Assembly (NCBI GenBank): GCA_016900015.1
Contig: JACJJM010000027.1
Location: 1 to 46,867, forward strand
Reading direction: 5' to 3'
Length of the DNA stretch: 46,867 nt
From: Phocaeicola coprophilus
GTDB taxonomy: Bacteria > Bacteroidota > Bacteroidia > Bacteroidales > Bacteroidaceae
Shown: positions 1 to 46,867 of the stretch, in pieces
How the letters are laid out: each line of letters opens with the position of its first letter
How positions within the stretch are numbered: the stretch's first letter is position 1
Position numbers and translations under genes: made by a program
The notes under the pieces: model-generated
What the model was told of the DNA's origin: nothing
The model's input: only the letters and a program-made list of their open reading frames with translations
Databases searched by the model: none

Positions 1-12
1 AAACTCAATTTT

Positions 13-158
13 CATACCTCCGCTGAATGTTTCTTCAAAAATATTTCCTAATGTTGCACTTGCTGGTTGACTCTGCCAAATGAAAGAGCCATGCACTGTA
101 TGCAAGAAACCCGCACGAAATGCATCCAATCATCAAAATATTTCCATACCTTCGCTGA
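13..158. repeat. Direct repeat pair upstream of the tetR gene
   Basis: The 14-base string CATACCTCCGCTGA at 13-26 recurs as CATACCTTCGCTGA at 145-158, one base different and 132 bp apart. The second copy ends about 30 bp before the start codon of the TetR gene. The strings are not palindromic, so they are not typical TetR operators. Nothing else is recognisable in bases 1-189. Confidence 0.4.
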
Positions 159-189
159 TTAAAAAAGCACAAAAAACATCTTATGCATC

Positions 190-801
190 ATGATAACAAA
201 TCGGGAAGAAGTGTTGGAGAAAGCCTTACAGGTATTCGCCAAGATGAACTATGAGAAGGCAAGCCTGGTGACCATCGCCAAAGCCTGCGGGCTGTCCAAG
301 TGGGGACTGATTTACTACTACCCCTTCAAGCAAGACCTGTTCATAGCAGTGGTAGACAAATATATCTTCACCATGCAAGACCCCGACCGGAAGTTCAGCT
401 TTCAGGGTGGCACGCTGCTGGAGTTCATTGACCACCACGTGGAAAGCGTAGAAAAGACCATGCGCCGCATCGTGGGATTGCTCGATGACGGAAACGACCC
501 GCATGGATGCAGCTACAACTTCTACTACTTCCACCTGCTGATGCAAGTACGCCAGTATTACCCCGATGCCAAGACGAAGTTCGCCGCCCTGTTCGAAAAA
601 GACCGGAAGCTGTGGAGCGACATCATCGAGCGGGCGAAGTCGTCGGGCGAAATCCGCGCAGAGGTGGATACGGAGGAAACCGTCAGCATGTTCCGCGAGG
701 TGTTCTACGGCTTGTCCTACGAGCAAGCATTCTTCTCCGGGTTGGACACAGGGGAACTCTCCCGCAAGCTCCGCTTCATCTATTCGCTGATTAAAGCCTG
801 A
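190..801 (+). CDS. TetR/AcrR family transcriptional regulator
   Basis: This 203-residue protein has the size and layout of a TetR family repressor. The N-terminal helix-turn-helix spans about residues 5-50 and contains the typical run TIAKACGLSKWGLIYYYPFK, in which recognition-helix residues are followed by the conserved Tyr-Tyr and Phe. The rest is helical and presumably forms the ligand-binding and dimer domain. The start at 190 lies just after an A-rich stretch; a clear Shine-Dalgarno site is not seen, which is common in Bacteroidota. An intrinsic terminator overlaps its stop codon. No efflux or enzyme gene is adjacent on this side, so the target is unknown; regulation of the recombinase locus next to it is possible but only an inference from proximity. 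Confidence 0.88.
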   Translation: MITNREEVLEKALQVFAKMNYEKASLVTIAKACGLSKWGLIYYYPFKQDLFIAVVDKYIFTMQDPDRKFSFQGGTLLEFIDHHVESVEKTMRRIVGLLDDGNDPHGCSYNFYYFHLLMQVRQYYPDAKTKFAALFEKDRKLWSDIIERAKSSGEIRAEVDTEETVSMFREVFYGLSYEQAFFSGLDTGELSRKLRFIYSLIKA

Positions 802-820
802 CCGTCGTTCAGGCTTTTTT
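793..820 (+). terminator. Intrinsic terminator after the TetR gene
   Basis: The stem AAAGCCTGA (793-801) pairs with TCAGGCTTT (809-817), and a run of T follows. The stop codon of the TetR gene is inside the 5' arm. Confidence 0.85.
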
Positions 821-879
821 ATGCCCTCCGGCCTCCCTTTCCTCTCTCTCGAAAAATCTTTTGCGACTTTTCCAAACCG

Positions 880-914
880 TTTGGTTCGTTTCTTCGATTC
901 TTTTCGTACCTTTG
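880..914 (+). promoter_or_regulatory. Bacteroidota-type promoter of the recombinase
   Basis: A TTTG at 880-883 and a TACCTTTG at 907-914 match the -33 and -7 elements of Bacteroidota promoters, with a spacer of 23 bp, which is a little long. Transcription would start around 919-922, downstream of an upstream in-frame ATG at 861. This supports starting the recombinase at 939. Confidence 0.6.
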
Positions 915-938
915 GGGCATGAAGCAAAATTCAGCGGC

Positions 939-2045
939 ATGGATAAGGTTCAGAAACAGCGAGGAAGCATCGTGCTGCACAAGGAGACAAGGGACGGTGC
1001 GGACTACATACGGATAGAATATGCGAACAGTCAGGCTGTCGCCCTGCTGCTCGCCCAGGATACAGGCGTGGAAATGACCGGCAAGGATTCCGCTTGCATG
1101 GCGGCTGCTGTTTTCAAGCTGTCGGATTTCTACGACCGCTATTCACCCCACGCCTACATTGATTACAGCCGCGTTTACATGCGGCATCCCAAACCCAAAA
1201 GGGAATACACGCTGCCGGAAGGCTACCTCGAACTGCTGGAGCAGAAGCGATACAGCCCCTCGACCGTGAAAACCTACCGTGCCTATTTCAGCGACTTCAT
1301 GGAATACCACAAGGGGCGGGACATCGACCGCCTGAAAGTGCCAGACATCAACAAGTACATCCTCTATCTCGTCAGCGAAAAGAAAATCTCGGTGTCACAG
1401 CAGAATATGCGCATCAATGCCATCAAGTTCTATTACGAGCAGGTTCGTGGCGGCAAACGGCAATACTACGGCAGCATAACACGAGCCAAAGAGTACAAAA
1501 CTCTACCGGAAGTATTGAGCAAGAATGAAATAAAGCGCATCCTCGACCAACTGTCAAACATCAAGCACCACTGCATGATTTCATTGGTTTACTCTGCCGG
1601 ACTGCGGCGGAGCGAGCTGCTGAACCTTATGCCTACGGACATCAACAGTGAAACGATGTCTGTCCGCATCATGGGCAAGGGAAAGAAATGCCGCTACTCG
1701 CTGCTTTCGCCCAAGCTGCTGGAAGAACTGCGGCAGTATTTCCGTGAATACCGACCGAAGAAATGGCTGTTTGAGGGCGAAACGCCCGGAGAGCAATATT
1801 CGGCAAGCGCATTGGTGAAAGTGCTGAAAGAAGCCGCGCAACGTGCGGGCATCAAGCACCGGGTGCATGTACACATGCTCCGCCACTCGTTTGCCACCCA
1901 CCTTTTGGAGCAAGGGACAGACTTGCATACGATACAAGAACTGCTCGGGCACAACGATATAAAGACCACTGCCATATATCTTCATGTGTCAAGTGCGCAC
2001 AAAGCCAAGATACCCAATCCGCTTGACACTCTGGATGATTCGTAG
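939..2045 (+). CDS. Tyrosine recombinase heading the cassette array
   Basis: This is a 368-residue site-specific tyrosine recombinase of the XerC/D-integrase superfamily. All expected active-site residues are visible: Arg223 in AGLRRSEL, His312 and Arg315 in HMLRHSF, His338 in LLGHND, and the nucleophile Tyr347 in TTAIYLHVS. A core-binding SAM-like domain lies near residues 95-190, preceded by about 90 less familiar residues. There is no IntI-type insertion between the beta-hairpin lysine region and HxxR, so it is not a classical integron integrase. The frame is open back to 861, but the promoter at 907-914 favours the ATG at 939. It lies directly upstream of, and co-oriented with, an array of putative immunity genes separated by hairpin repeats, so it probably acts on those repeats. 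That link is inferred. Confidence 0.93.
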   Translation: MDKVQKQRGSIVLHKETRDGADYIRIEYANSQAVALLLAQDTGVEMTGKDSACMAAAVFKLSDFYDRYSPHAYIDYSRVYMRHPKPKREYTLPEGYLELLEQKRYSPSTVKTYRAYFSDFMEYHKGRDIDRLKVPDINKYILYLVSEKKISVSQQNMRINAIKFYYEQVRGGKRQYYGSITRAKEYKTLPEVLSKNEIKRILDQLSNIKHHCMISLVYSAGLRRSELLNLMPTDINSETMSVRIMGKGKKCRYSLLSPKLLEELRQYFREYRPKKWLFEGETPGEQYSASALVKVLKEAAQRAGIKHRVHVHMLRHSFATHLLEQGTDLHTIQELLGHNDIKTTAIYLHVSSAHKAKIPNPLDTLDDS

Positions 2046-2080
2046 GGTACAGCTATTAGAGATTTGGAGATGCACCTATG

Positions 2081-2110
2081 AGGTGTTGTTTACCGAAGTA
2101 AAATACACCT
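2081..2110 (+). repeat. Hairpin between recombinase and first cassette (attI-like candidate)
   Basis: AGGTGTTGTTTAC (2081-2093), loop CGAA, then GTAAAATACACCT (2098-2110) forms an imperfect 13-bp stem. Downstream, TACATTAACATCAATAACA (from about 2129) resembles the 3' tails of the four intergenic repeats (CATTAnCAACC-like). The site sits 35 bp after the recombinase stop, where a primary attachment site would be expected. It could also be a weak terminator, since a short T run follows about 8 bp later. Confidence 0.5.
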
Positions 2111-2157
2111 GATGGGTACTTTTATAAATACATTAACATCAATAACAGTGTACCATA

Positions 2158-2913
2158 ATGGAAACAAGAGATAAACTTTTTACAGAAAAGCAATATTTAG
2201 ATCAACTGACTAAATATTCACGGAGAAGTAAACAACTGGAAAATAGTATTGATGAACTTCTTAAAGCGGAAAAAGAACATGTTCAGTTATATTCGATACC
2301 GAACAGAGAAGTTCTTAATAATAAATACAATACACTTTTTGGATGTAAACTAAATTCTTTTGTGACAAAATATTCAATGGGAGAAGATGCGGTAAAACTA
2401 AGAAGTGATTATGATGATTTAGTAAAAATATTAAAGGATAATTGGACTATTATAGGTGGATATGTACAGATGTTATGGATGTTATCTATAGGGATAATGT
2501 TAGATACAGATGAACGTAATATGAGGATATTGTCAAACATGATTGATAATGAAAATGTGAGTGATGCCTTGTATGACTTTTTAATAAAATACAGATTAAC
2601 CGATTGGGAAAGATGTTCCGACACAGTATTGTTTCCAGTTCCTTATCAAAGTACATTGTCTATAATTTCCAACAACAATCAAAGTAAAGAATTGTCCCTC
2701 CAGAAATTAGAGAAGTATCTTAAAAAGGAATGGTATCGAGGTCATTCTGATTGCTCTTGGCATAACGATCATAAATATGGTATCATACATGACGGTTATT
2801 GGAGCTTTGAAAGCGGTGCATTGGTCAAGGTCTTGGGGCTGGATGACAGCAGCCTGAAAGGGTTACCCTATTATCCATACGATATGGTACATTGGAACGA
2901 CAACACAAAATAA
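2158..2913 (+). CDS. PoNi-like immunity protein (DUF1910/DUF1911)
   Basis: This 251-residue protein resembles the cognate immunity proteins of PoNe DNase effectors. The C-terminal third carries the family pattern: a Trp-Tyr-Arg-Gly-His block, then GYWSFESGALVKVLGLDDSS, then YYPYDMVHW, which is how DUF1911 proteins normally end. The N-terminal half is helical and would correspond to the DUF1910 part. Immunity proteins of this type are cytosolic and bind and block a specific toxin nuclease. No PoNe toxin is encoded nearby, so this is an orphan immunity gene. The gene is visibly richer in A+T than the recombinase. A related 3' end occurs again at 3442-3475, evidence of cassette rearrangement. 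The start at 2158 follows the attI-like region directly. Confidence 0.8.
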   Translation: METRDKLFTEKQYLDQLTKYSRRSKQLENSIDELLKAEKEHVQLYSIPNREVLNNKYNTLFGCKLNSFVTKYSMGEDAVKLRSDYDDLVKILKDNWTIIGGYVQMLWMLSIGIMLDTDERNMRILSNMIDNENVSDALYDFLIKYRLTDWERCSDTVLFPVPYQSTLSIISNNNQSKELSLQKLEKYLKKEWYRGHSDCSWHNDHKYGIIHDGYWSFESGALVKVLGLDDSSLKGLPYYPYDMVHWNDNTK

Positions 2914-3458
2914 AGATAAGTATGAGTTACTCTGTTTGTGTATATTTGACAGAAGCCGATAAGGTAAAGTCTGTTTATGGAGCTTGTGATAATCTGCTGC
3001 TTAACCAATTCAAGGCAGCACTGAAGCCGGGACTTGACAGTTTGAACGATTATTTCAGCGATAGTCTGAACACGGATATGGATGCTTATGCTGTATTGGC
3101 TGATATTGTGAACGGAGAAATCCGTTATCCCGAAATCGCTTTCATGTACGGGTATGTGTATGAAAAGATTTGCAACCATTATGGAACGCAAATCTATTGT
3201 GCGGAAAACCTTTGGCAACTGGATAGCCAAAGTACATTCATCCCTATTCCATTGAGTGAAGATTTTCCTTATATCATTAGCATACCTGTTTCTGAATTGG
3301 AGAGTAAGAGGACGGAATACAATTCGCTGGAAGAGGGTAATGGTATCGGCGATTACAATTACGAGGAGGAAATGGACGACTTGAATTTCATTTTCGATGA
3401 AGCCATTGAAGCACAAAAGGACCTTGTGATTATGGTGTATTGATATGGTACACTGGAA
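2881..3458 (+). repeat. 17-bp direct repeat flanking the DUF7691-like gene
   Basis: GATATGGTACATTGGAA at 2881-2897, inside the 3' end of the PoNi-like gene, recurs at 3442-3458 with a single T-to-C change. The second copy overlaps the stop codon of the next gene and reads on as DMVHWNGNKI-stop, a relic of another PoNi C-terminus. The intervening gene therefore sits between two homologous PoNi 3' ends. Confidence 0.75.
2922..3443 (+). CDS. DUF7691-like protein, putative immunity protein
   Basis: This 173-residue protein begins MSYSVCVYLTEADKVKSVYG and has a middle motif AFMYGYVYEKICNHYG. This opening beta strand with a Tyr/Gly-rich YGYxYExIC block matches my memory of DUF7691, a family common in polymorphic-toxin and immunity neighbourhoods; the assignment is by eye. 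The sequence is acidic, with no signal peptide or membrane segment, so it should be cytosolic. I chose the ATG at 2922, 8 bp after the PoNi stop, over an in-frame ATG at 2892 inside the PoNi gene. There is no attachment-like repeat between the two, so they probably form one two-gene cassette or were fused by recombination at the flanking direct repeat. Confidence 0.6.
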   Translation: MSYSVCVYLTEADKVKSVYGACDNLLLNQFKAALKPGLDSLNDYFSDSLNTDMDAYAVLADIVNGEIRYPEIAFMYGYVYEKICNHYGTQIYCAENLWQLDSQSTFIPIPLSEDFPYIISIPVSELESKRTEYNSLEEGNGIGDYNYEEEMDDLNFIFDEAIEAQKDLVIMVY

Positions 3459-3475
3459 TGGGAATAAAATATGAT
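3442..3475 (+). pseudogene. Remnant of a second PoNi-like gene 3' end
   Basis: Starting at 3442 the sequence reads Asp-Met-Val-His-Trp-Asn-Gly-Asn-Lys-Ile-stop. The intact PoNi-like gene at 2158 ends YDMVHWNDNTK. The fragment is only about ten codons, but the nucleotide match (16 of 17 bases) makes chance unlikely. It is followed at once by the first intergenic repeat, where a complete PoNi cassette would normally end. Confidence 0.65.
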
Positions 3476-3530
3476 GTTAACGAAGCAGGATAACGGACAA
3501 GCCGTTCCCTGCTAAACCATTAGCAAAAAC
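3473..3530 (+). repeat. Cassette-boundary repeat R1 (integron-like attachment site)
   Basis: The element opens with GTTAACGAA (3476-3484), has a central hairpin GCAGG-AT-AACGG / ACAAG loop / CCGTT-C-CCTGC, and closes with ACCATTAGCAAAAAC. The outer ends form a weak inverted repeat. It shares order and spacing with R2-R4. Confidence 0.8.
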
Positions 3531-3539
3531 AGAAAGTCT

Positions 3540-3575
3540 ATGAACAAAGATTACCTTAAAATGATAGAACGATGA
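3540..3575 (+). pseudogene. Eleven-codon leader or vestigial cassette ORF
   Basis: An ATG at 3540, at the position where cassette genes usually start relative to the repeat, opens a frame reading MNKDYLKMIER and stops at 3573-3575. That TGA overlaps the ATG (3572) of the next gene. It may be a translational-coupling leader or the remaining N-terminus of an older cassette gene replaced by the LRR-NTF2 gene. Neither reading can be proved here. Confidence 0.4.
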
Positions 3576-4549
3576 TAAAAGAACTTACTTCTTTTCCCAA
3601 GCGGGCACGTACCATCGACTGGGAGGACGGCAAACTGATTTTTGATGGCGACAAGGTGATGCTCATGCCCGAGCTGTCTGTGGAGGTGATGCAACAGATT
3701 GGCGCTTATCCTGCTTTGGTGGGATTTCATGTCAAGCATTACCCTTTGACAGACGAACAGGTTCAACCGCTGGCTGGTGCCAAGAAAATGGTCAATGTAG
3801 GAATCGAATATGCGGAGCTTACCGACGCATGCTTTGCGGTATTTGCCACCATGCCCGCTTTGAAGTATCTGCTTTTGGCAGGAAATCCTGCAATTACGGG
3901 AAAGGGGTTGTCCACGATGCAGGCAAGTAAGGTGGATTTGTTGGACTTGAGTGCCACGTCGCTGGACGATGAGGGGTTGCATCTGGCAGCTCTGCTTCCG
4001 AAGCTGAGTCATTTGCATGTCCGGCAGACTCAAATCACCTATGAAGGGGTGCTTGGCATTGCTTTCAATAAACGCCTTTCCTTGCGTCCTGACGACCTCT
4101 TTACCCAGGAGCAGATGGAGCTGTTCGCCTCGTTGCAACGAAACCAGGCGAAGAAGAAGCTGGAGGTGGACGCTGATGCGGTTCATCAGGCGGAACAGGT
4201 GCTGTATGCTTTCTTTGCCGCCATGACTCAATGGGAGAAATATACCGACCAGGCAGGTTTTGATGCGCCGGATGTGCGACCGAAGTTGCAGCAGATTTGG
4301 CAGCAGTATGTATCCGAGAAGCCACGGATGGGGTATCGGCCGCTCGCTTTGTCGCTTTCTCCAGAGGGGACGTATGCCGCCTTCCGCCTGGTTGATGCCG
4401 AACAGGTTTCCCGCAACAAACTTTACATCTATGCGCAGGATGAAAGAATCAATCTCGACTATCGTTTCTGGATGAAACGTGTGGGGGAAGCATGGAAAAT
4501 TGATGCAGTACAGATGCGGACAGACGGGTGGAGGCGTTGTGGATTGTAA
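3572..4549 (+). CDS. LRR-NTF2 fusion protein, putative immunity protein
   Basis: This 325-residue protein has two parts. Residues about 45-175 form leucine-rich-repeat-like units: PALVGFHVKHYPLTDEQVQPL, MPALKYLLLAGNPAITGKGL, VDLLDLSATSLDDEGL and LPKLSHLHVRQTQITYEGV all show the LxxLxLxxT/N pattern (repeat ends trimmed here). Residues about 210-325 look like an NTF2-like alpha-beta cone: a helix with QVLYAFFAAMTQWEKYTD, then strands ending RFWMKRVGEAWKIDAVQMRT, the usual fold ending. NTF2-fold proteins are frequent immunity proteins, and LRR proteins also occur in such arrays. There is no signal peptide. It is bounded by repeats R1 and R2 and is more GC-rich than its neighbours, suggesting separate origin. 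The exact toxin target is unknown. Confidence 0.6.
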   Translation: MIKELTSFPKRARTIDWEDGKLIFDGDKVMLMPELSVEVMQQIGAYPALVGFHVKHYPLTDEQVQPLAGAKKMVNVGIEYAELTDACFAVFATMPALKYLLLAGNPAITGKGLSTMQASKVDLLDLSATSLDDEGLHLAALLPKLSHLHVRQTQITYEGVLGIAFNKRLSLRPDDLFTQEQMELFASLQRNQAKKKLEVDADAVHQAEQVLYAFFAAMTQWEKYTDQAGFDAPDVRPKLQQIWQQYVSEKPRMGYRPLALSLSPEGTYAAFRLVDAEQVSRNKLYIYAQDERINLDYRFWMKRVGEAWKIDAVQMRTDGWRRCGL

Positions 4550-4654
4550 AAAGAGGAACTTGAACGAAATTGCATTCAGGAATGATATTTTCAATTCCGG
4601 GTAATAGACGGTATCTTGTTCATAGACCTAACCCAATATTAGAATGGGTATAAT

Positions 4655-4715
4655 ATTTTGCTAACAAACCGGGATAACGCTTAACAGCGTTCCCTGCTGA
4701 ACCATTAACAACCAT
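4655..4715 (+). repeat. Cassette-boundary repeat R2
   Basis: The element opens with GCTAACAAA (4660), has the hairpin GGGATAACGC-TTAACA-GCGTTCCC, and closes with CTGAACCATTAACAACCAT (up to about 4714). The stem bases AACGC/GCGTT differ from R1 (AACGG/CCGTT) but still pair, a compensatory change that supports a structured site. Confidence 0.82.
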
Positions 4716-4730
4716 AAAAAAGAAAAAGAT

Positions 4731-5336
4731 ATGACAACAAAAAAATTTGCAGATTTTATCGAGAAACAAGCACGGAGTATATTAAATGTTTCTGCTGAAC
4801 CAATCTTTGGAGAATATATACTCACAAGAAATGGAAAGAAAATAGGTGTCTTGTATCAGAATCAATGTTATCTTTTTCTTACCGACAAAGCGAAAGAGTT
4901 GTTGCCTGATGCAAAAGTCTGTCGTCCATATAAGTACCCACCCGGAGAACCGGATTTTATATTGGTAGAAGATACTACTAATCAAGAATTGCTTTGTTCA
5001 TTATTTAAGGCCACTTATGATAAGTTCTATGCTTGGCAGGATTTATTTTATGATTTTTCCGGTATATTTTCTTTCAATAAAGGTTTCATGAACGATATAG
5101 AAAGGCTATATAATGATTTTGTTGTCTTATTATCTTCTTCTTGGGAGAATGGCTTTCTAAAAGTGCGTCCAATAGACACAAAAGGTAGAATCATAAAGTT
5201 AGAATTTAGGCGAAGAGATTTAACTCCAGAAGGAGAAAAATACTTTTTTCCGTTCAGTCATAAGTTCATTTTATATACAGATAGGACGTCAAAGACACCT
5301 TCTGAAAAATTAATAAAAAATGGTTGGATGAGGTAA
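4731..5336 (+). CDS. TfoX-N-like domain protein, putative immunity protein
   Basis: This 201-residue protein has an N-terminal segment (about residues 20-98) like the TfoX N-terminal fold: a GEY motif followed by a Gly-Lys turn, a hydrophobic strand CYLFLT, then RPYKYPPGEPDFILVED and a closing helix LLCSLFKATYDKFY. TfoX_N proteins normally show the same GEYxL, PYPGAKP and LLxAT features. Residues about 99-201 form a second domain that I do not recognise, with a Tyr/Phe-rich helix and strands ending in KFILYTDRT. The gene is A+T-rich, has no signal peptide, and lies between repeats R2 and R3, so it is likely a separate cassette. An immunity role is inferred from position only. Confidence 0.5.
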   Translation: MTTKKFADFIEKQARSILNVSAEPIFGEYILTRNGKKIGVLYQNQCYLFLTDKAKELLPDAKVCRPYKYPPGEPDFILVEDTTNQELLCSLFKATYDKFYAWQDLFYDFSGIFSFNKGFMNDIERLYNDFVVLLSSSWENGFLKVRPIDTKGRIIKLEFRRRDLTPEGEKYFFPFSHKFILYTDRTSKTPSEKLIKNGWMR

Positions 5337-5350
5337 GAAATGAATAAAGG

Positions 5351-5416
5351 TTGGTTGTTAACAAGCGGCTTAACCTCCCCTAAAAGGTCGGTTAGCCACC
5401 AAACATTATCAACCAT
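5351..5416 (+). repeat. Cassette-boundary repeat R3
   Basis: TTGGTTGTTAACAAGC (5351 on) and ATTATCAACCAT (5405-5416) form the clearest outer inverted repeat (TGGTTGTTAA against TGGTTGATAA on the other strand). The inner stem is GGCTTAACC / GGTTAGCC with a longer loop than in R1, R2 and R4. It begins 15 bp after the stop codon of the preceding gene. Confidence 0.8.
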
Positions 5417-5429
5417 AAAACGTAGAAAT

Positions 5430-6020
5430 ATGTACGAAGAATTTTTAGAAAAAAGCCTCAATAGTAAGAGGCAAGCAGTAGATGATACTTTTATTGCTAA
5501 ATATGCTGATTTGTCTTATCCCGAACTGAATACTTTATGGCAGGAAGTCGGGCTGGGCAGTTATTGCAATGGACTGTTTAAGCTTATCAATCCGTCCGAT
5601 TACCAAGATGTGATGAACTCTTGTTATGTCATGGAGTATGATAAATCGTTTCTGCCGTTCATGTGTACGGCTTTCGGTGATGTCTTTGCCTATGTAAAGA
5701 ACCCGAGACTAAATAATTACGTCGTTTATTTGAATGTCAGATACGGAACGTATTTAATACTTCCCGCCAATCTTCGTGCGATTTTTAATAAAGTAATGGT
5801 AAATGAAAGTTTCTTGAAAGGTTGGTTTGATTTAGAGAATTATCCTGTAATACAAGAGAAACTCGGAACTCTCGGCTATGACGAGTGTTTCGGATATTCT
5901 CCACTTTTGGCAATGGGAGGAAGTGAGAATCTTGAAAACATCAAGATAGTCAAGACTATTCCGTACATTGACATTTGTACCCAAACAATCGGTGAATTTG
6001 AAGTTGCAGATAAGTTTTGA
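5430..6020 (+). CDS. Tdi1-like (DUF1851) immunity protein
   Basis: This 196-residue protein matches the layout of T6SS immunity proteins of the Tdi1 type: an N-terminal GAD-like region (FLEKSLNSK through YPELNTLWQEVGLGSYCNG) and a C-terminal DUF1851-type end, where GYSPLLAMGGSENLENIKI precedes a closing helix YIDICTQTIGEF. Tdi1 neutralises the NADase or Tde-class effector of its own locus in other bacteria; the toxin countered here is unknown. An in-frame start exists at 5340, but that would translate through repeat R3, so the ATG at 5430, 14 bp beyond R3, is preferred. It has no partner toxin nearby, so it is an orphan immunity gene. The family assignment is by motif recognition. Confidence 0.75.
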   Translation: MYEEFLEKSLNSKRQAVDDTFIAKYADLSYPELNTLWQEVGLGSYCNGLFKLINPSDYQDVMNSCYVMEYDKSFLPFMCTAFGDVFAYVKNPRLNNYVVYLNVRYGTYLILPANLRAIFNKVMVNESFLKGWFDLENYPVIQEKLGTLGYDECFGYSPLLAMGGSENLENIKIVKTIPYIDICTQTIGEFEVADKF

Positions 6021-6030
6021 GATTAGAACA

Positions 6031-6090
6031 GGTTGATAACAGCGCAGGATAACGGACAAGCCGTTCCCTACCAAATCATTATAAACTTTA
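6031..6090 (+). repeat. Cassette-boundary repeat R4
   Basis: GATAACAGCGCAGG (from 6035) is followed by AACGG-ACAAG-CCGTT and then CCCTACCAAATCATTATAAAC. The 20 bases from GCAGGATAACGG into the loop are identical to R1, although the two elements are about 2.5 kb apart. The outer right arm is less well conserved. Confidence 0.82.
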
Positions 6091-6103
6091 AAACCAAACA
6101 GAC

Positions 6104-6397
6104 ATGAGCATCTTTTTGAAAGCGGTGTAACGCACCAACCCACAAGATCCGAAAGCCCCGAAGCGGTGGTTTCCGGTGCAGTACACCACCAAGATGGTGG
6201 ACGAAAACGAAGTGGCAATGCTGATTGCCGACAAGACGACCGACGCGTTTTCCGTGAGTTGGGCAACTCAGCTCGGCGAGTCGGGCAACTCTCGGGAACG
6301 GGGTTGCCGAAAACGGGATTGGATGCCCAAAGAATGCGACTGTCATAGATTAGGAAATTGCCTGCTCTTCAACATGGACAAGAATGACCAACTTTAA
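6104..6397 (+). pseudogene. Broken HU-like DNA-binding protein gene
   Basis: From the ATG at 6104 the frame reads MSIFLKAV, then a TAA at 6128-6130, then RTNPQDPKAPKRWFPVQYTT and VDENEVAMLIADKTT. This is the N-terminus of the Bacteroidota HU-like family, whose members read ...VQRxNPxDPKAPKxWYPV...; the TAA replaces the expected CAA or CAG glutamine codon. After the DKTTDAF segment (about 6250) the HU similarity ends and the frame continues with an unrelated Ser/Gly/Arg-rich stretch to 6397. The gene therefore has both a nonsense mutation and a lost C-terminal two thirds. It starts at the normal cassette position after repeat R4, so it may be a decayed cassette. Confidence 0.75.
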
Positions 6398-6426
6398 TAA
6401 AACAACCAAAATAACATTTATGCCTT

Positions 6427-7920
6427 ATGAAAAACAATTATTCAAAACTCCTTGAGCAAATAACAAACTGGGTGGACAACGGCGAATACCTGAAAGTGCT
6501 GGAAACACTGCTCGACATCCCGCGCGAGGACTATGACACACAACTCGTGGGCATCCTCGCCCGCACCTACAACAGTCTGGGAGAGTACGAAAAAGCTATC
6601 CCGCTGCTACTTTCCATCGAAGATGAAAGCCAGGACGACACAAACTGGTTCTACCGCCTGGGCAACTCCTACTACTACACTGGGCGAATCGAAGAAGCCG
6701 AAGAGTGCTTCATCCGCGCAGCCGAACTCGACCCCGACGACATCGACACCAAAGAGTTTGTCTACCGTTGCCGCCCCAGCTTCACGGCCCGTGTCGACGA
6801 ATTCTGGCACTGGTTTGAGAAAAACGAACGCAGGCTATGCGACATCAGCGAACGCCGCAGCGAACATGTCCGGGAGTACAGCCTGAAGCTCATCGAACAA
6901 GGCTTGTCCATCATCGGGCCGGACATCCTGTTCAACATCGGAGGCGACCATGAGTTCACCTTTTCCGTACATGGGGAAGACTATCTCTTCTACCTCACTC
7001 CTTACATCGTCGATCGCATGCCTGAAAGCCTGAAAGGCAAATGGCACGTCAACCCTTACAACTACGGGACTGAAGGAAAAGGATTCACCTTCAACATGTA
7101 TGGCAAGCAGATTGCCTGCGCCGACGTGCGTGTGAAAGCGGACTACGACGACGCGAGGAATGCCGTATCGCTGAGATTCTTCCATCCTGAGTTTAACAAT
7201 ATCGACGAAAACGACGCGCTCAATGCATTTTACACCTTATTTAGCATATCCATGGGCGAAGCGTTTACTTACAACTATATCGACCAACTGAAGCGGACCG
7301 ACGCGGAAGAAGAAGGCATGATGCCTCTGACGGATCTGTATGCCAGCTTACGCCAACGGATAGAATCGTATGGCAAGCAGATGCAGGAATCGCCCAGCAA
7401 GCACTACAACACATACCGCTGCAACCCGGACACCAGCGGAGAGTTCTACAATGCCCGCTTCGACGTCATAAGCGGCACGACCAACTACACAGCCCTGGTG
7501 CGTGACTACTATCAAGCTGAGATGTATCGCAACGTGAAGTTGATGGCCTTTGGCGCCAAAGCGGCCTATCTGGCATTCACCTACGACAACAACGAGGAGG
7601 AGCGCAAGAAAATGCTCGACCTGCGCTACGAACTGGAGGACCGCATCGCCAAAGAAATCTTCCTGCACGGGGACGAACATCCGGGCAACGGATGTGTGCT
7701 GGGCGGAGCAACAGGCATAGAATGCATGTACATCGACTTGCTGCTGTTTGACGAAAAAGACTTTATCCGACGGATGCGCGAAATGAGCAAAGACTATCCC
7801 ATAAACATGGTTCTTTCAGATTTCCGCTTAGGCGCATGGTACACACTCATTCAGGCCCACGACGACAATCCCGTAAGCCACAAATATTTGTCACGCTGCA
7901 TTCGCCGTGACGACTTGTGA
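6427..7920 (+). CDS. TPR-repeat protein, last gene of the defence array
   Basis: This is a 497-residue cytosolic protein. Residues about 15-115 contain tetratricopeptide repeats (LVGILARTYNSLGEYEKAIPLL and FYRLGNSYYYTGRIEEAEECF units, trimmed here, with the Gly/Ala/Tyr TPR pattern). Residues 120-300 form an alpha-beta domain with HEFTFSVHGEDYLFYL, and residues 380-480 a further domain with a Gly-rich GNGCVLGGATGIECMYIDLL motif. TPR proteins with this N-terminal sequence type occur widely near polymorphic toxins and their immunity genes, but I cannot name the C-terminal family. No attachment-like repeat separates it clearly from the HU pseudogene, and it is more GC-rich than the immunity cassettes. 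It may be an immunity protein or simply the flanking gene. Confidence 0.6.
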   Translation: MKNNYSKLLEQITNWVDNGEYLKVLETLLDIPREDYDTQLVGILARTYNSLGEYEKAIPLLLSIEDESQDDTNWFYRLGNSYYYTGRIEEAEECFIRAAELDPDDIDTKEFVYRCRPSFTARVDEFWHWFEKNERRLCDISERRSEHVREYSLKLIEQGLSIIGPDILFNIGGDHEFTFSVHGEDYLFYLTPYIVDRMPESLKGKWHVNPYNYGTEGKGFTFNMYGKQIACADVRVKADYDDARNAVSLRFFHPEFNNIDENDALNAFYTLFSISMGEAFTYNYIDQLKRTDAEEEGMMPLTDLYASLRQRIESYGKQMQESPSKHYNTYRCNPDTSGEFYNARFDVISGTTNYTALVRDYYQAEMYRNVKLMAFGAKAAYLAFTYDNNEEERKKMLDLRYELEDRIAKEIFLHGDEHPGNGCVLGGATGIECMYIDLLLFDEKDFIRRMREMSKDYPINMVLSDFRLGAWYTLIQAHDDNPVSHKYLSRCIRRDDL

Positions 7921-8000
7921 CGACTCTGTCCAAAGGCCAAAGTTTGCCAAGACACACAACTTCTTGCCGGACATTGTCGTCTGAGTCTTAGAATATGATG

Positions 8001-8008
8001 TATCTTTG
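8001..8008 (+). promoter_or_regulatory. -7 element upstream of the FemAB-like gene
   Basis: TATCTTTG at 8001-8008 is a perfect Bacteroidota -7 element. The best -33 candidate, TTG at 7974-7976, is 24 bp away, which is longer than usual. Confidence 0.5.
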
Positions 8009-8083
8009 CAGGCAGGTGCGACACAATGCCCCGTCCCACGTGGCACAGTGTCGCGCCTCTCCCACGGATAATTATCCTGCCTG

Positions 8084-9064
8084 ATGAAAGTTGTCGTCAA
8101 AACCTATAAAAGAAGTCAGGACATCCCTGCAGAAGTGAAGGGGAACAGCCTGTTCCACTCCCGAGAATTGTTCACCATCTGCGAACAGACTCCGGGATAT
8201 ACTCCATTGCTGTTCGTAGCCTGGCGAAGCGAAAGACCTGTCGGCAAACTGCTGTGCATTGTACGCAAAAGCGAACGGCACTTCCCTCCCTCCTTTATCA
8301 AGCGCGGAGAAATCTATGGCACCGGCGAGTATGCCCCAGGCGAGCACGAAGAAAGCCTGTTCAAAGTCCTACTTGAAGAACTGACCCGCACAGCGCTCGA
8401 CATGTGTTTCCTTATCGAATTTCGCAATCTGTCCAACCCGCTTTTTGCCTACCGATATTTTCGTGAAAACAAATACTTCCCCATCAACTGGCTTCGCATA
8501 CACAACTCCCTGCACAACAGACCTCCGATGGCACGAATGAGTGCGTCCCGTCGCAGGCAAATCAAACGTGGCCTTCAAAACGGTGCGTCCATTCACGTCG
8601 CCCAAAGCTCAGAAGAAATCTATGAATTCTTCAAACTCATGAAGAAATACTATGCCACAAAAATACGCAAACACTTCCCTGGCATGAATTTCTTCCTCCA
8701 GCTGGTCAATGAATACCCCGACAAAGAAATCGGACGCATATATATTATAAGGTATAAAGGAAAAATCATCGGAGGCTCCATCTGCGTATTTTCTGACGGA
8801 AACGCCTACTTGTGGTTTTCGGCAGGACTACGCAAAAGCTATCCCAGACAATACCCCGGTGTTCTAGCCGTGTGGGCTGCCATCGACTATGCTTACCGAC
8901 ATGACTATGACCATATCGAATTCATGGATGTAGGGTTGCCTTTCAAACAATATGGCTACCGCAACTTCATCCTACGATTTGGCGGCATCCAATACGGCAC
9001 GCGACGCTGGTTCCGATTCCGTTGGAAATGGCTTAACAATCTTATTACCAGATTCTATATCTGA
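8084..9064 (+). CDS. FemAB/GNAT-like acyltransferase
   Basis: This 326-residue protein looks like the double-GNAT fold of FemAB-related proteins that add amino acids or acyl groups to cell-wall or lipid substrates. The visible hallmarks are the ASRRRQIKRGLQNG segment (about residues 163-176), the GRIYIIRYKGKIIGGSICVF strand pair, the YLWFSAG strand, and the closing YDHIEFMDVG with KQYGYRNFILRFGG. There is no signal peptide, so it acts in the cytosol or at the membrane face. It stands alone, with its own probable promoter. The substrate cannot be told from the sequence, and peptidoglycan is only one possibility. Confidence 0.75.
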   Translation: MKVVVKTYKRSQDIPAEVKGNSLFHSRELFTICEQTPGYTPLLFVAWRSERPVGKLLCIVRKSERHFPPSFIKRGEIYGTGEYAPGEHEESLFKVLLEELTRTALDMCFLIEFRNLSNPLFAYRYFRENKYFPINWLRIHNSLHNRPPMARMSASRRRQIKRGLQNGASIHVAQSSEEIYEFFKLMKKYYATKIRKHFPGMNFFLQLVNEYPDKEIGRIYIIRYKGKIIGGSICVFSDGNAYLWFSAGLRKSYPRQYPGVLAVWAAIDYAYRHDYDHIEFMDVGLPFKQYGYRNFILRFGGIQYGTRRWFRFRWKWLNNLITRFYI

Positions 9065-9313
9065 CCGTCTTCCTCCTATCCCAACTCCATATACCTCCGC
9101 CTGTCCAAGGAGACAAATAGACAGGAAGCTCTGGCCTTCATCATGTATCTTAAGGCCTTATGTGTATCATTTTGCTTAGAATAAATGAAATAATCAACAA
9201 TATACAACATTTTTTCACTACAAAATAATTGCGGAAATATTTCTTTATTCAGTTCAAAAGCACTACTTTTATCCCAATTTAAGAACTATAATATTTAACT
9301 AAAGCGAAGAATC

Positions 9314-9718
9314 ATGAAAATCTCACACATTGAGCATTTAGGAATTGCTGTCAAAAGCATAGAAGAAGCTCTCCCTTATTATGAAAACGTATTAGGGCTG
9401 AAATGTTATAATATTGAAACCGTAGAAGATCAAAAAGTTAAAACAGCCTTTTTGATGGTGGGCGACACGAAAATCGAATTGTTGGAACCAACCTCTCCTG
9501 ACAGCACCATCGCCAAATTCCTTGAGAACAGAGGTGCAGGCGTACATCATGTAGCTTTCGCCATCGAAGACGGTGTGGCTAACGCCTTGGCTGAAGCTGA
9601 AGGAAAAGGGATCCGCCTCATAGACAAAGCGCCCCGTAAAGGAGCCGAAGGACTGCACATCGCATTCCTGCACCCGAAATCAACTCTTGGTGTCTTGACT
9701 GAACTATGTGAGAAATAA
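9314..9718 (+). CDS. mce: Methylmalonyl-CoA epimerase
   Basis: This 134-residue protein interconverts the R and S forms of methylmalonyl-CoA in the succinate-propionate pathway. It belongs to the glyoxalase/VOC fold: two beta-alpha-beta-beta-beta units starting with HIEHLGIAVKSIEEALPYYE and GAGVHHVAFAIED. Metal ligands are likely His8, the His pair of GVHHVAF and the Glu of GVLTELCE. The length fits the family (about 130-150). It is the first gene of a five-gene operon with the decarboxylase subunits; the next gene starts 39 bp downstream. About 250 bp of gene-free DNA precede it, with no convincing complete promoter seen. Confidence 0.95.
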   Translation: MKISHIEHLGIAVKSIEEALPYYENVLGLKCYNIETVEDQKVKTAFLMVGDTKIELLEPTSPDSTIAKFLENRGAGVHHVAFAIEDGVANALAEAEGKGIRLIDKAPRKGAEGLHIAFLHPKSTLGVLTELCEK

Positions 9719-9757
9719 AAATAACAGAAACCTTAATTATACAGAATTCATATTGTT

Positions 9758-11311
9758 ATGAGTAAACAATTAGAAAGAATCAAAGAGCTTGTTGAACTTC
9801 GTGCCCAGGCTCGCTTAGGTGGCGGAGAAAAAGCCATCGGCAAACAACACGACAAAGGTAAGTACACAGCACGCGAACGCATTGACATGTTGCTGGACAA
9901 AGGTAGCTTTGAAGAGTTGGACATGTTTGTTCGCCACAGATGTACGAACTTCGGTCAGGAGAAAAAATCTTTCCCGGGTGATGGCGTCGTAACAGGTTAT
10001 GGCACGATAGACGGCCGTTTGGTTTATGTGTTTGCGCAAGATTTCACAGTGTTCGGAGGTTCATTGTCTGAGACTATGGCCCAAAAGATCTGCAAAGTGA
10101 TGGATTTGGCCATGAAGATGGGTGCTCCGGTTATTGGCATCAACGACTCTGGAGGTGCTCGTATCCAGGAAGGCATCAACGCTTTGGCTGGATATGCCGA
10201 AATTTTCCAACGCAACATCTTGGCTTCTGGTGTCATCCCGCAGATTTCCGGCATTTTCGGTCCATGTGCCGGAGGCGCCGTATATTCTCCAGCTTTGACA
10301 GACTTCACACTCATGATGGAAGGCACTTCATACATGTTCCTTACCGGTCCGAAAGTGGTAAAAACCGTAACGGGTGAAGATGTGTCTCAAGAAGATCTTG
10401 GCGGCGCGAGCGTCCACTCTACGAAATCCGGCGTAACACACTTTACGGCATCTACCGAAGAAGAAGGCTTGGCACTGATTCGCAAATTGCTCAGCTATAT
10501 TCCTCAAAACAATATGGAAGAAGCTCCCTACGTGGAATGCACTGACCCCATCGACCGTATGGAAGATTCACTCAATGAAATCATCCCGGACAATCCCAAT
10601 AAAGCTTATGACATGTATGAAGTCATCAGTGCGATTGTCGACAATGGAGAATTCTTGGAAGTGCAAAAACACTATGCCACAAATATTATTATCGGTTTCG
10701 CACGCTTCAACGGACAGTCTGTGGGTATCGTAGCCAACCAACCTTGCCGCTATGCCGGAGTGTTGGACTGCAACGCTTCCCGCAAAGGTGCACGTTTCGT
10801 CCGTTTCTGCGACGCTTTCAACATTCCTATCGTATCATTGGTTGACGTTCCAGGATTCCTCCCAGGCACAGGACAAGAATACAATGCAGTCATCCTTCAC
10901 GGAGCTAAACTGCTCTATGCTTACGGTGAAGCCACAGTGCCTAAAGTCACAGTGACTCTGCGTAAATCTTATGGAGGCTCACACATCGTCATGAGCTGTA
11001 AGCAACTCCGCGGTGACATGAACTACGCATGGCCATCTGCCGAAATCGCCGTAATGGGTGGTGCGGGAGCTGTTGAGGTCCTCTATGCAAAAGAAGCCAA
11101 AGAAGCAGCCGATCCGAAGGCATTTATGGCAGAAAAAGAAGCAGAATACACGAAGCTCTTTGCCAATCCTTACAATGCAGCCAAGTATGGCTATATCGAC
11201 GATGTCATCGAGCCTCGCAACACTCGTTTCCGCATCATTCGCGCTTTGGCTCAACTCCAGACCAAGAGAGTGACCAATCCTGCCAAAAAACATGGAAACA
11301 TACCTTTGTAA
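9758..11311 (+). CDS. mmdA: Methylmalonyl-CoA decarboxylase alpha / carboxyltransferase subunit
   Basis: This 517-residue carboxyltransferase of the acyl-CoA carboxylase beta family transfers the carboxyl group of methylmalonyl-CoA to biotin on the carrier encoded two genes downstream. The crotonase-fold motifs are clear: [19 protein letters not shown] and [17 protein letters not shown] in the N-terminal half (oxyanion-hole glycines), and [20 protein letters not shown] and [19 protein letters not shown] in the C-terminal half. Length and ends are typical. The gene order epimerase, alpha, gamma-like, carrier, beta points to a Na+-pumping decarboxylase rather than an ATP-dependent propionyl-CoA carboxylase, because a membrane beta subunit is present and no biotin carboxylase is. 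Its role is propionate formation coupled to Na+ export. Confidence 0.95.
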
Positions 11312-11332
11312 TCACTTAAATACCACAAATAC

Positions 11333-12250
11333 ATGCTCAAAATGAATATCTACAAAAGAATCCTAACAGGATTATTCATTGTCTTAGGATTGGTATCGTG
11401 CAACCAGCATGACGGCACTTCGAAAATATTACTTAATGAAGTGCTGACAGACAACGCGGCCAACTTCGAAGATGATTATGGCATTCATAGTGCATGGATT
11501 GAAGTATTTAACAAGTCTTACAATAGTGTCGACCTGGCCGGCTATTTCTTAAAAGTCTCCAATGAGCCAGGCGACACTATCTCTTACATTATTCCCAAAG
11601 GAGACGTTCTGACCGTCGTGCGACCTCGGCAGCATGCCTTGTTTTGGGCTGACGCAAAGCCCAATCGGGGGACATTCCATACAAATTTCACACTTAACAA
11701 CGGACACCCATGCTGGATTGGAATTTATGACTCCGGCAACAAGTTGCTGGACGAAATCGTAGTACCGGCACTGAAAACTGACGAGTCATACGCCCGTGTC
11801 CAAGATGCATCCAAAGAGTGGGAAATCAAGAGTGGCAGCACGACAAAATACGTAACTCCAAACACAAACAATCAAACCATCGAGAAAAATGAAAAAGTAG
11901 AGAAGTTTGAACAACACGACAGCGACGGCATCGGAATGTCGCTCACAGCCATGCTCGTGGTGTTTAGCGGACTGATTCTACTTTATATCATTTTCCGTAT
12001 TCTTGGTAAAGCGATATTCGCAAAAAGCGAATCCACTAAACAACATGTAAATATGAAACAAGAAGAAACGACCAACAAGTGTGCAGAAACTTCCAGCAAC
12101 GAAGTGTATGCAGCCATAGCAATGGCACTTCACGAAGAATTTGGAGGTGTACACGACATCGAGTCTAACATATTGACCATCCGTCGCGTGCATTCCCCTT
12201 GGAGTGCTAAATATGATGCCTTGCGCGTCATCCCGAGAAAAAAACAATAA
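11333..12250 (+). CDS. Lamin-tail/OadG fusion lipoprotein, decarboxylase gamma-like subunit
   Basis: This 305-residue protein has three parts. A lipoprotein signal peptide ends with LVSC at about residue 23. Residues about 30-165 form a lamin-tail-like immunoglobulin fold beginning ILLNEVLTDNAANFEDDYG, with WIEVFNKSYNSVDLAGYFLK typical of that domain. A single membrane helix (MLVVFSGLILLYIIFRILGK, about residues 206-225) follows, then a cytosolic tail with the OadG-like ending AAIAMALHEEF. OadG/gamma subunits are normally about 80-120 residues and only anchor the decarboxylase complex; the extracytoplasmic lamin-tail domain is an unusual addition. It sits 21 bp after mmdA in the operon. An alternative start at 11342 would drop three residues. 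Confidence 0.8.
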   Translation: MLKMNIYKRILTGLFIVLGLVSCNQHDGTSKILLNEVLTDNAANFEDDYGIHSAWIEVFNKSYNSVDLAGYFLKVSNEPGDTISYIIPKGDVLTVVRPRQHALFWADAKPNRGTFHTNFTLNNGHPCWIGIYDSGNKLLDEIVVPALKTDESYARVQDASKEWEIKSGSTTKYVTPNTNNQTIEKNEKVEKFEQHDSDGIGMSLTAMLVVFSGLILLYIIFRILGKAIFAKSESTKQHVNMKQEETTNKCAETSSNEVYAAIAMALHEEFGGVHDIESNILTIRRVHSPWSAKYDALRVIPRKKQ

Positions 12251-12293
12251 GTGCAAATATCTAATCTACCCATTATCTAAGAACCATTGAATT

Positions 12294-12737
12294 ATGAAAG
12301 AATATAAATATACCATCAACGGCAAGGAATACAAAGTAACCATCGGTGAAGTGAAAGACAACGTAGCCAATGTCGAAGTAAACGGTGAGTCCTACAAAGT
12401 GGAAATGGAGAAAAAAGAAGAAGCTCCGAAACCCGTCGTCCGTCCTGTTGTCAAACCTGCAGCTCCTGCGCCCCAACCAGCAGCACCGGCCCAAGCAGCA
12501 GCTCCCGCAGCCAGCAAAGCAGCAGGAAGAGGCGTCAAATCACCACTTCCCGGCGTAATCATCGACGTCAAAGTGAACGTGGGAGACCAGGTTAAAAAGG
12601 GACAGACCGTAATCATCCTGGAAGCCATGAAGATGGAAAATAACATTAACGCCGATCAAGACGGCACAATCACCGCCATCAATGTCAAGCAAGGTGACTC
12701 CGTATTGGAAGGAACTGACCTTGTCTTGATAGGCTAA
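12294..12737 (+). CDS. mmdC: Biotin carboxyl carrier protein of methylmalonyl-CoA decarboxylase
   Basis: This 147-residue biotin carrier has a C-terminal biotinyl domain (about residues 80-147) with the EAMKMEN motif; Lys113 is the biotinylation site. The domain is joined to an N-terminal strand region by a flexible Ala-Pro-rich linker (about residues 48-75). It shuttles the carboxyl group from the MmdA active site to the membrane beta subunit. The position between the OadG-like gene and the beta subunit, 43 bp and 16 bp away, agrees with a methylmalonyl-CoA decarboxylase rather than a fatty-acid carboxylase carrier. The symbol is assigned by function. Confidence 0.92.
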   Translation: MKEYKYTINGKEYKVTIGEVKDNVANVEVNGESYKVEMEKKEEAPKPVVRPVVKPAAPAPQPAAPAQAAAPAASKAAGRGVKSPLPGVIIDVKVNVGDQVKKGQTVIILEAMKMENNINADQDGTITAINVKQGDSVLEGTDLVLIG

Positions 12738-12753
12738 AAAGAACAATACACCT

Positions 12754-13914
12754 ATGGGAGAATTTGTTTCATTCATCGCCAACAACCTGGCAGACTTTTG
12801 GACCTACACCGGTTTCTGCAATGCGACTCCGGGACATCTGGTCATGATTCTGGTGGGGCTTTTCTTCATTTACCTGGCCATCTCCAAAGAGTTCGAACCC
12901 ATGTTGCTAATTCCGATTGGATTCGGTATCCTTATCGGCAACATCCCCTTCAACATCGAAGCCGGACTCAAGGTAGGCATCTATGAAGAAGGGTCTGTAT
13001 TGAACATTCTCTATCAAGGTGTGACCGCGGGATGGTATCCCCCACTCATATTCTTGGGAATCGGGGCAATGACAGACTTCTCTGCCCTGATTTCCAACCC
13101 GAAGTTGTTACTTATCGGAGCTGCCGCACAGTTCGGCATCTTTGGCGCATACATGATTGCACTCGAAATGGGTTTCAACCCGATGCAAGCAGGCGCTATC
13201 GGCATCATCGGAGGAGCCGACGGCCCAACGGCCATCTTCCTTTCCTCCAAACTGGCCCCCAACCTTATGGGAGCGATTGCCGTCTCCGCCTATTCTTACA
13301 TGGCATTGGTGCCCGTCATACAACCACCCATCATGCGCCTGCTTACGACCAAGAAAGAACGGGTCATGCGCATGGCTCCTCCGCGGCGCGTGTCACACAC
13401 GGAGAAAGTGATGTTCCCCATCATCGGCCTCCTGCTTACATGCTTCCTCGTTCCGTCAGGCTTACCGCTATTGGGTATGTTGTTCTTCGGCAACTTGCTA
13501 AAAGAAAGTGGCGTCACACGCCGTTTGGCTGAGACCGCACGTGGTCCGCTGATTGACACAATCACCATCTTGTTGGGATTGACAGTCGGTGCATCCACCC
13601 AAGCTTCAGAGTTCCTCACATGGGACTCCATAAAGATTTTCATGCTGGGTGCTCTCTCATTCATCATCGCGACGGCTTCAGGCGTCCTGTTTGTGAAACT
13701 ATTCAATCTCATCCTGCCCAAACACAAACGAATCAATCCGCTCATCGGCAATGCCGGTGTATCCGCAGTCCCCGATTCGGCACGCATTTCGCAGATTCTC
13801 GGCTTGGAATATGATCCGACCAACTACCTGCTGATGCACGCCATGGGTCCCAATGTCGCCGGAGTCATCGGTTCAGCCGTAGCAGCCGGTATCCTGCTGG
13901 GCTTCTTGATGTAA
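12754..13914 (+). CDS. mmdB: Na+-pumping decarboxylase beta subunit
   Basis: This 386-residue polytopic membrane protein is the beta subunit of Na+-transporting decarboxylases. It decarboxylates carboxybiotin and exports Na+. It contains about nine to eleven hydrophobic segments and the family motifs GIIGGADGPTAIF, AVSAYSYMALVPVIQPPIM and GNAGVSAVPDSARI, in which an Asp and the Asn/Gly-rich re-entrant loops line the Na+ path. The length is in the usual range (about 375-435). It is the last gene of the operon, and a strong convergent terminator follows 22 bp downstream. Confidence 0.95.
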   Translation: MGEFVSFIANNLADFWTYTGFCNATPGHLVMILVGLFFIYLAISKEFEPMLLIPIGFGILIGNIPFNIEAGLKVGIYEEGSVLNILYQGVTAGWYPPLIFLGIGAMTDFSALISNPKLLLIGAAAQFGIFGAYMIALEMGFNPMQAGAIGIIGGADGPTAIFLSSKLAPNLMGAIAVSAYSYMALVPVIQPPIMRLLTTKKERVMRMAPPRRVSHTEKVMFPIIGLLLTCFLVPSGLPLLGMLFFGNLLKESGVTRRLAETARGPLIDTITILLGLTVGASTQASEFLTWDSIKIFMLGALSFIIATASGVLFVKLFNLILPKHKRINPLIGNAGVSAVPDSARISQILGLEYDPTNYLLMHAMGPNVAGVIGSAVAAGILLGFLM

Positions 13915-13936
13915 TAACAACTTTCACCTAAAAAAC

Positions 13937-13979
13937 AAACGCAACGTCCTGTCGGGCAATCCTTCAGGACGTTGCGTTT
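13937..13979. terminator. Bidirectional terminator between mmdB and panD
   Basis: AAACGCAACGTCCTG (13937-13951) and CAGGACGTTGCGTTT (13965-13979) make a perfect 15-bp stem with a 13-base loop. T-rich sequence follows on both strands, fitting the convergent genes. Confidence 0.92.
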
Positions 13980-14002
13980 ATCATATCTGTTCCCTCAAGG
14001 GA

Positions 14003-14353
14003 CTATTTCACAATGTGATTGTTCGCATCAGGGAATGCAATGCGGGGCTTAAACGTCTTGGCCTCTTCAAAGTCCATAAGGGCATACGACATGATTATCA
14101 CCACATCTCCCACCTGGACTTTACGGGCGGCGGCACCGTTCAGGCAAATACACCCCGACCCTCTCTCGCCTTTAATGATATAAGTCTCAAAGCGTTCACC
14201 ATTGTTATTGTCCACAATCGCCACTTTCTCACCTGCAATCATGTTCACCTCGTCCATCAGGTCCTCATCGATCGTGATGCTGCCCATGTAGTTCAAATTG
14301 GCCTCGGTGACACGCACGCAGTGAAGTTTCGACTTCAATACTTCTATCATCAT
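14003..14353 (-). CDS. panD: Aspartate 1-decarboxylase precursor
   Basis: This protein of about 116 residues makes beta-alanine for pantothenate from aspartate. It is a pyruvoyl enzyme: the self-cleavage site is the Gly-Ser in NYMGSITID, about 24 residues in. Other family motifs are [21 protein letters not shown] and [10 protein letters not shown]. The open frame begins at a GTG (14359) that overlaps the panC stop; I prefer the ATG at 14353, two bases after that stop, or the next ATG at 14350, which gives the usual [10 protein letters not shown] beginning. It is translationally coupled to panC and ends at a terminator shared with mmdB. Confidence 0.95.
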
Positions 14354-14355
14354 AT

Positions 14356-15210
14356 TCACTTCGTTTCTTCCTTGTACTTTATGTTATCAATCAAACGCAC
14401 TTCTCCACAATAAACCGTGATACATCCCACGATGTAGTCTGAATCATCCCATGAAGATACCGTCTGCAAAGTCCGTCCATCCACAATCTCAAAGTACTCC
14501 AGGCGCAAACCTTCCACAGAAGCAATGCCTTCTTCAACAAAACGCTTGGTTTCTGCCAACGTATGACCTTTTGCAAAATCCAGACTCCGGAAAAGTGTCT
14601 GCGAGATGCCCAATGCCGAAACACGTTCAGCCTCAGAAAGACGTGCATTGCGGCTGCTCAACGCCAAACCGTCAGCTTCACGCACAATCGGACAACCGAC
14701 AATCGTCAAAGGATAGCGCATCTGACGCACCATCTCACGAATGATGGCCAACTGCTGGAAATCTTTTTCACCGAAATAAGCACGATCAGGCTTTACGGCT
14801 TCAAACAATTTGCTCACAATCTGGCATACGCCATTGAAATGTCCCGGACGGTGCACGCCCTCCATCACTGTGTCAAGCGGGGCATAGCTGAAATGCCGGT
14901 TGTCCGGCTCCGGATACATCTCGTCCACCGACGGTGCGAAAACAATCGCTGCTCCCACGCCTTCCAGAAGATGGCAATCAGCCTCAAGCGTACGAGGATA
15001 TTTCAACAAGTCATTTTTGTCATTAAACTGTGTGGGGTTTACAAAAACGCTCACTACGGCGACATCGTTTTCAGCCACGCAACGCTTTACCAAGGAAGCG
15101 TGACCGGCATGCAAGGCCCCCATCGTAGGAACCAAGCCAATCGTTTTGCCCTGCGCCCTCACGTCATCCAGCGCAGTCTGCAATTCTTTAACTGTTTGTA
15201 TTAGTTTCAT
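14356..15210 (-). CDS. panC: Pantothenate synthetase
   Basis: This 284-residue ATP-dependent ligase joins pantoate and beta-alanine to pantothenate. The nucleotidyltransferase signature is visible: [14 protein letters not shown] (HxGH-type), [31 protein letters not shown] and SSRNARLSE. The length is standard. It is followed directly by panD, so the two final steps of pantothenate synthesis that need beta-alanine are co-transcribed. A promoter matching the Bacteroidota consensus lies 45-75 bp upstream. Confidence 0.96.
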
Positions 15211-15254
15211 TTCTAAATTATTAGCTTTATTGGCTTCAGGTTTGTAAGTCGCCG

Positions 15255-15284
15255 CAAAATTACACCGTTTTGATTAATTGACAA
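15255..15284 (-). promoter_or_regulatory. Promoter of panC-panD
   Basis: On the minus strand, TTG (15284-15282), 19 bases of spacer and TAATTTTG (15262-15255) match the Bacteroidota consensus, giving a leader of about 40 nt before panC. Confidence 0.7.
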
Positions 15285-16085
15285 TAGAAATGCGACTTAT
15301 ATTTTTTTGGCATAAAGTTTTCATCGCTCCGCAAGGCATAAAAAGCAGCAACTCCTCCTACGACATCGTCGCACCACTCTGTCCGGTCACAAAGCCCTCA
15401 TACGGGGAGTGTAACGTACGAAGCCATCAAACTGCCCGGCCGGCAATGAAAAGATAAACATTGTCAACAACTGATTATCACAAGGTCATTTGTCTCGACT
15501 ATGTTCCGACAGCCAGACAACCACATTCAGGCGACGTAGGTCTACCATTAACTCCGTCCCCGCGCCGCCTCTATTCCGCCCTTCCACGGAAAGGAATCGG
15601 CGCATGGACGGAAACTACTCCGCTCACACTTAGAATAGACTAATCAAAGAAAAAAAGACAAAACAGGCAGAAAAACAGTTCTTTACCCATCTTGGAAAAT
15701 CCTTGTAACTCCCCCTATCGACATGGTCTATTGCGCTCTCTCATCTCTTGGAAATGACCCTTCATGAGCAACACGCTAAAATAAAAATATGCAACAAAAA
15801 AATATAAAACGATTCAGCGCTCTTCAGACACTACTGCCCCACCGGCTCTCATCCGGACTGCCTCCATCCACACCCAATCACCCATGTCATCTTCACACTC
15901 CCAACCGACCACATTTCACCCCTTACGGGACACCAGAAACAAGACAGGAACAAGCCCAAATCCATTCACAAAAGAAGGCGTCAGCCTTCATTCCCTCCAC
16001 AAACCGTACTATCGAAAAAGCCACATTTTGCCTTAAAAAAGAATAATTGTAACAGCACAATCAACTCTATCACCTATATTTTTTC
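15285..16085. other. Gene-poor intergenic region of about 800 bp
   Basis: No convincing gene is present. The best open frame (15789-16046, plus) is rich in Pro, His and Ser, with no recognisable domain. The region holds one copy of the GC-rich hairpin element listed at 15587. The part from about 15640 to 16085 is A+T-rich and otherwise unremarkable. Confidence 0.6.
15587..15622 (+). repeat. REP-like hairpin element, copy A
   Basis: CGGAAAGGA, ten variable bases, GGACGG and AAACTACTCCG occur here with the same spacing as in copy B on the minus strand at 39861-39896; 24 of the 26 framework bases agree. CGGA at the left pairs with TCCG at the right. Confidence 0.55.
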
Positions 16086-16093
16086 TAACTTTG
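16086..16093 (+). promoter_or_regulatory. -7 element upstream of the GT5-like gene
   Basis: TAACTTTG at 16086-16093 fits the Bacteroidota -7 consensus and lies just upstream of the start codon region. A -33 TTG at normal distance is not evident. Confidence 0.5.
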
Positions 16094-16104
16094 CAGAAAG
16101 ATTT

Positions 16105-16947
16105 ATGACAAAGAGAAATAACATGAAGGCTAAAAAAGTTTTATTTATCACTCAAGAAATCACCCCATACGTACCTAAATCTCCGTCATCCATAACAGGC
16201 AGAGAGTTGCCACAATACATCCAGGAAAAAGGCCATGAAATCAGAACATTCATGCCCAAATGGGGGATTATTAATGAGAGAAGAAACCAACTGCACGAAG
16301 TTATCCGCCTTTCGGGCATGAATCTGATCATTGACGACACAGACCATCCATTGATCATCAAAGTCGCCTCCATCCAATCTGCACGCATGCAGGTCTATTT
16401 CATCGACAACGATGATTATTTCCTCCACAGGCAGATGGTGGCTGACGAAGAAGGACAAGAATATGAAGACAACGACGAACGTGCCATATTCTATGCCCGT
16501 GGCGTCTTGGAGACAGTCAAGAAGCTCCGCTGGTGTCCGGAAGTGGTCCACTGTCATGACTGGATAAGCACATTCGCTGCCTTGTATATCAAGAAAGCCT
16601 ATAACGACGAACCGTCATTCCGCGACTCCAAAGTCATCTATTCGAGCTACGGGAACGGTTTCCAGCGTCCGCTTGAGCCGGGCTTGGGAGCACGTGCCAT
16701 GCTGAAAGGGCTGGAACAGAAAGATCTCGACCTGCTCAACGACACAAAGAGCTGTCTGGAAATGGAAAAAATGGCAATCGCCTACTCCGACGGCTTCATC
16801 ATGCAAAGTGAAAACTGCAACCCGGAACTCGCAGAGTATGCCCGCAGCCTCAATGTCCCCGTCCTCCCCTATCAGGCCGATGCGACGGCATTCAAGGAAG
16901 CATGCAACGGCTTCTACGATGAAGTGTGGAGTGCAGGCAAAGAATAA
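16105..16947 (+). CDS. GT5-like glycogen synthase catalytic-domain protein
   Basis: This 280-residue protein resembles only the N-terminal Rossmann domain of glycogen/starch synthases (GT5). It begins KKVLFITQEITPYVPKSP and keeps GHEIRTFMPKWG and the VVHCHDWISTFAALYIKKAY block, which is diagnostic of GT5. Full glycogen synthases are about 470-550 residues with a second GT1-type domain; this domain is absent. The KxGGL sugar-nucleotide loop normally near residue 15 is replaced by PSSITG, so ADP-glucose binding may be lost. Short GT5-like proteins next to panC and a DUF4270 lipoprotein are usual in Bacteroidales, so this is a conserved variant rather than a fresh truncation. Its biochemical role is unclear. 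The second in-frame ATG (MKAKKVLF, 16123) is an equally good start. Confidence 0.85.
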   Translation: MTKRNNMKAKKVLFITQEITPYVPKSPSSITGRELPQYIQEKGHEIRTFMPKWGIINERRNQLHEVIRLSGMNLIIDDTDHPLIIKVASIQSARMQVYFIDNDDYFLHRQMVADEEGQEYEDNDERAIFYARGVLETVKKLRWCPEVVHCHDWISTFAALYIKKAYNDEPSFRDSKVIYSSYGNGFQRPLEPGLGARAMLKGLEQKDLDLLNDTKSCLEMEKMAIAYSDGFIMQSENCNPELAEYARSLNVPVLPYQADATAFKEACNGFYDEVWSAGKE

Positions 16948-16979
16948 ACACTCAAACCAAACTATCAGACCAACTGACA

Positions 16980-18377
16980 ATGAAAATCAGCAGCATCATG
17001 CACAAGGCACTCATCATCCCCGCCTTGTTCCTACTCGCAGCATGTGACGACAACACCGCAAACTTGGGTGTTGAAGTAATGCCCGACGGCGACTTCACCG
17101 TAAGTACGCAATATGACTATCCGGTGGGCATCGAATCCCTTCCGGTCGAAAAAATATTGGCTCGCAGTACGACAGCCTATCTGGGAAAGTTCACAGACCC
17201 CTACACCAACACGGTGTTTGAAACGGACTTCCTGACCCAATTCTATTGCCCGGAAAACTTCAACTTCCCGGACCAAGAGCTGCTGGAAGACCCGGAAAAT
17301 CCGGAAGCAAGGTCGGTGGAACTGAACCTGTACTATTCCTCTTACTTCGGTGACTCGCTCGCCGCACAAAAACTGGCAGTGCATGAACTGACGCGGGTGT
17401 TGGAAGCTGACGAATTCTATTACACGAATCTCGACCCGACCCAATACTACGACAAAGACCAGGCACCTCTGCAAGAGCAAGCCTATACGGCCATCGACCT
17501 GATTCATGGCGACTCGCTGTATGCCAGCAACGGAGTGCACATGCTCTCCATCCCTCTGCCGAAAAGTTTCGGCGACCGCATTGTGAAAGCCTACTACGAG
17601 AATCCGGAGAATTTCAAGAACTCGGAGAACTTCATCCGCAACGTATTCCCCGGTTTCTACCTGCAACACACACAGGGTGACGGTGCCGTGTTAAACATTA
17701 ATTATGTATATCTCGACATCTATTTTGACTATAAAGTGGAAAGCTCAAGCGGAAATGTAGATTCACTGGTGACAGCCTACACACAGTTTATAGCCACACC
17801 GGAAGTCGTTCAGGAAAACCGCTTCTCCATGGACAATATCACCGAGCTAATCGAGCAAGGGAACTCAGAAAATGTGGCTTATGTCATGACTCCAGCTGGT
17901 ATATTCCCGGAAGTCACCCTGCCCATTGACGACATTTCGCTCAATGATACAATCAATTCAGCCCAACTGGTCATCAGCCGAAAGAACAACCTCAATGTAT
18001 CCAAATATCAAATGGGGTCACCCAACGAGCTTCTGATGGTACGTAAAAGCGAATTGGACACCTTCTTTGAAGAACAACAAATCCCGGACAACCAGTCGTC
18101 CTATGTGGCCTACTTGTCAAACGGGCAATACACTTACTCCAACATCACAAACTTAATCAATGTCCTGCGTCGGCAACGGCGAGACAATCCGGACTACGAC
18201 AGCGATCCGGACTGGAACAAAGTGGTGCTGGTGCCCATCACGGAAGTGACACAGACCATCAACAACTCCAGTGTCATCGTGCGCGTGCTTCACGACCTGG
18301 GCCTGAATTTCCTGAAGCTTAAAAAAGACGATGTCAAGCTCAGCGTCATCTACAGCCGATACAAAGACGCACAATAA
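16980..18377 (+). CDS. DUF4270 lipoprotein
   Basis: This 465-residue exported protein starts with a signal peptide ending LFLLAAC, so Cys should be lipidated and the protein placed in the periplasm or outer membrane. DUF4270 features follow: DDNTANLGVEVMP just after the lipobox, a region on tabulated strands with TDFLTQFYCPE, and a C-terminal half with SAQLVISRKNN and NNSSVIVRVLHDLGLN. The family's function is unknown. An in-frame start at 16926 would overlap the GT5-like gene; the ATG at 16980 gives the proper signal peptide and a 32-bp gap. The two genes are probably co-transcribed. Confidence 0.9.
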   Translation: MKISSIMHKALIIPALFLLAACDDNTANLGVEVMPDGDFTVSTQYDYPVGIESLPVEKILARSTTAYLGKFTDPYTNTVFETDFLTQFYCPENFNFPDQELLEDPENPEARSVELNLYYSSYFGDSLAAQKLAVHELTRVLEADEFYYTNLDPTQYYDKDQAPLQEQAYTAIDLIHGDSLYASNGVHMLSIPLPKSFGDRIVKAYYENPENFKNSENFIRNVFPGFYLQHTQGDGAVLNINYVYLDIYFDYKVESSSGNVDSLVTAYTQFIATPEVVQENRFSMDNITELIEQGNSENVAYVMTPAGIFPEVTLPIDDISLNDTINSAQLVISRKNNLNVSKYQMGSPNELLMVRKSELDTFFEEQQIPDNQSSYVAYLSNGQYTYSNITNLINVLRRQRRDNPDYDSDPDWNKVVLVPITEVTQTINNSSVIVRVLHDLGLNFLKLKKDDVKLSVIYSRYKDAQ

Positions 18378-18404
18378 GATATTCCTACACACGTAGCCAA
18401 AAAG

Positions 18405-18458
18405 GCGCGGACAAACCGGACAAACGATGTATAAATCCGATTTGCCCGCGCTTTTTAT
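18405..18458 (+). terminator. Intrinsic terminator after the DUF4270 gene
   Basis: GCGCGG (18405-18410) followed by ACAAA pairs with TTTG-C-CCGCGC (18441-18451), and TTTTT follows. The loop is long (about 25 nt). Confidence 0.7.
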
Positions 18459-18502
18459 TTAGAAAAGTACACCCGAACCTATGCTAACCCGAAGGCTTTT
18501 CC

Positions 18503-18510
18503 TAAATTTG
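18503..18510 (+). promoter_or_regulatory. -7 element of the S9 peptidase gene
   Basis: TAAATTTG at 18503-18510 matches the -7 consensus 32 bp before the start codon. No clear -33 element is seen. Confidence 0.5.
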
Positions 18511-18542
18511 CATCATACATATAAACATTACTTCCTAAAATC

Positions 18543-20672
18543 ATGAACAAAACGCATATCGCAATGATGTCGGCAGCGATGCTATTGGCTTCGTGCTCGA
18601 CAAACAACGGGAACCAGGATGCCGGCGACACGAGCGTCATCGGGCGCCAGGAAATCACCATCAATGACGGCCGGCTCAGCCCTGAAGCACTCTGGGCCAT
18701 GGGACGCATCGGAAGCACAGCCGTCTCGCCCGACGCACAAAAAGTGGCCTATACCGTGTCTTACTACAGCGTGCCTGAAAACAAGAGCCACAACGTCATC
18801 TACCTGATGAACGCTGACGGTACAAACAACACCCTGCTTACCCAAGGGGCTGGAAACGAAGGCGAACCGTGCTGGATAAAAGACGGCACCAAACTGGCTT
18901 ACCTGAGTGCGGCCAACGGCAAAAACGAAGTGTGGGAGATGAATCCGGACGGAAGCGAACGCAAAGTCATCGCCTCTTATGAAAATGGAGACATCGAAGG
19001 CTATTCGTTCTCACCCGACGGGAAAAAGCTGCTGTTCGTCGCCCAAGTGAAATATGGCCAAACGACAGCCGACATCTATCCGGATTTGCCGAAAGCGACA
19101 GGACGTGTCATCACGGATCTCATGTACAAACACTGGGATGAATGGGTGACGACCATACCTCATCCCTTCGTGGCCGACTTCGACGGCCAGGCCATCAGCA
19201 ATGTCACAGACCTGCTCGAAAATGAACCTTACGAATCCCCCATGAAACCTTTCGGAGGCATCGAACAACTGGCATGGAGTCCTGACTCAAAATCCATCGC
19301 TTACACCTGCCGCAAAAAGACGGGCAAAGCCTATGCCGTGTCGACCGACTCAGACATCTACCTCTATAATGTAGATAGCAAACAGACAACAAACTTATGC
19401 AAAGAAGAGGGCAACCCGGACCAAAACCCAGGCTATGACACCAACCCGCAATTCTCACCCGACGGCAAATACATCGCATGGCAAAGCATGGCCCGCGACG
19501 GTTATGAAAGCGACCGCAACCGCCTTTGCGTCTACAACCTGAAAGACCACACCAAAACGTATGTCACCGAAAGTTTCGACTCCGGCGTGGATACCTACTG
19601 CTGGAACAACGATTCACAATCACTCTATTTCACCGGCGTATGGCATGCGACCAAGATGGTCTACCGCACAACACTGTCCGGAGAGGTGGAAAAACTCACC
19701 GACGGCGTGTTTGACTATGATGGCGTGAGCCTTCTAGGTGACCGCATCCTGTGCAAACGCCACTCCATGAGCGCACCGGACGACCTCTATGCTGTCAATC
19801 CGTCAGACGGACAAGTGGCCCAGCTCACTACGGAAAACAAACACATCCTGGATCAAATTGAAATGGGACGTATCGAAGAACGTTGGATGAAAACCACAGA
19901 CGGCAAAGACATGCTTGTGTGGATTATCTATCCGCCGAAATTTGACCCATCCAAGAAATATCCCACCTTGTTATATTGTGAAGGTGGCCCACAAAGCCCC
20001 GTCAGCCAATTCTGGTCATTCCGCTGGAACTTCCAAATCATGGCAGCCAATGACTATATCATTGTTGCCCCCAATCGCCGTGGCCTGCCAGGCTTCGGCA
20101 CCGAATGGCTTGAAGAAATCAGCGGAGACTATGGAGGCCAATGCATGAGAGACTACCTCACGGCCATTGACACGTTTGCCAAAGAGCCGTATGTCGACAC
20201 AGACCACCTCGGTTGCGTCGGCGCCAGCTTCGGCGGATTCTCCGTCTATTGGCTTGCCGGACATCATGACAAACGCTTCAAAGCGTTTATAGCCCACGAC
20301 GGCATATTCAACATCGAGCAACAATATCTGGAGACCGAAGAAATGTGGTTCGCCAACTGGGACATGGGAGGTGCATATTGGGACAAGAACAATGCGATTG
20401 CCCAACGTACCTTTGCAAACTCTCCCCACAAGTTTGTCGACAAATGGGACACCCCTATCCTCTGTATCCACGGAGAAAAAGACTACCGCATCCTGGCATC
20501 GCAAGGCATGTCAGCTTTCAATGCAGCCATACTGCGAGGCATCCCGGCAGAACTGCTCATCTATCCGGATGAGAACCATTGGGTGCTGAAACCTCAAAAC
20601 GGCATTTTATGGCAACGCACCTTCTTCGCCTGGCTAGATAAATGGCTGAAGCCGGAAACAAACAAGGAATAA
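18543..20672 (+). CDS. S9 family prolyl oligopeptidase-type lipoprotein
   Basis: This 709-residue exported serine peptidase should release peptides or dipeptides in the periplasm. A lipobox LLASC follows the signal peptide. Residues about 40-430 form a WD-like beta-propeller (repeated FSPDGKKL, WSPDSKSIAY and FSPDGKYIAW strings). Residues about 450-705 are an alpha/beta hydrolase with the triad Ser562 (GASFGG), Asp647 (HGEKDYR) and His679 (ENHWV). The length is in the normal range of dipeptidyl-peptidase 5/acylaminoacyl-peptidase relatives (about 650-720). It is monocistronic, with its own -7 element and terminator. The exact specificity cannot be read from the sequence. Confidence 0.92.
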   Translation: MNKTHIAMMSAAMLLASCSTNNGNQDAGDTSVIGRQEITINDGRLSPEALWAMGRIGSTAVSPDAQKVAYTVSYYSVPENKSHNVIYLMNADGTNNTLLTQGAGNEGEPCWIKDGTKLAYLSAANGKNEVWEMNPDGSERKVIASYENGDIEGYSFSPDGKKLLFVAQVKYGQTTADIYPDLPKATGRVITDLMYKHWDEWVTTIPHPFVADFDGQAISNVTDLLENEPYESPMKPFGGIEQLAWSPDSKSIAYTCRKKTGKAYAVSTDSDIYLYNVDSKQTTNLCKEEGNPDQNPGYDTNPQFSPDGKYIAWQSMARDGYESDRNRLCVYNLKDHTKTYVTESFDSGVDTYCWNNDSQSLYFTGVWHATKMVYRTTLSGEVEKLTDGVFDYDGVSLLGDRILCKRHSMSAPDDLYAVNPSDGQVAQLTTENKHILDQIEMGRIEERWMKTTDGKDMLVWIIYPPKFDPSKKYPTLLYCEGGPQSPVSQFWSFRWNFQIMAANDYIIVAPNRRGLPGFGTEWLEEISGDYGGQCMRDYLTAIDTFAKEPYVDTDHLGCVGASFGGFSVYWLAGHHDKRFKAFIAHDGIFNIEQQYLETEEMWFANWDMGGAYWDKNNAIAQRTFANSPHKFVDKWDTPILCIHGEKDYRILASQGMSAFNAAILRGIPAELLIYPDENHWVLKPQNGILWQRTFFAWLDKWLKPETNKE

Positions 20673-20693
20673 GACATATTTATAACAATGCAG

Positions 20694-20726
20694 AAGGGTG
20701 TCCTCAACAGAGAACACCCTTTTTTC
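20694..20726 (+). terminator. Intrinsic terminator after the S9 peptidase
   Basis: AAGGGTGT (20694-20701) pairs with ACACCCTT (20714-20721), and a T run follows. Confidence 0.85.
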
Positions 20727-20800
20727 ACAAAAGAATCAAACGAACTCACTATGCAAAATTTGCCTGAGCGACTTTTTTTCAAAAAAAACAGGCCACAGCA

Positions 20801-20830
20801 TTTGCATGTTTGAAAAAAGTTGTATCTTTG
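20801..20830 (+). promoter_or_regulatory. Promoter of tRNA-Gln
   Basis: TTTG (20801-20804), an 18-bp spacer and TATCTTTG (20823-20830) match the Bacteroidota promoter consensus about 22 bp before the tRNA. Confidence 0.75.
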
Positions 20831-20851
20831 CATCGTCAAACAAAAAGACAT

Positions 20852-20922
20852 TGGGCTATGGTGTAATGGTAACACTACAGATTCTGGTCCTGTCATTCTT
20901 GGTTCGAATCCAGGTAGCCCAG
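20852..20922 (+). tRNA. tRNA-Gln (anticodon CTG)
   Basis: The 71-nt gene folds as a cloverleaf. The acceptor arms are TGGGCTA and TAGCCCA with discriminator G. The T-arm has GGTTCGAATCC. The anticodon loop is TTCTGGT within ACAGA/CCTGT, giving anticodon CTG and one A-C mismatch closing the stem. The 3' CCA is not encoded. Confidence 0.93.
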
Positions 20923-20927
20923 CAAGG

Positions 20928-20964
20928 AAAGAGTTATAGAGCTTGCTCATAACTCTTTTTTTTT
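20928..20964 (+). terminator. Terminator after tRNA-Gln
   Basis: AAAGAGTTAT (20928-20937) pairs with ATAACTCTTT (20949-20958), and a long T run follows. Confidence 0.88.
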
Positions 20965-21054
20965 ATTTTCCCCATGCGAAATCTTTTTTTCAAAAAAATA
21001 CAAATTCAAGGCATATTTATTTCTTTGCTCCTTTAACAATCTCACAAATCCGTG

Positions 21055-21062
21055 TATCTTTG
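21055..21062 (+). promoter_or_regulatory. -7 element of rsfS-ftsH-cdsA
   Basis: TATCTTTG at 21055-21062 fits the Bacteroidota -7 consensus, leaving a leader of about 50 nt. No -33 element at normal spacing is clear. Confidence 0.55.
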
Positions 21063-21117
21063 TAAGCCATTATCAAATATATAGATTACCGAAACTAAAA
21101 GTAGCTATTTTTTCAGA

Positions 21118-21468
21118 ATGAACGAATTACTAGGAACAATAACAAAAGGAATTCAAGAAAAGAAAGGGAAAAGCATCGTCATTGCCAATCTAACCAATAT
21201 TGGAGACACAATTTGCGACTATTTTGTCATATGCCAAGGAAATTCTCCAAGCCAAATACAAGCAATCACAGAATCCATCTATGAAACCGTGCACAAGGAG
21301 ACGTTTGAAAAACCTACAAACGTATGTGGATTAGAGAATTGCCAATGGGTGGCGATGGACTATTCCAACATCATCGTGCATATATTCTTACCTGAACACC
21401 GCAAGTTTTATGACTTGGAACATCTTTGGGAAGATGCACAATTAACCACTTTATCAGACATAGACTAA
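21118..21468 (+). CDS. rsfS: Ribosome silencing factor RsfS
   Basis: This 116-residue protein binds ribosomal protein uL14 and blocks subunit joining in slow growth. Family features seen are DTICDYFVICQGNSPSQIQAI near the N-terminus, VCGLENCQWVAMDYSNIIVHIF in the middle (trimmed here) and FYDLEHLWEDA at the end. The length is typical (about 105-130). It is the first gene of the operon rsfS-ftsH-cdsA, 9 bp before ftsH, an order common in Bacteroidales. Confidence 0.95.
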   Translation: MNELLGTITKGIQEKKGKSIVIANLTNIGDTICDYFVICQGNSPSQIQAITESIYETVHKETFEKPTNVCGLENCQWVAMDYSNIIVHIFLPEHRKFYDLEHLWEDAQLTTLSDID

Positions 21469-21477
21469 AACCTGAAT

Positions 21478-23532
21478 ATGAATACAAACAACAATCGGAA
21501 ACCCAGTGGTGGAGCACCAAAATTTAACCTGAATTGGTTCTATGCCCTCATCTTAGTGATACTTGGTATCCTATATATAACCAATCAAGACGGTGGAGTG
21601 AAAAAGAGCATCACATACACCGAATTTCAAACCTATGTGGAAAAAGGATATGTCAACAAGATTGTAGCCTATAACGACAACTCACTGGACGTCTACATCA
21701 AACCGGAATTTGCTCCGGAAGTACTCAAGACGGATGCTGCAAACATCGGACGAAGCCCGATGGTCAATACACGCATCGGTTCAACCCAAAGTCTGGAAGA
21801 GTTTTTGAAAGAGACAAAGACAGCCAATCCTGAACTGAAAGACATCACCATTGACTACCAGGAGAAGAGCAATTACATGATGTCCATTCTCATCAACTTG
21901 CTTCCCTTCATCCTGATTATTGCCATCTGGATGTTTTTCATGAGACGCATGGGAACAGGAGCTAATGGCGGATCTGGCGTATTCAATGTCGGAAAATCAA
22001 AAGCCCAACTCTTTGAAAAAGGAAGTGCAAATCGTGTCACATTCAAAGACGTCGCAGGACAAGCTGAAGCCAAACAAGAAGTACAGGAAATCGTAGACTT
22101 TCTAAAGAAGCCTCAGAAATATACCGAGCTGGGCGGCAAGATTCCTAAAGGTGCCTTGTTAGTCGGCCCTCCGGGTACAGGTAAGACGTTGCTGGCTAAA
22201 GCCGTTGCAGGAGAAGCCGATGTTCCATTTTTCTCGATTTCAGGTTCTGACTTTGTGGAAATGTTCGTAGGTGTAGGCGCGTCTCGTGTACGCGACTTGT
22301 TCCGTCAAGCTAAAGAAAAATCTCCCTGCATCATCTTTATTGATGAAATTGACGCTGTGGGCCGTGCCCGTGGAAAAAACCCCTCGATGGGAGGTAATGA
22401 CGAACGCGAAAATACCCTGAACCAACTATTGACAGAAATGGATGGATTTGGTTCAAATAGTGGAGTCATCATTTTGGCCGCGACCAACCGAGTTGACATC
22501 CTGGACAAAGCATTACTCCGTGCCGGACGATTCGACAGACAGATTCACGTCGACCTTCCGGACTTAAATGAACGGAAAGAAGTATTCGGTGTACATCTTC
22601 GTCCTATCAAAATTGATAAAAGCGTGGATGTAGACTTGCTTGCACGACAAACTCCAGGCTTTTCAGGAGCTGACATTGCCAATGTGTGCAATGAAGCAGC
22701 CCTAATCGCCGCCCGACACAATAAAAACGTTGTCAGCAAAGATGATTTTCTGGCCGCAGTGGACCGCATCGTTGGTGGTTTGGAAAAGAAAACTAAAGTG
22801 ATGACGCAAAACGAGAAACGCACCATCGCTCTTCATGAAGCCGGACACGCCACACTCTCATGGTTCTTGGAACATGCCAACCCGCTAATCAAAGTGACCA
22901 TTGTCCCACGCGGACGAGCTTTGGGGGCAGCTTGGTATTTGCCTGAAGAACGCCAAATTACCACCAAAGAGCAAATGCTCGACGAAATGTGCGCACTGCT
23001 TGGAGGACGAGCTGCCGAACAACTCTTTGTGGGACACATATCCACAGGCGCCATGAATGACTTGGAACGTGTCACAAAACAAGCTTATGGAATGATAGCT
23101 TATGCCGGAATGAGCGACCAATTACCAAACTTATGCTATTATAACAATGATGAATACGCATTCAATAAGCCATATAGTGACAGTACGGCACAGCTCATAG
23201 ATGAAGAGGTGAAAAAGATGGTAGCCGAACAATACGAACGCGCTAAATCTATCCTTTCAGAACATCAAGAAGGACATAATCGTCTGGCAAATCTGCTCAT
23301 GGAACGCGAAGTCATCTTTGCTGAAGATGTGGAAGAAATATTCGGTAAACGTCCTTGGGCTTCACGCTCGGAAGAGATTTTAGCAGACTCTCAACCGAAA
23401 GAAGATGATGGCAACGCACCGGATACAGAAGAAAAAGCGTCTACATCTGACACAGAACAACAAAAAGACGACAGCGCAACCACCATCGACAAGAAAATCG
23501 CTGACGGAGAAGCTGAAGAAGTAAAAGAATAA
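21478..23532 (+). CDS. ftsH: ATP-dependent zinc metalloprotease FtsH
   Basis: This 684-residue membrane-bound AAA+ protease degrades unassembled membrane proteins and regulators. Two hydrophobic segments (about residues 16-34 and 136-156, the latter [13 protein letters not shown]) flank a periplasmic domain. Walker A GPPGTGKT is at 230-237, Walker B is IIFIDEID, and the second region of homology is [20 protein letters not shown]. The zinc site HEAGH is at 453-457, with the third ligand Asp expected in the helix near [11 protein letters not shown]. The C-terminal tail (about 630-684) is acidic and low in complexity. Length and order are normal for the family. Confidence 0.97.
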
Positions 23533-23552
23533 CCTTATAAAAAGCAGATAAA

Positions 23553-24401
23553 GTGAAGAATTTCATACAAAGAGCCATTACGGGCATACTGTTTGTCGCC
23601 ATACTCGTTGGAGGCATGCTGTATAGTCCTCTCACATTCGGAGTGTTGTTTATGCTTATTACAGCACTTGCCGTATGGGAGTTTGCCCAGTTGGTCAACC
23701 GGAGAGAGGATGTAACCATCAATCCGGTCATTACCACACTGGGAGGTGTCTATTTGTTCATCGCCATATTCAGCTACTGTACAGAAGCTACCGATGCACG
23801 AATCTTCATTCCCTACCTGCTAATTCTCATCTATTTGTTCGTCAGCGAGCTCTATCTGAAGCGACTGAATCCGATGAATAACTGGGCTTTTTCGCTCATG
23901 AGTCAACTTTATGTGGCGCTGCCATTCGCACTGTTGAGCGTACTCGCTTTCTTCCATCGCAACACCGTGATGAGCGACAGTTCGCCCATCAGTTTCAATG
24001 CTATTCTGCCACTTTCAGTCTTTATATTCAACTGGAGTAATGACACAGGAGCCTACTGCACCGGCATGCTTTTTGGACGCCATCGCCTCTTTGAACGCAT
24101 CTCACCAAAAAAATCATGGGAAGGTTCCATTGGAGGAGGCATTATCAGCATCCTCGTTTCATTAGTTATGGCACACTTTTTTCCATTCCTGTCCGTTTTA
24201 CAATGGATAGGTTTTGCCCTCGTAGTCGTAGTATTCGGCACATGGGGCGACTTGGTGGAATCTCTGCTAAAACGCCAACTCGGCATCAAAGATTCCGGCA
24301 ACATCCTACCTGGTCACGGAGGTATGCTCGACCGCTTTGACAGCACCCTATTGGCAGTCCCGGCCGTAGTACTCTATCTCTACACGCTAACCCTACTCTA
24401 A
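23553..24401 (+). CDS. cdsA: Phosphatidate cytidylyltransferase
   Basis: This 282-residue integral membrane enzyme makes CDP-diacylglycerol, the precursor of phosphatidylethanolamine and other phospholipids. It has about eight hydrophobic helices and the family signature near the C-terminus: LLKRQLGIKDSGNILPGHGG followed by LDRFDS, including the Asp residues used for metal binding. It starts with GTG at 23553, 20 bp after ftsH, in frame with the expected N-terminus MKNFIQRAITG. A strong terminator follows. Confidence 0.95.
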   Translation: MKNFIQRAITGILFVAILVGGMLYSPLTFGVLFMLITALAVWEFAQLVNRREDVTINPVITTLGGVYLFIAIFSYCTEATDARIFIPYLLILIYLFVSELYLKRLNPMNNWAFSLMSQLYVALPFALLSVLAFFHRNTVMSDSSPISFNAILPLSVFIFNWSNDTGAYCTGMLFGRHRLFERISPKKSWEGSIGGGIISILVSLVMAHFFPFLSVLQWIGFALVVVVFGTWGDLVESLLKRQLGIKDSGNILPGHGGMLDRFDSTLLAVPAVVLYLYTLTLL

Positions 24402-24422
24402 CAGAATATACCCCATAGATTT

Positions 24423-24467
24423 CCCCGAAGATACCATTTTCCAATGGCGTATCTTCGGGGATTTTTT
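24423..24467 (+). terminator. Terminator after cdsA
   Basis: CCCCGAAGATAC (24423-24434) and GTATCTTCGGGG (24449-24460) form a perfect 12-bp stem, followed by ATTTTTT. Confidence 0.93.
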
Positions 24468-24677
24468 ATATACTCACATATCAAAAATAGATTCTACCCT
24501 CTGTAATCGAGAATATAAAAAGCATCTGAATTGATATACTTTACCCCTCAACCCAACAAATTACAATCCTCCCTCCCATTAATTTCTTTCTCAATGTGCA
24601 TAACAGAATCTCCTGAAATGTTACAAGGAAAATTTTTTTGAATAATATTTTTCTACAATCCATCCTATTCCAACGTA

Positions 24678-24753
24678 GACTTTAGGGTAAGCGGGAGCGG
24701 AAAGGAAGGTAGCCGACGACGGTATCCTTTCCGCTCCCGCTTACCCTAAAGTC
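24678..24753. repeat. Perfect 29-bp inverted repeat, intergenic (REP-like copy C inside)
   Basis: The arm at 24678-24706 (starting GACTTTAGGGTAAGCGGGAG) is exactly complementary to 24725-24753, leaving an 18-base loop. The arm is GC-rich in an A+T-rich spacer and no T run follows, so it is not an ordinary intrinsic terminator. Bases 24698-24724 also match copy B of the dispersed element at 39861-39896 (CGGAAAGGA, GGTAGCCGA, GACGG). No gene is visible in the rest of 24468-24896. Confidence 0.85.
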
Positions 24754-24896
24754 GGCTTCCACTTACCATATAATGTTGTAGGAGGAGTATGCTATTATTG
24801 TAAATCAACCATTTATAAGAACCTGTCACAGTCTCAGGATTCACATCTCCGCGTTTAGAAAATGAAATACAGTTCAGACCTGTCTTTTTTAGAGAT

Positions 24897-24937
24897 ATAA
24901 AAAAGGCTATCTCAAATTTTACCTTGAGACAGCCTTC
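24897..24937 (-). terminator. Terminator after tRNA-Pro
   Basis: On the minus strand AAGGCTGTCTCAA pairs with TTTGAGATAGCCTT and is followed by TTTTT. Confidence 0.85.
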
Positions 24938-24951
24938 CAATTTTCCTTCTG

Positions 24952-25026
24952 TCGGGGTAGCGGGATTTGAACCCACGACCCCCTGCTCCCAAAGCAGGTG
25001 CGCTAACCGGACTGCGCTACACCCCG
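24952..25026 (-). tRNA. tRNA-Pro (anticodon TGG)
   Basis: On the minus strand the 75-nt gene folds as a cloverleaf. The acceptor arms are CGGGGTG and TACCCCG with discriminator A, the anticodon arm is CCTGC-TTTGGGA-GCAGG with anticodon TGG, and the T-arm contains GGTTCAAATCC. No CCA is encoded. Confidence 0.95.
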
Positions 25027-25060
25027 AAGACTTTTGAATTCTGTTTTTTCAAAAGCGGTG

Positions 25061-25068
25061 CAAAGTTA
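25061..25068 (-). promoter_or_regulatory. -7 element of tRNA-Pro
   Basis: TAACTTTG on the minus strand (25068-25061), about 35 bp upstream of the tRNA, matches the Bacteroidota -7 consensus. Confidence 0.6.
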
Positions 25069-25285
25069 GCTAAATTTCGTAAACATGCAAAATATAGGGC
25101 TATTTTTTCCATCACTGATGAGTCAATAGAAAATAAGCGGAAGCGACAAACTGGAAACTTAGGCTCTTCATACCTGCCGCCCTAAATTCATCCGAATCGC
25201 AAATATTATAATAACAGCTATTGACCCATGTAATCTCAAAAAAAACGAAAGGAAGTAAAAACATACAAGGAATCATATTTTTTCC

Positions 25286-25293
25286 TACTTTTG
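25286..25293 (+). promoter_or_regulatory. -7 element upstream of the his-lys gene run
   Basis: TACTTTTG at 25286-25293 fits the -7 consensus and would give a leader of about 105 nt before hisH. No -33 element at normal spacing is clear, and no His-rich leader peptide is seen in the leader. Confidence 0.5.
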
Positions 25294-25406
25294 CTACAAA
25301 TAAGCAACTTAATGAGGAGATATTGTATAAATATAGAAACCATAAGCAATGCAATTCCGACATTAAGTTTTATCATTAAAGAACAATCATCCTACTGAGT
25401 ACATTT

Positions 25407-25997
25407 ATGAAGGTAGCTATTATCAAATACAATGCAGGAAACATTTATTCCGTCGACCATGCGTTGAAACGGTTAGGCATAAACGCTGTCATCACAGCCG
25501 ACCATCAACAACTCTTATCGGCAGACAAGGTGATTTTTCCCGGAGTGGGTGAAGCTGCAAGCACTATGCACTACCTGAAGCAGACAGGACTGGACAATGT
25601 TATCCGCTCTCTCAGGCAACCCGTATTGGGCATTTGCCTGGGCATGCAGTTGCTATGCACGCACTCGGAAGAAGGAGATGTCAACGGACTTGGCATCTTC
25701 GATGTCAACATCAAAAGATTTCAGCCACAAGACCGTCATGACAAAGTGCCACACATGGGATGGAATACATTGAAAGAAACAAGAGGAAAACTCTTTGAAG
25801 GGTTCGGACACGAAGAATTTGTCTATTTCGTGCACAGCTATTATGCCCCCATCTGCATGCACACGATAGCACAGACGGATTATATCCTCCCATTCAGTGC
25901 CGCACTTCAGAAAGAAAACTTCTATGCCACTCAATTTCATCCTGAAAAAAGTGGCTCTATAGGCGAACGCATTCTGCAAAACTTTTTAAATATCTAA
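25407..25997 (+). CDS. hisH: Imidazole glycerol phosphate synthase, glutaminase subunit
   Basis: This 196-residue class I glutamine amidotransferase supplies ammonia to HisF in histidine and AICAR synthesis. The triad is Cys77 (GICLGMQLL), His178 and Glu180 (QFHPEKS). The start MKVAIIKYNAGNIYSVDHAL is typical. It heads the tightly packed gene run hisH-hisA-hisF-hisIE, with 5 bp to hisA. Confidence 0.97.
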   Translation: MKVAIIKYNAGNIYSVDHALKRLGINAVITADHQQLLSADKVIFPGVGEAASTMHYLKQTGLDNVIRSLRQPVLGICLGMQLLCTHSEEGDVNGLGIFDVNIKRFQPQDRHDKVPHMGWNTLKETRGKLFEGFGHEEFVYFVHSYYAPICMHTIAQTDYILPFSAALQKENFYATQFHPEKSGSIGERILQNFLNI

Positions 25998-26002
25998 CCA
26001 CT

Positions 26003-26740
26003 ATGATTGATATTATTCCAGCGATAGACTTAATGGACGGAAAATGTGTCCGTCTGTCTAAAGGCAATTATCTTAATAAAAAAGTCTATGCAGACAATCC
26101 TGTGGAGGTTGCCAAGGCTTTTGAAGAACACGGCATACACCGCCTCCACCTGGTCGACTTGGATGGAGCCAAATCACAACACATTGTCAATCACAAAGTG
26201 CTGAAAGACATTGCTACCCACACTTCGCTGAACATCGACTTCGGAGGTGGCATCAAAAACGACGAAGACTTGGAAATCGCATTTGACAACGGTGCACAGA
26301 TGGTCACAATCGGTAGCGTCGCAGCCACTCATCCGGAACTATTTGAGCGCTGGCTGCAACGATTCGGTACGACGCGTTTCATCTTGGCAGCAGATGCCAA
26401 AGACGGTTATATTGCTGTCAATGGATGGCAAGAAAAGAGCCACCTGGAACTGCTTCCCTACCTGAACTCTTACCATCAGAAAGGCATCACGCAAGCATTG
26501 TGTACCGACATCGACCAGGACGGCATGCTGCAAGGGCCGTCCATCAACCTCTATCAGAGATTGATGAAACAGATGCCCTCACTCTACCTCATTGCAAGTG
26601 GTGGTGTCAGTTCCATCAATGACATACTCCGTCTACAGGAAGCCGGCATCCCAGCCGTCGTCGTCGGAAAAGCCTTATACGAAAACCGTATAACCCTAAA
26701 AGACTTACAAAACTTCAATGCCGGAAACGGTTTAGCATAA
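26003..26740 (+). CDS. hisA: Phosphoribosylformimino-5-aminoimidazole carboxamide ribotide isomerase
   Basis: This 245-residue (beta-alpha)8 barrel isomerises ProFAR to PRFAR in histidine synthesis. It begins IDIIPAIDLMDGKCVRLSKG with the catalytic first Asp, and has the second catalytic Asp in the FILAADAKDGYIAVNGW region. Phosphate-binding glycine motifs are DFGGGIK and IASGGVSS. The length is standard. It lies between hisH and hisF. Confidence 0.96.
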   Translation: MIDIIPAIDLMDGKCVRLSKGNYLNKKVYADNPVEVAKAFEEHGIHRLHLVDLDGAKSQHIVNHKVLKDIATHTSLNIDFGGGIKNDEDLEIAFDNGAQMVTIGSVAATHPELFERWLQRFGTTRFILAADAKDGYIAVNGWQEKSHLELLPYLNSYHQKGITQALCTDIDQDGMLQGPSINLYQRLMKQMPSLYLIASGGVSSINDILRLQEAGIPAVVVGKALYENRITLKDLQNFNAGNGLA

Positions 26741-26752
26741 AAAAACGACACC

Positions 26753-27511
26753 ATGTTAGCCAAACGTATTATCCCTTGCCTGGACATCAAAGACGGCACC
26801 ACAGTCAAAGGAACCAATTTCGTAAATCTCCGCCAAGCAGGAGACCCTGTGGAACTGGGAAAACATTACTCGCAGGAAGGAGCCGACGAATTGGTATTCC
26901 TTGACATTACGGCCAGCCATGAAAAGCGTAAAACTTTCACGGACCTGGTGCGACGTGTGGCTGCCAATATCAATATCCCTTTCACTGTCGGTGGTGGCAT
27001 CTATGAACTGGCAGACGTCGACCGTCTTCTCCAAGCCGGAGCAGACAAAGTCTCTATAAACTCAGCAGCCCTTCGCAATCCGACACTCATCGACGACATT
27101 GCATCACATTTCGGTTCGCAAGTTTGTGTTGTGGCCATTGATGCAAAAGAAACATCCTCCGGATGGAAATGTTATCTGAATGGAGGACGTGTCGAAACGG
27201 ACAAAAACCTGTTCGAGTGGGCCAAAGAAGCCTGTGATAGAGGTGCAGGTGAAATTCTCTTCACCAGCATGGACCATGATGGTGTGAAAACAGGCTATGC
27301 AAACCAAGCCCTGTCTCTTCTCTCTGACACACTACCCATACCCATCATCGCTTCAGGAGGAGCAGGCACACAAGAACACTTTAAAGATGCTTTTTTAAAG
27401 GGAAAAGCCGACGCGGCACTCGCTGCCAGTGTTTTTCACTTCGGAGAAATCAGGATTCCGGAATTAAAACAGTATCTTTGCAAACATAACATTAATGTAC
27501 GATTACGATAA
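26753..27511 (+). CDS. hisF: Imidazole glycerol phosphate synthase, cyclase subunit
   Basis: This 252-residue barrel joins ammonia from HisH to PRFAR, giving IGP and AICAR. It begins [20 protein letters not shown], with catalytic Asp11; the second acidic residue is in [10 protein letters not shown] (about residue 130). Phosphate sites are TVGGGI and IIASGGAGT. The product partner HisH is two genes upstream, which is the usual composition of the heterodimer. Confidence 0.96.
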
Positions 27512-27533
27512 CACGAAACAACAAAAAGTACAA

Positions 27534-28127
27534 ATGGAATTAAATTTTGAGAAACTAAACGGACTTGTACCGGCCATCATTCAGGACGACTGTACCGGAA
27601 AAGTCTTAATGCTGGGATTCATGAACCGAGAAGCCTACGAAAAAACCGTAGAAACCGGCCTTGTGACCTTCTTCAGCCGTACACGCCAGACCTTGTGGAC
27701 AAAAGGCGAAACAAGCGGCAATCTGCTCCATGTCGTTTCCATAAAAGCTGATTGTGACAACGATTCCCTGCTCATCAAAGTACACCCAGACGGTCCTGTA
27801 TGCCACACGGGTACAGATACCTGCTGGGGAGAGAAAAACGAAGCAGACATCTGTTTTCTGAGCTATCTGCAGGATTTTATAGAAAAACGGCATCAGGAAA
27901 TGCCTGAAAAATCCTATACGACTTCTTTGTTCAAGTCCGGCGTGAACCGCATGGCACAAAAAGTCGGAGAAGAAGCTGTGGAGACTGTCATTGAAGCTAC
28001 CAATGGCACAGACGAACGGTTGATCTACGAGGCTTCCGACCTGATCTACCACCTCATCGTCTTGCTGACCTCCAAAGGCATGCGCATCGAAGACTTAGCC
28101 CGGGAACTGCAAAAACGGCATAAATAA
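27534..28127 (+). CDS. hisIE: Bifunctional phosphoribosyl-AMP cyclohydrolase / phosphoribosyl-ATP pyrophosphatase
   Basis: This 197-residue fusion carries out histidine steps two and three. The HisI part (about residues 1-105) has LGFMNREAYEKT, TFFSRTRQTLWTKGETSGN and the metal-binding Asp/Cys cluster DCDNDSLLIKV with CHTGTDTCW. The HisE part (about 110-197) has the helical ESxxKxxxEE-type pattern KVGEEAVETVIEA and EASDLIYHLIVLL. An in-frame start at 27495 would overlap hisF, so the ATG at 27534 is preferred. It ends 8 bp before the FtsE-like gene. Confidence 0.95.
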   Translation: MELNFEKLNGLVPAIIQDDCTGKVLMLGFMNREAYEKTVETGLVTFFSRTRQTLWTKGETSGNLLHVVSIKADCDNDSLLIKVHPDGPVCHTGTDTCWGEKNEADICFLSYLQDFIEKRHQEMPEKSYTTSLFKSGVNRMAQKVGEEAVETVIEATNGTDERLIYEASDLIYHLIVLLTSKGMRIEDLARELQKRHK

Positions 28128-28135
28128 AAAAGAAT

Positions 28136-28819
28136 ATGACGCTCATTGATTATCAACATGTAGAAATTCACCAACAGGAACACATCGTGCTCTCCGATGT
28201 CAATTTTCAGTTAAACGAAGGAGAGTTCATCTACCTGATTGGCAAAGTGGGCACTGGCAAAACAAGTTTGCTCAAAACATTCTACGGCGAACTAGGCATC
28301 ATCGCAGGCAAAGCGTTGGTGTTAGGCTATGACATGGGCGCCATCAAGCGCAAGCATATCCCGGCGCTGCGGAGAGAATTGGGCATTGTATTCCAGGATT
28401 TCCAACTGCTCACAGACCGCACCGTCTACGACAATCTGAATTTTGTCCTGAAAGCCACAGGCTGGAAGAACAAACAAGAGATGCAAGCTCGCATTGAAGA
28501 AGTCCTTGCATTAGTCGGCATGAGCAACAAAGGATACAAGCTGCCTCATGAATTGTCAGGCGGCGAGCAGCAACGCATAGTCCTGGCACGGGCCATCCTG
28601 AACAAGCCTAAAATCATCCTCGCCGATGAGCCGACAGGCAACCTGGATGAAGAAACCGGGAACCAAATCGTAAAACTACTACACGAAATCAGCAGCAAAG
28701 GGTCAGCAGTCGTCATGACTACGCACAACCTGAAAATCGTGAACGAACATCCGGGCATCGTCTATCAGTGCCAAGGGCATCGGATCGACGAAATCACACA
28801 GACTTTTTATCAAAAATAA
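28136..28819 (+). CDS. ftsE: FtsE-like cell-division ABC transporter ATPase
   Basis: This 227-residue ABC ATPase has Walker A GKVGTGKTSLL (about residues 36-46), the Q-loop in IVFQDFQLLTDRT, the signature LSGGEQQR, and Walker B IILADEPTGNLD followed by the switch His of MTTHN. Sequence and size fit FtsE, which pairs with the membrane protein FtsX to activate septal peptidoglycan hydrolases. No FtsX gene is adjacent; the gene sits between hisIE (8 bp) and lysC (27 bp). Other small MacB/LolD-type ATPases look similar, so the FtsE call is likely but not certain. Confidence 0.85.
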   Translation: MTLIDYQHVEIHQQEHIVLSDVNFQLNEGEFIYLIGKVGTGKTSLLKTFYGELGIIAGKALVLGYDMGAIKRKHIPALRRELGIVFQDFQLLTDRTVYDNLNFVLKATGWKNKQEMQARIEEVLALVGMSNKGYKLPHELSGGEQQRIVLARAILNKPKIILADEPTGNLDEETGNQIVKLLHEISSKGSAVVMTTHNLKIVNEHPGIVYQCQGHRIDEITQTFYQK

Positions 28820-28846
28820 ATCACTAACAATTATAAGACTAAGAAA

Positions 28847-30163
28847 ATGAAAGTTCTAAAATTCGGAGGAACATCTGTCGGATCAGCGCAACGAATGAAA
28901 AACGTTGCCAGTCTCATCACAGATGGAGAGAAGAAGATTGTTGTTCTCTCAGCCATGTCGGGAACGACCAACACATTGGTGGAAATCTCGGATTACCTCT
29001 ACAAGAAGAATCCGGAAGGAGCTAACGAGATTATAAACAACTTGGAAGCCACATACAGAAAACACGTCGAAGAACTTTATTCAACAGACGAGTACAAACA
29101 GAAAACACTGGCTTTCCTGAAAGACGAATTTAACTTTATACGGTCTTATACAAAAGACCTCTTTACATTGTTTGAAGAGAAAATCATCCTGGCACAAGGA
29201 GAAATCATCTCTACAAACATGATGACAAACTATCTGCTTGAACAAGGAGTCAACACCGTGCTCATCCCGGCACTGGACTACATGCGCACTGACAAAAACG
29301 CAGAACCAGACTTGAACTACATCAAAGACAAACTGTCACAGCTCTTGACCAAACTGCCGGAAGCAGACATTTACATCACGCAAGGATACATCTGCCGTAA
29401 TGCCTACGGTGAAATAGACAATCTCCAGCGAGGTGGCAGCGACTACACAGCCTCACTCGTCGGTGCGGCCGTAAATGCCAGTGAAATACAAATCTGGACA
29501 GACATAGACGGCATGCATGACAATGACCCGCGTATCGTTGACAACACAGCTCCTGTGCGCCAACTCCAATTTGAAGAAGCTGCCGAGCTGGCCTATTTCG
29601 GGGCAAAAATACTTCACCCCACCTGCATACAACCGGCAAAATACGCCAACATCCCCGTGCGTCTGCTCAACACGATGGAACCGGAAGCACCGGGAACACT
29701 CATCTCGAACGAATCAGAAAATGGCAAAATCAAAGCTGTCGCAGCCAAAGACAACATCACGGCCATCAAAATCAAATCAAGTCGCATGCTGTTGGCTCAC
29801 GGATTCTTGCGCAAGGTGTTCGAGATATTCGAAAGCTACCAAACGTCCATCGACATGATTTGTACTTCAGAAGTGGGAGTATCCATGTCCATCGACAATA
29901 CAAAACACCTGCACGAAATCGTCGATGACTTGAAAAAATACGGCACTGTGACCGTCGACCACAATATGTGCATCGTCTGTGTCGTGGGCGACCTGAAATG
30001 GGAGAACGTCGGCTTCGAAGCCAAAGCTGTCGCTGCACTTGCTGAAATCCCTGTCCGCATGATTTCATACGGGGGAAGCAACTACAACATCTCTTTCCTC
30101 ATCAAGGAAGAAGACAAGAAACGTGCACTTCAAGCCCTTAGCAAGACATTATTCAACCATTAA
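28847..30163 (+). CDS. lysC: Aspartate kinase (monofunctional)
   Basis: This 438-residue enzyme phosphorylates aspartate in the first step of lysine, threonine and methionine synthesis. The amino-acid-kinase domain (about residues 1-275) opens with KFGGTSVGSAQRM and contains the aspartate-binding RGGSDYTASLVGAA and IWTDIDGMHDNDPRIV. Two ACT domains follow (about 300-438), ending with ISYGGSNYNISFLIKEED, and would provide feedback by lysine or threonine. There is no homoserine dehydrogenase domain, so it is the stand-alone type. It is followed 21 bp later by lysA, which suggests a lysine-oriented isoenzyme. Confidence 0.95.
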   Translation: MKVLKFGGTSVGSAQRMKNVASLITDGEKKIVVLSAMSGTTNTLVEISDYLYKKNPEGANEIINNLEATYRKHVEELYSTDEYKQKTLAFLKDEFNFIRSYTKDLFTLFEEKIILAQGEIISTNMMTNYLLEQGVNTVLIPALDYMRTDKNAEPDLNYIKDKLSQLLTKLPEADIYITQGYICRNAYGEIDNLQRGGSDYTASLVGAAVNASEIQIWTDIDGMHDNDPRIVDNTAPVRQLQFEEAAELAYFGAKILHPTCIQPAKYANIPVRLLNTMEPEAPGTLISNESENGKIKAVAAKDNITAIKIKSSRMLLAHGFLRKVFEIFESYQTSIDMICTSEVGVSMSIDNTKHLHEIVDDLKKYGTVTVDHNMCIVCVVGDLKWENVGFEAKAVAALAEIPVRMISYGGSNYNISFLIKEEDKKRALQALSKTLFNH

Positions 30164-30184
30164 CCATTAAAATACGAGAGACAA

Positions 30185-31348
30185 ATGATGAAAGGCATTT
30201 TCCCCGTAGAGAAATTCAGAAACGTACAAACGCCTTTTTACTACTACGATACAAAACTACTGCGAGATACACTAAACACCATCACCCGGGAGGCAGGACG
30301 ATATGAAGGCTTCCAAGTGCATTATGCCATCAAGGCCAATGCCAACGAGAAGATTCTTCCCATCATCCGGGAAGCCGGACTGGGGGCCGACTGTGTGAGC
30401 GGCGGCGAAATACGCGCCGCGCTCCAAGCCGGATTCCCGGCCGACAAGATAGTCTTTGCCGGAGTGGGCAAAGCCGACTGGGAAATCAACCTGGGCCTTG
30501 ACAATGACATCTTCTGCTTCAATGTCGAATCTGTCGCAGAACTCGAAGTCATCAACGGACTGGCCGAAGCCAAGGGCAAGACAGCCCGTGTCGCGCTGCG
30601 CATCAATCCGGACGTCGGGGCACACACCCATGCGCATATCACCACGGGCCGGGCTGAAAACAAGTTCGGCATCAGCATGGAACAACTGGATGCCGTCGTC
30701 GATTCATTCCCGGCACTCCCCCATGTGCAACTTGTCGGATTGCATTTCCACATCGGGTCGCAAATACTCGACATGGGAGACTTCGCCGCTTTGTGTAACC
30801 GTATCAACGAACTGCAAGCCCGCCTGGCCACACGGCGCATCATGGTCGAACATATCAACGTGGGCGGAGGCCTGGGCATCGACTACCAGCATCCCAATCG
30901 CCAGCCTGTCCCTGACTTTGCGGCTTATTTTGCTTGCTACAACAAGCACCTGCGCCGCTACGGGCAGCAGACGGTCCACTTCGAATTGGGCCGCGCCGTG
31001 GTCGGGCAATGCGGGTCGCTCATCACCCAGGTGCTCTACATCAAGCAGGGCACGCAGAAACAGTTTGCCATCGTCGACGCGGGCATGACCGACCTCATCC
31101 GCCCGGCCCTCTACCAGGCCTACCATAAGATAGAGAACATCACGTCCGAGCGTCCCATGGAAGCCTACGACGTCGTGGGCCCCATCTGCGAATCGTCTGA
31201 CGTCTTTGGCAAGGCCATCGACCTCAACGGTGCTTCACGCCACGACTTGCTGGCCATCCGTTCGGCCGGCGCCTACGGCGAAATCATGGCTTCGGGCTAC
31301 AACTGCCGTCCCTTGCCCAAAGGATATACATCGGACGAGCTGGGCTAA
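30185..31348 (+). CDS. lysA: Diaminopimelate decarboxylase
   Basis: This 387-residue PLP enzyme of the alanine racemase/ornithine decarboxylase-2 fold makes lysine from meso-diaminopimelate. The PLP lysine is Lys50 in YAIKANAN; other family motifs are GADCVSGGEIRAAL, GLHFHIGSQI, NVGGGLGIDY and, near the end, GPICESSDVFGK with the catalytic Cys. The length is normal. It is the last gene of the long his-lys run and ends at a convergent terminator. It is among the most GC-rich genes in the window. Confidence 0.96.
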   Translation: MMKGIFPVEKFRNVQTPFYYYDTKLLRDTLNTITREAGRYEGFQVHYAIKANANEKILPIIREAGLGADCVSGGEIRAALQAGFPADKIVFAGVGKADWEINLGLDNDIFCFNVESVAELEVINGLAEAKGKTARVALRINPDVGAHTHAHITTGRAENKFGISMEQLDAVVDSFPALPHVQLVGLHFHIGSQILDMGDFAALCNRINELQARLATRRIMVEHINVGGGLGIDYQHPNRQPVPDFAAYFACYNKHLRRYGQQTVHFELGRAVVGQCGSLITQVLYIKQGTQKQFAIVDAGMTDLIRPALYQAYHKIENITSERPMEAYDVVGPICESSDVFGKAIDLNGASRHDLLAIRSAGAYGEIMASGYNCRPLPKGYTSDELG

Positions 31349-31368
31349 CACCCACACAGACAACCGAA

Positions 31369-31409
31369 AAAAGGCGGGGTGGAGACTGTACGGTCTCTGC
31401 CCCGCCTTC
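31369..31409. terminator. Bidirectional terminator between lysA and the HU-like gene
   Basis: AAGGCGGGGTGGAGAC (31371-31386) pairs with GTCTCTGCCCCGCCTT (31393-31408). The A run on the left gives a T run on the minus strand, so it works best for the HU-like transcript. Confidence 0.88.
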
Positions 31410-31443
31410 ATTTCGCCTCCCCATCCGGAAGGCATGCCCGACG

Positions 31444-31923
31444 TCAAAGCTCGCCATCGTCACCGCCATCATCACCGCTGCCGGACGTGCTGCCTCCGCC
31501 GGGTGTGCCGGACGGTGTGGAAGCTGCGCCGCCCCACTCTTCCCACTTGAGTGAATCCGGAACGAGGGCTCTCGTGGCAGTGTGGTCAGCCGAACGCGTG
31601 TACTCCGGCAAGAAGCGGACACGCACGCCGGTGATTTGACTCGCGTTCACCTCCTCCGGCGTGTCGACGCCCTGGCCTGCGGCCGTAGAGGTGTAGTAGA
31701 ACGTGCCGACACCTTCAAGCTTCACCGAGCGACCATTGCTCATGTAGATGCTCATGGCGCGGGCCAGGTTCTTGAGAATGTTGTACGTGTCACCCACGCT
31801 GGCTGACGAAAAATCCGCCAGCAGCTGGGCAATCTCGTCAGTGGTCACAGGAGTGCCCACCGTAACAGATTGGGGATACCACTTTCCGTTGATTTTTTTC
31901 TGCGTTTTCTTATAATACGGCAT
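31444..31923 (-). CDS. HU-like DNA-binding protein with Gly/Ser/Asp tail
   Basis: This 159-residue protein belongs to the Bacteroidota HU-like family (HU fold with an N-terminal PYYKKTQKKINGKWYPQSVT strand). The helix-strand body includes DEIAQLLADFSSASVGDTYN and the LEGVGTFYYTST beta arm. Residues about 140-159 form a low-complexity tail of Gly, Ser, Thr and Asp, absent from ordinary HU. HU proteins bend and compact DNA. The frame is open further upstream to 32007, but those codons run through the 22-bp tandem repeats; the ATG at 31923 gives the family start. It is monocistronic and convergent with lysA. Confidence 0.85.
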   Translation of the reverse strand: MPYYKKTQKKINGKWYPQSVTVGTPVTTDEIAQLLADFSSASVGDTYNILKNLARAMSIYMSNGRSVKLEGVGTFYYTSTAAGQGVDTPEEVNASQITGVRVRFLPEYTRSADHTATRALVPDSLKWEEWGGAASTPSGTPGGGSTSGSGDDGGDDGEL

Positions 31924-31971
31924 AGTAGATAAGGTTTGTGTCTTCTGACGCCTCACGACGGGGGTGGAGAA

Positions 31972-32059
31972 TCGTTCCGTACCATTCCGGGAATCCTTCC
32001 GTACCATTCCCGGAATCGTTCCTAACCATTCCCGGAAGGGTAACGGACCATTTTCCGAA
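31972..32059. repeat. 22-bp tandem repeats (iterons) upstream of the HU-like gene
   Basis: About four consecutive 22-bp units lie at 31972-31993, 31994-32015, 32016-32037 and (diverged) 32038-32059. The core TTCCGTACCATTCCCGGAA is a gapped palindrome with TTCCG and CGGAA arms. Units 1-3 differ by only one to three bases; unit 4 is weaker. They begin 48 bp upstream of the HU-like start codon. Confidence 0.85.
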
Positions 32060-32238
32060 GGGCCGGAGAAACTTCATGCCACCGTCCCGATTTGTCAAGA
32101 AAACTGTCAATACTCGTACCGGGAACCGCGACCTCCCGGCTTGGCCATCCCTCCGCAGAGGAGGGATATGCCAAAGTTAATGTTTATTTTTAAAAAAACA
32201 AGACTTATGGGAAGAATTTTGCCTGATGCGGCGGCACT

Positions 32239-32649
32239 TCACTCATAGATGGTCGCGACGATGCGGCGGCCACCGCCATGGTTACGGAATTCGCAGAGGT
32301 AAATGCCCTGCCACGTGCCCAGATTCAGACGGCCGCCGGTGACGGGGATGGTCAGCCCTGTGCCGACGAGGACGGACTTGGCGTGTGCAGGCATGTCGTC
32401 GTCGCCCTCCAGGACATGCTCGTAATAGGGCTCGCGTTCCCGGACCAGGCGGTCGAAGATGGACGTCAGGTCCGTACGCACGTCAGGGTCGGCATTTTCA
32501 CAAATGGACAGTCCGCAGCTGGTGTGCTTGACGAAGAGGTGGACCAAACCGGCCGCAGGAAGCACGGGCAGATGACGGACAACTTCGTCCGTGACCAGGT
32601 GGAAGCCCCGCGTACGGGGGCGAAGGGTAAACTCTACTTGTTGTATCAT
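32239..32649 (-). CDS. yjbQ: YjbQ/UPF0047 family protein
   Basis: This 136-residue protein is a small beta-barrel member of the UPF0047 family, with the signature HTSCGLSICENADPDVRTDL (about residues 42-61) and VLVGTGLTIPV, GTWQGIYLCEF later. Some relatives have thiamine-phosphate synthase activity in vitro, but the cellular function is unknown. It follows the ABC permease gene with a 28-bp gap and is probably the last gene of that operon. Confidence 0.92.
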   Translation of the reverse strand: MIQQVEFTLRPRTRGFHLVTDEVVRHLPVLPAAGLVHLFVKHTSCGLSICENADPDVRTDLTSIFDRLVREREPYYEHVLEGDDDMPAHAKSVLVGTGLTIPVTGGRLNLGTWQGIYLCEFRNHGGGRRIVATIYE

Positions 32650-32677
32650 AATCGGTCAATGTATGTGATGGTTTGTC

Positions 32678-33877
32678 TCAGGATGGATGCCACATACGGG
32701 CCACGCTGCGGCGGATGATGACGGCGTTGAGCGCTGAGACGGCGACAAAGAGCGTCCCTGCCGCCAGCCAGACCAGCGTGCCTTCTCCCCGCTCCCATGC
32801 CGGGAAAAGGGCGGACAGGCTGCCGTCATAGAAGCTTCCGAGAAGACGGGCCAGCCCCAAGGCAAGCAGCGTGGCCAGCAGGTGGAGGCCCACGGCCAAA
32901 GCCTGGTAGGGCAACGCGAGCGCGAAGGGTGAATAGCCTATCAGCAGGAGATTTTGCATCTTCTGCATGTTCTTCTGCAGCAGCAGGCAGATGCTCAGCA
33001 GCAAGACATAGAGCGACAAGAGGGTAATCAGTATGCCTATCGCCAGCACGATGCCTGTGAGAATCTGCAAGAACCACGTGGCCCGTCCCGCATCCAAATT
33101 GTCGCCTTCCACTTCGTAGGCATGGGCTTGCAAGTACTGCACGATGTCCTCGTCAGCCGGATTGGCGACTTCGACAATCAGGCGTGAAGGAGCAGCCTTC
33201 CGCCCCGGGGCGTAATGCCCGTTGGCCCAAGTCATGAATGCCTCAGGCACAAGTATCGTGTTGAGACGGTCAGAGAACCCGACAATCTGCCCCTCATAGC
33301 GGTCGGACAGTCCGTTGCCGGAAATGCGTATACCCACATGGAGGAGCGAGAGCAATCCTTCAGAGAGCCGGGGCAGACCACGGCTTTGGGCAAAGCCGAA
33401 ATTGTAGAGGTTCAAGTAATTGCGCGGGAGGACAATGGGAATCGTCCGGCTGCCCTCCTTGTATGCCCAACGGTCGGTCTCCACATCGACGTATGCGTCC
33501 GGGACAGATTCGAAGAACATCTCCGTGCCGACGTGCAGGCCTGTACCCTCCATCCCCAGCGTGGCTGACACTTCATACAACGAGGAAGTGAAACGCCCGA
33601 CGCCATGGGCGAAGCCCTGCTGCCCCAACGCGCGAATCTCCTTCTCGGAGAATGTGCCTTTACTGCCGAAGAGCGACCCCAGCGTGCTGACGGACTTGGA
33701 CAGGATGAGGTATTCCTTCCGGAACACAGTGTCACCGCCACGGAACAGCGGGGCGACATCTACATAAAACTGGAGTCCGAAGAGAATGATGGTCATCCCC
33801 ACCAGGTTGGCCAGGAAGAATCCGGTCAACTGGAACACGCTGACATGCTGTCGCAGGAGTTTCCACAAGAGATTCAT
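32678..33877 (-). CDS. ABC transporter permease, MacB/FtsX type
   Basis: This 399-residue membrane protein has one N-terminal helix (about 17-38, VFQLTGFFLANLVGMTIILF), a large extracytoplasmic domain, and three C-terminal helices (WFLQILTGIVLAIGILITLL near 268, then near 320 and 365). This is the MacB/FtsX topology of proteins that work on the periplasmic side rather than transporting through a classical channel. It overlaps the ATPase gene by 4 bp, so the two form one transporter. Substrate and partner are unknown; a lipoprotein gene (DUF4836) precedes the ATPase. Confidence 0.88.
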   Translation of the reverse strand: MNLLWKLLRQHVSVFQLTGFFLANLVGMTIILFGLQFYVDVAPLFRGGDTVFRKEYLILSKSVSTLGSLFGSKGTFSEKEIRALGQQGFAHGVGRFTSSLYEVSATLGMEGTGLHVGTEMFFESVPDAYVDVETDRWAYKEGSRTIPIVLPRNYLNLYNFGFAQSRGLPRLSEGLLSLLHVGIRISGNGLSDRYEGQIVGFSDRLNTILVPEAFMTWANGHYAPGRKAAPSRLIVEVANPADEDIVQYLQAHAYEVEGDNLDAGRATWFLQILTGIVLAIGILITLLSLYVLLLSICLLLQKNMQKMQNLLLIGYSPFALALPYQALAVGLHLLATLLALGLARLLGSFYDGSLSALFPAWERGEGTLVWLAAGTLFVAVSALNAVIIRRSVARMWHPS

Positions 33878-34518
33878 AAGTGTAATGTTTTCGTATAGTT
33901 CATCGGCAACTGCTTGCCTATCGACGTCACCAATACGCCTGCCCCTTGCGCCGCGGCTTCTTCCTGCAACAGGGCGGCCATCGCCGTGGCATTCGCCTCA
34001 TCCAGATGGCTGACAGGTTCGTCCAAAAGGATGAAGTCAAACGGTTGGCACAATGCACGGATGAAAGCCACCCGCTGTTGCTGCCCGAGTGAAATCTTGC
34101 CGACAGGCACGCGTCGCTTGTCAGCGATGCCGAGGCATTCGAAACAGTGTTCAAGTTGTCGGCGCGTCTTGTAATGGGTCAACTTGTTCTTCAATTCGAC
34201 ATTATCCCATGCAGTCAGTTCCGGAAACAGGCGCAAATCCTGGAAGAGGATGCTGAGCGACGCGTTGCGCAGATGCACCCACTCGTTCGTCCGCAGGCTG
34301 CGTATGTCACGTTCGTCAAAACAGATCGTACCTTCATAGTCATCACGCCAACCATATATGTAACTGCACAAAGAAGATTTGCCCGTACCGGAAGCAGCCT
34401 CAACCAGGCAACATTCTCCCTTCTGGAAGCTCAGCTCCTGACGCCAGACATCAGACACGACCTGTGTCTGCTCCTTAAACACCATCGGAAAGGCATGAGA
34501 CAACTTAATTCTTTCCAT
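33874..34518 (-). CDS. ABC transporter ATPase, LolD/MacB type
   Basis: This 214-residue ATPase has Walker A EAASGTGKSSLCSYIYG (about residues 39-55), a Q-loop (LFQDLRLF), the signature ISLGQQQR with Leu-Gly replacing the common Ser-Gly, and Walker B FILLDEPVSHLDE. The switch histidine after Walker B is replaced: the expected H region reads VLVTSIGKQL, without His. This suggests altered or weak ATP turnover, though related Bacteroidales proteins may share it. It overlaps the lipoprotein gene upstream by 14 bp and the permease downstream by 4 bp. Confidence 0.88.
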   Translation of the reverse strand: MERIKLSHAFPMVFKEQTQVVSDVWRQELSFQKGECCLVEAASGTGKSSLCSYIYGWRDDYEGTICFDERDIRSLRTNEWVHLRNASLSILFQDLRLFPELTAWDNVELKNKLTHYKTRRQLEHCFECLGIADKRRVPVGKISLGQQQRVAFIRALCQPFDFILLDEPVSHLDEANATAMAALLQEEAAAQGAGVLVTSIGKQLPMNYTKTLHL

Positions 34519-36028
34519 ACGTGTTCCCTATGGTCGTGAGCAACTGTTTCAGGACATTCTCCTTACGGTCTGTCGCCCACAGTTGCATCTTGACGTTCTT
34601 TACATCCTCAGACTTGACAACCAACACATCAAACAAATTCAGAAATGGGAGAAACATGCCTGCGGAAGACGGAGTAAAGCGCATTTGCCGGATGTCCATA
34701 CGCATATAGAACAGGCTACCCCGAACTTCTGAAGCCCACTCCGGAGCATTTCCTGCCGGCTTTAGCAGGTCGACATCTGTCGCATAAAAAAAGCGCTTGC
34801 CGCCATCCACTCCCAACCACATGGGTATGTCCAGTTGCTGTATGCTATATCGGCCCGGGCCGTCTTTCTTCATATTGATGTCAAGCAGATTGAGCATCTG
34901 TGCCATGGCATCCATATCTTCCAGGATGGAATCATTGTCAAGCTCGGCCTGTACGGCAAAGGGAGGCAACGCTGCAAGCAGAGTGCTCTCTGAAGAAGGA
35001 ACGACATTGGACCGGCAGACAGTCAAGGCCATGTCACCATCTACAGAAGCCAGCAATTTCCGTAAATTGAAACCAAAGGTTGCCCCGTCGAGCATTTGCC
35101 ACAATTCTTCATTTTGTTCCAACTGGCGGCAAAGTTGCCGGCCACGAATGGACGTTCCCATCCAAAGCCATGGCTTCGACGAGACATCGGGCACAAATGT
35201 CCCTTCCATACCTTTCAAGACTGAACTCCGTTGTTCATAGAGCTTAGTGGCAGCTTCGCTTGCGGGCAACACCTTTGCATCCTGTTCCACACAGCCATTT
35301 TCAAAACGAAGTCCGACCAGACATTGCAAGTCTTTCAAGTCTACATCACGCGGAAGGCTGTTTCGCACATACACCTCACTCTCATCCCTCACCAAGGCAT
35401 CCAGCGTGCACCACAATGTGATGTCACCCGTTTCTTTCTCAAAAGCCGCACAGCCCTTGGTCGCCGTAAAGCTATCTACTGCCTTTTGCTTCAGCCAAGT
35501 GATACCCCGCATACGTATGGCTTCGTCCGTAAGCTCGGAATTCGTCCTGATATAAATAGCCATGTCACCATCGAGCATGATGGCTTCATCGTCTGCTTGC
35601 AAATATTCGATGCCATCTTCATTTTGCCATTCCTTGTTTTTCCACCCGGCATTGACATGTCCTAACAACTTCTTAAATTTCCGTTTGCTGTCGACTTTAA
35701 CCACAACCCCCATGTCTGACTTGTCATTTACAAATACATACAGTTTCTGCTCAAAGCCGATGCCGGTCTCACCGGGATCTTTCAGCACCTCTTCGACGTA
35801 TGCTTTACTGTCCTCAGGCACTTGCTTCATGACAAACTCATTGACTGATGCCGATACCTCAGGGTCTGACAGACCTCCTTTCTTTGCCAACGCATTCCAG
35901 TCTGCTGCCACGACGATTTGTGCATCCGACGGGATAGCCGTGCGGATGTCTTTGTCTTCACCACAAGCCGACAAGAACGCCAGCACCAGAACCATACAGA
36001 CTGAGATAAACAATTTGCTGTTTTTCAT
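34505..36028 (-). CDS. DUF4836 lipoprotein
   Basis: This 507-residue protein starts with a signal peptide ending VLAFLSAC, so it should be a lipoprotein. DUF4836 features follow: IPSDAQIVVAADWNALAKKGG at about 32-52 (trimmed here), GIGFEQKLYVFVNDKSD, and two similar halves containing MALTVCRSN. The function is unknown. The frame is open to 36133, but those residues overlap rsmE and lack a signal; the ATG at 36028 is 5 bp after the rsmE stop. It lies upstream of the ABC ATPase and permease, so it may be the exported partner of that transporter. Confidence 0.88.
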   Translation of the reverse strand: MKNSKLFISVCMVLVLAFLSACGEDKDIRTAIPSDAQIVVAADWNALAKKGGLSDPEVSASVNEFVMKQVPEDSKAYVEEVLKDPGETGIGFEQKLYVFVNDKSDMGVVVKVDSKRKFKKLLGHVNAGWKNKEWQNEDGIEYLQADDEAIMLDGDMAIYIRTNSELTDEAIRMRGITWLKQKAVDSFTATKGCAAFEKETGDITLWCTLDALVRDESEVYVRNSLPRDVDLKDLQCLVGLRFENGCVEQDAKVLPASEAATKLYEQRSSVLKGMEGTFVPDVSSKPWLWMGTSIRGRQLCRQLEQNEELWQMLDGATFGFNLRKLLASVDGDMALTVCRSNVVPSSESTLLAALPPFAVQAELDNDSILEDMDAMAQMLNLLDINMKKDGPGRYSIQQLDIPMWLGVDGGKRFFYATDVDLLKPAGNAPEWASEVRGSLFYMRMDIRQMRFTPSSAGMFLPFLNLFDVLVVKSEDVKNVKMQLWATDRKENVLKQLLTTIGNTYGKN

Positions 36029-36033
36029 AGTTA

Positions 36034-36735
36034 TTAGTTTTGATGATATAAATTCATTAGATGAGCTGCAACAAGTGCCGCTGTCTCCGTACGCAGACGC
36101 GACATTCCCAGGCTCACAGGACGGAAACCACAAGACAGCGCCAACTCCACTTCCTCCGGACTGAAATCCCCTTCAGGCCCAACGAGCACCAACGTATCCT
36201 TTTCATTTGAAAGCACATCTTTCAACAATGGCTTTTCACCTGCATAGCAATGAGCAATGAACTTATCACCTGGGAAGTCTTGACGGACAAACTTATCAAA
36301 AGAGGTCATCTCATTAATTTGTGGTTTACGAGCTTTAAGCGACTGTTTTACGGCAGACACCACGATTTTCTCGATGCGTTCGACCTTCAAAACCTTTCGC
36401 TCGGAAAAACGACAGTTCAAGAAAGAAATTTCATCAATGCCTATCTCTGTGGCTTTCTCTGCAAACCATTCCGTACGGTCCATATTCTTTGTCGGAGCCA
36501 TAGCCAGATGCAAGTGTCCCCGCCAATACAAAGGCTGAAAGGTCTTATTCAGAATCGATACCGAACAACGCTTAGCACTGGCTACAGAGATCTGCGCTTC
36601 ATAGAAATAACCTTTGCCATCGGTCAATGTAATCTTATCACCCTGCGATAAGCGCAAGACGCGCAAACAATGGGCCGCTTCTTCTTCTGGAAGCTCCGGG
36701 TGAATATCAATGTCGGGAGTATAGAACAAATACAT
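36034..36735 (-). CDS. rsmE: 16S rRNA (uracil1498-N3)-methyltransferase
   Basis: This 233-residue SPOUT methyltransferase modifies U1498 of 16S rRNA with SAM. A PUA-like N-terminal part (AAHCLRVLRLSQGDKITLTDG) is followed by the trefoil-knot domain: VEKATEIGIDEISF (as FAEKATEIGIDEISF), VGPEGDFSPEEVELA and LGMSRLRTETAALVAAH near the C-terminus. The length is standard (about 230-245). It heads the minus-strand gene run rsmE, DUF4836, ABC ATPase, permease, yjbQ, and has a good promoter upstream. Confidence 0.96.
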   Translation of the reverse strand: MYLFYTPDIDIHPELPEEEAAHCLRVLRLSQGDKITLTDGKGYFYEAQISVASAKRCSVSILNKTFQPLYWRGHLHLAMAPTKNMDRTEWFAEKATEIGIDEISFLNCRFSERKVLKVERIEKIVVSAVKQSLKARKPQINEMTSFDKFVRQDFPGDKFIAHCYAGEKPLLKDVLSNEKDTLVLVGPEGDFSPEEVELALSCGFRPVSLGMSRLRTETAALVAAHLMNLYHQN

Positions 36736-36760
36736 GATGCTATATGATTGCTTTCAAAAA

Positions 36761-36792
36761 CAAAAGTAAAAAAACATTTTGAGAGTATCAAA
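36761..36792 (-). promoter_or_regulatory. Promoter of the rsmE operon
   Basis: On the minus strand TTTG (36792-36789), 20 bp of spacer and TACTTTTG (36768-36761) match the Bacteroidota consensus about 26 bp before rsmE. Confidence 0.75.
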
Positions 36793-36841
36793 GTTGAACA
36801 GAAGCTAAAAACACTTTACCGAAAAAGAGAACAGACAGGTA

Positions 36842-36910
36842 TATAAAAAAAGAAGGGAATCTCACGATCCCCAATCTTCCTTAACCTTAAATCTAATACC
36901 ATGAAAAACA
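36842..36910 (-). ncRNA. Predicted free-standing small RNA of about 70 nt
   Basis: A complete transcription unit without an ORF is visible on the minus strand. The promoter is GTTG near 36941-36944, a 17-bp spacer and TATCTTTG (36923-36916). About 70 nt later an intrinsic terminator (GGGGATC-GTGA-GATTCCC, 36872-36855, then TTCTTTTTTT) ends it. The transcript body includes TTTCATGGTATTAGATTTAA, a string I recall from many Bacteroides intergenic regions; that recollection is not a search result. Nothing downstream in this unit encodes a protein, so a regulatory RNA is the simplest reading. Confidence 0.6.
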
Positions 36911-36930
36911 CGATGCAAAGATAGGCACTT

Positions 36931-36998
36931 TTGTGTTATACAACACATTATCGCACAAAAAATGATGGTTTCTTAACTCTTTTTGTGTTGTAGAACAT
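36931..36998. promoter_or_regulatory. Two related palindromes upstream of the small RNA
   Basis: TGTGTTATACAACACA (near 36932-36947) and TGTGTTGTAGAACATA (near 36984-36999) are similar near-palindromes with TGTGTT and AACA arms. The first covers the -33 region of the small-RNA promoter. They look like binding sites for a dimeric regulator, which cannot be named from the sequence. Confidence 0.45.
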
Positions 36999-37133
36999 AG
37001 TTTTCAAGGTCGTAAACACATTCGTGGTGTTTTATTAACACTTATTACAGCCTTCAGGTAGAGAATCTGCCCGAACTCCTACATAAAAAATCCCCGTGTG
37101 CGTCCCCGGCACGTCACTATGATATAATAAAGC

Positions 37134-37173
37134 AAAAAGCCCCGATGATTTGTCAAATGCATCATCGGGGCTT
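37134..37173 (-). terminator. Terminator after rlmI
   Basis: On the minus strand AAGCCCCGATGAT and ATCATCGGGGCTT form a perfect 13-bp stem, followed by TTTTGC. Confidence 0.9.
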
Positions 37174-37192
37174 CTATCTCACTAAATCTTGC

Positions 37193-38377
37193 TTATTCTA
37201 CATACAAGACCAATCCTTTCAAATATTCCCCTTCGGGATGATAAATGTTTACCGGATGGTCTGCCGGCTGGGTCAACTGGTGAAGAATACGCACACTGCG
37301 GCCGGACAAAGCGGCAGCCGTGAACACCGCCGTGCGGAAATTCTCCTTCGTGACGACCTGGGAACAAGAGAACGTAAACAGGATTCCCCCCGGACGAATC
37401 TTTTCAAACGCTTTTGCATTCAGCTTGCGGTAGCCCTGGAGAGCGTTACGCAGAGCATCCTTGTGTTTTGCAAAAGCGGGAGGGTCCAAAATGATGAGGT
37501 CATACTGATCTCCCATACGGTCGAGATACTTAAAAGCATCTTCCGCAAAAGCCTGATGACGCGGGTCTCCGGGAAAATTGAGCTGCACATTCTCGTTTGT
37601 AAGGTCAATCGCTTTAGCCGAACTGTCGACAGAATGTACCAGACGTGCTCCTCCACGCATGGCATAGAAAGAAAAACCACCCGTGTAGCAAAACATATTC
37701 AGCACGCTGCGATCACGGGCATAGCGTTCCAAGAGTGCACGGTTCTCGCGCTGGTCGACAAAAAAACCAGTCTTCTGTCCTTTCAGCCAGTCGACATGAA
37801 ACTTCAGTCCGTATTCCATCGCCACATTGTCCGCACTGCCTCCACGGATAAATCCATTCTCAGCATCCAGCTCCGCTTTGTAGGGAAGCGTTGTCTCTGA
37901 TTTATAATAAATGTTCTGCACCACGTCACCGGCCACTTCCAACAATGCATCGGCAATGTCCATCCGGCTCACATGCATACCCACCGAATGAGCCTGCATG
38001 ACAGCCGTACCGGCATACAAATCAATCACGAGTCCGGGGAGATTGTCTCCCTCGCCATGCACCAGGCGGAAAGTATTGTTGTCCGGTCGTCCGGCTATGC
38101 CGATGGCGCGGCGCAACGCATAAGCCGAACGGAGCTTACGCACCCAGAATGCATGGTCTATCAGCTCGTCCTGAAAAGAAAGCACACGTACAGCGATGCT
38201 TCCCACTTGAAAATGGCCAACGGCAACAAACTCCCGTTGGGACGTGTAAACACTTACCACCTCTCCTTCTTCAGGTTCACCTTCAATATGGTGGATGGCT
38301 CCGGAAAATATCCAAGGATGGAAACGCCGTAGCGACTCCTCTTTCCCCGGCTTCAAATATACTTTCTTATAACTCAT
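37193..38377 (-). CDS. rlmI: RlmI-type 23S rRNA (cytosine-C5)-methyltransferase
   Basis: This 394-residue class I SAM methyltransferase has an N-terminal PUA domain (KVYLKPGKEESLRRFHPWIFSG), a middle linker, and a Rossmann domain with VLNMFCYTGGFSFYAMRGGA for SAM binding and the catalytic motif LIILDPPAFAKHKDA. These match RlmI, which modifies C1962 of 23S rRNA. The length agrees (about 390-400). It is the last gene of DUF5063, exonuclease, rlmI, starting 4 bp after the exonuclease stop. Confidence 0.93.
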   Translation of the reverse strand: MSYKKVYLKPGKEESLRRFHPWIFSGAIHHIEGEPEEGEVVSVYTSQREFVAVGHFQVGSIAVRVLSFQDELIDHAFWVRKLRSAYALRRAIGIAGRPDNNTFRLVHGEGDNLPGLVIDLYAGTAVMQAHSVGMHVSRMDIADALLEVAGDVVQNIYYKSETTLPYKAELDAENGFIRGGSADNVAMEYGLKFHVDWLKGQKTGFFVDQRENRALLERYARDRSVLNMFCYTGGFSFYAMRGGARLVHSVDSSAKAIDLTNENVQLNFPGDPRHQAFAEDAFKYLDRMGDQYDLIILDPPAFAKHKDALRNALQGYRKLNAKAFEKIRPGGILFTFSCSQVVTKENFRTAVFTAAALSGRSVRILHQLTQPADHPVNIYHPEGEYLKGLVLYVE

Positions 38378-38381
38378 AGAT

Positions 38382-39032
38382 TTATTCTTGATGTGATTCT
38401 GTTTCTGTCTGTTCGCTCATAGTCTGTTCCAAGCGGTAGGCACCCGATGCACGCAATTCCTCCAAACAGTTGTATATCATCAGGCAAGCCCAAGCATCAG
38501 TGGCGGCATAACTCTTCTGTGCGTCGCTCAGCGTCTCTGTTTCCCAATTCGACAAACGTTGCGACTTGGATATTCGCTGCCCGAACACATTGGCATAAAT
38601 CTTCTGAAGGCTCTGGTCCTTGATGCCAAACAAATGTACATAGTCCTGCAACTCGACAAACTCGCCCGGCGTAAAATCGCTACGGCGGCGCAATGCCCCG
38701 AAATCATCTTTCAGCGAAAGGCCGATCTTCTCCACCCGGCCGTCTTCCAAGAAACGTTTCAGGGAAGCCGGAAAGCCTATGTAATTCAAGCGAAACAAAA
38801 AACAGATGTCCAACGTGGACACCTGCACCAGAGCCACTTTATACACGCGTCCGCTCACAAACGACGGACGAGTCTCCGTGTCGACGCCGACACGCGACTG
38901 CATCATCAGATAGTCCACAGCTTTGTTGGCTTCCACTTCGGTCTGTATACACACAATGCGCCCGCCGAATGCAGCTTTTGGCAAGTCTGCCAGTTCTGAT
39001 TTCGGGAATGTATCTTTAATCGTCTTCATCAT
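38382..39032 (-). CDS. RNase D-like 3'-5' exonuclease domain protein
   Basis: This 216-residue protein is a DEDDy-type 3'-5' exonuclease. The Asp-Glu pair is in VGVDTETRPSF, the third acidic residue is in IGLSLKDDFGAL, and the Tyr-Asp motif is in YAATDAWACLMIYNCL. It lacks the HRDC domains of full RNase D, and substrates may be RNA or DNA. The start overlaps the DUF5063 gene by 4 bp, so the two are translationally coupled. The C-terminal tail is rich in Thr, Glu and Ser. Confidence 0.93.
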   Translation of the reverse strand: MMKTIKDTFPKSELADLPKAAFGGRIVCIQTEVEANKAVDYLMMQSRVGVDTETRPSFVSGRVYKVALVQVSTLDICFLFRLNYIGFPASLKRFLEDGRVEKIGLSLKDDFGALRRRSDFTPGEFVELQDYVHLFGIKDQSLQKIYANVFGQRISKSQRLSNWETETLSDAQKSYAATDAWACLMIYNCLEELRASGAYRLEQTMSEQTETESHQE

Positions 39033-39595
39033 ACGTCGTCCTCCATCTTCCAGTCTTCGTCGCCCGCATCCTCATCAGCCGGATGATTATATTTCACTTC
39101 ATGAAGCGCACGCATCGTGTTGACCAACACCTGCCCCCAATACGTGGCAAAATGCTCCTCACAGATGGCCAACGCGTCATGCATCGTCTCATCAAATCCT
39201 AACCGGTAGACACTGACAAAGTCTTTCACATCCTGATAGATGTCAGCCAAGTCTTCAGACACGGTCTTGCGGATGGGCGTGTCACTGTAGCGCATATCCT
39301 CCACAAACACATCCAGGTAGTCATCCCCATCTGCCATGACAGCAGCCACTGCGAGGCGCACAGCCTCGTAAGCAACCTCGTCGACAAACGTTTCCGGCTC
39401 AGCCATGCCCAACGGTTCGCACGGGGGCAACATGGAAGCCTTGAGGTAGAGCAACGGCAGAAGCTTGAGGGCCGTGTCGACAAAGTCACGCCTTTTCTGC
39501 TCACCGGCACGCTCCAGGAAGCCGCAGAACTCAGCTGCGACGGTGACAAACTCGACGGTGTCGCGATGAAATATAACAAGGTCTTTATCTTTCAT
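39029..39595 (-). CDS. DUF5063 domain protein
   Basis: This 188-residue acidic, mostly helical protein begins MKDKDLVIFHRDTVEFVTVAAEFC (trimmed) and ends with an Asp/Glu-rich tail. The sequence is what I recall as DUF5063, a family often adjacent to the 3'-5' exonuclease gene in Bacteroidales. There is no signal peptide and no catalytic motif I recognise. It is the first gene of a three-gene operon (DUF5063, exonuclease, rlmI) and has a consensus promoter 20-50 bp upstream. The function is unknown. Confidence 0.85.
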   Translation of the reverse strand: MKDKDLVIFHRDTVEFVTVAAEFCGFLERAGEQKRRDFVDTALKLLPLLYLKASMLPPCEPLGMAEPETFVDEVAYEAVRLAVAAVMADGDDYLDVFVEDMRYSDTPIRKTVSEDLADIYQDVKDFVSVYRLGFDETMHDALAICEEHFATYWGQVLVNTMRALHEVKYNHPADEDAGDEDWKMEDDV

Positions 39596-39614
39596 ATATC
39601 TTATTTTTGATGTG

Positions 39615-39644
39615 CAAAAGTACTAAAAACGGAGCACGCGGCAA
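39615..39644 (-). promoter_or_regulatory. Promoter of the DUF5063-exonuclease-rlmI operon
   Basis: On the minus strand TTG (39644-39642), 19 bp of spacer and TACTTTTG (39622-39615) match the Bacteroidota consensus. Confidence 0.72.
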
Positions 39645-39860
39645 GGCATTTGCCTAAAACTACGTCTGTCACAGGCCGATTTCAGCGCGCAAGGGCACGC
39701 CCAGATGCAGACGAGACACTGCGGCCGGAGGCACATCGTCCTCATCCATCCGATTGGTAACCTTCATACCGGCAGCAGACGAGAGACGGCCTTTTCATTT
39801 GAAAAGAGCAAAAACAAGCCTTGAAGGGCGGGCGACCCAGCCTTCCTTTCCGTCCGCGCA

Positions 39861-39896
39861 CGGAGTACTATCCGTCCTCGGCTACCCTCCTTTCCG
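39861..39896 (-). repeat. REP-like hairpin element, copy B
   Basis: On the minus strand this reads CGGAAAGGA, ten bases GGGTAGCCGA, GGACGG and ATAGTACTCCG. It shares spacing and 24 of 26 framework bases with copy A (15587), and shares the middle GGTAGCCGA with copy C (24698). Just upstream at 39842-39863 a partial duplicate (TTCCTTTCCG, GCACGGAG) is seen. No gene is recognisable in 39645-40058. Confidence 0.6.
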
Positions 39897-40058
39897 TGGT
39901 CGGGCGGTGTTAAGGGACTCCCTGACGCGAGACTGTGACGGGGCAGGACCAGCCTCAAACATTCGGACGCGGAAAACGCGGATTATTGATTTTCGATCCG
40001 CTGTTCAAATTAAATGAAAGAGCCGTACAGGCAGAAGGGAAAGAAATCGTGCGCAGTG

Positions 40059-40089
40059 TTGACCGTTACGCGGGGAATACGTATTTTTG
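40059..40089 (+). promoter_or_regulatory. Promoter of the GH28 gene
   Basis: TTG (40059-40061), a 20-bp spacer and TATTTTTG (40082-40089) match the Bacteroidota consensus about 52 bp before the start codon. Confidence 0.75.
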
Positions 40090-40141
40090 CAACTCGAACG
40101 CACGTTACATTACTTAATTATAATCTCAACAACCAAACACT

Positions 40142-41473
40142 ATGTTAAAACATTTTCTATCCGTAATCATGCTCCTGGCCGTCACGACAACGGCTTTGGC
40201 CGAACGCGTCGACATGAAGCAGGCAGGAGCCGTCACCGACGGGACGACCGTCAACACGCGACTCATCAACTCGACCATCGAACGGCTGGCCGGCGAAGGC
40301 GGGGGCACGCTCTTCTTCCCTGCCGGACGTTACCTCACCGGACCTATCCGCCTGAAAAGCAACATCACGCTGGAGCTGGAGGCCGGAGCCACATTGCTGT
40401 TTTCTACAAATTTTGACGACTACTTGCCTTTCGTCGAAGTACGCCATGAAGGAGTGATGATGAAGAGTTTCTGCCCGTTGATTTATGCGACCGATGCCGA
40501 AAACATCACCATCAAAGGCGAGGGAACCCTCGACGGACAGGGCAAAGCCTGGTGGGACGAATTCTTCAAAGTGCTTATCGACCTGCGCGACAACGGGAAG
40601 CGGGATGTCAACAAATACCAGCCCCTGTTCGAAAAAGAAAATGACGTGAAAAAAATCGCTTCCGAGACCAATGAGGACTGGCACGGCACGCTTGACCGCC
40701 GCTTCTTCCGCCCTCCGTTCATCCAGCCCATCCGCTGCAAGAACGTCCGCATCGAAGGAGTGAAAATCATCAACTCGCCGTTCTGGACGGTCAACCCGGA
40801 GTTTTGTGACAACGTGACGGTCGACGGCGTGACCATCCACAACGTCGACTCGCCCAACACTGACGGCATCAATCCGGAATCATGCCGCAACGTGCACATC
40901 AGCAACTGCCACATCTCTGTCGGCGACGACTGCATCACCATCAAGAGCGGACGCGACTTGCAGGCACGCAACATCGGCGCTGCATGTGAAAACATCACAG
41001 TCACAAACTGTACAATGCTGAGCGGCCACGGCGGTGTGGTCATCGGTAGCGAAATGAGCGGCGGCGTGCGTCGGGTGACTATCACCAACTGCGTGTTCGA
41101 AGGCACGGACCGAGGCATTCGCCTGAAGTCCACCCGTGGACGCGGAGGCATCGTGGAAGACATCCGCATCAGCAACATCGTGATGAAAGATATTAAGAAG
41201 GAGGCCCTGACATTCAACCTGAAATACAGCCGCATGCCGCAAGAACCGAAGAGCGAGCGTACGCCCGTATTCCGCAACATCCACATCTCAGGCGTGACTG
41301 TAGTTGATGTAAACATACCCATTCAGATTGTCGGACTGGAAGAAGCTCCGATTTCAGACATCGTGTTGCGTGACATCCAAATCAAAAATGGCAAGCAACC
41401 CAATGAATTCAAAGACTGCGAAAACATCCTGATGGAAAACGTCGTAGTCAATGGCAAGAACGTTTCCTTATAA
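40142..41473 (+). CDS. Secreted glycoside hydrolase family 28 (polygalacturonase-like)
   Basis: This 443-residue right-handed beta-helix enzyme should hydrolyse galacturonan linkages of pectin or a related polymer. A signal peptide (about residues 1-20, MLKHFLSVIMLLAVTTTALA) has no lipobox Cys. All GH28 catalytic motifs are present: NTDG at 239-242 with Asp241, GDD with Asp262 and Asp263, GHG with His296, and the RxK pair Arg327 and Lys329. It is monocistronic; no SusC/SusD or other pectin gene lies next to it, so it is an isolated CAZyme gene here. The subsite specificity cannot be read from sequence alone. Confidence 0.93.
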   Translation: MLKHFLSVIMLLAVTTTALAERVDMKQAGAVTDGTTVNTRLINSTIERLAGEGGGTLFFPAGRYLTGPIRLKSNITLELEAGATLLFSTNFDDYLPFVEVRHEGVMMKSFCPLIYATDAENITIKGEGTLDGQGKAWWDEFFKVLIDLRDNGKRDVNKYQPLFEKENDVKKIASETNEDWHGTLDRRFFRPPFIQPIRCKNVRIEGVKIINSPFWTVNPEFCDNVTVDGVTIHNVDSPNTDGINPESCRNVHISNCHISVGDDCITIKSGRDLQARNIGAACENITVTNCTMLSGHGGVVIGSEMSGGVRRVTITNCVFEGTDRGIRLKSTRGRGGIVEDIRISNIVMKDIKKEALTFNLKYSRMPQEPKSERTPVFRNIHISGVTVVDVNIPIQIVGLEEAPISDIVLRDIQIKNGKQPNEFKDCENILMENVVVNGKNVSL

Positions 41474-41495
41474 AATTCCCCTCCGCCTAAAAGAA

Positions 41496-41530
41496 AAGCT
41501 GTGGCAGATTTGACTTTGCCACAGCTTATC
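41496..41530. terminator. Bidirectional terminator between the GH28 gene and the pseudouridine synthase
   Basis: AAGCTGTGGCA (41496-41506) and TGCCACAGCTT (41517-41527) form a perfect 11-bp stem between convergent genes. ATCTTTT follows on the plus strand and TTCTTTT on the minus strand. Confidence 0.85.
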
Positions 41531-41532
41531 TT

Positions 41533-42450
41533 TTATAGTCCAAGCAGTTTCGTGAAAGAAGGTGGATAAGGAGTCTCAAACTTCATCAATTCACCGGTCA
41601 CAGGATGATAGAACCACAGGCGATAAGCATGCAATGCCAGTCGACCTATCGGATTGACAGCACTGCCATATTTCGCATCACCCACTATCGGATGCTGAAG
41701 ATCCTGCATGTGGACGCGGATTTGGTTCTTACGCCCAGTGTCAAGCTTCAGCTCCACGAGGGAATAATCACCAGCACGCTTCACGACTTTGTAATGAGTG
41801 ACTGCTTTATCGCCTCCATTGTTGACCATACTGGAATAAGACACATACACCTTATTGTCCTTCAGCCACGAGATGACCGTGCCGCTGTCCTTTTCCACCA
41901 TTCCGGACACCACGGCAACATAACGCCGGTCAGTCACGATATTCGTCCAGTTGTCCTGCAAATTGCGTTTCGTCTTTTCATCCTTAGCGAAGACCATCAA
42001 TCCGGAAGTCTCGCGGTCAAGGCGGTGCACGATATACACCCGATGCTCACGTGCTGAACGCTTCACATATTCCGTCAAGATGGCATAGGCCGTACGCTCT
42101 TTCTCGCGATTCGTCGCGATGGAAAGCATTCCCTCCCGCTTCTCCACCACAATCAGGTAAGCATCTTCATACACGATTTTCAGCAACGAACTGCGAAACT
42201 CTTTCTGCCCGCGCGCCTTGCTAATCTGTACTTTCATGCCCGGTTGCAAAGGGAAATTATACTGCGTCGTGATAGTCTGGTCGACATACACAGTCCGGTG
42301 CGTCAGAAGAGCCTTCACTTTATTACGGCTGATGCCTGGCATCACCTCCATCAGGAACTGCATCAATTCGGCAGGCCGATGCACTTGATAAGTCGTATAT
42401 TGCGCCGCTGCACGAGATGGACGCGACGTCTTTTTTCTCATTCCATTCAT
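41533..42450 (-). CDS. RluA family 23S rRNA or tRNA pseudouridine synthase
   Basis: This 305-residue enzyme isomerises uridine to pseudouridine in RNA. Residues about 20-75 are an S4 RNA-binding domain (MEVMPGISRNKVKALLTHRT). The catalytic domain has HRLDRETSGLMVFAKDE, where Asp is the nucleophile, and KNQIRVHMQDLQHPIVGDAKYG as the second RluA motif (trimmed here). It is 15 bp after the RlmD-type gene and co-oriented, so the two RNA-modification genes are probably one operon. Which uridine it targets cannot be decided. Confidence 0.92.
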   Translation of the reverse strand: MNGMRKKTSRPSRAAAQYTTYQVHRPAELMQFLMEVMPGISRNKVKALLTHRTVYVDQTITTQYNFPLQPGMKVQISKARGQKEFRSSLLKIVYEDAYLIVVEKREGMLSIATNREKERTAYAILTEYVKRSAREHRVYIVHRLDRETSGLMVFAKDEKTKRNLQDNWTNIVTDRRYVAVVSGMVEKDSGTVISWLKDNKVYVSYSSMVNNGGDKAVTHYKVVKRAGDYSLVELKLDTGRKNQIRVHMQDLQHPIVGDAKYGSAVNPIGRLALHAYRLWFYHPVTGELMKFETPYPPSFTKLLGL

Positions 42451-42465
42451 TATATCCGTCTACTT

Positions 42466-43896
42466 TTATCTTTTTTCCAATAGAACGACATTTTCCACAT
42501 GATGTGTATGAGGAAACATGTCGACAGGTTGTACAGCTTTCACCCGATACTTGGCATCGAGCAGTTGCAAGTCACGTGCTTGTGTAGCCGGGTTACAGCT
42601 CACATAGACAATACGTACCGGCTCAGCAAAGAGGATTGTATCAATCACATCCGTGTGCATGCCGGCACGAGGCGGGTCCGTGATGATTACATCCGGGCGA
42701 CCATACTGGTTGATAAACTCCTGCGTCAGCATGTCTTTCATATCACCGGCAAAAAACAAGGTGTTGTCTATGCCATTTATTTCCGAATTGACCTTTGCAT
42801 CCTCGATAGCTTCAGGAACATACTCTATGCCAATAACCTGACGCGACTTGCGCGCCACAAAATTGGCAATCGTTCCAGTCCCAGTGTACAAGTCATAGAC
42901 CAACTCATTCCCTGTCAGTCCGGCAAAATCGCGTGCCACCTTATATAGATTGTAAGCTTGCTCGCTATTTGTCTGATAAAACGATTTAGGACCCACTTTA
43001 AAGCGCAATCCCTCCATTTCCTCATAGATATAATCATTTCCCTTGAACGTCTCGACATCCAAGTCTGAAATCGTATCATTCAGCTTATTATTTATGACAT
43101 ATAACAAGGAAGTGATTTGCGGGAACGTGTCGGCCACGTATTGCAGCAACTCCAACATCTGCTGTCGCCCGGCCTCATCGGTCACGCAGCATTGCAACAA
43201 GACCATCAGTTCGCCAGTCGAAGAAGTTCGAATCATCAAGTTGCGTAACAATCCCCGCGGTTCGTCACCTTTGGCCCGGAAGTTGAAAAACGAGTAGCCA
43301 TGGGCATAAGCGTAATCACGAATCGCATTCCGGATTTGATTGGAAATATCGTCTTGCAACCAACATTTTTCGATAGCCAACACCTTGTCAAAAGCATTAG
43401 GAATGTGGAATCCCACGGCATTCATCTGCTCATAGACAACATTCTGCTTTATTTCGTCTTCTGTAAGCCAACGCTTATTGGAAAACGTAAACTCCAACTT
43501 GTTACGATAAAATGTCGTCTTCGCCGAACCGATAATGGGAGAAATTTCCGGCAACTCGATTTTGCCGATACGAGTTAAGTTGTCGACCACCTGTTGCTGC
43601 TTGTATTTGATTTGTTCTCCATAGGCCAGGCATTGCCATTTACAGCCACCGCACACACCATAATGCTGGCAAAACGGTACGACTCGTTTAGAGGAATACT
43701 TATGATAATGTACGGCCACCGCTTCGGCGTAATGATGCTTTTTACGTGTCACCTGCAAATCAACAATATCACCCGGTACGACATAGGGGACGAACACGAC
43801 CAAATCATCCACACGAGCCAGCGCTTTTCCCTCCGCCGCAACGTCCGTGATAAGTACGTCTTCCAGCAACGGAAGCTGTTTTTTCTTTCGAGCCAT
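42466..43896 (-). CDS. rlmD: RlmD/RumA-type 23S rRNA (uracil-C5)-methyltransferase
   Basis: This 476-residue protein has an N-terminal TRAM domain (about 8-65), an iron-sulfur cluster cysteine motif (PFCQHYGVCGGCKWQC, about 78-93), and a SAM methyltransferase domain with LVYDLYTGTGTIANF, IEYVPEAI and IITDPPRAGMH. The catalytic Cys is in IVYVSCNPATQARDL (about residue 430). RlmD methylates U1939; RlmCD-type enzymes also modify U747, so the exact site is uncertain. It is transcribed together with the pseudouridine synthase downstream. Confidence 0.92.
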   Translation of the reverse strand: MARKKKQLPLLEDVLITDVAAEGKALARVDDLVVFVPYVVPGDIVDLQVTRKKHHYAEAVAVHYHKYSSKRVVPFCQHYGVCGGCKWQCLAYGEQIKYKQQQVVDNLTRIGKIELPEISPIIGSAKTTFYRNKLEFTFSNKRWLTEDEIKQNVVYEQMNAVGFHIPNAFDKVLAIEKCWLQDDISNQIRNAIRDYAYAHGYSFFNFRAKGDEPRGLLRNLMIRTSSTGELMVLLQCCVTDEAGRQQMLELLQYVADTFPQITSLLYVINNKLNDTISDLDVETFKGNDYIYEEMEGLRFKVGPKSFYQTNSEQAYNLYKVARDFAGLTGNELVYDLYTGTGTIANFVARKSRQVIGIEYVPEAIEDAKVNSEINGIDNTLFFAGDMKDMLTQEFINQYGRPDVIITDPPRAGMHTDVIDTILFAEPVRIVYVSCNPATQARDLQLLDAKYRVKAVQPVDMFPHTHHVENVVLLEKR

Positions 43897-43922
43897 TCTT
43901 AGTCAACTTAATAAAATTTCGG

Positions 43923-43955
43923 CAAAGATAGCTATTTTTTCAGGACTATTACAAA
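43923..43955 (-). promoter_or_regulatory. Promoter of rlmD-like gene
   Basis: On the minus strand TTTG (43955-43952), a 21-bp spacer and TATCTTTG (43930-43923) match the consensus about 27 bp before the start codon. Confidence 0.78.
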
Positions 43956-43968
43956 GCAATGATTCAAA

Positions 43969-44001
43969 CCCTCAAATTTTTATTCCACGCCCTCAAATTT
44001 T
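43969..44001 (+). repeat. Tandem 12-bp direct repeat upstream of the ppdK promoter
   Basis: CCCTCAAATTTT at 43969-43980 recurs at 43990-44001, 21 bp apart start to start, or two helical turns. The second copy ends 13 bp before the -33 TTG of the ppdK promoter, a typical activator position. Confidence 0.65.
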
Positions 44002-44014
44002 AAAAAAGATGTTT

Positions 44015-44043
44015 TTGATATTCCGAAGAATACGTTAGTTTTG
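44015..44043 (+). promoter_or_regulatory. Promoter of ppdK
   Basis: TTG (44015-44017), an 18-bp spacer and TAGTTTTG (44036-44043) match the Bacteroidota consensus about 47 bp before ppdK. Confidence 0.68.
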
Positions 44044-44090
44044 CCTACAAATAATTCAATATGACTTTTTAACTAAATTGCACAAATTCT

Positions 44091-46817
44091 ATGAACGAAA
44101 AACGAGTGTATCTCTTTGGCAACGGTAAAGCTGAAGGGAGAGCAGACATGAGAAACCTTTTAGGAGGCAAAGGTGCAAACTTGGCAGAAATGAACCTTAT
44201 CGGTGTTCCTGTACCTCCTGGATTTACAATTACAACAGATGTATGCAATGAATACTATGCAATAGGCAAAGACAATGTGGTGGAGTTGCTGAAAGAAGAT
44301 GTGGCGAAAGCCATTCAGCACATTGAGAGCTTGATGAACTCCAAATTTGGCGATGTCGAAAATCCGCTTTTGGTTTCTGTGCGTTCCGGTGCACGTGCAT
44401 CCATGCCGGGCATGATGGACACAATCCTCAATCTGGGCTTGAACGACGAAGTCGTAGAAGGTATGACCCGCAAGACTGGCAACGCTCGTTTCGCTTGGGA
44501 CTCCTATCGCCGCTTCGTGCAAATGTACGGTGACGTGGTTTTAGGCATGAAGCCGACCAATAAGGAAGACATCGATCCGTTTGAAGCCATCATCGAAGAT
44601 GTCAAGAAAGAAAAAGGCGTCAAACTGGACAATGAACTCGGTGTAGACGAACTGAAAGAGTTGGTACGCCGTTTCAAGGAAGCTGTTAAAGCACAAACCG
44701 GACAAGATTTCCCGACTGATGCACACGAACAACTTTGGGGAGCCATCTGCGCCGTATTTGACTCTTGGATGAACGAACGTGCCATCCTTTACAGAAAAAT
44801 GGAAGGTATTCCGGCTGAATGGGGCACGGCGGTCAACGTCCAAGCCATGGTGTTCGGCAACATGGGCAACACCTCAGCTACTGGCGTTTGCTTCTCACGC
44901 GACGCTGCAACAGGCGAAGACCTGTTCAATGGTGAATACCTCATCAACGCACAAGGCGAAGACGTGGTTGCCGGTATCCGCACGCCTCAACAAATCACAT
45001 TGGAAGGTTCTCGTCGTTGGGCTAAATTGGCTGGAATCGACGAAGCCACCCGCGCAGCCAAATATCCTTCCATGGAAGAGGCCATGCCGGAAATCTACAA
45101 AGAACTTGATGCCATCCAGACCAAACTGGAAAATCACTACCGCGACATGCAAGACATGGAATTCACGGTACAAGAAGGCAAGCTCTGGTTCCTCCAGACA
45201 CGTAACGGAAAACGTACAGGTGCCGCTATGGTGAAAATCGCCATGGACTTGGTACGCCAAGGCATTATCGACGAAAAGACAGCCATCATGCGCGTTGAGC
45301 CCAATAAGTTGGACGAACTGCTCCACCCGATATTTGACAAGGAATCTTTGGCTTCAGCCAAAGTCATCGCCAAGGGTCTTCCCGCATCCCCGGGTGCAGC
45401 TTGCGGCCGTATCATCTTCTTCGCCGAAGATGCAGCCAAATGGGTTTCAGACGGACACAAAGTGATTCTCGTCCGTCTTGAAACTTCTCCCGAAGACCTC
45501 GCCGGCATGCAAGTGGCAGAAGGCATCCTGACCGCACGTGGTGGTATGACATCTCATGCAGCCGTCGTAGCCCGCGGTATGGGAAAATGCTGTGTTTCGG
45601 GTGCTGGTATGCTGAATATCAACTATAAGGACAGAACTGTGGAAGTCGACGGCATCACCCTCAAAGAAGGTGATTTCATTTCTCTGAACGGAACGACCGG
45701 CGAAGTCTATCAAGGACAAGTCAAGACAAAAGCAGCTGAAGTATCAGGCGACTTTGCCGACTTGATGAACCTCTGCAACAAATATACTCGCTTGCAAGTA
45801 CGTACCAACGCTGACACCCCGCACGACGCACAAGTGGCACGCGACTTTGGTGCTGTAGGTATCGGACTCTGCCGCACAGAACACATGTTCTTCGAAGGTG
45901 AGAAAATCAAAGCTATGCGCGAAATGATTTTGGCCGAGACTGCACAAGAACGCCAAAAAGCACTTGAAAAGATTTTGCCTTACCAAAAAGAAGACTTCAA
46001 AGGCATCTTCCGTGCGATGAACGGTTATCCTGTGACCGTGCGTTTGCTCGACCCACCCTTGCACGAGTTCGTGCCTCACGATGAAAAGGGACAACGCGAA
46101 ATGGCAGAGGCCATGCATGTAAGCCTTGACTACATCCGTAAGCGTGTAGAGTCACTGAAAGAACAGAACCCGATGCTTGGACACCGTGGTTGCCGTCTGG
46201 GTAACACCTATCCCGAAATCACTCAAATGCAAACACGCGCCATCCTGAGCGCAGCACTCGAACTGAAGAAAGAAGGCATCGTCTGCCGTCCGGAAATCAT
46301 GGTACCGCTCACCGGTATTCGTTATGAGTTCGAGGCACAAGAGAAAATCATCCGTGCTGAAGCAGAAAAACTCTTTAGCGAACTGAGTGATTCCATCGAA
46401 TATCGCGTAGGTACGATGATCGAAGTGCCGCGTGCTGCCCTTACGGCTGACCGCATCGCCCTGCATGCAGAATTCTTCTCATTTGGTACAAATGACTTGA
46501 CCCAGATGACTTGGGGTTACTCCCGTGACGACATCGCTTCCTTCTTGCCCATCTACTTGGAGAAGAAGATTTTGAAGTTCGACCCGTTCCAGGTACTCGA
46601 TCAAAATGGTGTGGGTCAACTCATCAAAATGGCCACCGAAAAAGGTCGTTCCGTACGTCCGGACCTGAAATGCGGCATCTGTGGTGAACACGGAGGCGAA
46701 CCTTCATCCGTGAAATTCTGCCACCGTGTAGGCTTGAACTACGTTAGCTGCTCACCGTTCCGCGTGCCCATCGCACGCCTGGCTGCCGCTCAAGCTGCTG
46801 TAGAAGATACTCTCTAA
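44091..46817 (+). CDS. ppdK: Pyruvate, phosphate dikinase
   Basis: This 908-residue enzyme interconverts pyruvate, ATP and phosphate with PEP, AMP and PPi, and links the PEP pool to pyruvate. The N-terminal ATP-grasp part opens GNGKAEGRADMRNLLGGKGANLAEM, trimmed here, with SVRSGARASMPGMMDTILNLG (shortened) as a nucleotide-binding segment. The swivelling phosphohistidine is His489 in GGMTSHAAVVARG. The PEP/pyruvate barrel includes DFGAVGIGLCRTEHMFF (about 586-602), and Cys864 in GICGEHGGEP is the catalytic acid near the C-terminus. Length (about 870-910) and all motifs are intact. It has its own promoter and stands as a single gene in the window. Confidence 0.97.
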   Translation: MNEKRVYLFGNGKAEGRADMRNLLGGKGANLAEMNLIGVPVPPGFTITTDVCNEYYAIGKDNVVELLKEDVAKAIQHIESLMNSKFGDVENPLLVSVRSGARASMPGMMDTILNLGLNDEVVEGMTRKTGNARFAWDSYRRFVQMYGDVVLGMKPTNKEDIDPFEAIIEDVKKEKGVKLDNELGVDELKELVRRFKEAVKAQTGQDFPTDAHEQLWGAICAVFDSWMNERAILYRKMEGIPAEWGTAVNVQAMVFGNMGNTSATGVCFSRDAATGEDLFNGEYLINAQGEDVVAGIRTPQQITLEGSRRWAKLAGIDEATRAAKYPSMEEAMPEIYKELDAIQTKLENHYRDMQDMEFTVQEGKLWFLQTRNGKRTGAAMVKIAMDLVRQGIIDEKTAIMRVEPNKLDELLHPIFDKESLASAKVIAKGLPASPGAACGRIIFFAEDAAKWVSDGHKVILVRLETSPEDLAGMQVAEGILTARGGMTSHAAVVARGMGKCCVSGAGMLNINYKDRTVEVDGITLKEGDFISLNGTTGEVYQGQVKTKAAEVSGDFADLMNLCNKYTRLQVRTNADTPHDAQVARDFGAVGIGLCRTEHMFFEGEKIKAMREMILAETAQERQKALEKILPYQKEDFKGIFRAMNGYPVTVRLLDPPLHEFVPHDEKGQREMAEAMHVSLDYIRKRVESLKEQNPMLGHRGCRLGNTYPEITQMQTRAILSAALELKKEGIVCRPEIMVPLTGIRYEFEAQEKIIRAEAEKLFSELSDSIEYRVGTMIEVPRAALTADRIALHAEFFSFGTNDLTQMTWGYSRDDIASFLPIYLEKKILKFDPFQVLDQNGVGQLIKMATEKGRSVRPDLKCGICGEHGGEPSSVKFCHRVGLNYVSCSPFRVPIARLAAAQAAVEDTL

Positions 46818-46867
46818 TTTATATCTCTCACAAATATGGCCTTGACATTCGTTGTGAAACGAGCGTC

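Follow-up and report, generated by a model that had tools for sequence, protein, structure and literature searches.

The locus lies near the start of a 46,867 nt stretch of Phocaeicola coprophilus DNA, referred to here as the window. It consists of a TetR-family regulator gene, a tyrosine recombinase gene and an array made up of an attI-like region, four cassettes and a final site (Table 1). The motif just 5' of the recombinase start is presumably a Bacteroidota-type -7-like motif. The initial annotation read the locus as a recombinase-associated acquired interbacterial defence (rAID) array that begins with a complete tyrosine recombinase followed by co-oriented genes, and the Pfam gene calls agree with this gene order.

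Table 1. Positions of genes, cassettes and sites in the window
Feature	Position	Strand	Evidence or remark
TetR-family regulator	190–801	+	Pfam TetR_N 1.3e-7
TAnnTTTG motif	907–914	+	pattern match only
Tyrosine recombinase, XerA/IntI-like	939–2045	+	Pfam Phage_integrase 5.9e-39
attI-like region	2046–2132	+	first cassette junction A2132|T2133
Cassette 1 (PoNi + DUF7691)	2133–3519	+	ends TTAACATC...GATGTTAA
PoNi gene	2158–2913	+	Pfam PoNi_N/PoNi_C 3e-18 / 6.1e-31
DUF7691 gene	2922–3443	+	Pfam 3.3e-25
attC-like hairpin site 1	3478–3522	+	R1 63.3 bits, E 9.8e-13 in own genome; last 3 nt are the start of cassette 2
Cassette 2 (LRR + Imm-NTF2)	3520–4704	+	ends TTAGCAAAA...TTTTGCTAA
LRR + Imm-NTF2 gene	3572–4549	+	Pfam Imm-NTF2 2.8e-21; LRR matches under cut-offs
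attC-like hairpin site 2	4662–4707	+	R1 60.3 bits
Cassette 3 (201-aa protein)	4705–5405	+	ends TTAACAACC...GGTTGTTAA
Gene for 201-aa protein	4731–5336	+	no family assignment in Pfam search
attC-like hairpin site 3	5359–5408	+	R1 38.7 bits; variant also in arrays of second recombinase clade
Cassette 4 (Tdi1 / GAD-like)	5406–6078	+	ends TTATCAACC...GGTTGATAA
Tdi1 / GAD-like immunity gene	5430–6020	+	Pfam GAD-like + Tdi1_C 2.3e-12 / 5.4e-20
attC-like hairpin site 4, last	6037–6081	+	R1 55.7 bits
Incomplete array end	6079–6420	.	sequence and arm search; no closing arm

Genes and limits of the array

The PoNi, Imm-NTF2 and Tdi1/GAD-like matches are above the Pfam cut-offs, and the array thus has the predicted immunity proteins characteristic of rAID. 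The PoNi and Tdi1 assignments of the initial annotation therefore stand. In its LRR-NTF2 protein, the Imm-NTF2 part scores above the cut-off and the LRR matches score below theirs. The cassette 3 protein had been called TfoX-N-like, but it scores 13 bits against a TfoX_N cut-off of 30.1 (E 0.12) and its AlphaFold model is poor (pLDDT 52); this identity is rejected. The protein has one homologue among the compared loci (L043). GC content is 0.328 and 0.402 for the two genes of cassette 1, and 0.489, 0.332 and 0.377 for cassettes 2, 3 and 4, in keeping with the rAID pattern of at least two co-directional downstream genes below 41% GC. For the Tdi1 gene, 5430 is a more likely start than 5340, because homologues align from 5430 and an ORF from 5340 would cross a recombination site.

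None of the five array genes matches a toxin family in Pfam. A genome-wide search with Ntox15, the toxin family that matches Tdi1, gave no match, but the positive control was equally silent. A T6SS sheath gene, TssC, is present in this genome (C103:24088).

The array had been thought to extend to 7920. An end near 6081 is indicated because the following TPR gene (6427–7920) has a GC content of 0.521, compared with 0.33–0.49 in the cassettes, and because the arm TTTATAA, which would close a fifth cassette, does not occur in positions 6001–12000. The TPR gene also has no bounding sites and is rejected as a fifth cassette. Distant relatives of this gene (31–40%) are found in L016, L082 and L039, and in L016 the relative is between two sites. 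The array-end DNA is probably what remains of an HU-HIG gene, now interrupted by an in-frame stop. It matches L016:6353–6533, which overlaps an HU-HIG gene there, and the piece at 6131–6397 has no Pfam match.

Relatives of the locus were compared in 79 loci taken from 577 confirmed recombinase relatives. A TetR homologue (44–92% identity) is present in 32 of 32 close loci. In 31 of them it precedes the recombinase gene by 99–173 bp, and in L016 by 5.1 kb; in the 50 other loci there is none at E ≤ 1e-8. The sites described below are linked with both the recombinase and TetR. Most alignments that cross the attI-like region lose similarity to relatives at 2134–2145. The region ends in A|TTA, ahead of differing first cassettes, in 25 of 31 close sources (counted by eye); three others show A|TTC and three have no recognisable attI. 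An attI beside the integrase gene, with a variable first cassette, is a trait of integrons.

Structure and exchange of cassettes

A covariance model built from 60 sites finds four matches at E ≤ 0.001 in the whole 3.79 Mb genome, all in this array. The structured repeats that the initial annotation placed between cassettes are thus far above chance, and they are conserved intergenic motifs of the sort expected of rAID. Across 80 sources, training loci among them, the model gives 206 matches in 41. Every match is on the same strand as the recombinase (+); 203 are located downstream of its gene, and the other 3, all in L016, upstream. Sites resembling site 3 occur in L052 and L053. The inner stem has 91.4% of cells paired and a covariation score of 0.278, compared with 81.3% and 0.103 for shuffled alignments (0/500), although two of five covariation measures are not clearly above shuffles. 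A scan of viral_contigs for the exact core site pattern gave 0 matches.

Each cassette starts with A|TTA and approximately 6 nt; at its end this start sequence returns in reverse complement, followed by a covarying hairpin of about 45 nt. Paired arms are present in 60 of 67 cassette families (shuffled mean 7.3, maximum 16, 2000 shuffles), i.e., outer arms from both ends of one cassette pair with each other as in integrons. A complementary run of at least 7 nt, TTA included, is found in 107 of 157 intervals, whereas pairing tested over the site itself gives 3 of 198. In distinct intervals of up to 1000 bp, at least four of five variable positions pair in 79 of 93 (shuffled, 198/1860; site-spanning, 13/198), and the 14 of 93 that fail this test count against an integron-like reading. 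In 60 of 67 families folding is better for the circle than for the cassette within the array; the other 7 are ties, and none is worse. The longest ORF is on the + strand in 178 of 180 intervals. The arm core in the window is A|TTA and not GTTRRRY, the R' core of integrons.

Blocks shared between species, with at least 250 nt and 80% identity and from 26 of 31 close sources, number 139. Of these, 77 have their start and 86 their end no more than 12 nt from an exchange point (2.6% by chance), and 54 break at A|TTA on both ends. The 62 starts and 53 ends that lie far from known exchange points count against an integron-like reading, although missed sites are a likely cause. Cassette 1 corresponds to a 98.1% identical block (2131–3522) in L019 from B. 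propionicigenes, in second place there judging by the sites detected. Cassette 2 is the first cassette in two P. coprocola loci, with 96% blocks at 3519–4708 (L029) and 3519–4717 (L035). Cassette 3 has an 80% block (4700–5366) in L043 from Paraprevotella clara, and cassette 4 has 86–91% blocks in L035, L028, L011, L023, L015 and L018. Cassette turnover, which the initial annotation had set as a test, is therefore apparent. A fixed gene set does not account for the array, because cassettes 1, 2 and 4 recur as separate blocks that are bounded by exchange points and flanked by different neighbours, and a relative of cassette 3 is present in another array. This pattern is consistent with the integron trait of cassettes that move as units.

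The recombinase and its relatives

The top PDB match of the recombinase, by sequence and by fold, is IntI4 (integron complex 2a3v), and XerA (PDB 4a8e) is also near in sequence (4e-33). In the family comparison its scores adjoin XerA/XerD. The integron-integrase model TIGR02249 gives 191.3 bits, below the cut-off of 265. The GKG to HxLRH spacing is 65–66 aa in 13 proteins of the recombinase family and 107–108 aa in two IntIs, and IntI4 residues 221–243 fall between two stretches matched by the recombinase. The array recombinase has an additional, conserved domain of ~80 aa at its N-terminus. It differs from Xer/XerA in this domain and in its ties to gene cassettes and TetR. Being nearest to IntI4 and XerA but without the IntI insert, it suggests that rAID arrays resemble integrons driven by a Bacteroidota recombinase outside IntI.

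Among 148 genomes of the order, sites are found in two (the window's own and G146), the same two that have a recombinase with >90% identity. The 20 other genomes with a 44–55% relative have no such sites, a point against an integron-like reading. In a second clade of gut recombinases, the arm rule holds for 59 of 95 intervals (shuffled, 142/1900). L085, from Maribellus, has a recombinase relative followed by repeated sites of ~120 nt and five cassettes, and its genome has no match that attains the IntI cut-off. The core is G|TTA, with strict GTTRRRY in 1 of 5. Cassette-chain lengths compared with the best of five shuffles are 5 vs 4 in L085, 7 vs 4 in L059, 6 vs 5 in L061 and 2 vs 1 in L084. 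As the last three also exceed shuffles, chain length alone is not decisive; the generic test is weak, with most environmental relatives and some gut loci with known sites at shuffle level, and minus-strand counts carry no information, given the symmetry of inverted repeats. What sets L085 apart is that repeated sites are flanked by its arms, all five of which have the form G|TTA...TAAC.

A proposed integron-like model of the array

Ross and colleagues reportedly described rAID arrays of orphan immunity genes in Bacteroidales in 2019, and may even have likened them to integrons. The rAID kind is already known, and the cassette/attC architecture is, as far as checked, the new part. This logic was absent from the initial annotation and is judged of greater interest. 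What can be read from the sequences themselves is where the cassettes and attI end, that the arms are complementary and the inner hairpin conserved, and that cassettes turn over. The locus is interpreted, with a probability of roughly 0.8, as a rAID-type orphan-immunity array that is organised, and probably built, like an integron.

In the proposed mechanism the recombinase would insert circular cassettes at the attI-like junction and could excise them; every cassette has a single attC-like site besides its one or two immunity genes. Circularisation would bring the first ~8–9 nt of a cassette next to its last ~9 nt. Pairing between the two, across the hairpin, would form a folded site made up of outer arm stem, unpaired spacer and inner stem, with the exchange point between A and TTA. 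This site may act folded, as single-stranded DNA. Cassettes would thus be one-directional, carry no recombinase of their own and be swapped between species. TetR may control the recombination system, and the immunity proteins of the array would protect by neutralising T6SS-type effectors from neighbours. Two orphan tdi genes protect P. vulgatus (PMC10470768), and cassette 4 belongs to the same Tdi1 family by sequence.

No feature tested contradicts rAID membership. The available text on rAID describes a tyrosine recombinase related to BF9343_RS08045 of B. fragilis, co-oriented and mostly low-GC genes, conserved intergenic motifs and the families Tdi1, PoNi, SUKH and Imm, whose cognate effectors are absent from the genome, in several Bacteroidales genera and two plasmids (PMC12247911). 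Added here are the cassette borders, attC-like site structure, attI, the TetR partner and a second recombinase clade with related sites. The word integron is absent from three rAID papers found in a literature search. As in integrons, an attI adjoins the recombinase gene, every cassette has a single site, the arms at its two ends pair only once it is circular, site structure is conserved while sequence varies, and cassettes point one way and are exchanged whole. Unlike integrons, the window array has compact sites of ~45–50 nt, arms of ~8–9 nt and an immunity-gene cargo.

Ordinary double-stranded Xer/dif-like sites, with the hairpin representing two inverted recombinase-binding arms only, are an unlikely alternative, though the likeliest of the four considered. 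Tyrosine recombinases normally bind to inverted arms, and this one has no IntI insert and scores near XerA/XerD. However, the outer arms vary among cassettes yet pair within each, and four inner pairs are altered on both sides, each in 16–19 of 59 sequences; base pairing is therefore favoured over a fixed binding sequence. It is improbable that homologous recombination between the intergenic repeats is all that changes the array, with the recombinase an unrelated neighbour. Repeats of ~45 nt could support exchange, and G198, one of 41 genomes around B. bouchesdurhonensis, carries 10 sites without a recombinase at E ≤ 1e-70, which also counts against the integron-like reading. But TetR and the recombinase are constantly present, first cassettes differ at the attI boundary, and such recombination would not create cassette-specific arms. 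A canonical integron with a true IntI is very improbable. The overall architecture of attI, cassettes and folded sites is the same, but two defining tests fail, i.e., the IntI family cut-off and the insert; the core is A|TTA and not G|TTRRRY, and in a tree with an unresolved backbone three IntIs cluster together (100/99), separate from the gut clades (97/98). Equally improbable, and rejected, is a reading of the hairpins as terminators or RNA elements within an ordinary immunity-gene operon: they lie shortly 3' of stop codons in a co-directional row, but positions 1900–6500 have no + strand terminator-like site (two found, both -; shuffle mean 3.4), the single Rfam match at E ≤ 1 in window positions 1–14000 (snoU82P, E 0.12) is below the gathering score, inside a gene and a chance match, and neither the whole-cassette arm pairing nor the homology breaks at A|TTA would be explained.

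The integron-like reading can be extended, at about even odds, to a Bacteroidota integron lineage of its own, with a recombinase that lacks the IntI insert and has a conserved N-terminal domain. There would be two kinds of folded site, a compact A|TTA site in gut rAID, where two clades seemingly share cassettes, and a long G|TTA site in Maribellus. rAID would be the gut branch for immunity genes, TetR perhaps replaces SOS control, and the IntI insert would not be needed for folded-site cassette recombination. That insert has been linked to the single-stranded folded substrate by IntegronFinder2; for Bacteroidetes/Chlorobi, the available text of that paper names Chlorobi, Ignavibacteriae and Salinibacter ruber, and not gut Bacteroidales (PMC9024848). 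If the reading is true, integron finders that require IntI would miss such arrays.

How rAID systems acquire gene copies is not yet clear, and their biogenesis is under active research according to the available text of a 2025 preprint (PMC12247911). With borders of the cassettes, a point of exchange and a folded site to work from, this mechanism becomes directly testable. If true, automatic cassette listing would provide a catalogue of orphan immunity families, and gut Bacteroidales would gather antitoxins as other bacteria gather resistance genes.

Gene order and cargo of the array

The recombinase of this locus stands between a TetR gene and a row of genes that encode PoNi, DUF7691, LRR plus Imm-NTF2, an unassigned protein and a Tdi1/GAD-like protein. 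All are on the + strand, which bears out the initial annotation of a co-oriented gene row with PoNi and Tdi1 after a tyrosine recombinase. The structured repeats it placed between cassettes are also present; three conserved repeats are evident at once and a fourth, divergent one was found by reading the DNA. A relative of the probable HU-HIG relic listed in the table likewise lies directly after a site in locus L016 of Phocaeicola intestinalis.

Features of the window and of related loci and genomes
Feature	Source	Position	Remark
TetR gene	window	190-801	first gene of locus
Tyrosine recombinase gene	window	939-2045	after TetR gene
attI junction	window	2132|2133
Probable HU-HIG gene relic	window	6104-6300	in-frame stop; at array end
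IS91-type (Y2) transposase gene	L012	11271-12491	directly after attI
TetR gene and three sites	L016	4293-8658	entirely upstream of L016 recombinase
T6SS sheath gene TssC	G000 (window's own genome), C103	24088-25374
Three tyrosine recombinase matches	G000, C103	51239-54058	~26 kb from TssC, same contig
Ten sites	G198, C111	10748-30049	within 20 kb

The longest ORF is on the + strand in 178 of 180 intervals. Median GC is 0.336 for the intervals, 6 of 180 exceeding 0.41, and 0.487 for the recombinases. Among 150 array proteins, matches in the 25 of 47 families listed include Tdi1 (11), Imm-NTF2 (8), PoNi (6), Imm5 (4), Imm11 (4), Imm43 (3) and SUKH-1 (3), and the families listed also comprise ankyrin, TPR, LRR and DUFs. 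The same order of TetR gene, recombinase and array is found on two plasmids, one of P. distasonis with 8 sites and one of B. ovatus with 11, both with genes annotated as T6SS immunity genes. The window array is a member of the rAID arrays, judged without one defining feature. Two reports (PMC10470768, PMC12247911) describe protection by other orphan Tdi proteins and rAID members. A TssC gene is present in the window's genome itself; the three recombinase matches on the same contig perhaps mark a conjugative element.

Cassette borders, sites and attI

Reading of the DNA gave a border rule: each unit begins with nucleotides that are the reverse complement of those at its end. Between neighbouring sites, TTA together with the nt that follow it pairs with the nt preceding TAA of the next site. 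A complementary run of at least 7 is present in 107 of 157 intervals between neighbouring sites and across the same site in only 3 of 198. The arm run has a mean of 6.91, compared with 3.45 for random pairing (maximum 3.81 in 1000 trials). In 93 distinct intervals of up to 1000 bp, arm complementarity is 84-90% at five variable positions, then 48%, then background. Position -1 pairs almost never (1%), so the boundary lies at A|TTA. Complementarity is weaker in intervals >1000 bp (45-63%), which missed sites would explain. With one cassette taken per homology family, 60 of 67 families follow the rule (shuffled mean 7.3, maximum 16). The rejoined ends of window cassettes 2-4, folded as DNA, form a hairpin with a 9-pair arm stem, a spacer and an inner stem. 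Compared with the in-array form, the circle folds better in 60 of 67 and equally well in 7.

An alignment of 60 sites from the window and its relatives displays a 3-pair outer helix and a 10-pair inner helix with 91.4% of cells paired; shifting the partner by 1-3 columns leaves 27.5-42.8%. Seven of the 10 inner pairs have changes on both sides. The covariation score is 0.278 versus 0.103 shuffled and is reached by 0 of 500 shuffles, and two of five covariation measures are not clearly above shuffles, namely pairs changed on both sides (reached by 64/500) and further pair types (393/500). At E<=0.1, the site model built from this alignment has 206 matches, spread over 41 of 80 sources and every one in the recombinase's direction; the count is not independent, as training sites are among the sources.

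By eye count, 25 of 31 close sources have an attI-like region after the recombinase that ends in A|TTA, with differing first cassettes behind it. Three others read A|TTC and three are without such a region. One A|TTC source is L012, where an IS91-type gene is next; L010 and L016 resemble L012 in the first bases behind attI. The exchange region at attI may thus be used by an element of the IS91 type.

The recombinase and the proposed mechanism

The top NCBIfam model for the recombinase is 'site-specific tyrosine recombinase/integron integrase' XerA_Arch (214.6 bits, cut-off 220), followed by integron integrase (191.3 bits, cut-off 265). IntI4 is the first PDB sequence match (3.9e-36), with XerA next, and also ranks top with the predicted structure (pLDDT 81.9, pTM 0.53). 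The protein is without the IntI insert. Its N-terminal domain of ~80 aa is conserved and, as a guess, may do the work of that insert. In a tree with an unresolved backbone, several long rows and unsettled bootstrap, the window's clade (A) groups with a second gut clade, B (97/98), and three IntIs group together (100/99).

Clade B arrays obey the same arm rule in 59 of 95 intervals, compared with 142 of 1900 after shuffling and 7 of 129 when the arms are taken across a site; these sites come from a loose finder that placed 129 on the + and 28 on the - strand of the same stretches. Both clades occur in one species, Bacteroides gallinarum (L033, L039), and high-scoring clade A sites lie behind the clade B recombinase of L045; the clades therefore seem to share cassettes. 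Maribellus sp. YY47 has a 48% relative, aligned without insert; behind it lie ~120-nt sites in repeated copies and five cassettes whose arms read G|TTA. This relative is its best IntI-model gene (two stretches summing to 202.5 bits), and no match in that genome reaches the IntI cut-off when scored stretch-wise, without a true-IntI positive control. Acinetobacter plasmids (A. baylyi pJAT2044, L110; similar in H13-H25) have a recurrent recombinase with 49% identity over residues 129-366, annotated in L110 between an IS91-like ISVsa3 transposase and a tet(X3) gene.

Mechanistically, the array is probably an integron-type system that works with a recombinase from outside IntI. As in integrons, the recombinase would act on a folded site and thereby insert circular cassettes at attI, and TetR would control the system; we infer the acting enzyme, the strand and the regulation. 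Comparison of sequences shows the cassette borders, arms, attI and turnover. The window recombinase falls below the IntI model cut-off and has no IntI insert, and the core sequence of the sites differs from that of integrons. By these features the array is not an integron, although it probably works like one.

Cassette turnover and distribution

Cassette content is variable across related loci. Cassette 1 has 98% identity to a second-position cassette of B. propionicigenes, cassette 2 has 96% identity to a first-position cassette of P. coprocola, and cassette 4 is found again in six other loci, as the first cassette in Xylanibacter rarus. Among 139 shared blocks, compared over 26 of the 31 close sources, an exchange point lies no more than 12 nt away from 77 starts and 86 ends (chance 2.6%), and from both ends in 54 blocks; 62 starts and 53 ends are farther away. 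L016 also has a TetR gene with 92% identity to that of the window, followed by three sites with SUKH, HU-HIG and Tdi1 genes; this stretch resembles the window's locus and looks like a second array that is rearranged or a relic.

Across the 3.79 Mb genome to which the window belongs, the site model has four matches, each within the array. With stricter filters, sites are present in 2 of 148 genomes of the order, the window's own and G146, which are the two with a recombinase >90% identical; the same search found none in the 20 genomes whose relative is 44-55% identical. Of 41 genomes around B. bouchesdurhonensis, which supplied one of the training loci of the site model, 4 have sites, and 3 of those 4 have a 74-92% recombinase. 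G198, from this group, has its sites but no recombinase match at E<=1e-70, either because the array exists without a recombinase or because the assembly has a gap. In G221, of the same group, a 49% recombinase is present and no sites were found. None of 14 same-genus genomes, 9 of them <90% complete, has the recombinase at E<=1e-70; one family member of another genus holds it at 88%. The module is patchy and was probably gained horizontally.
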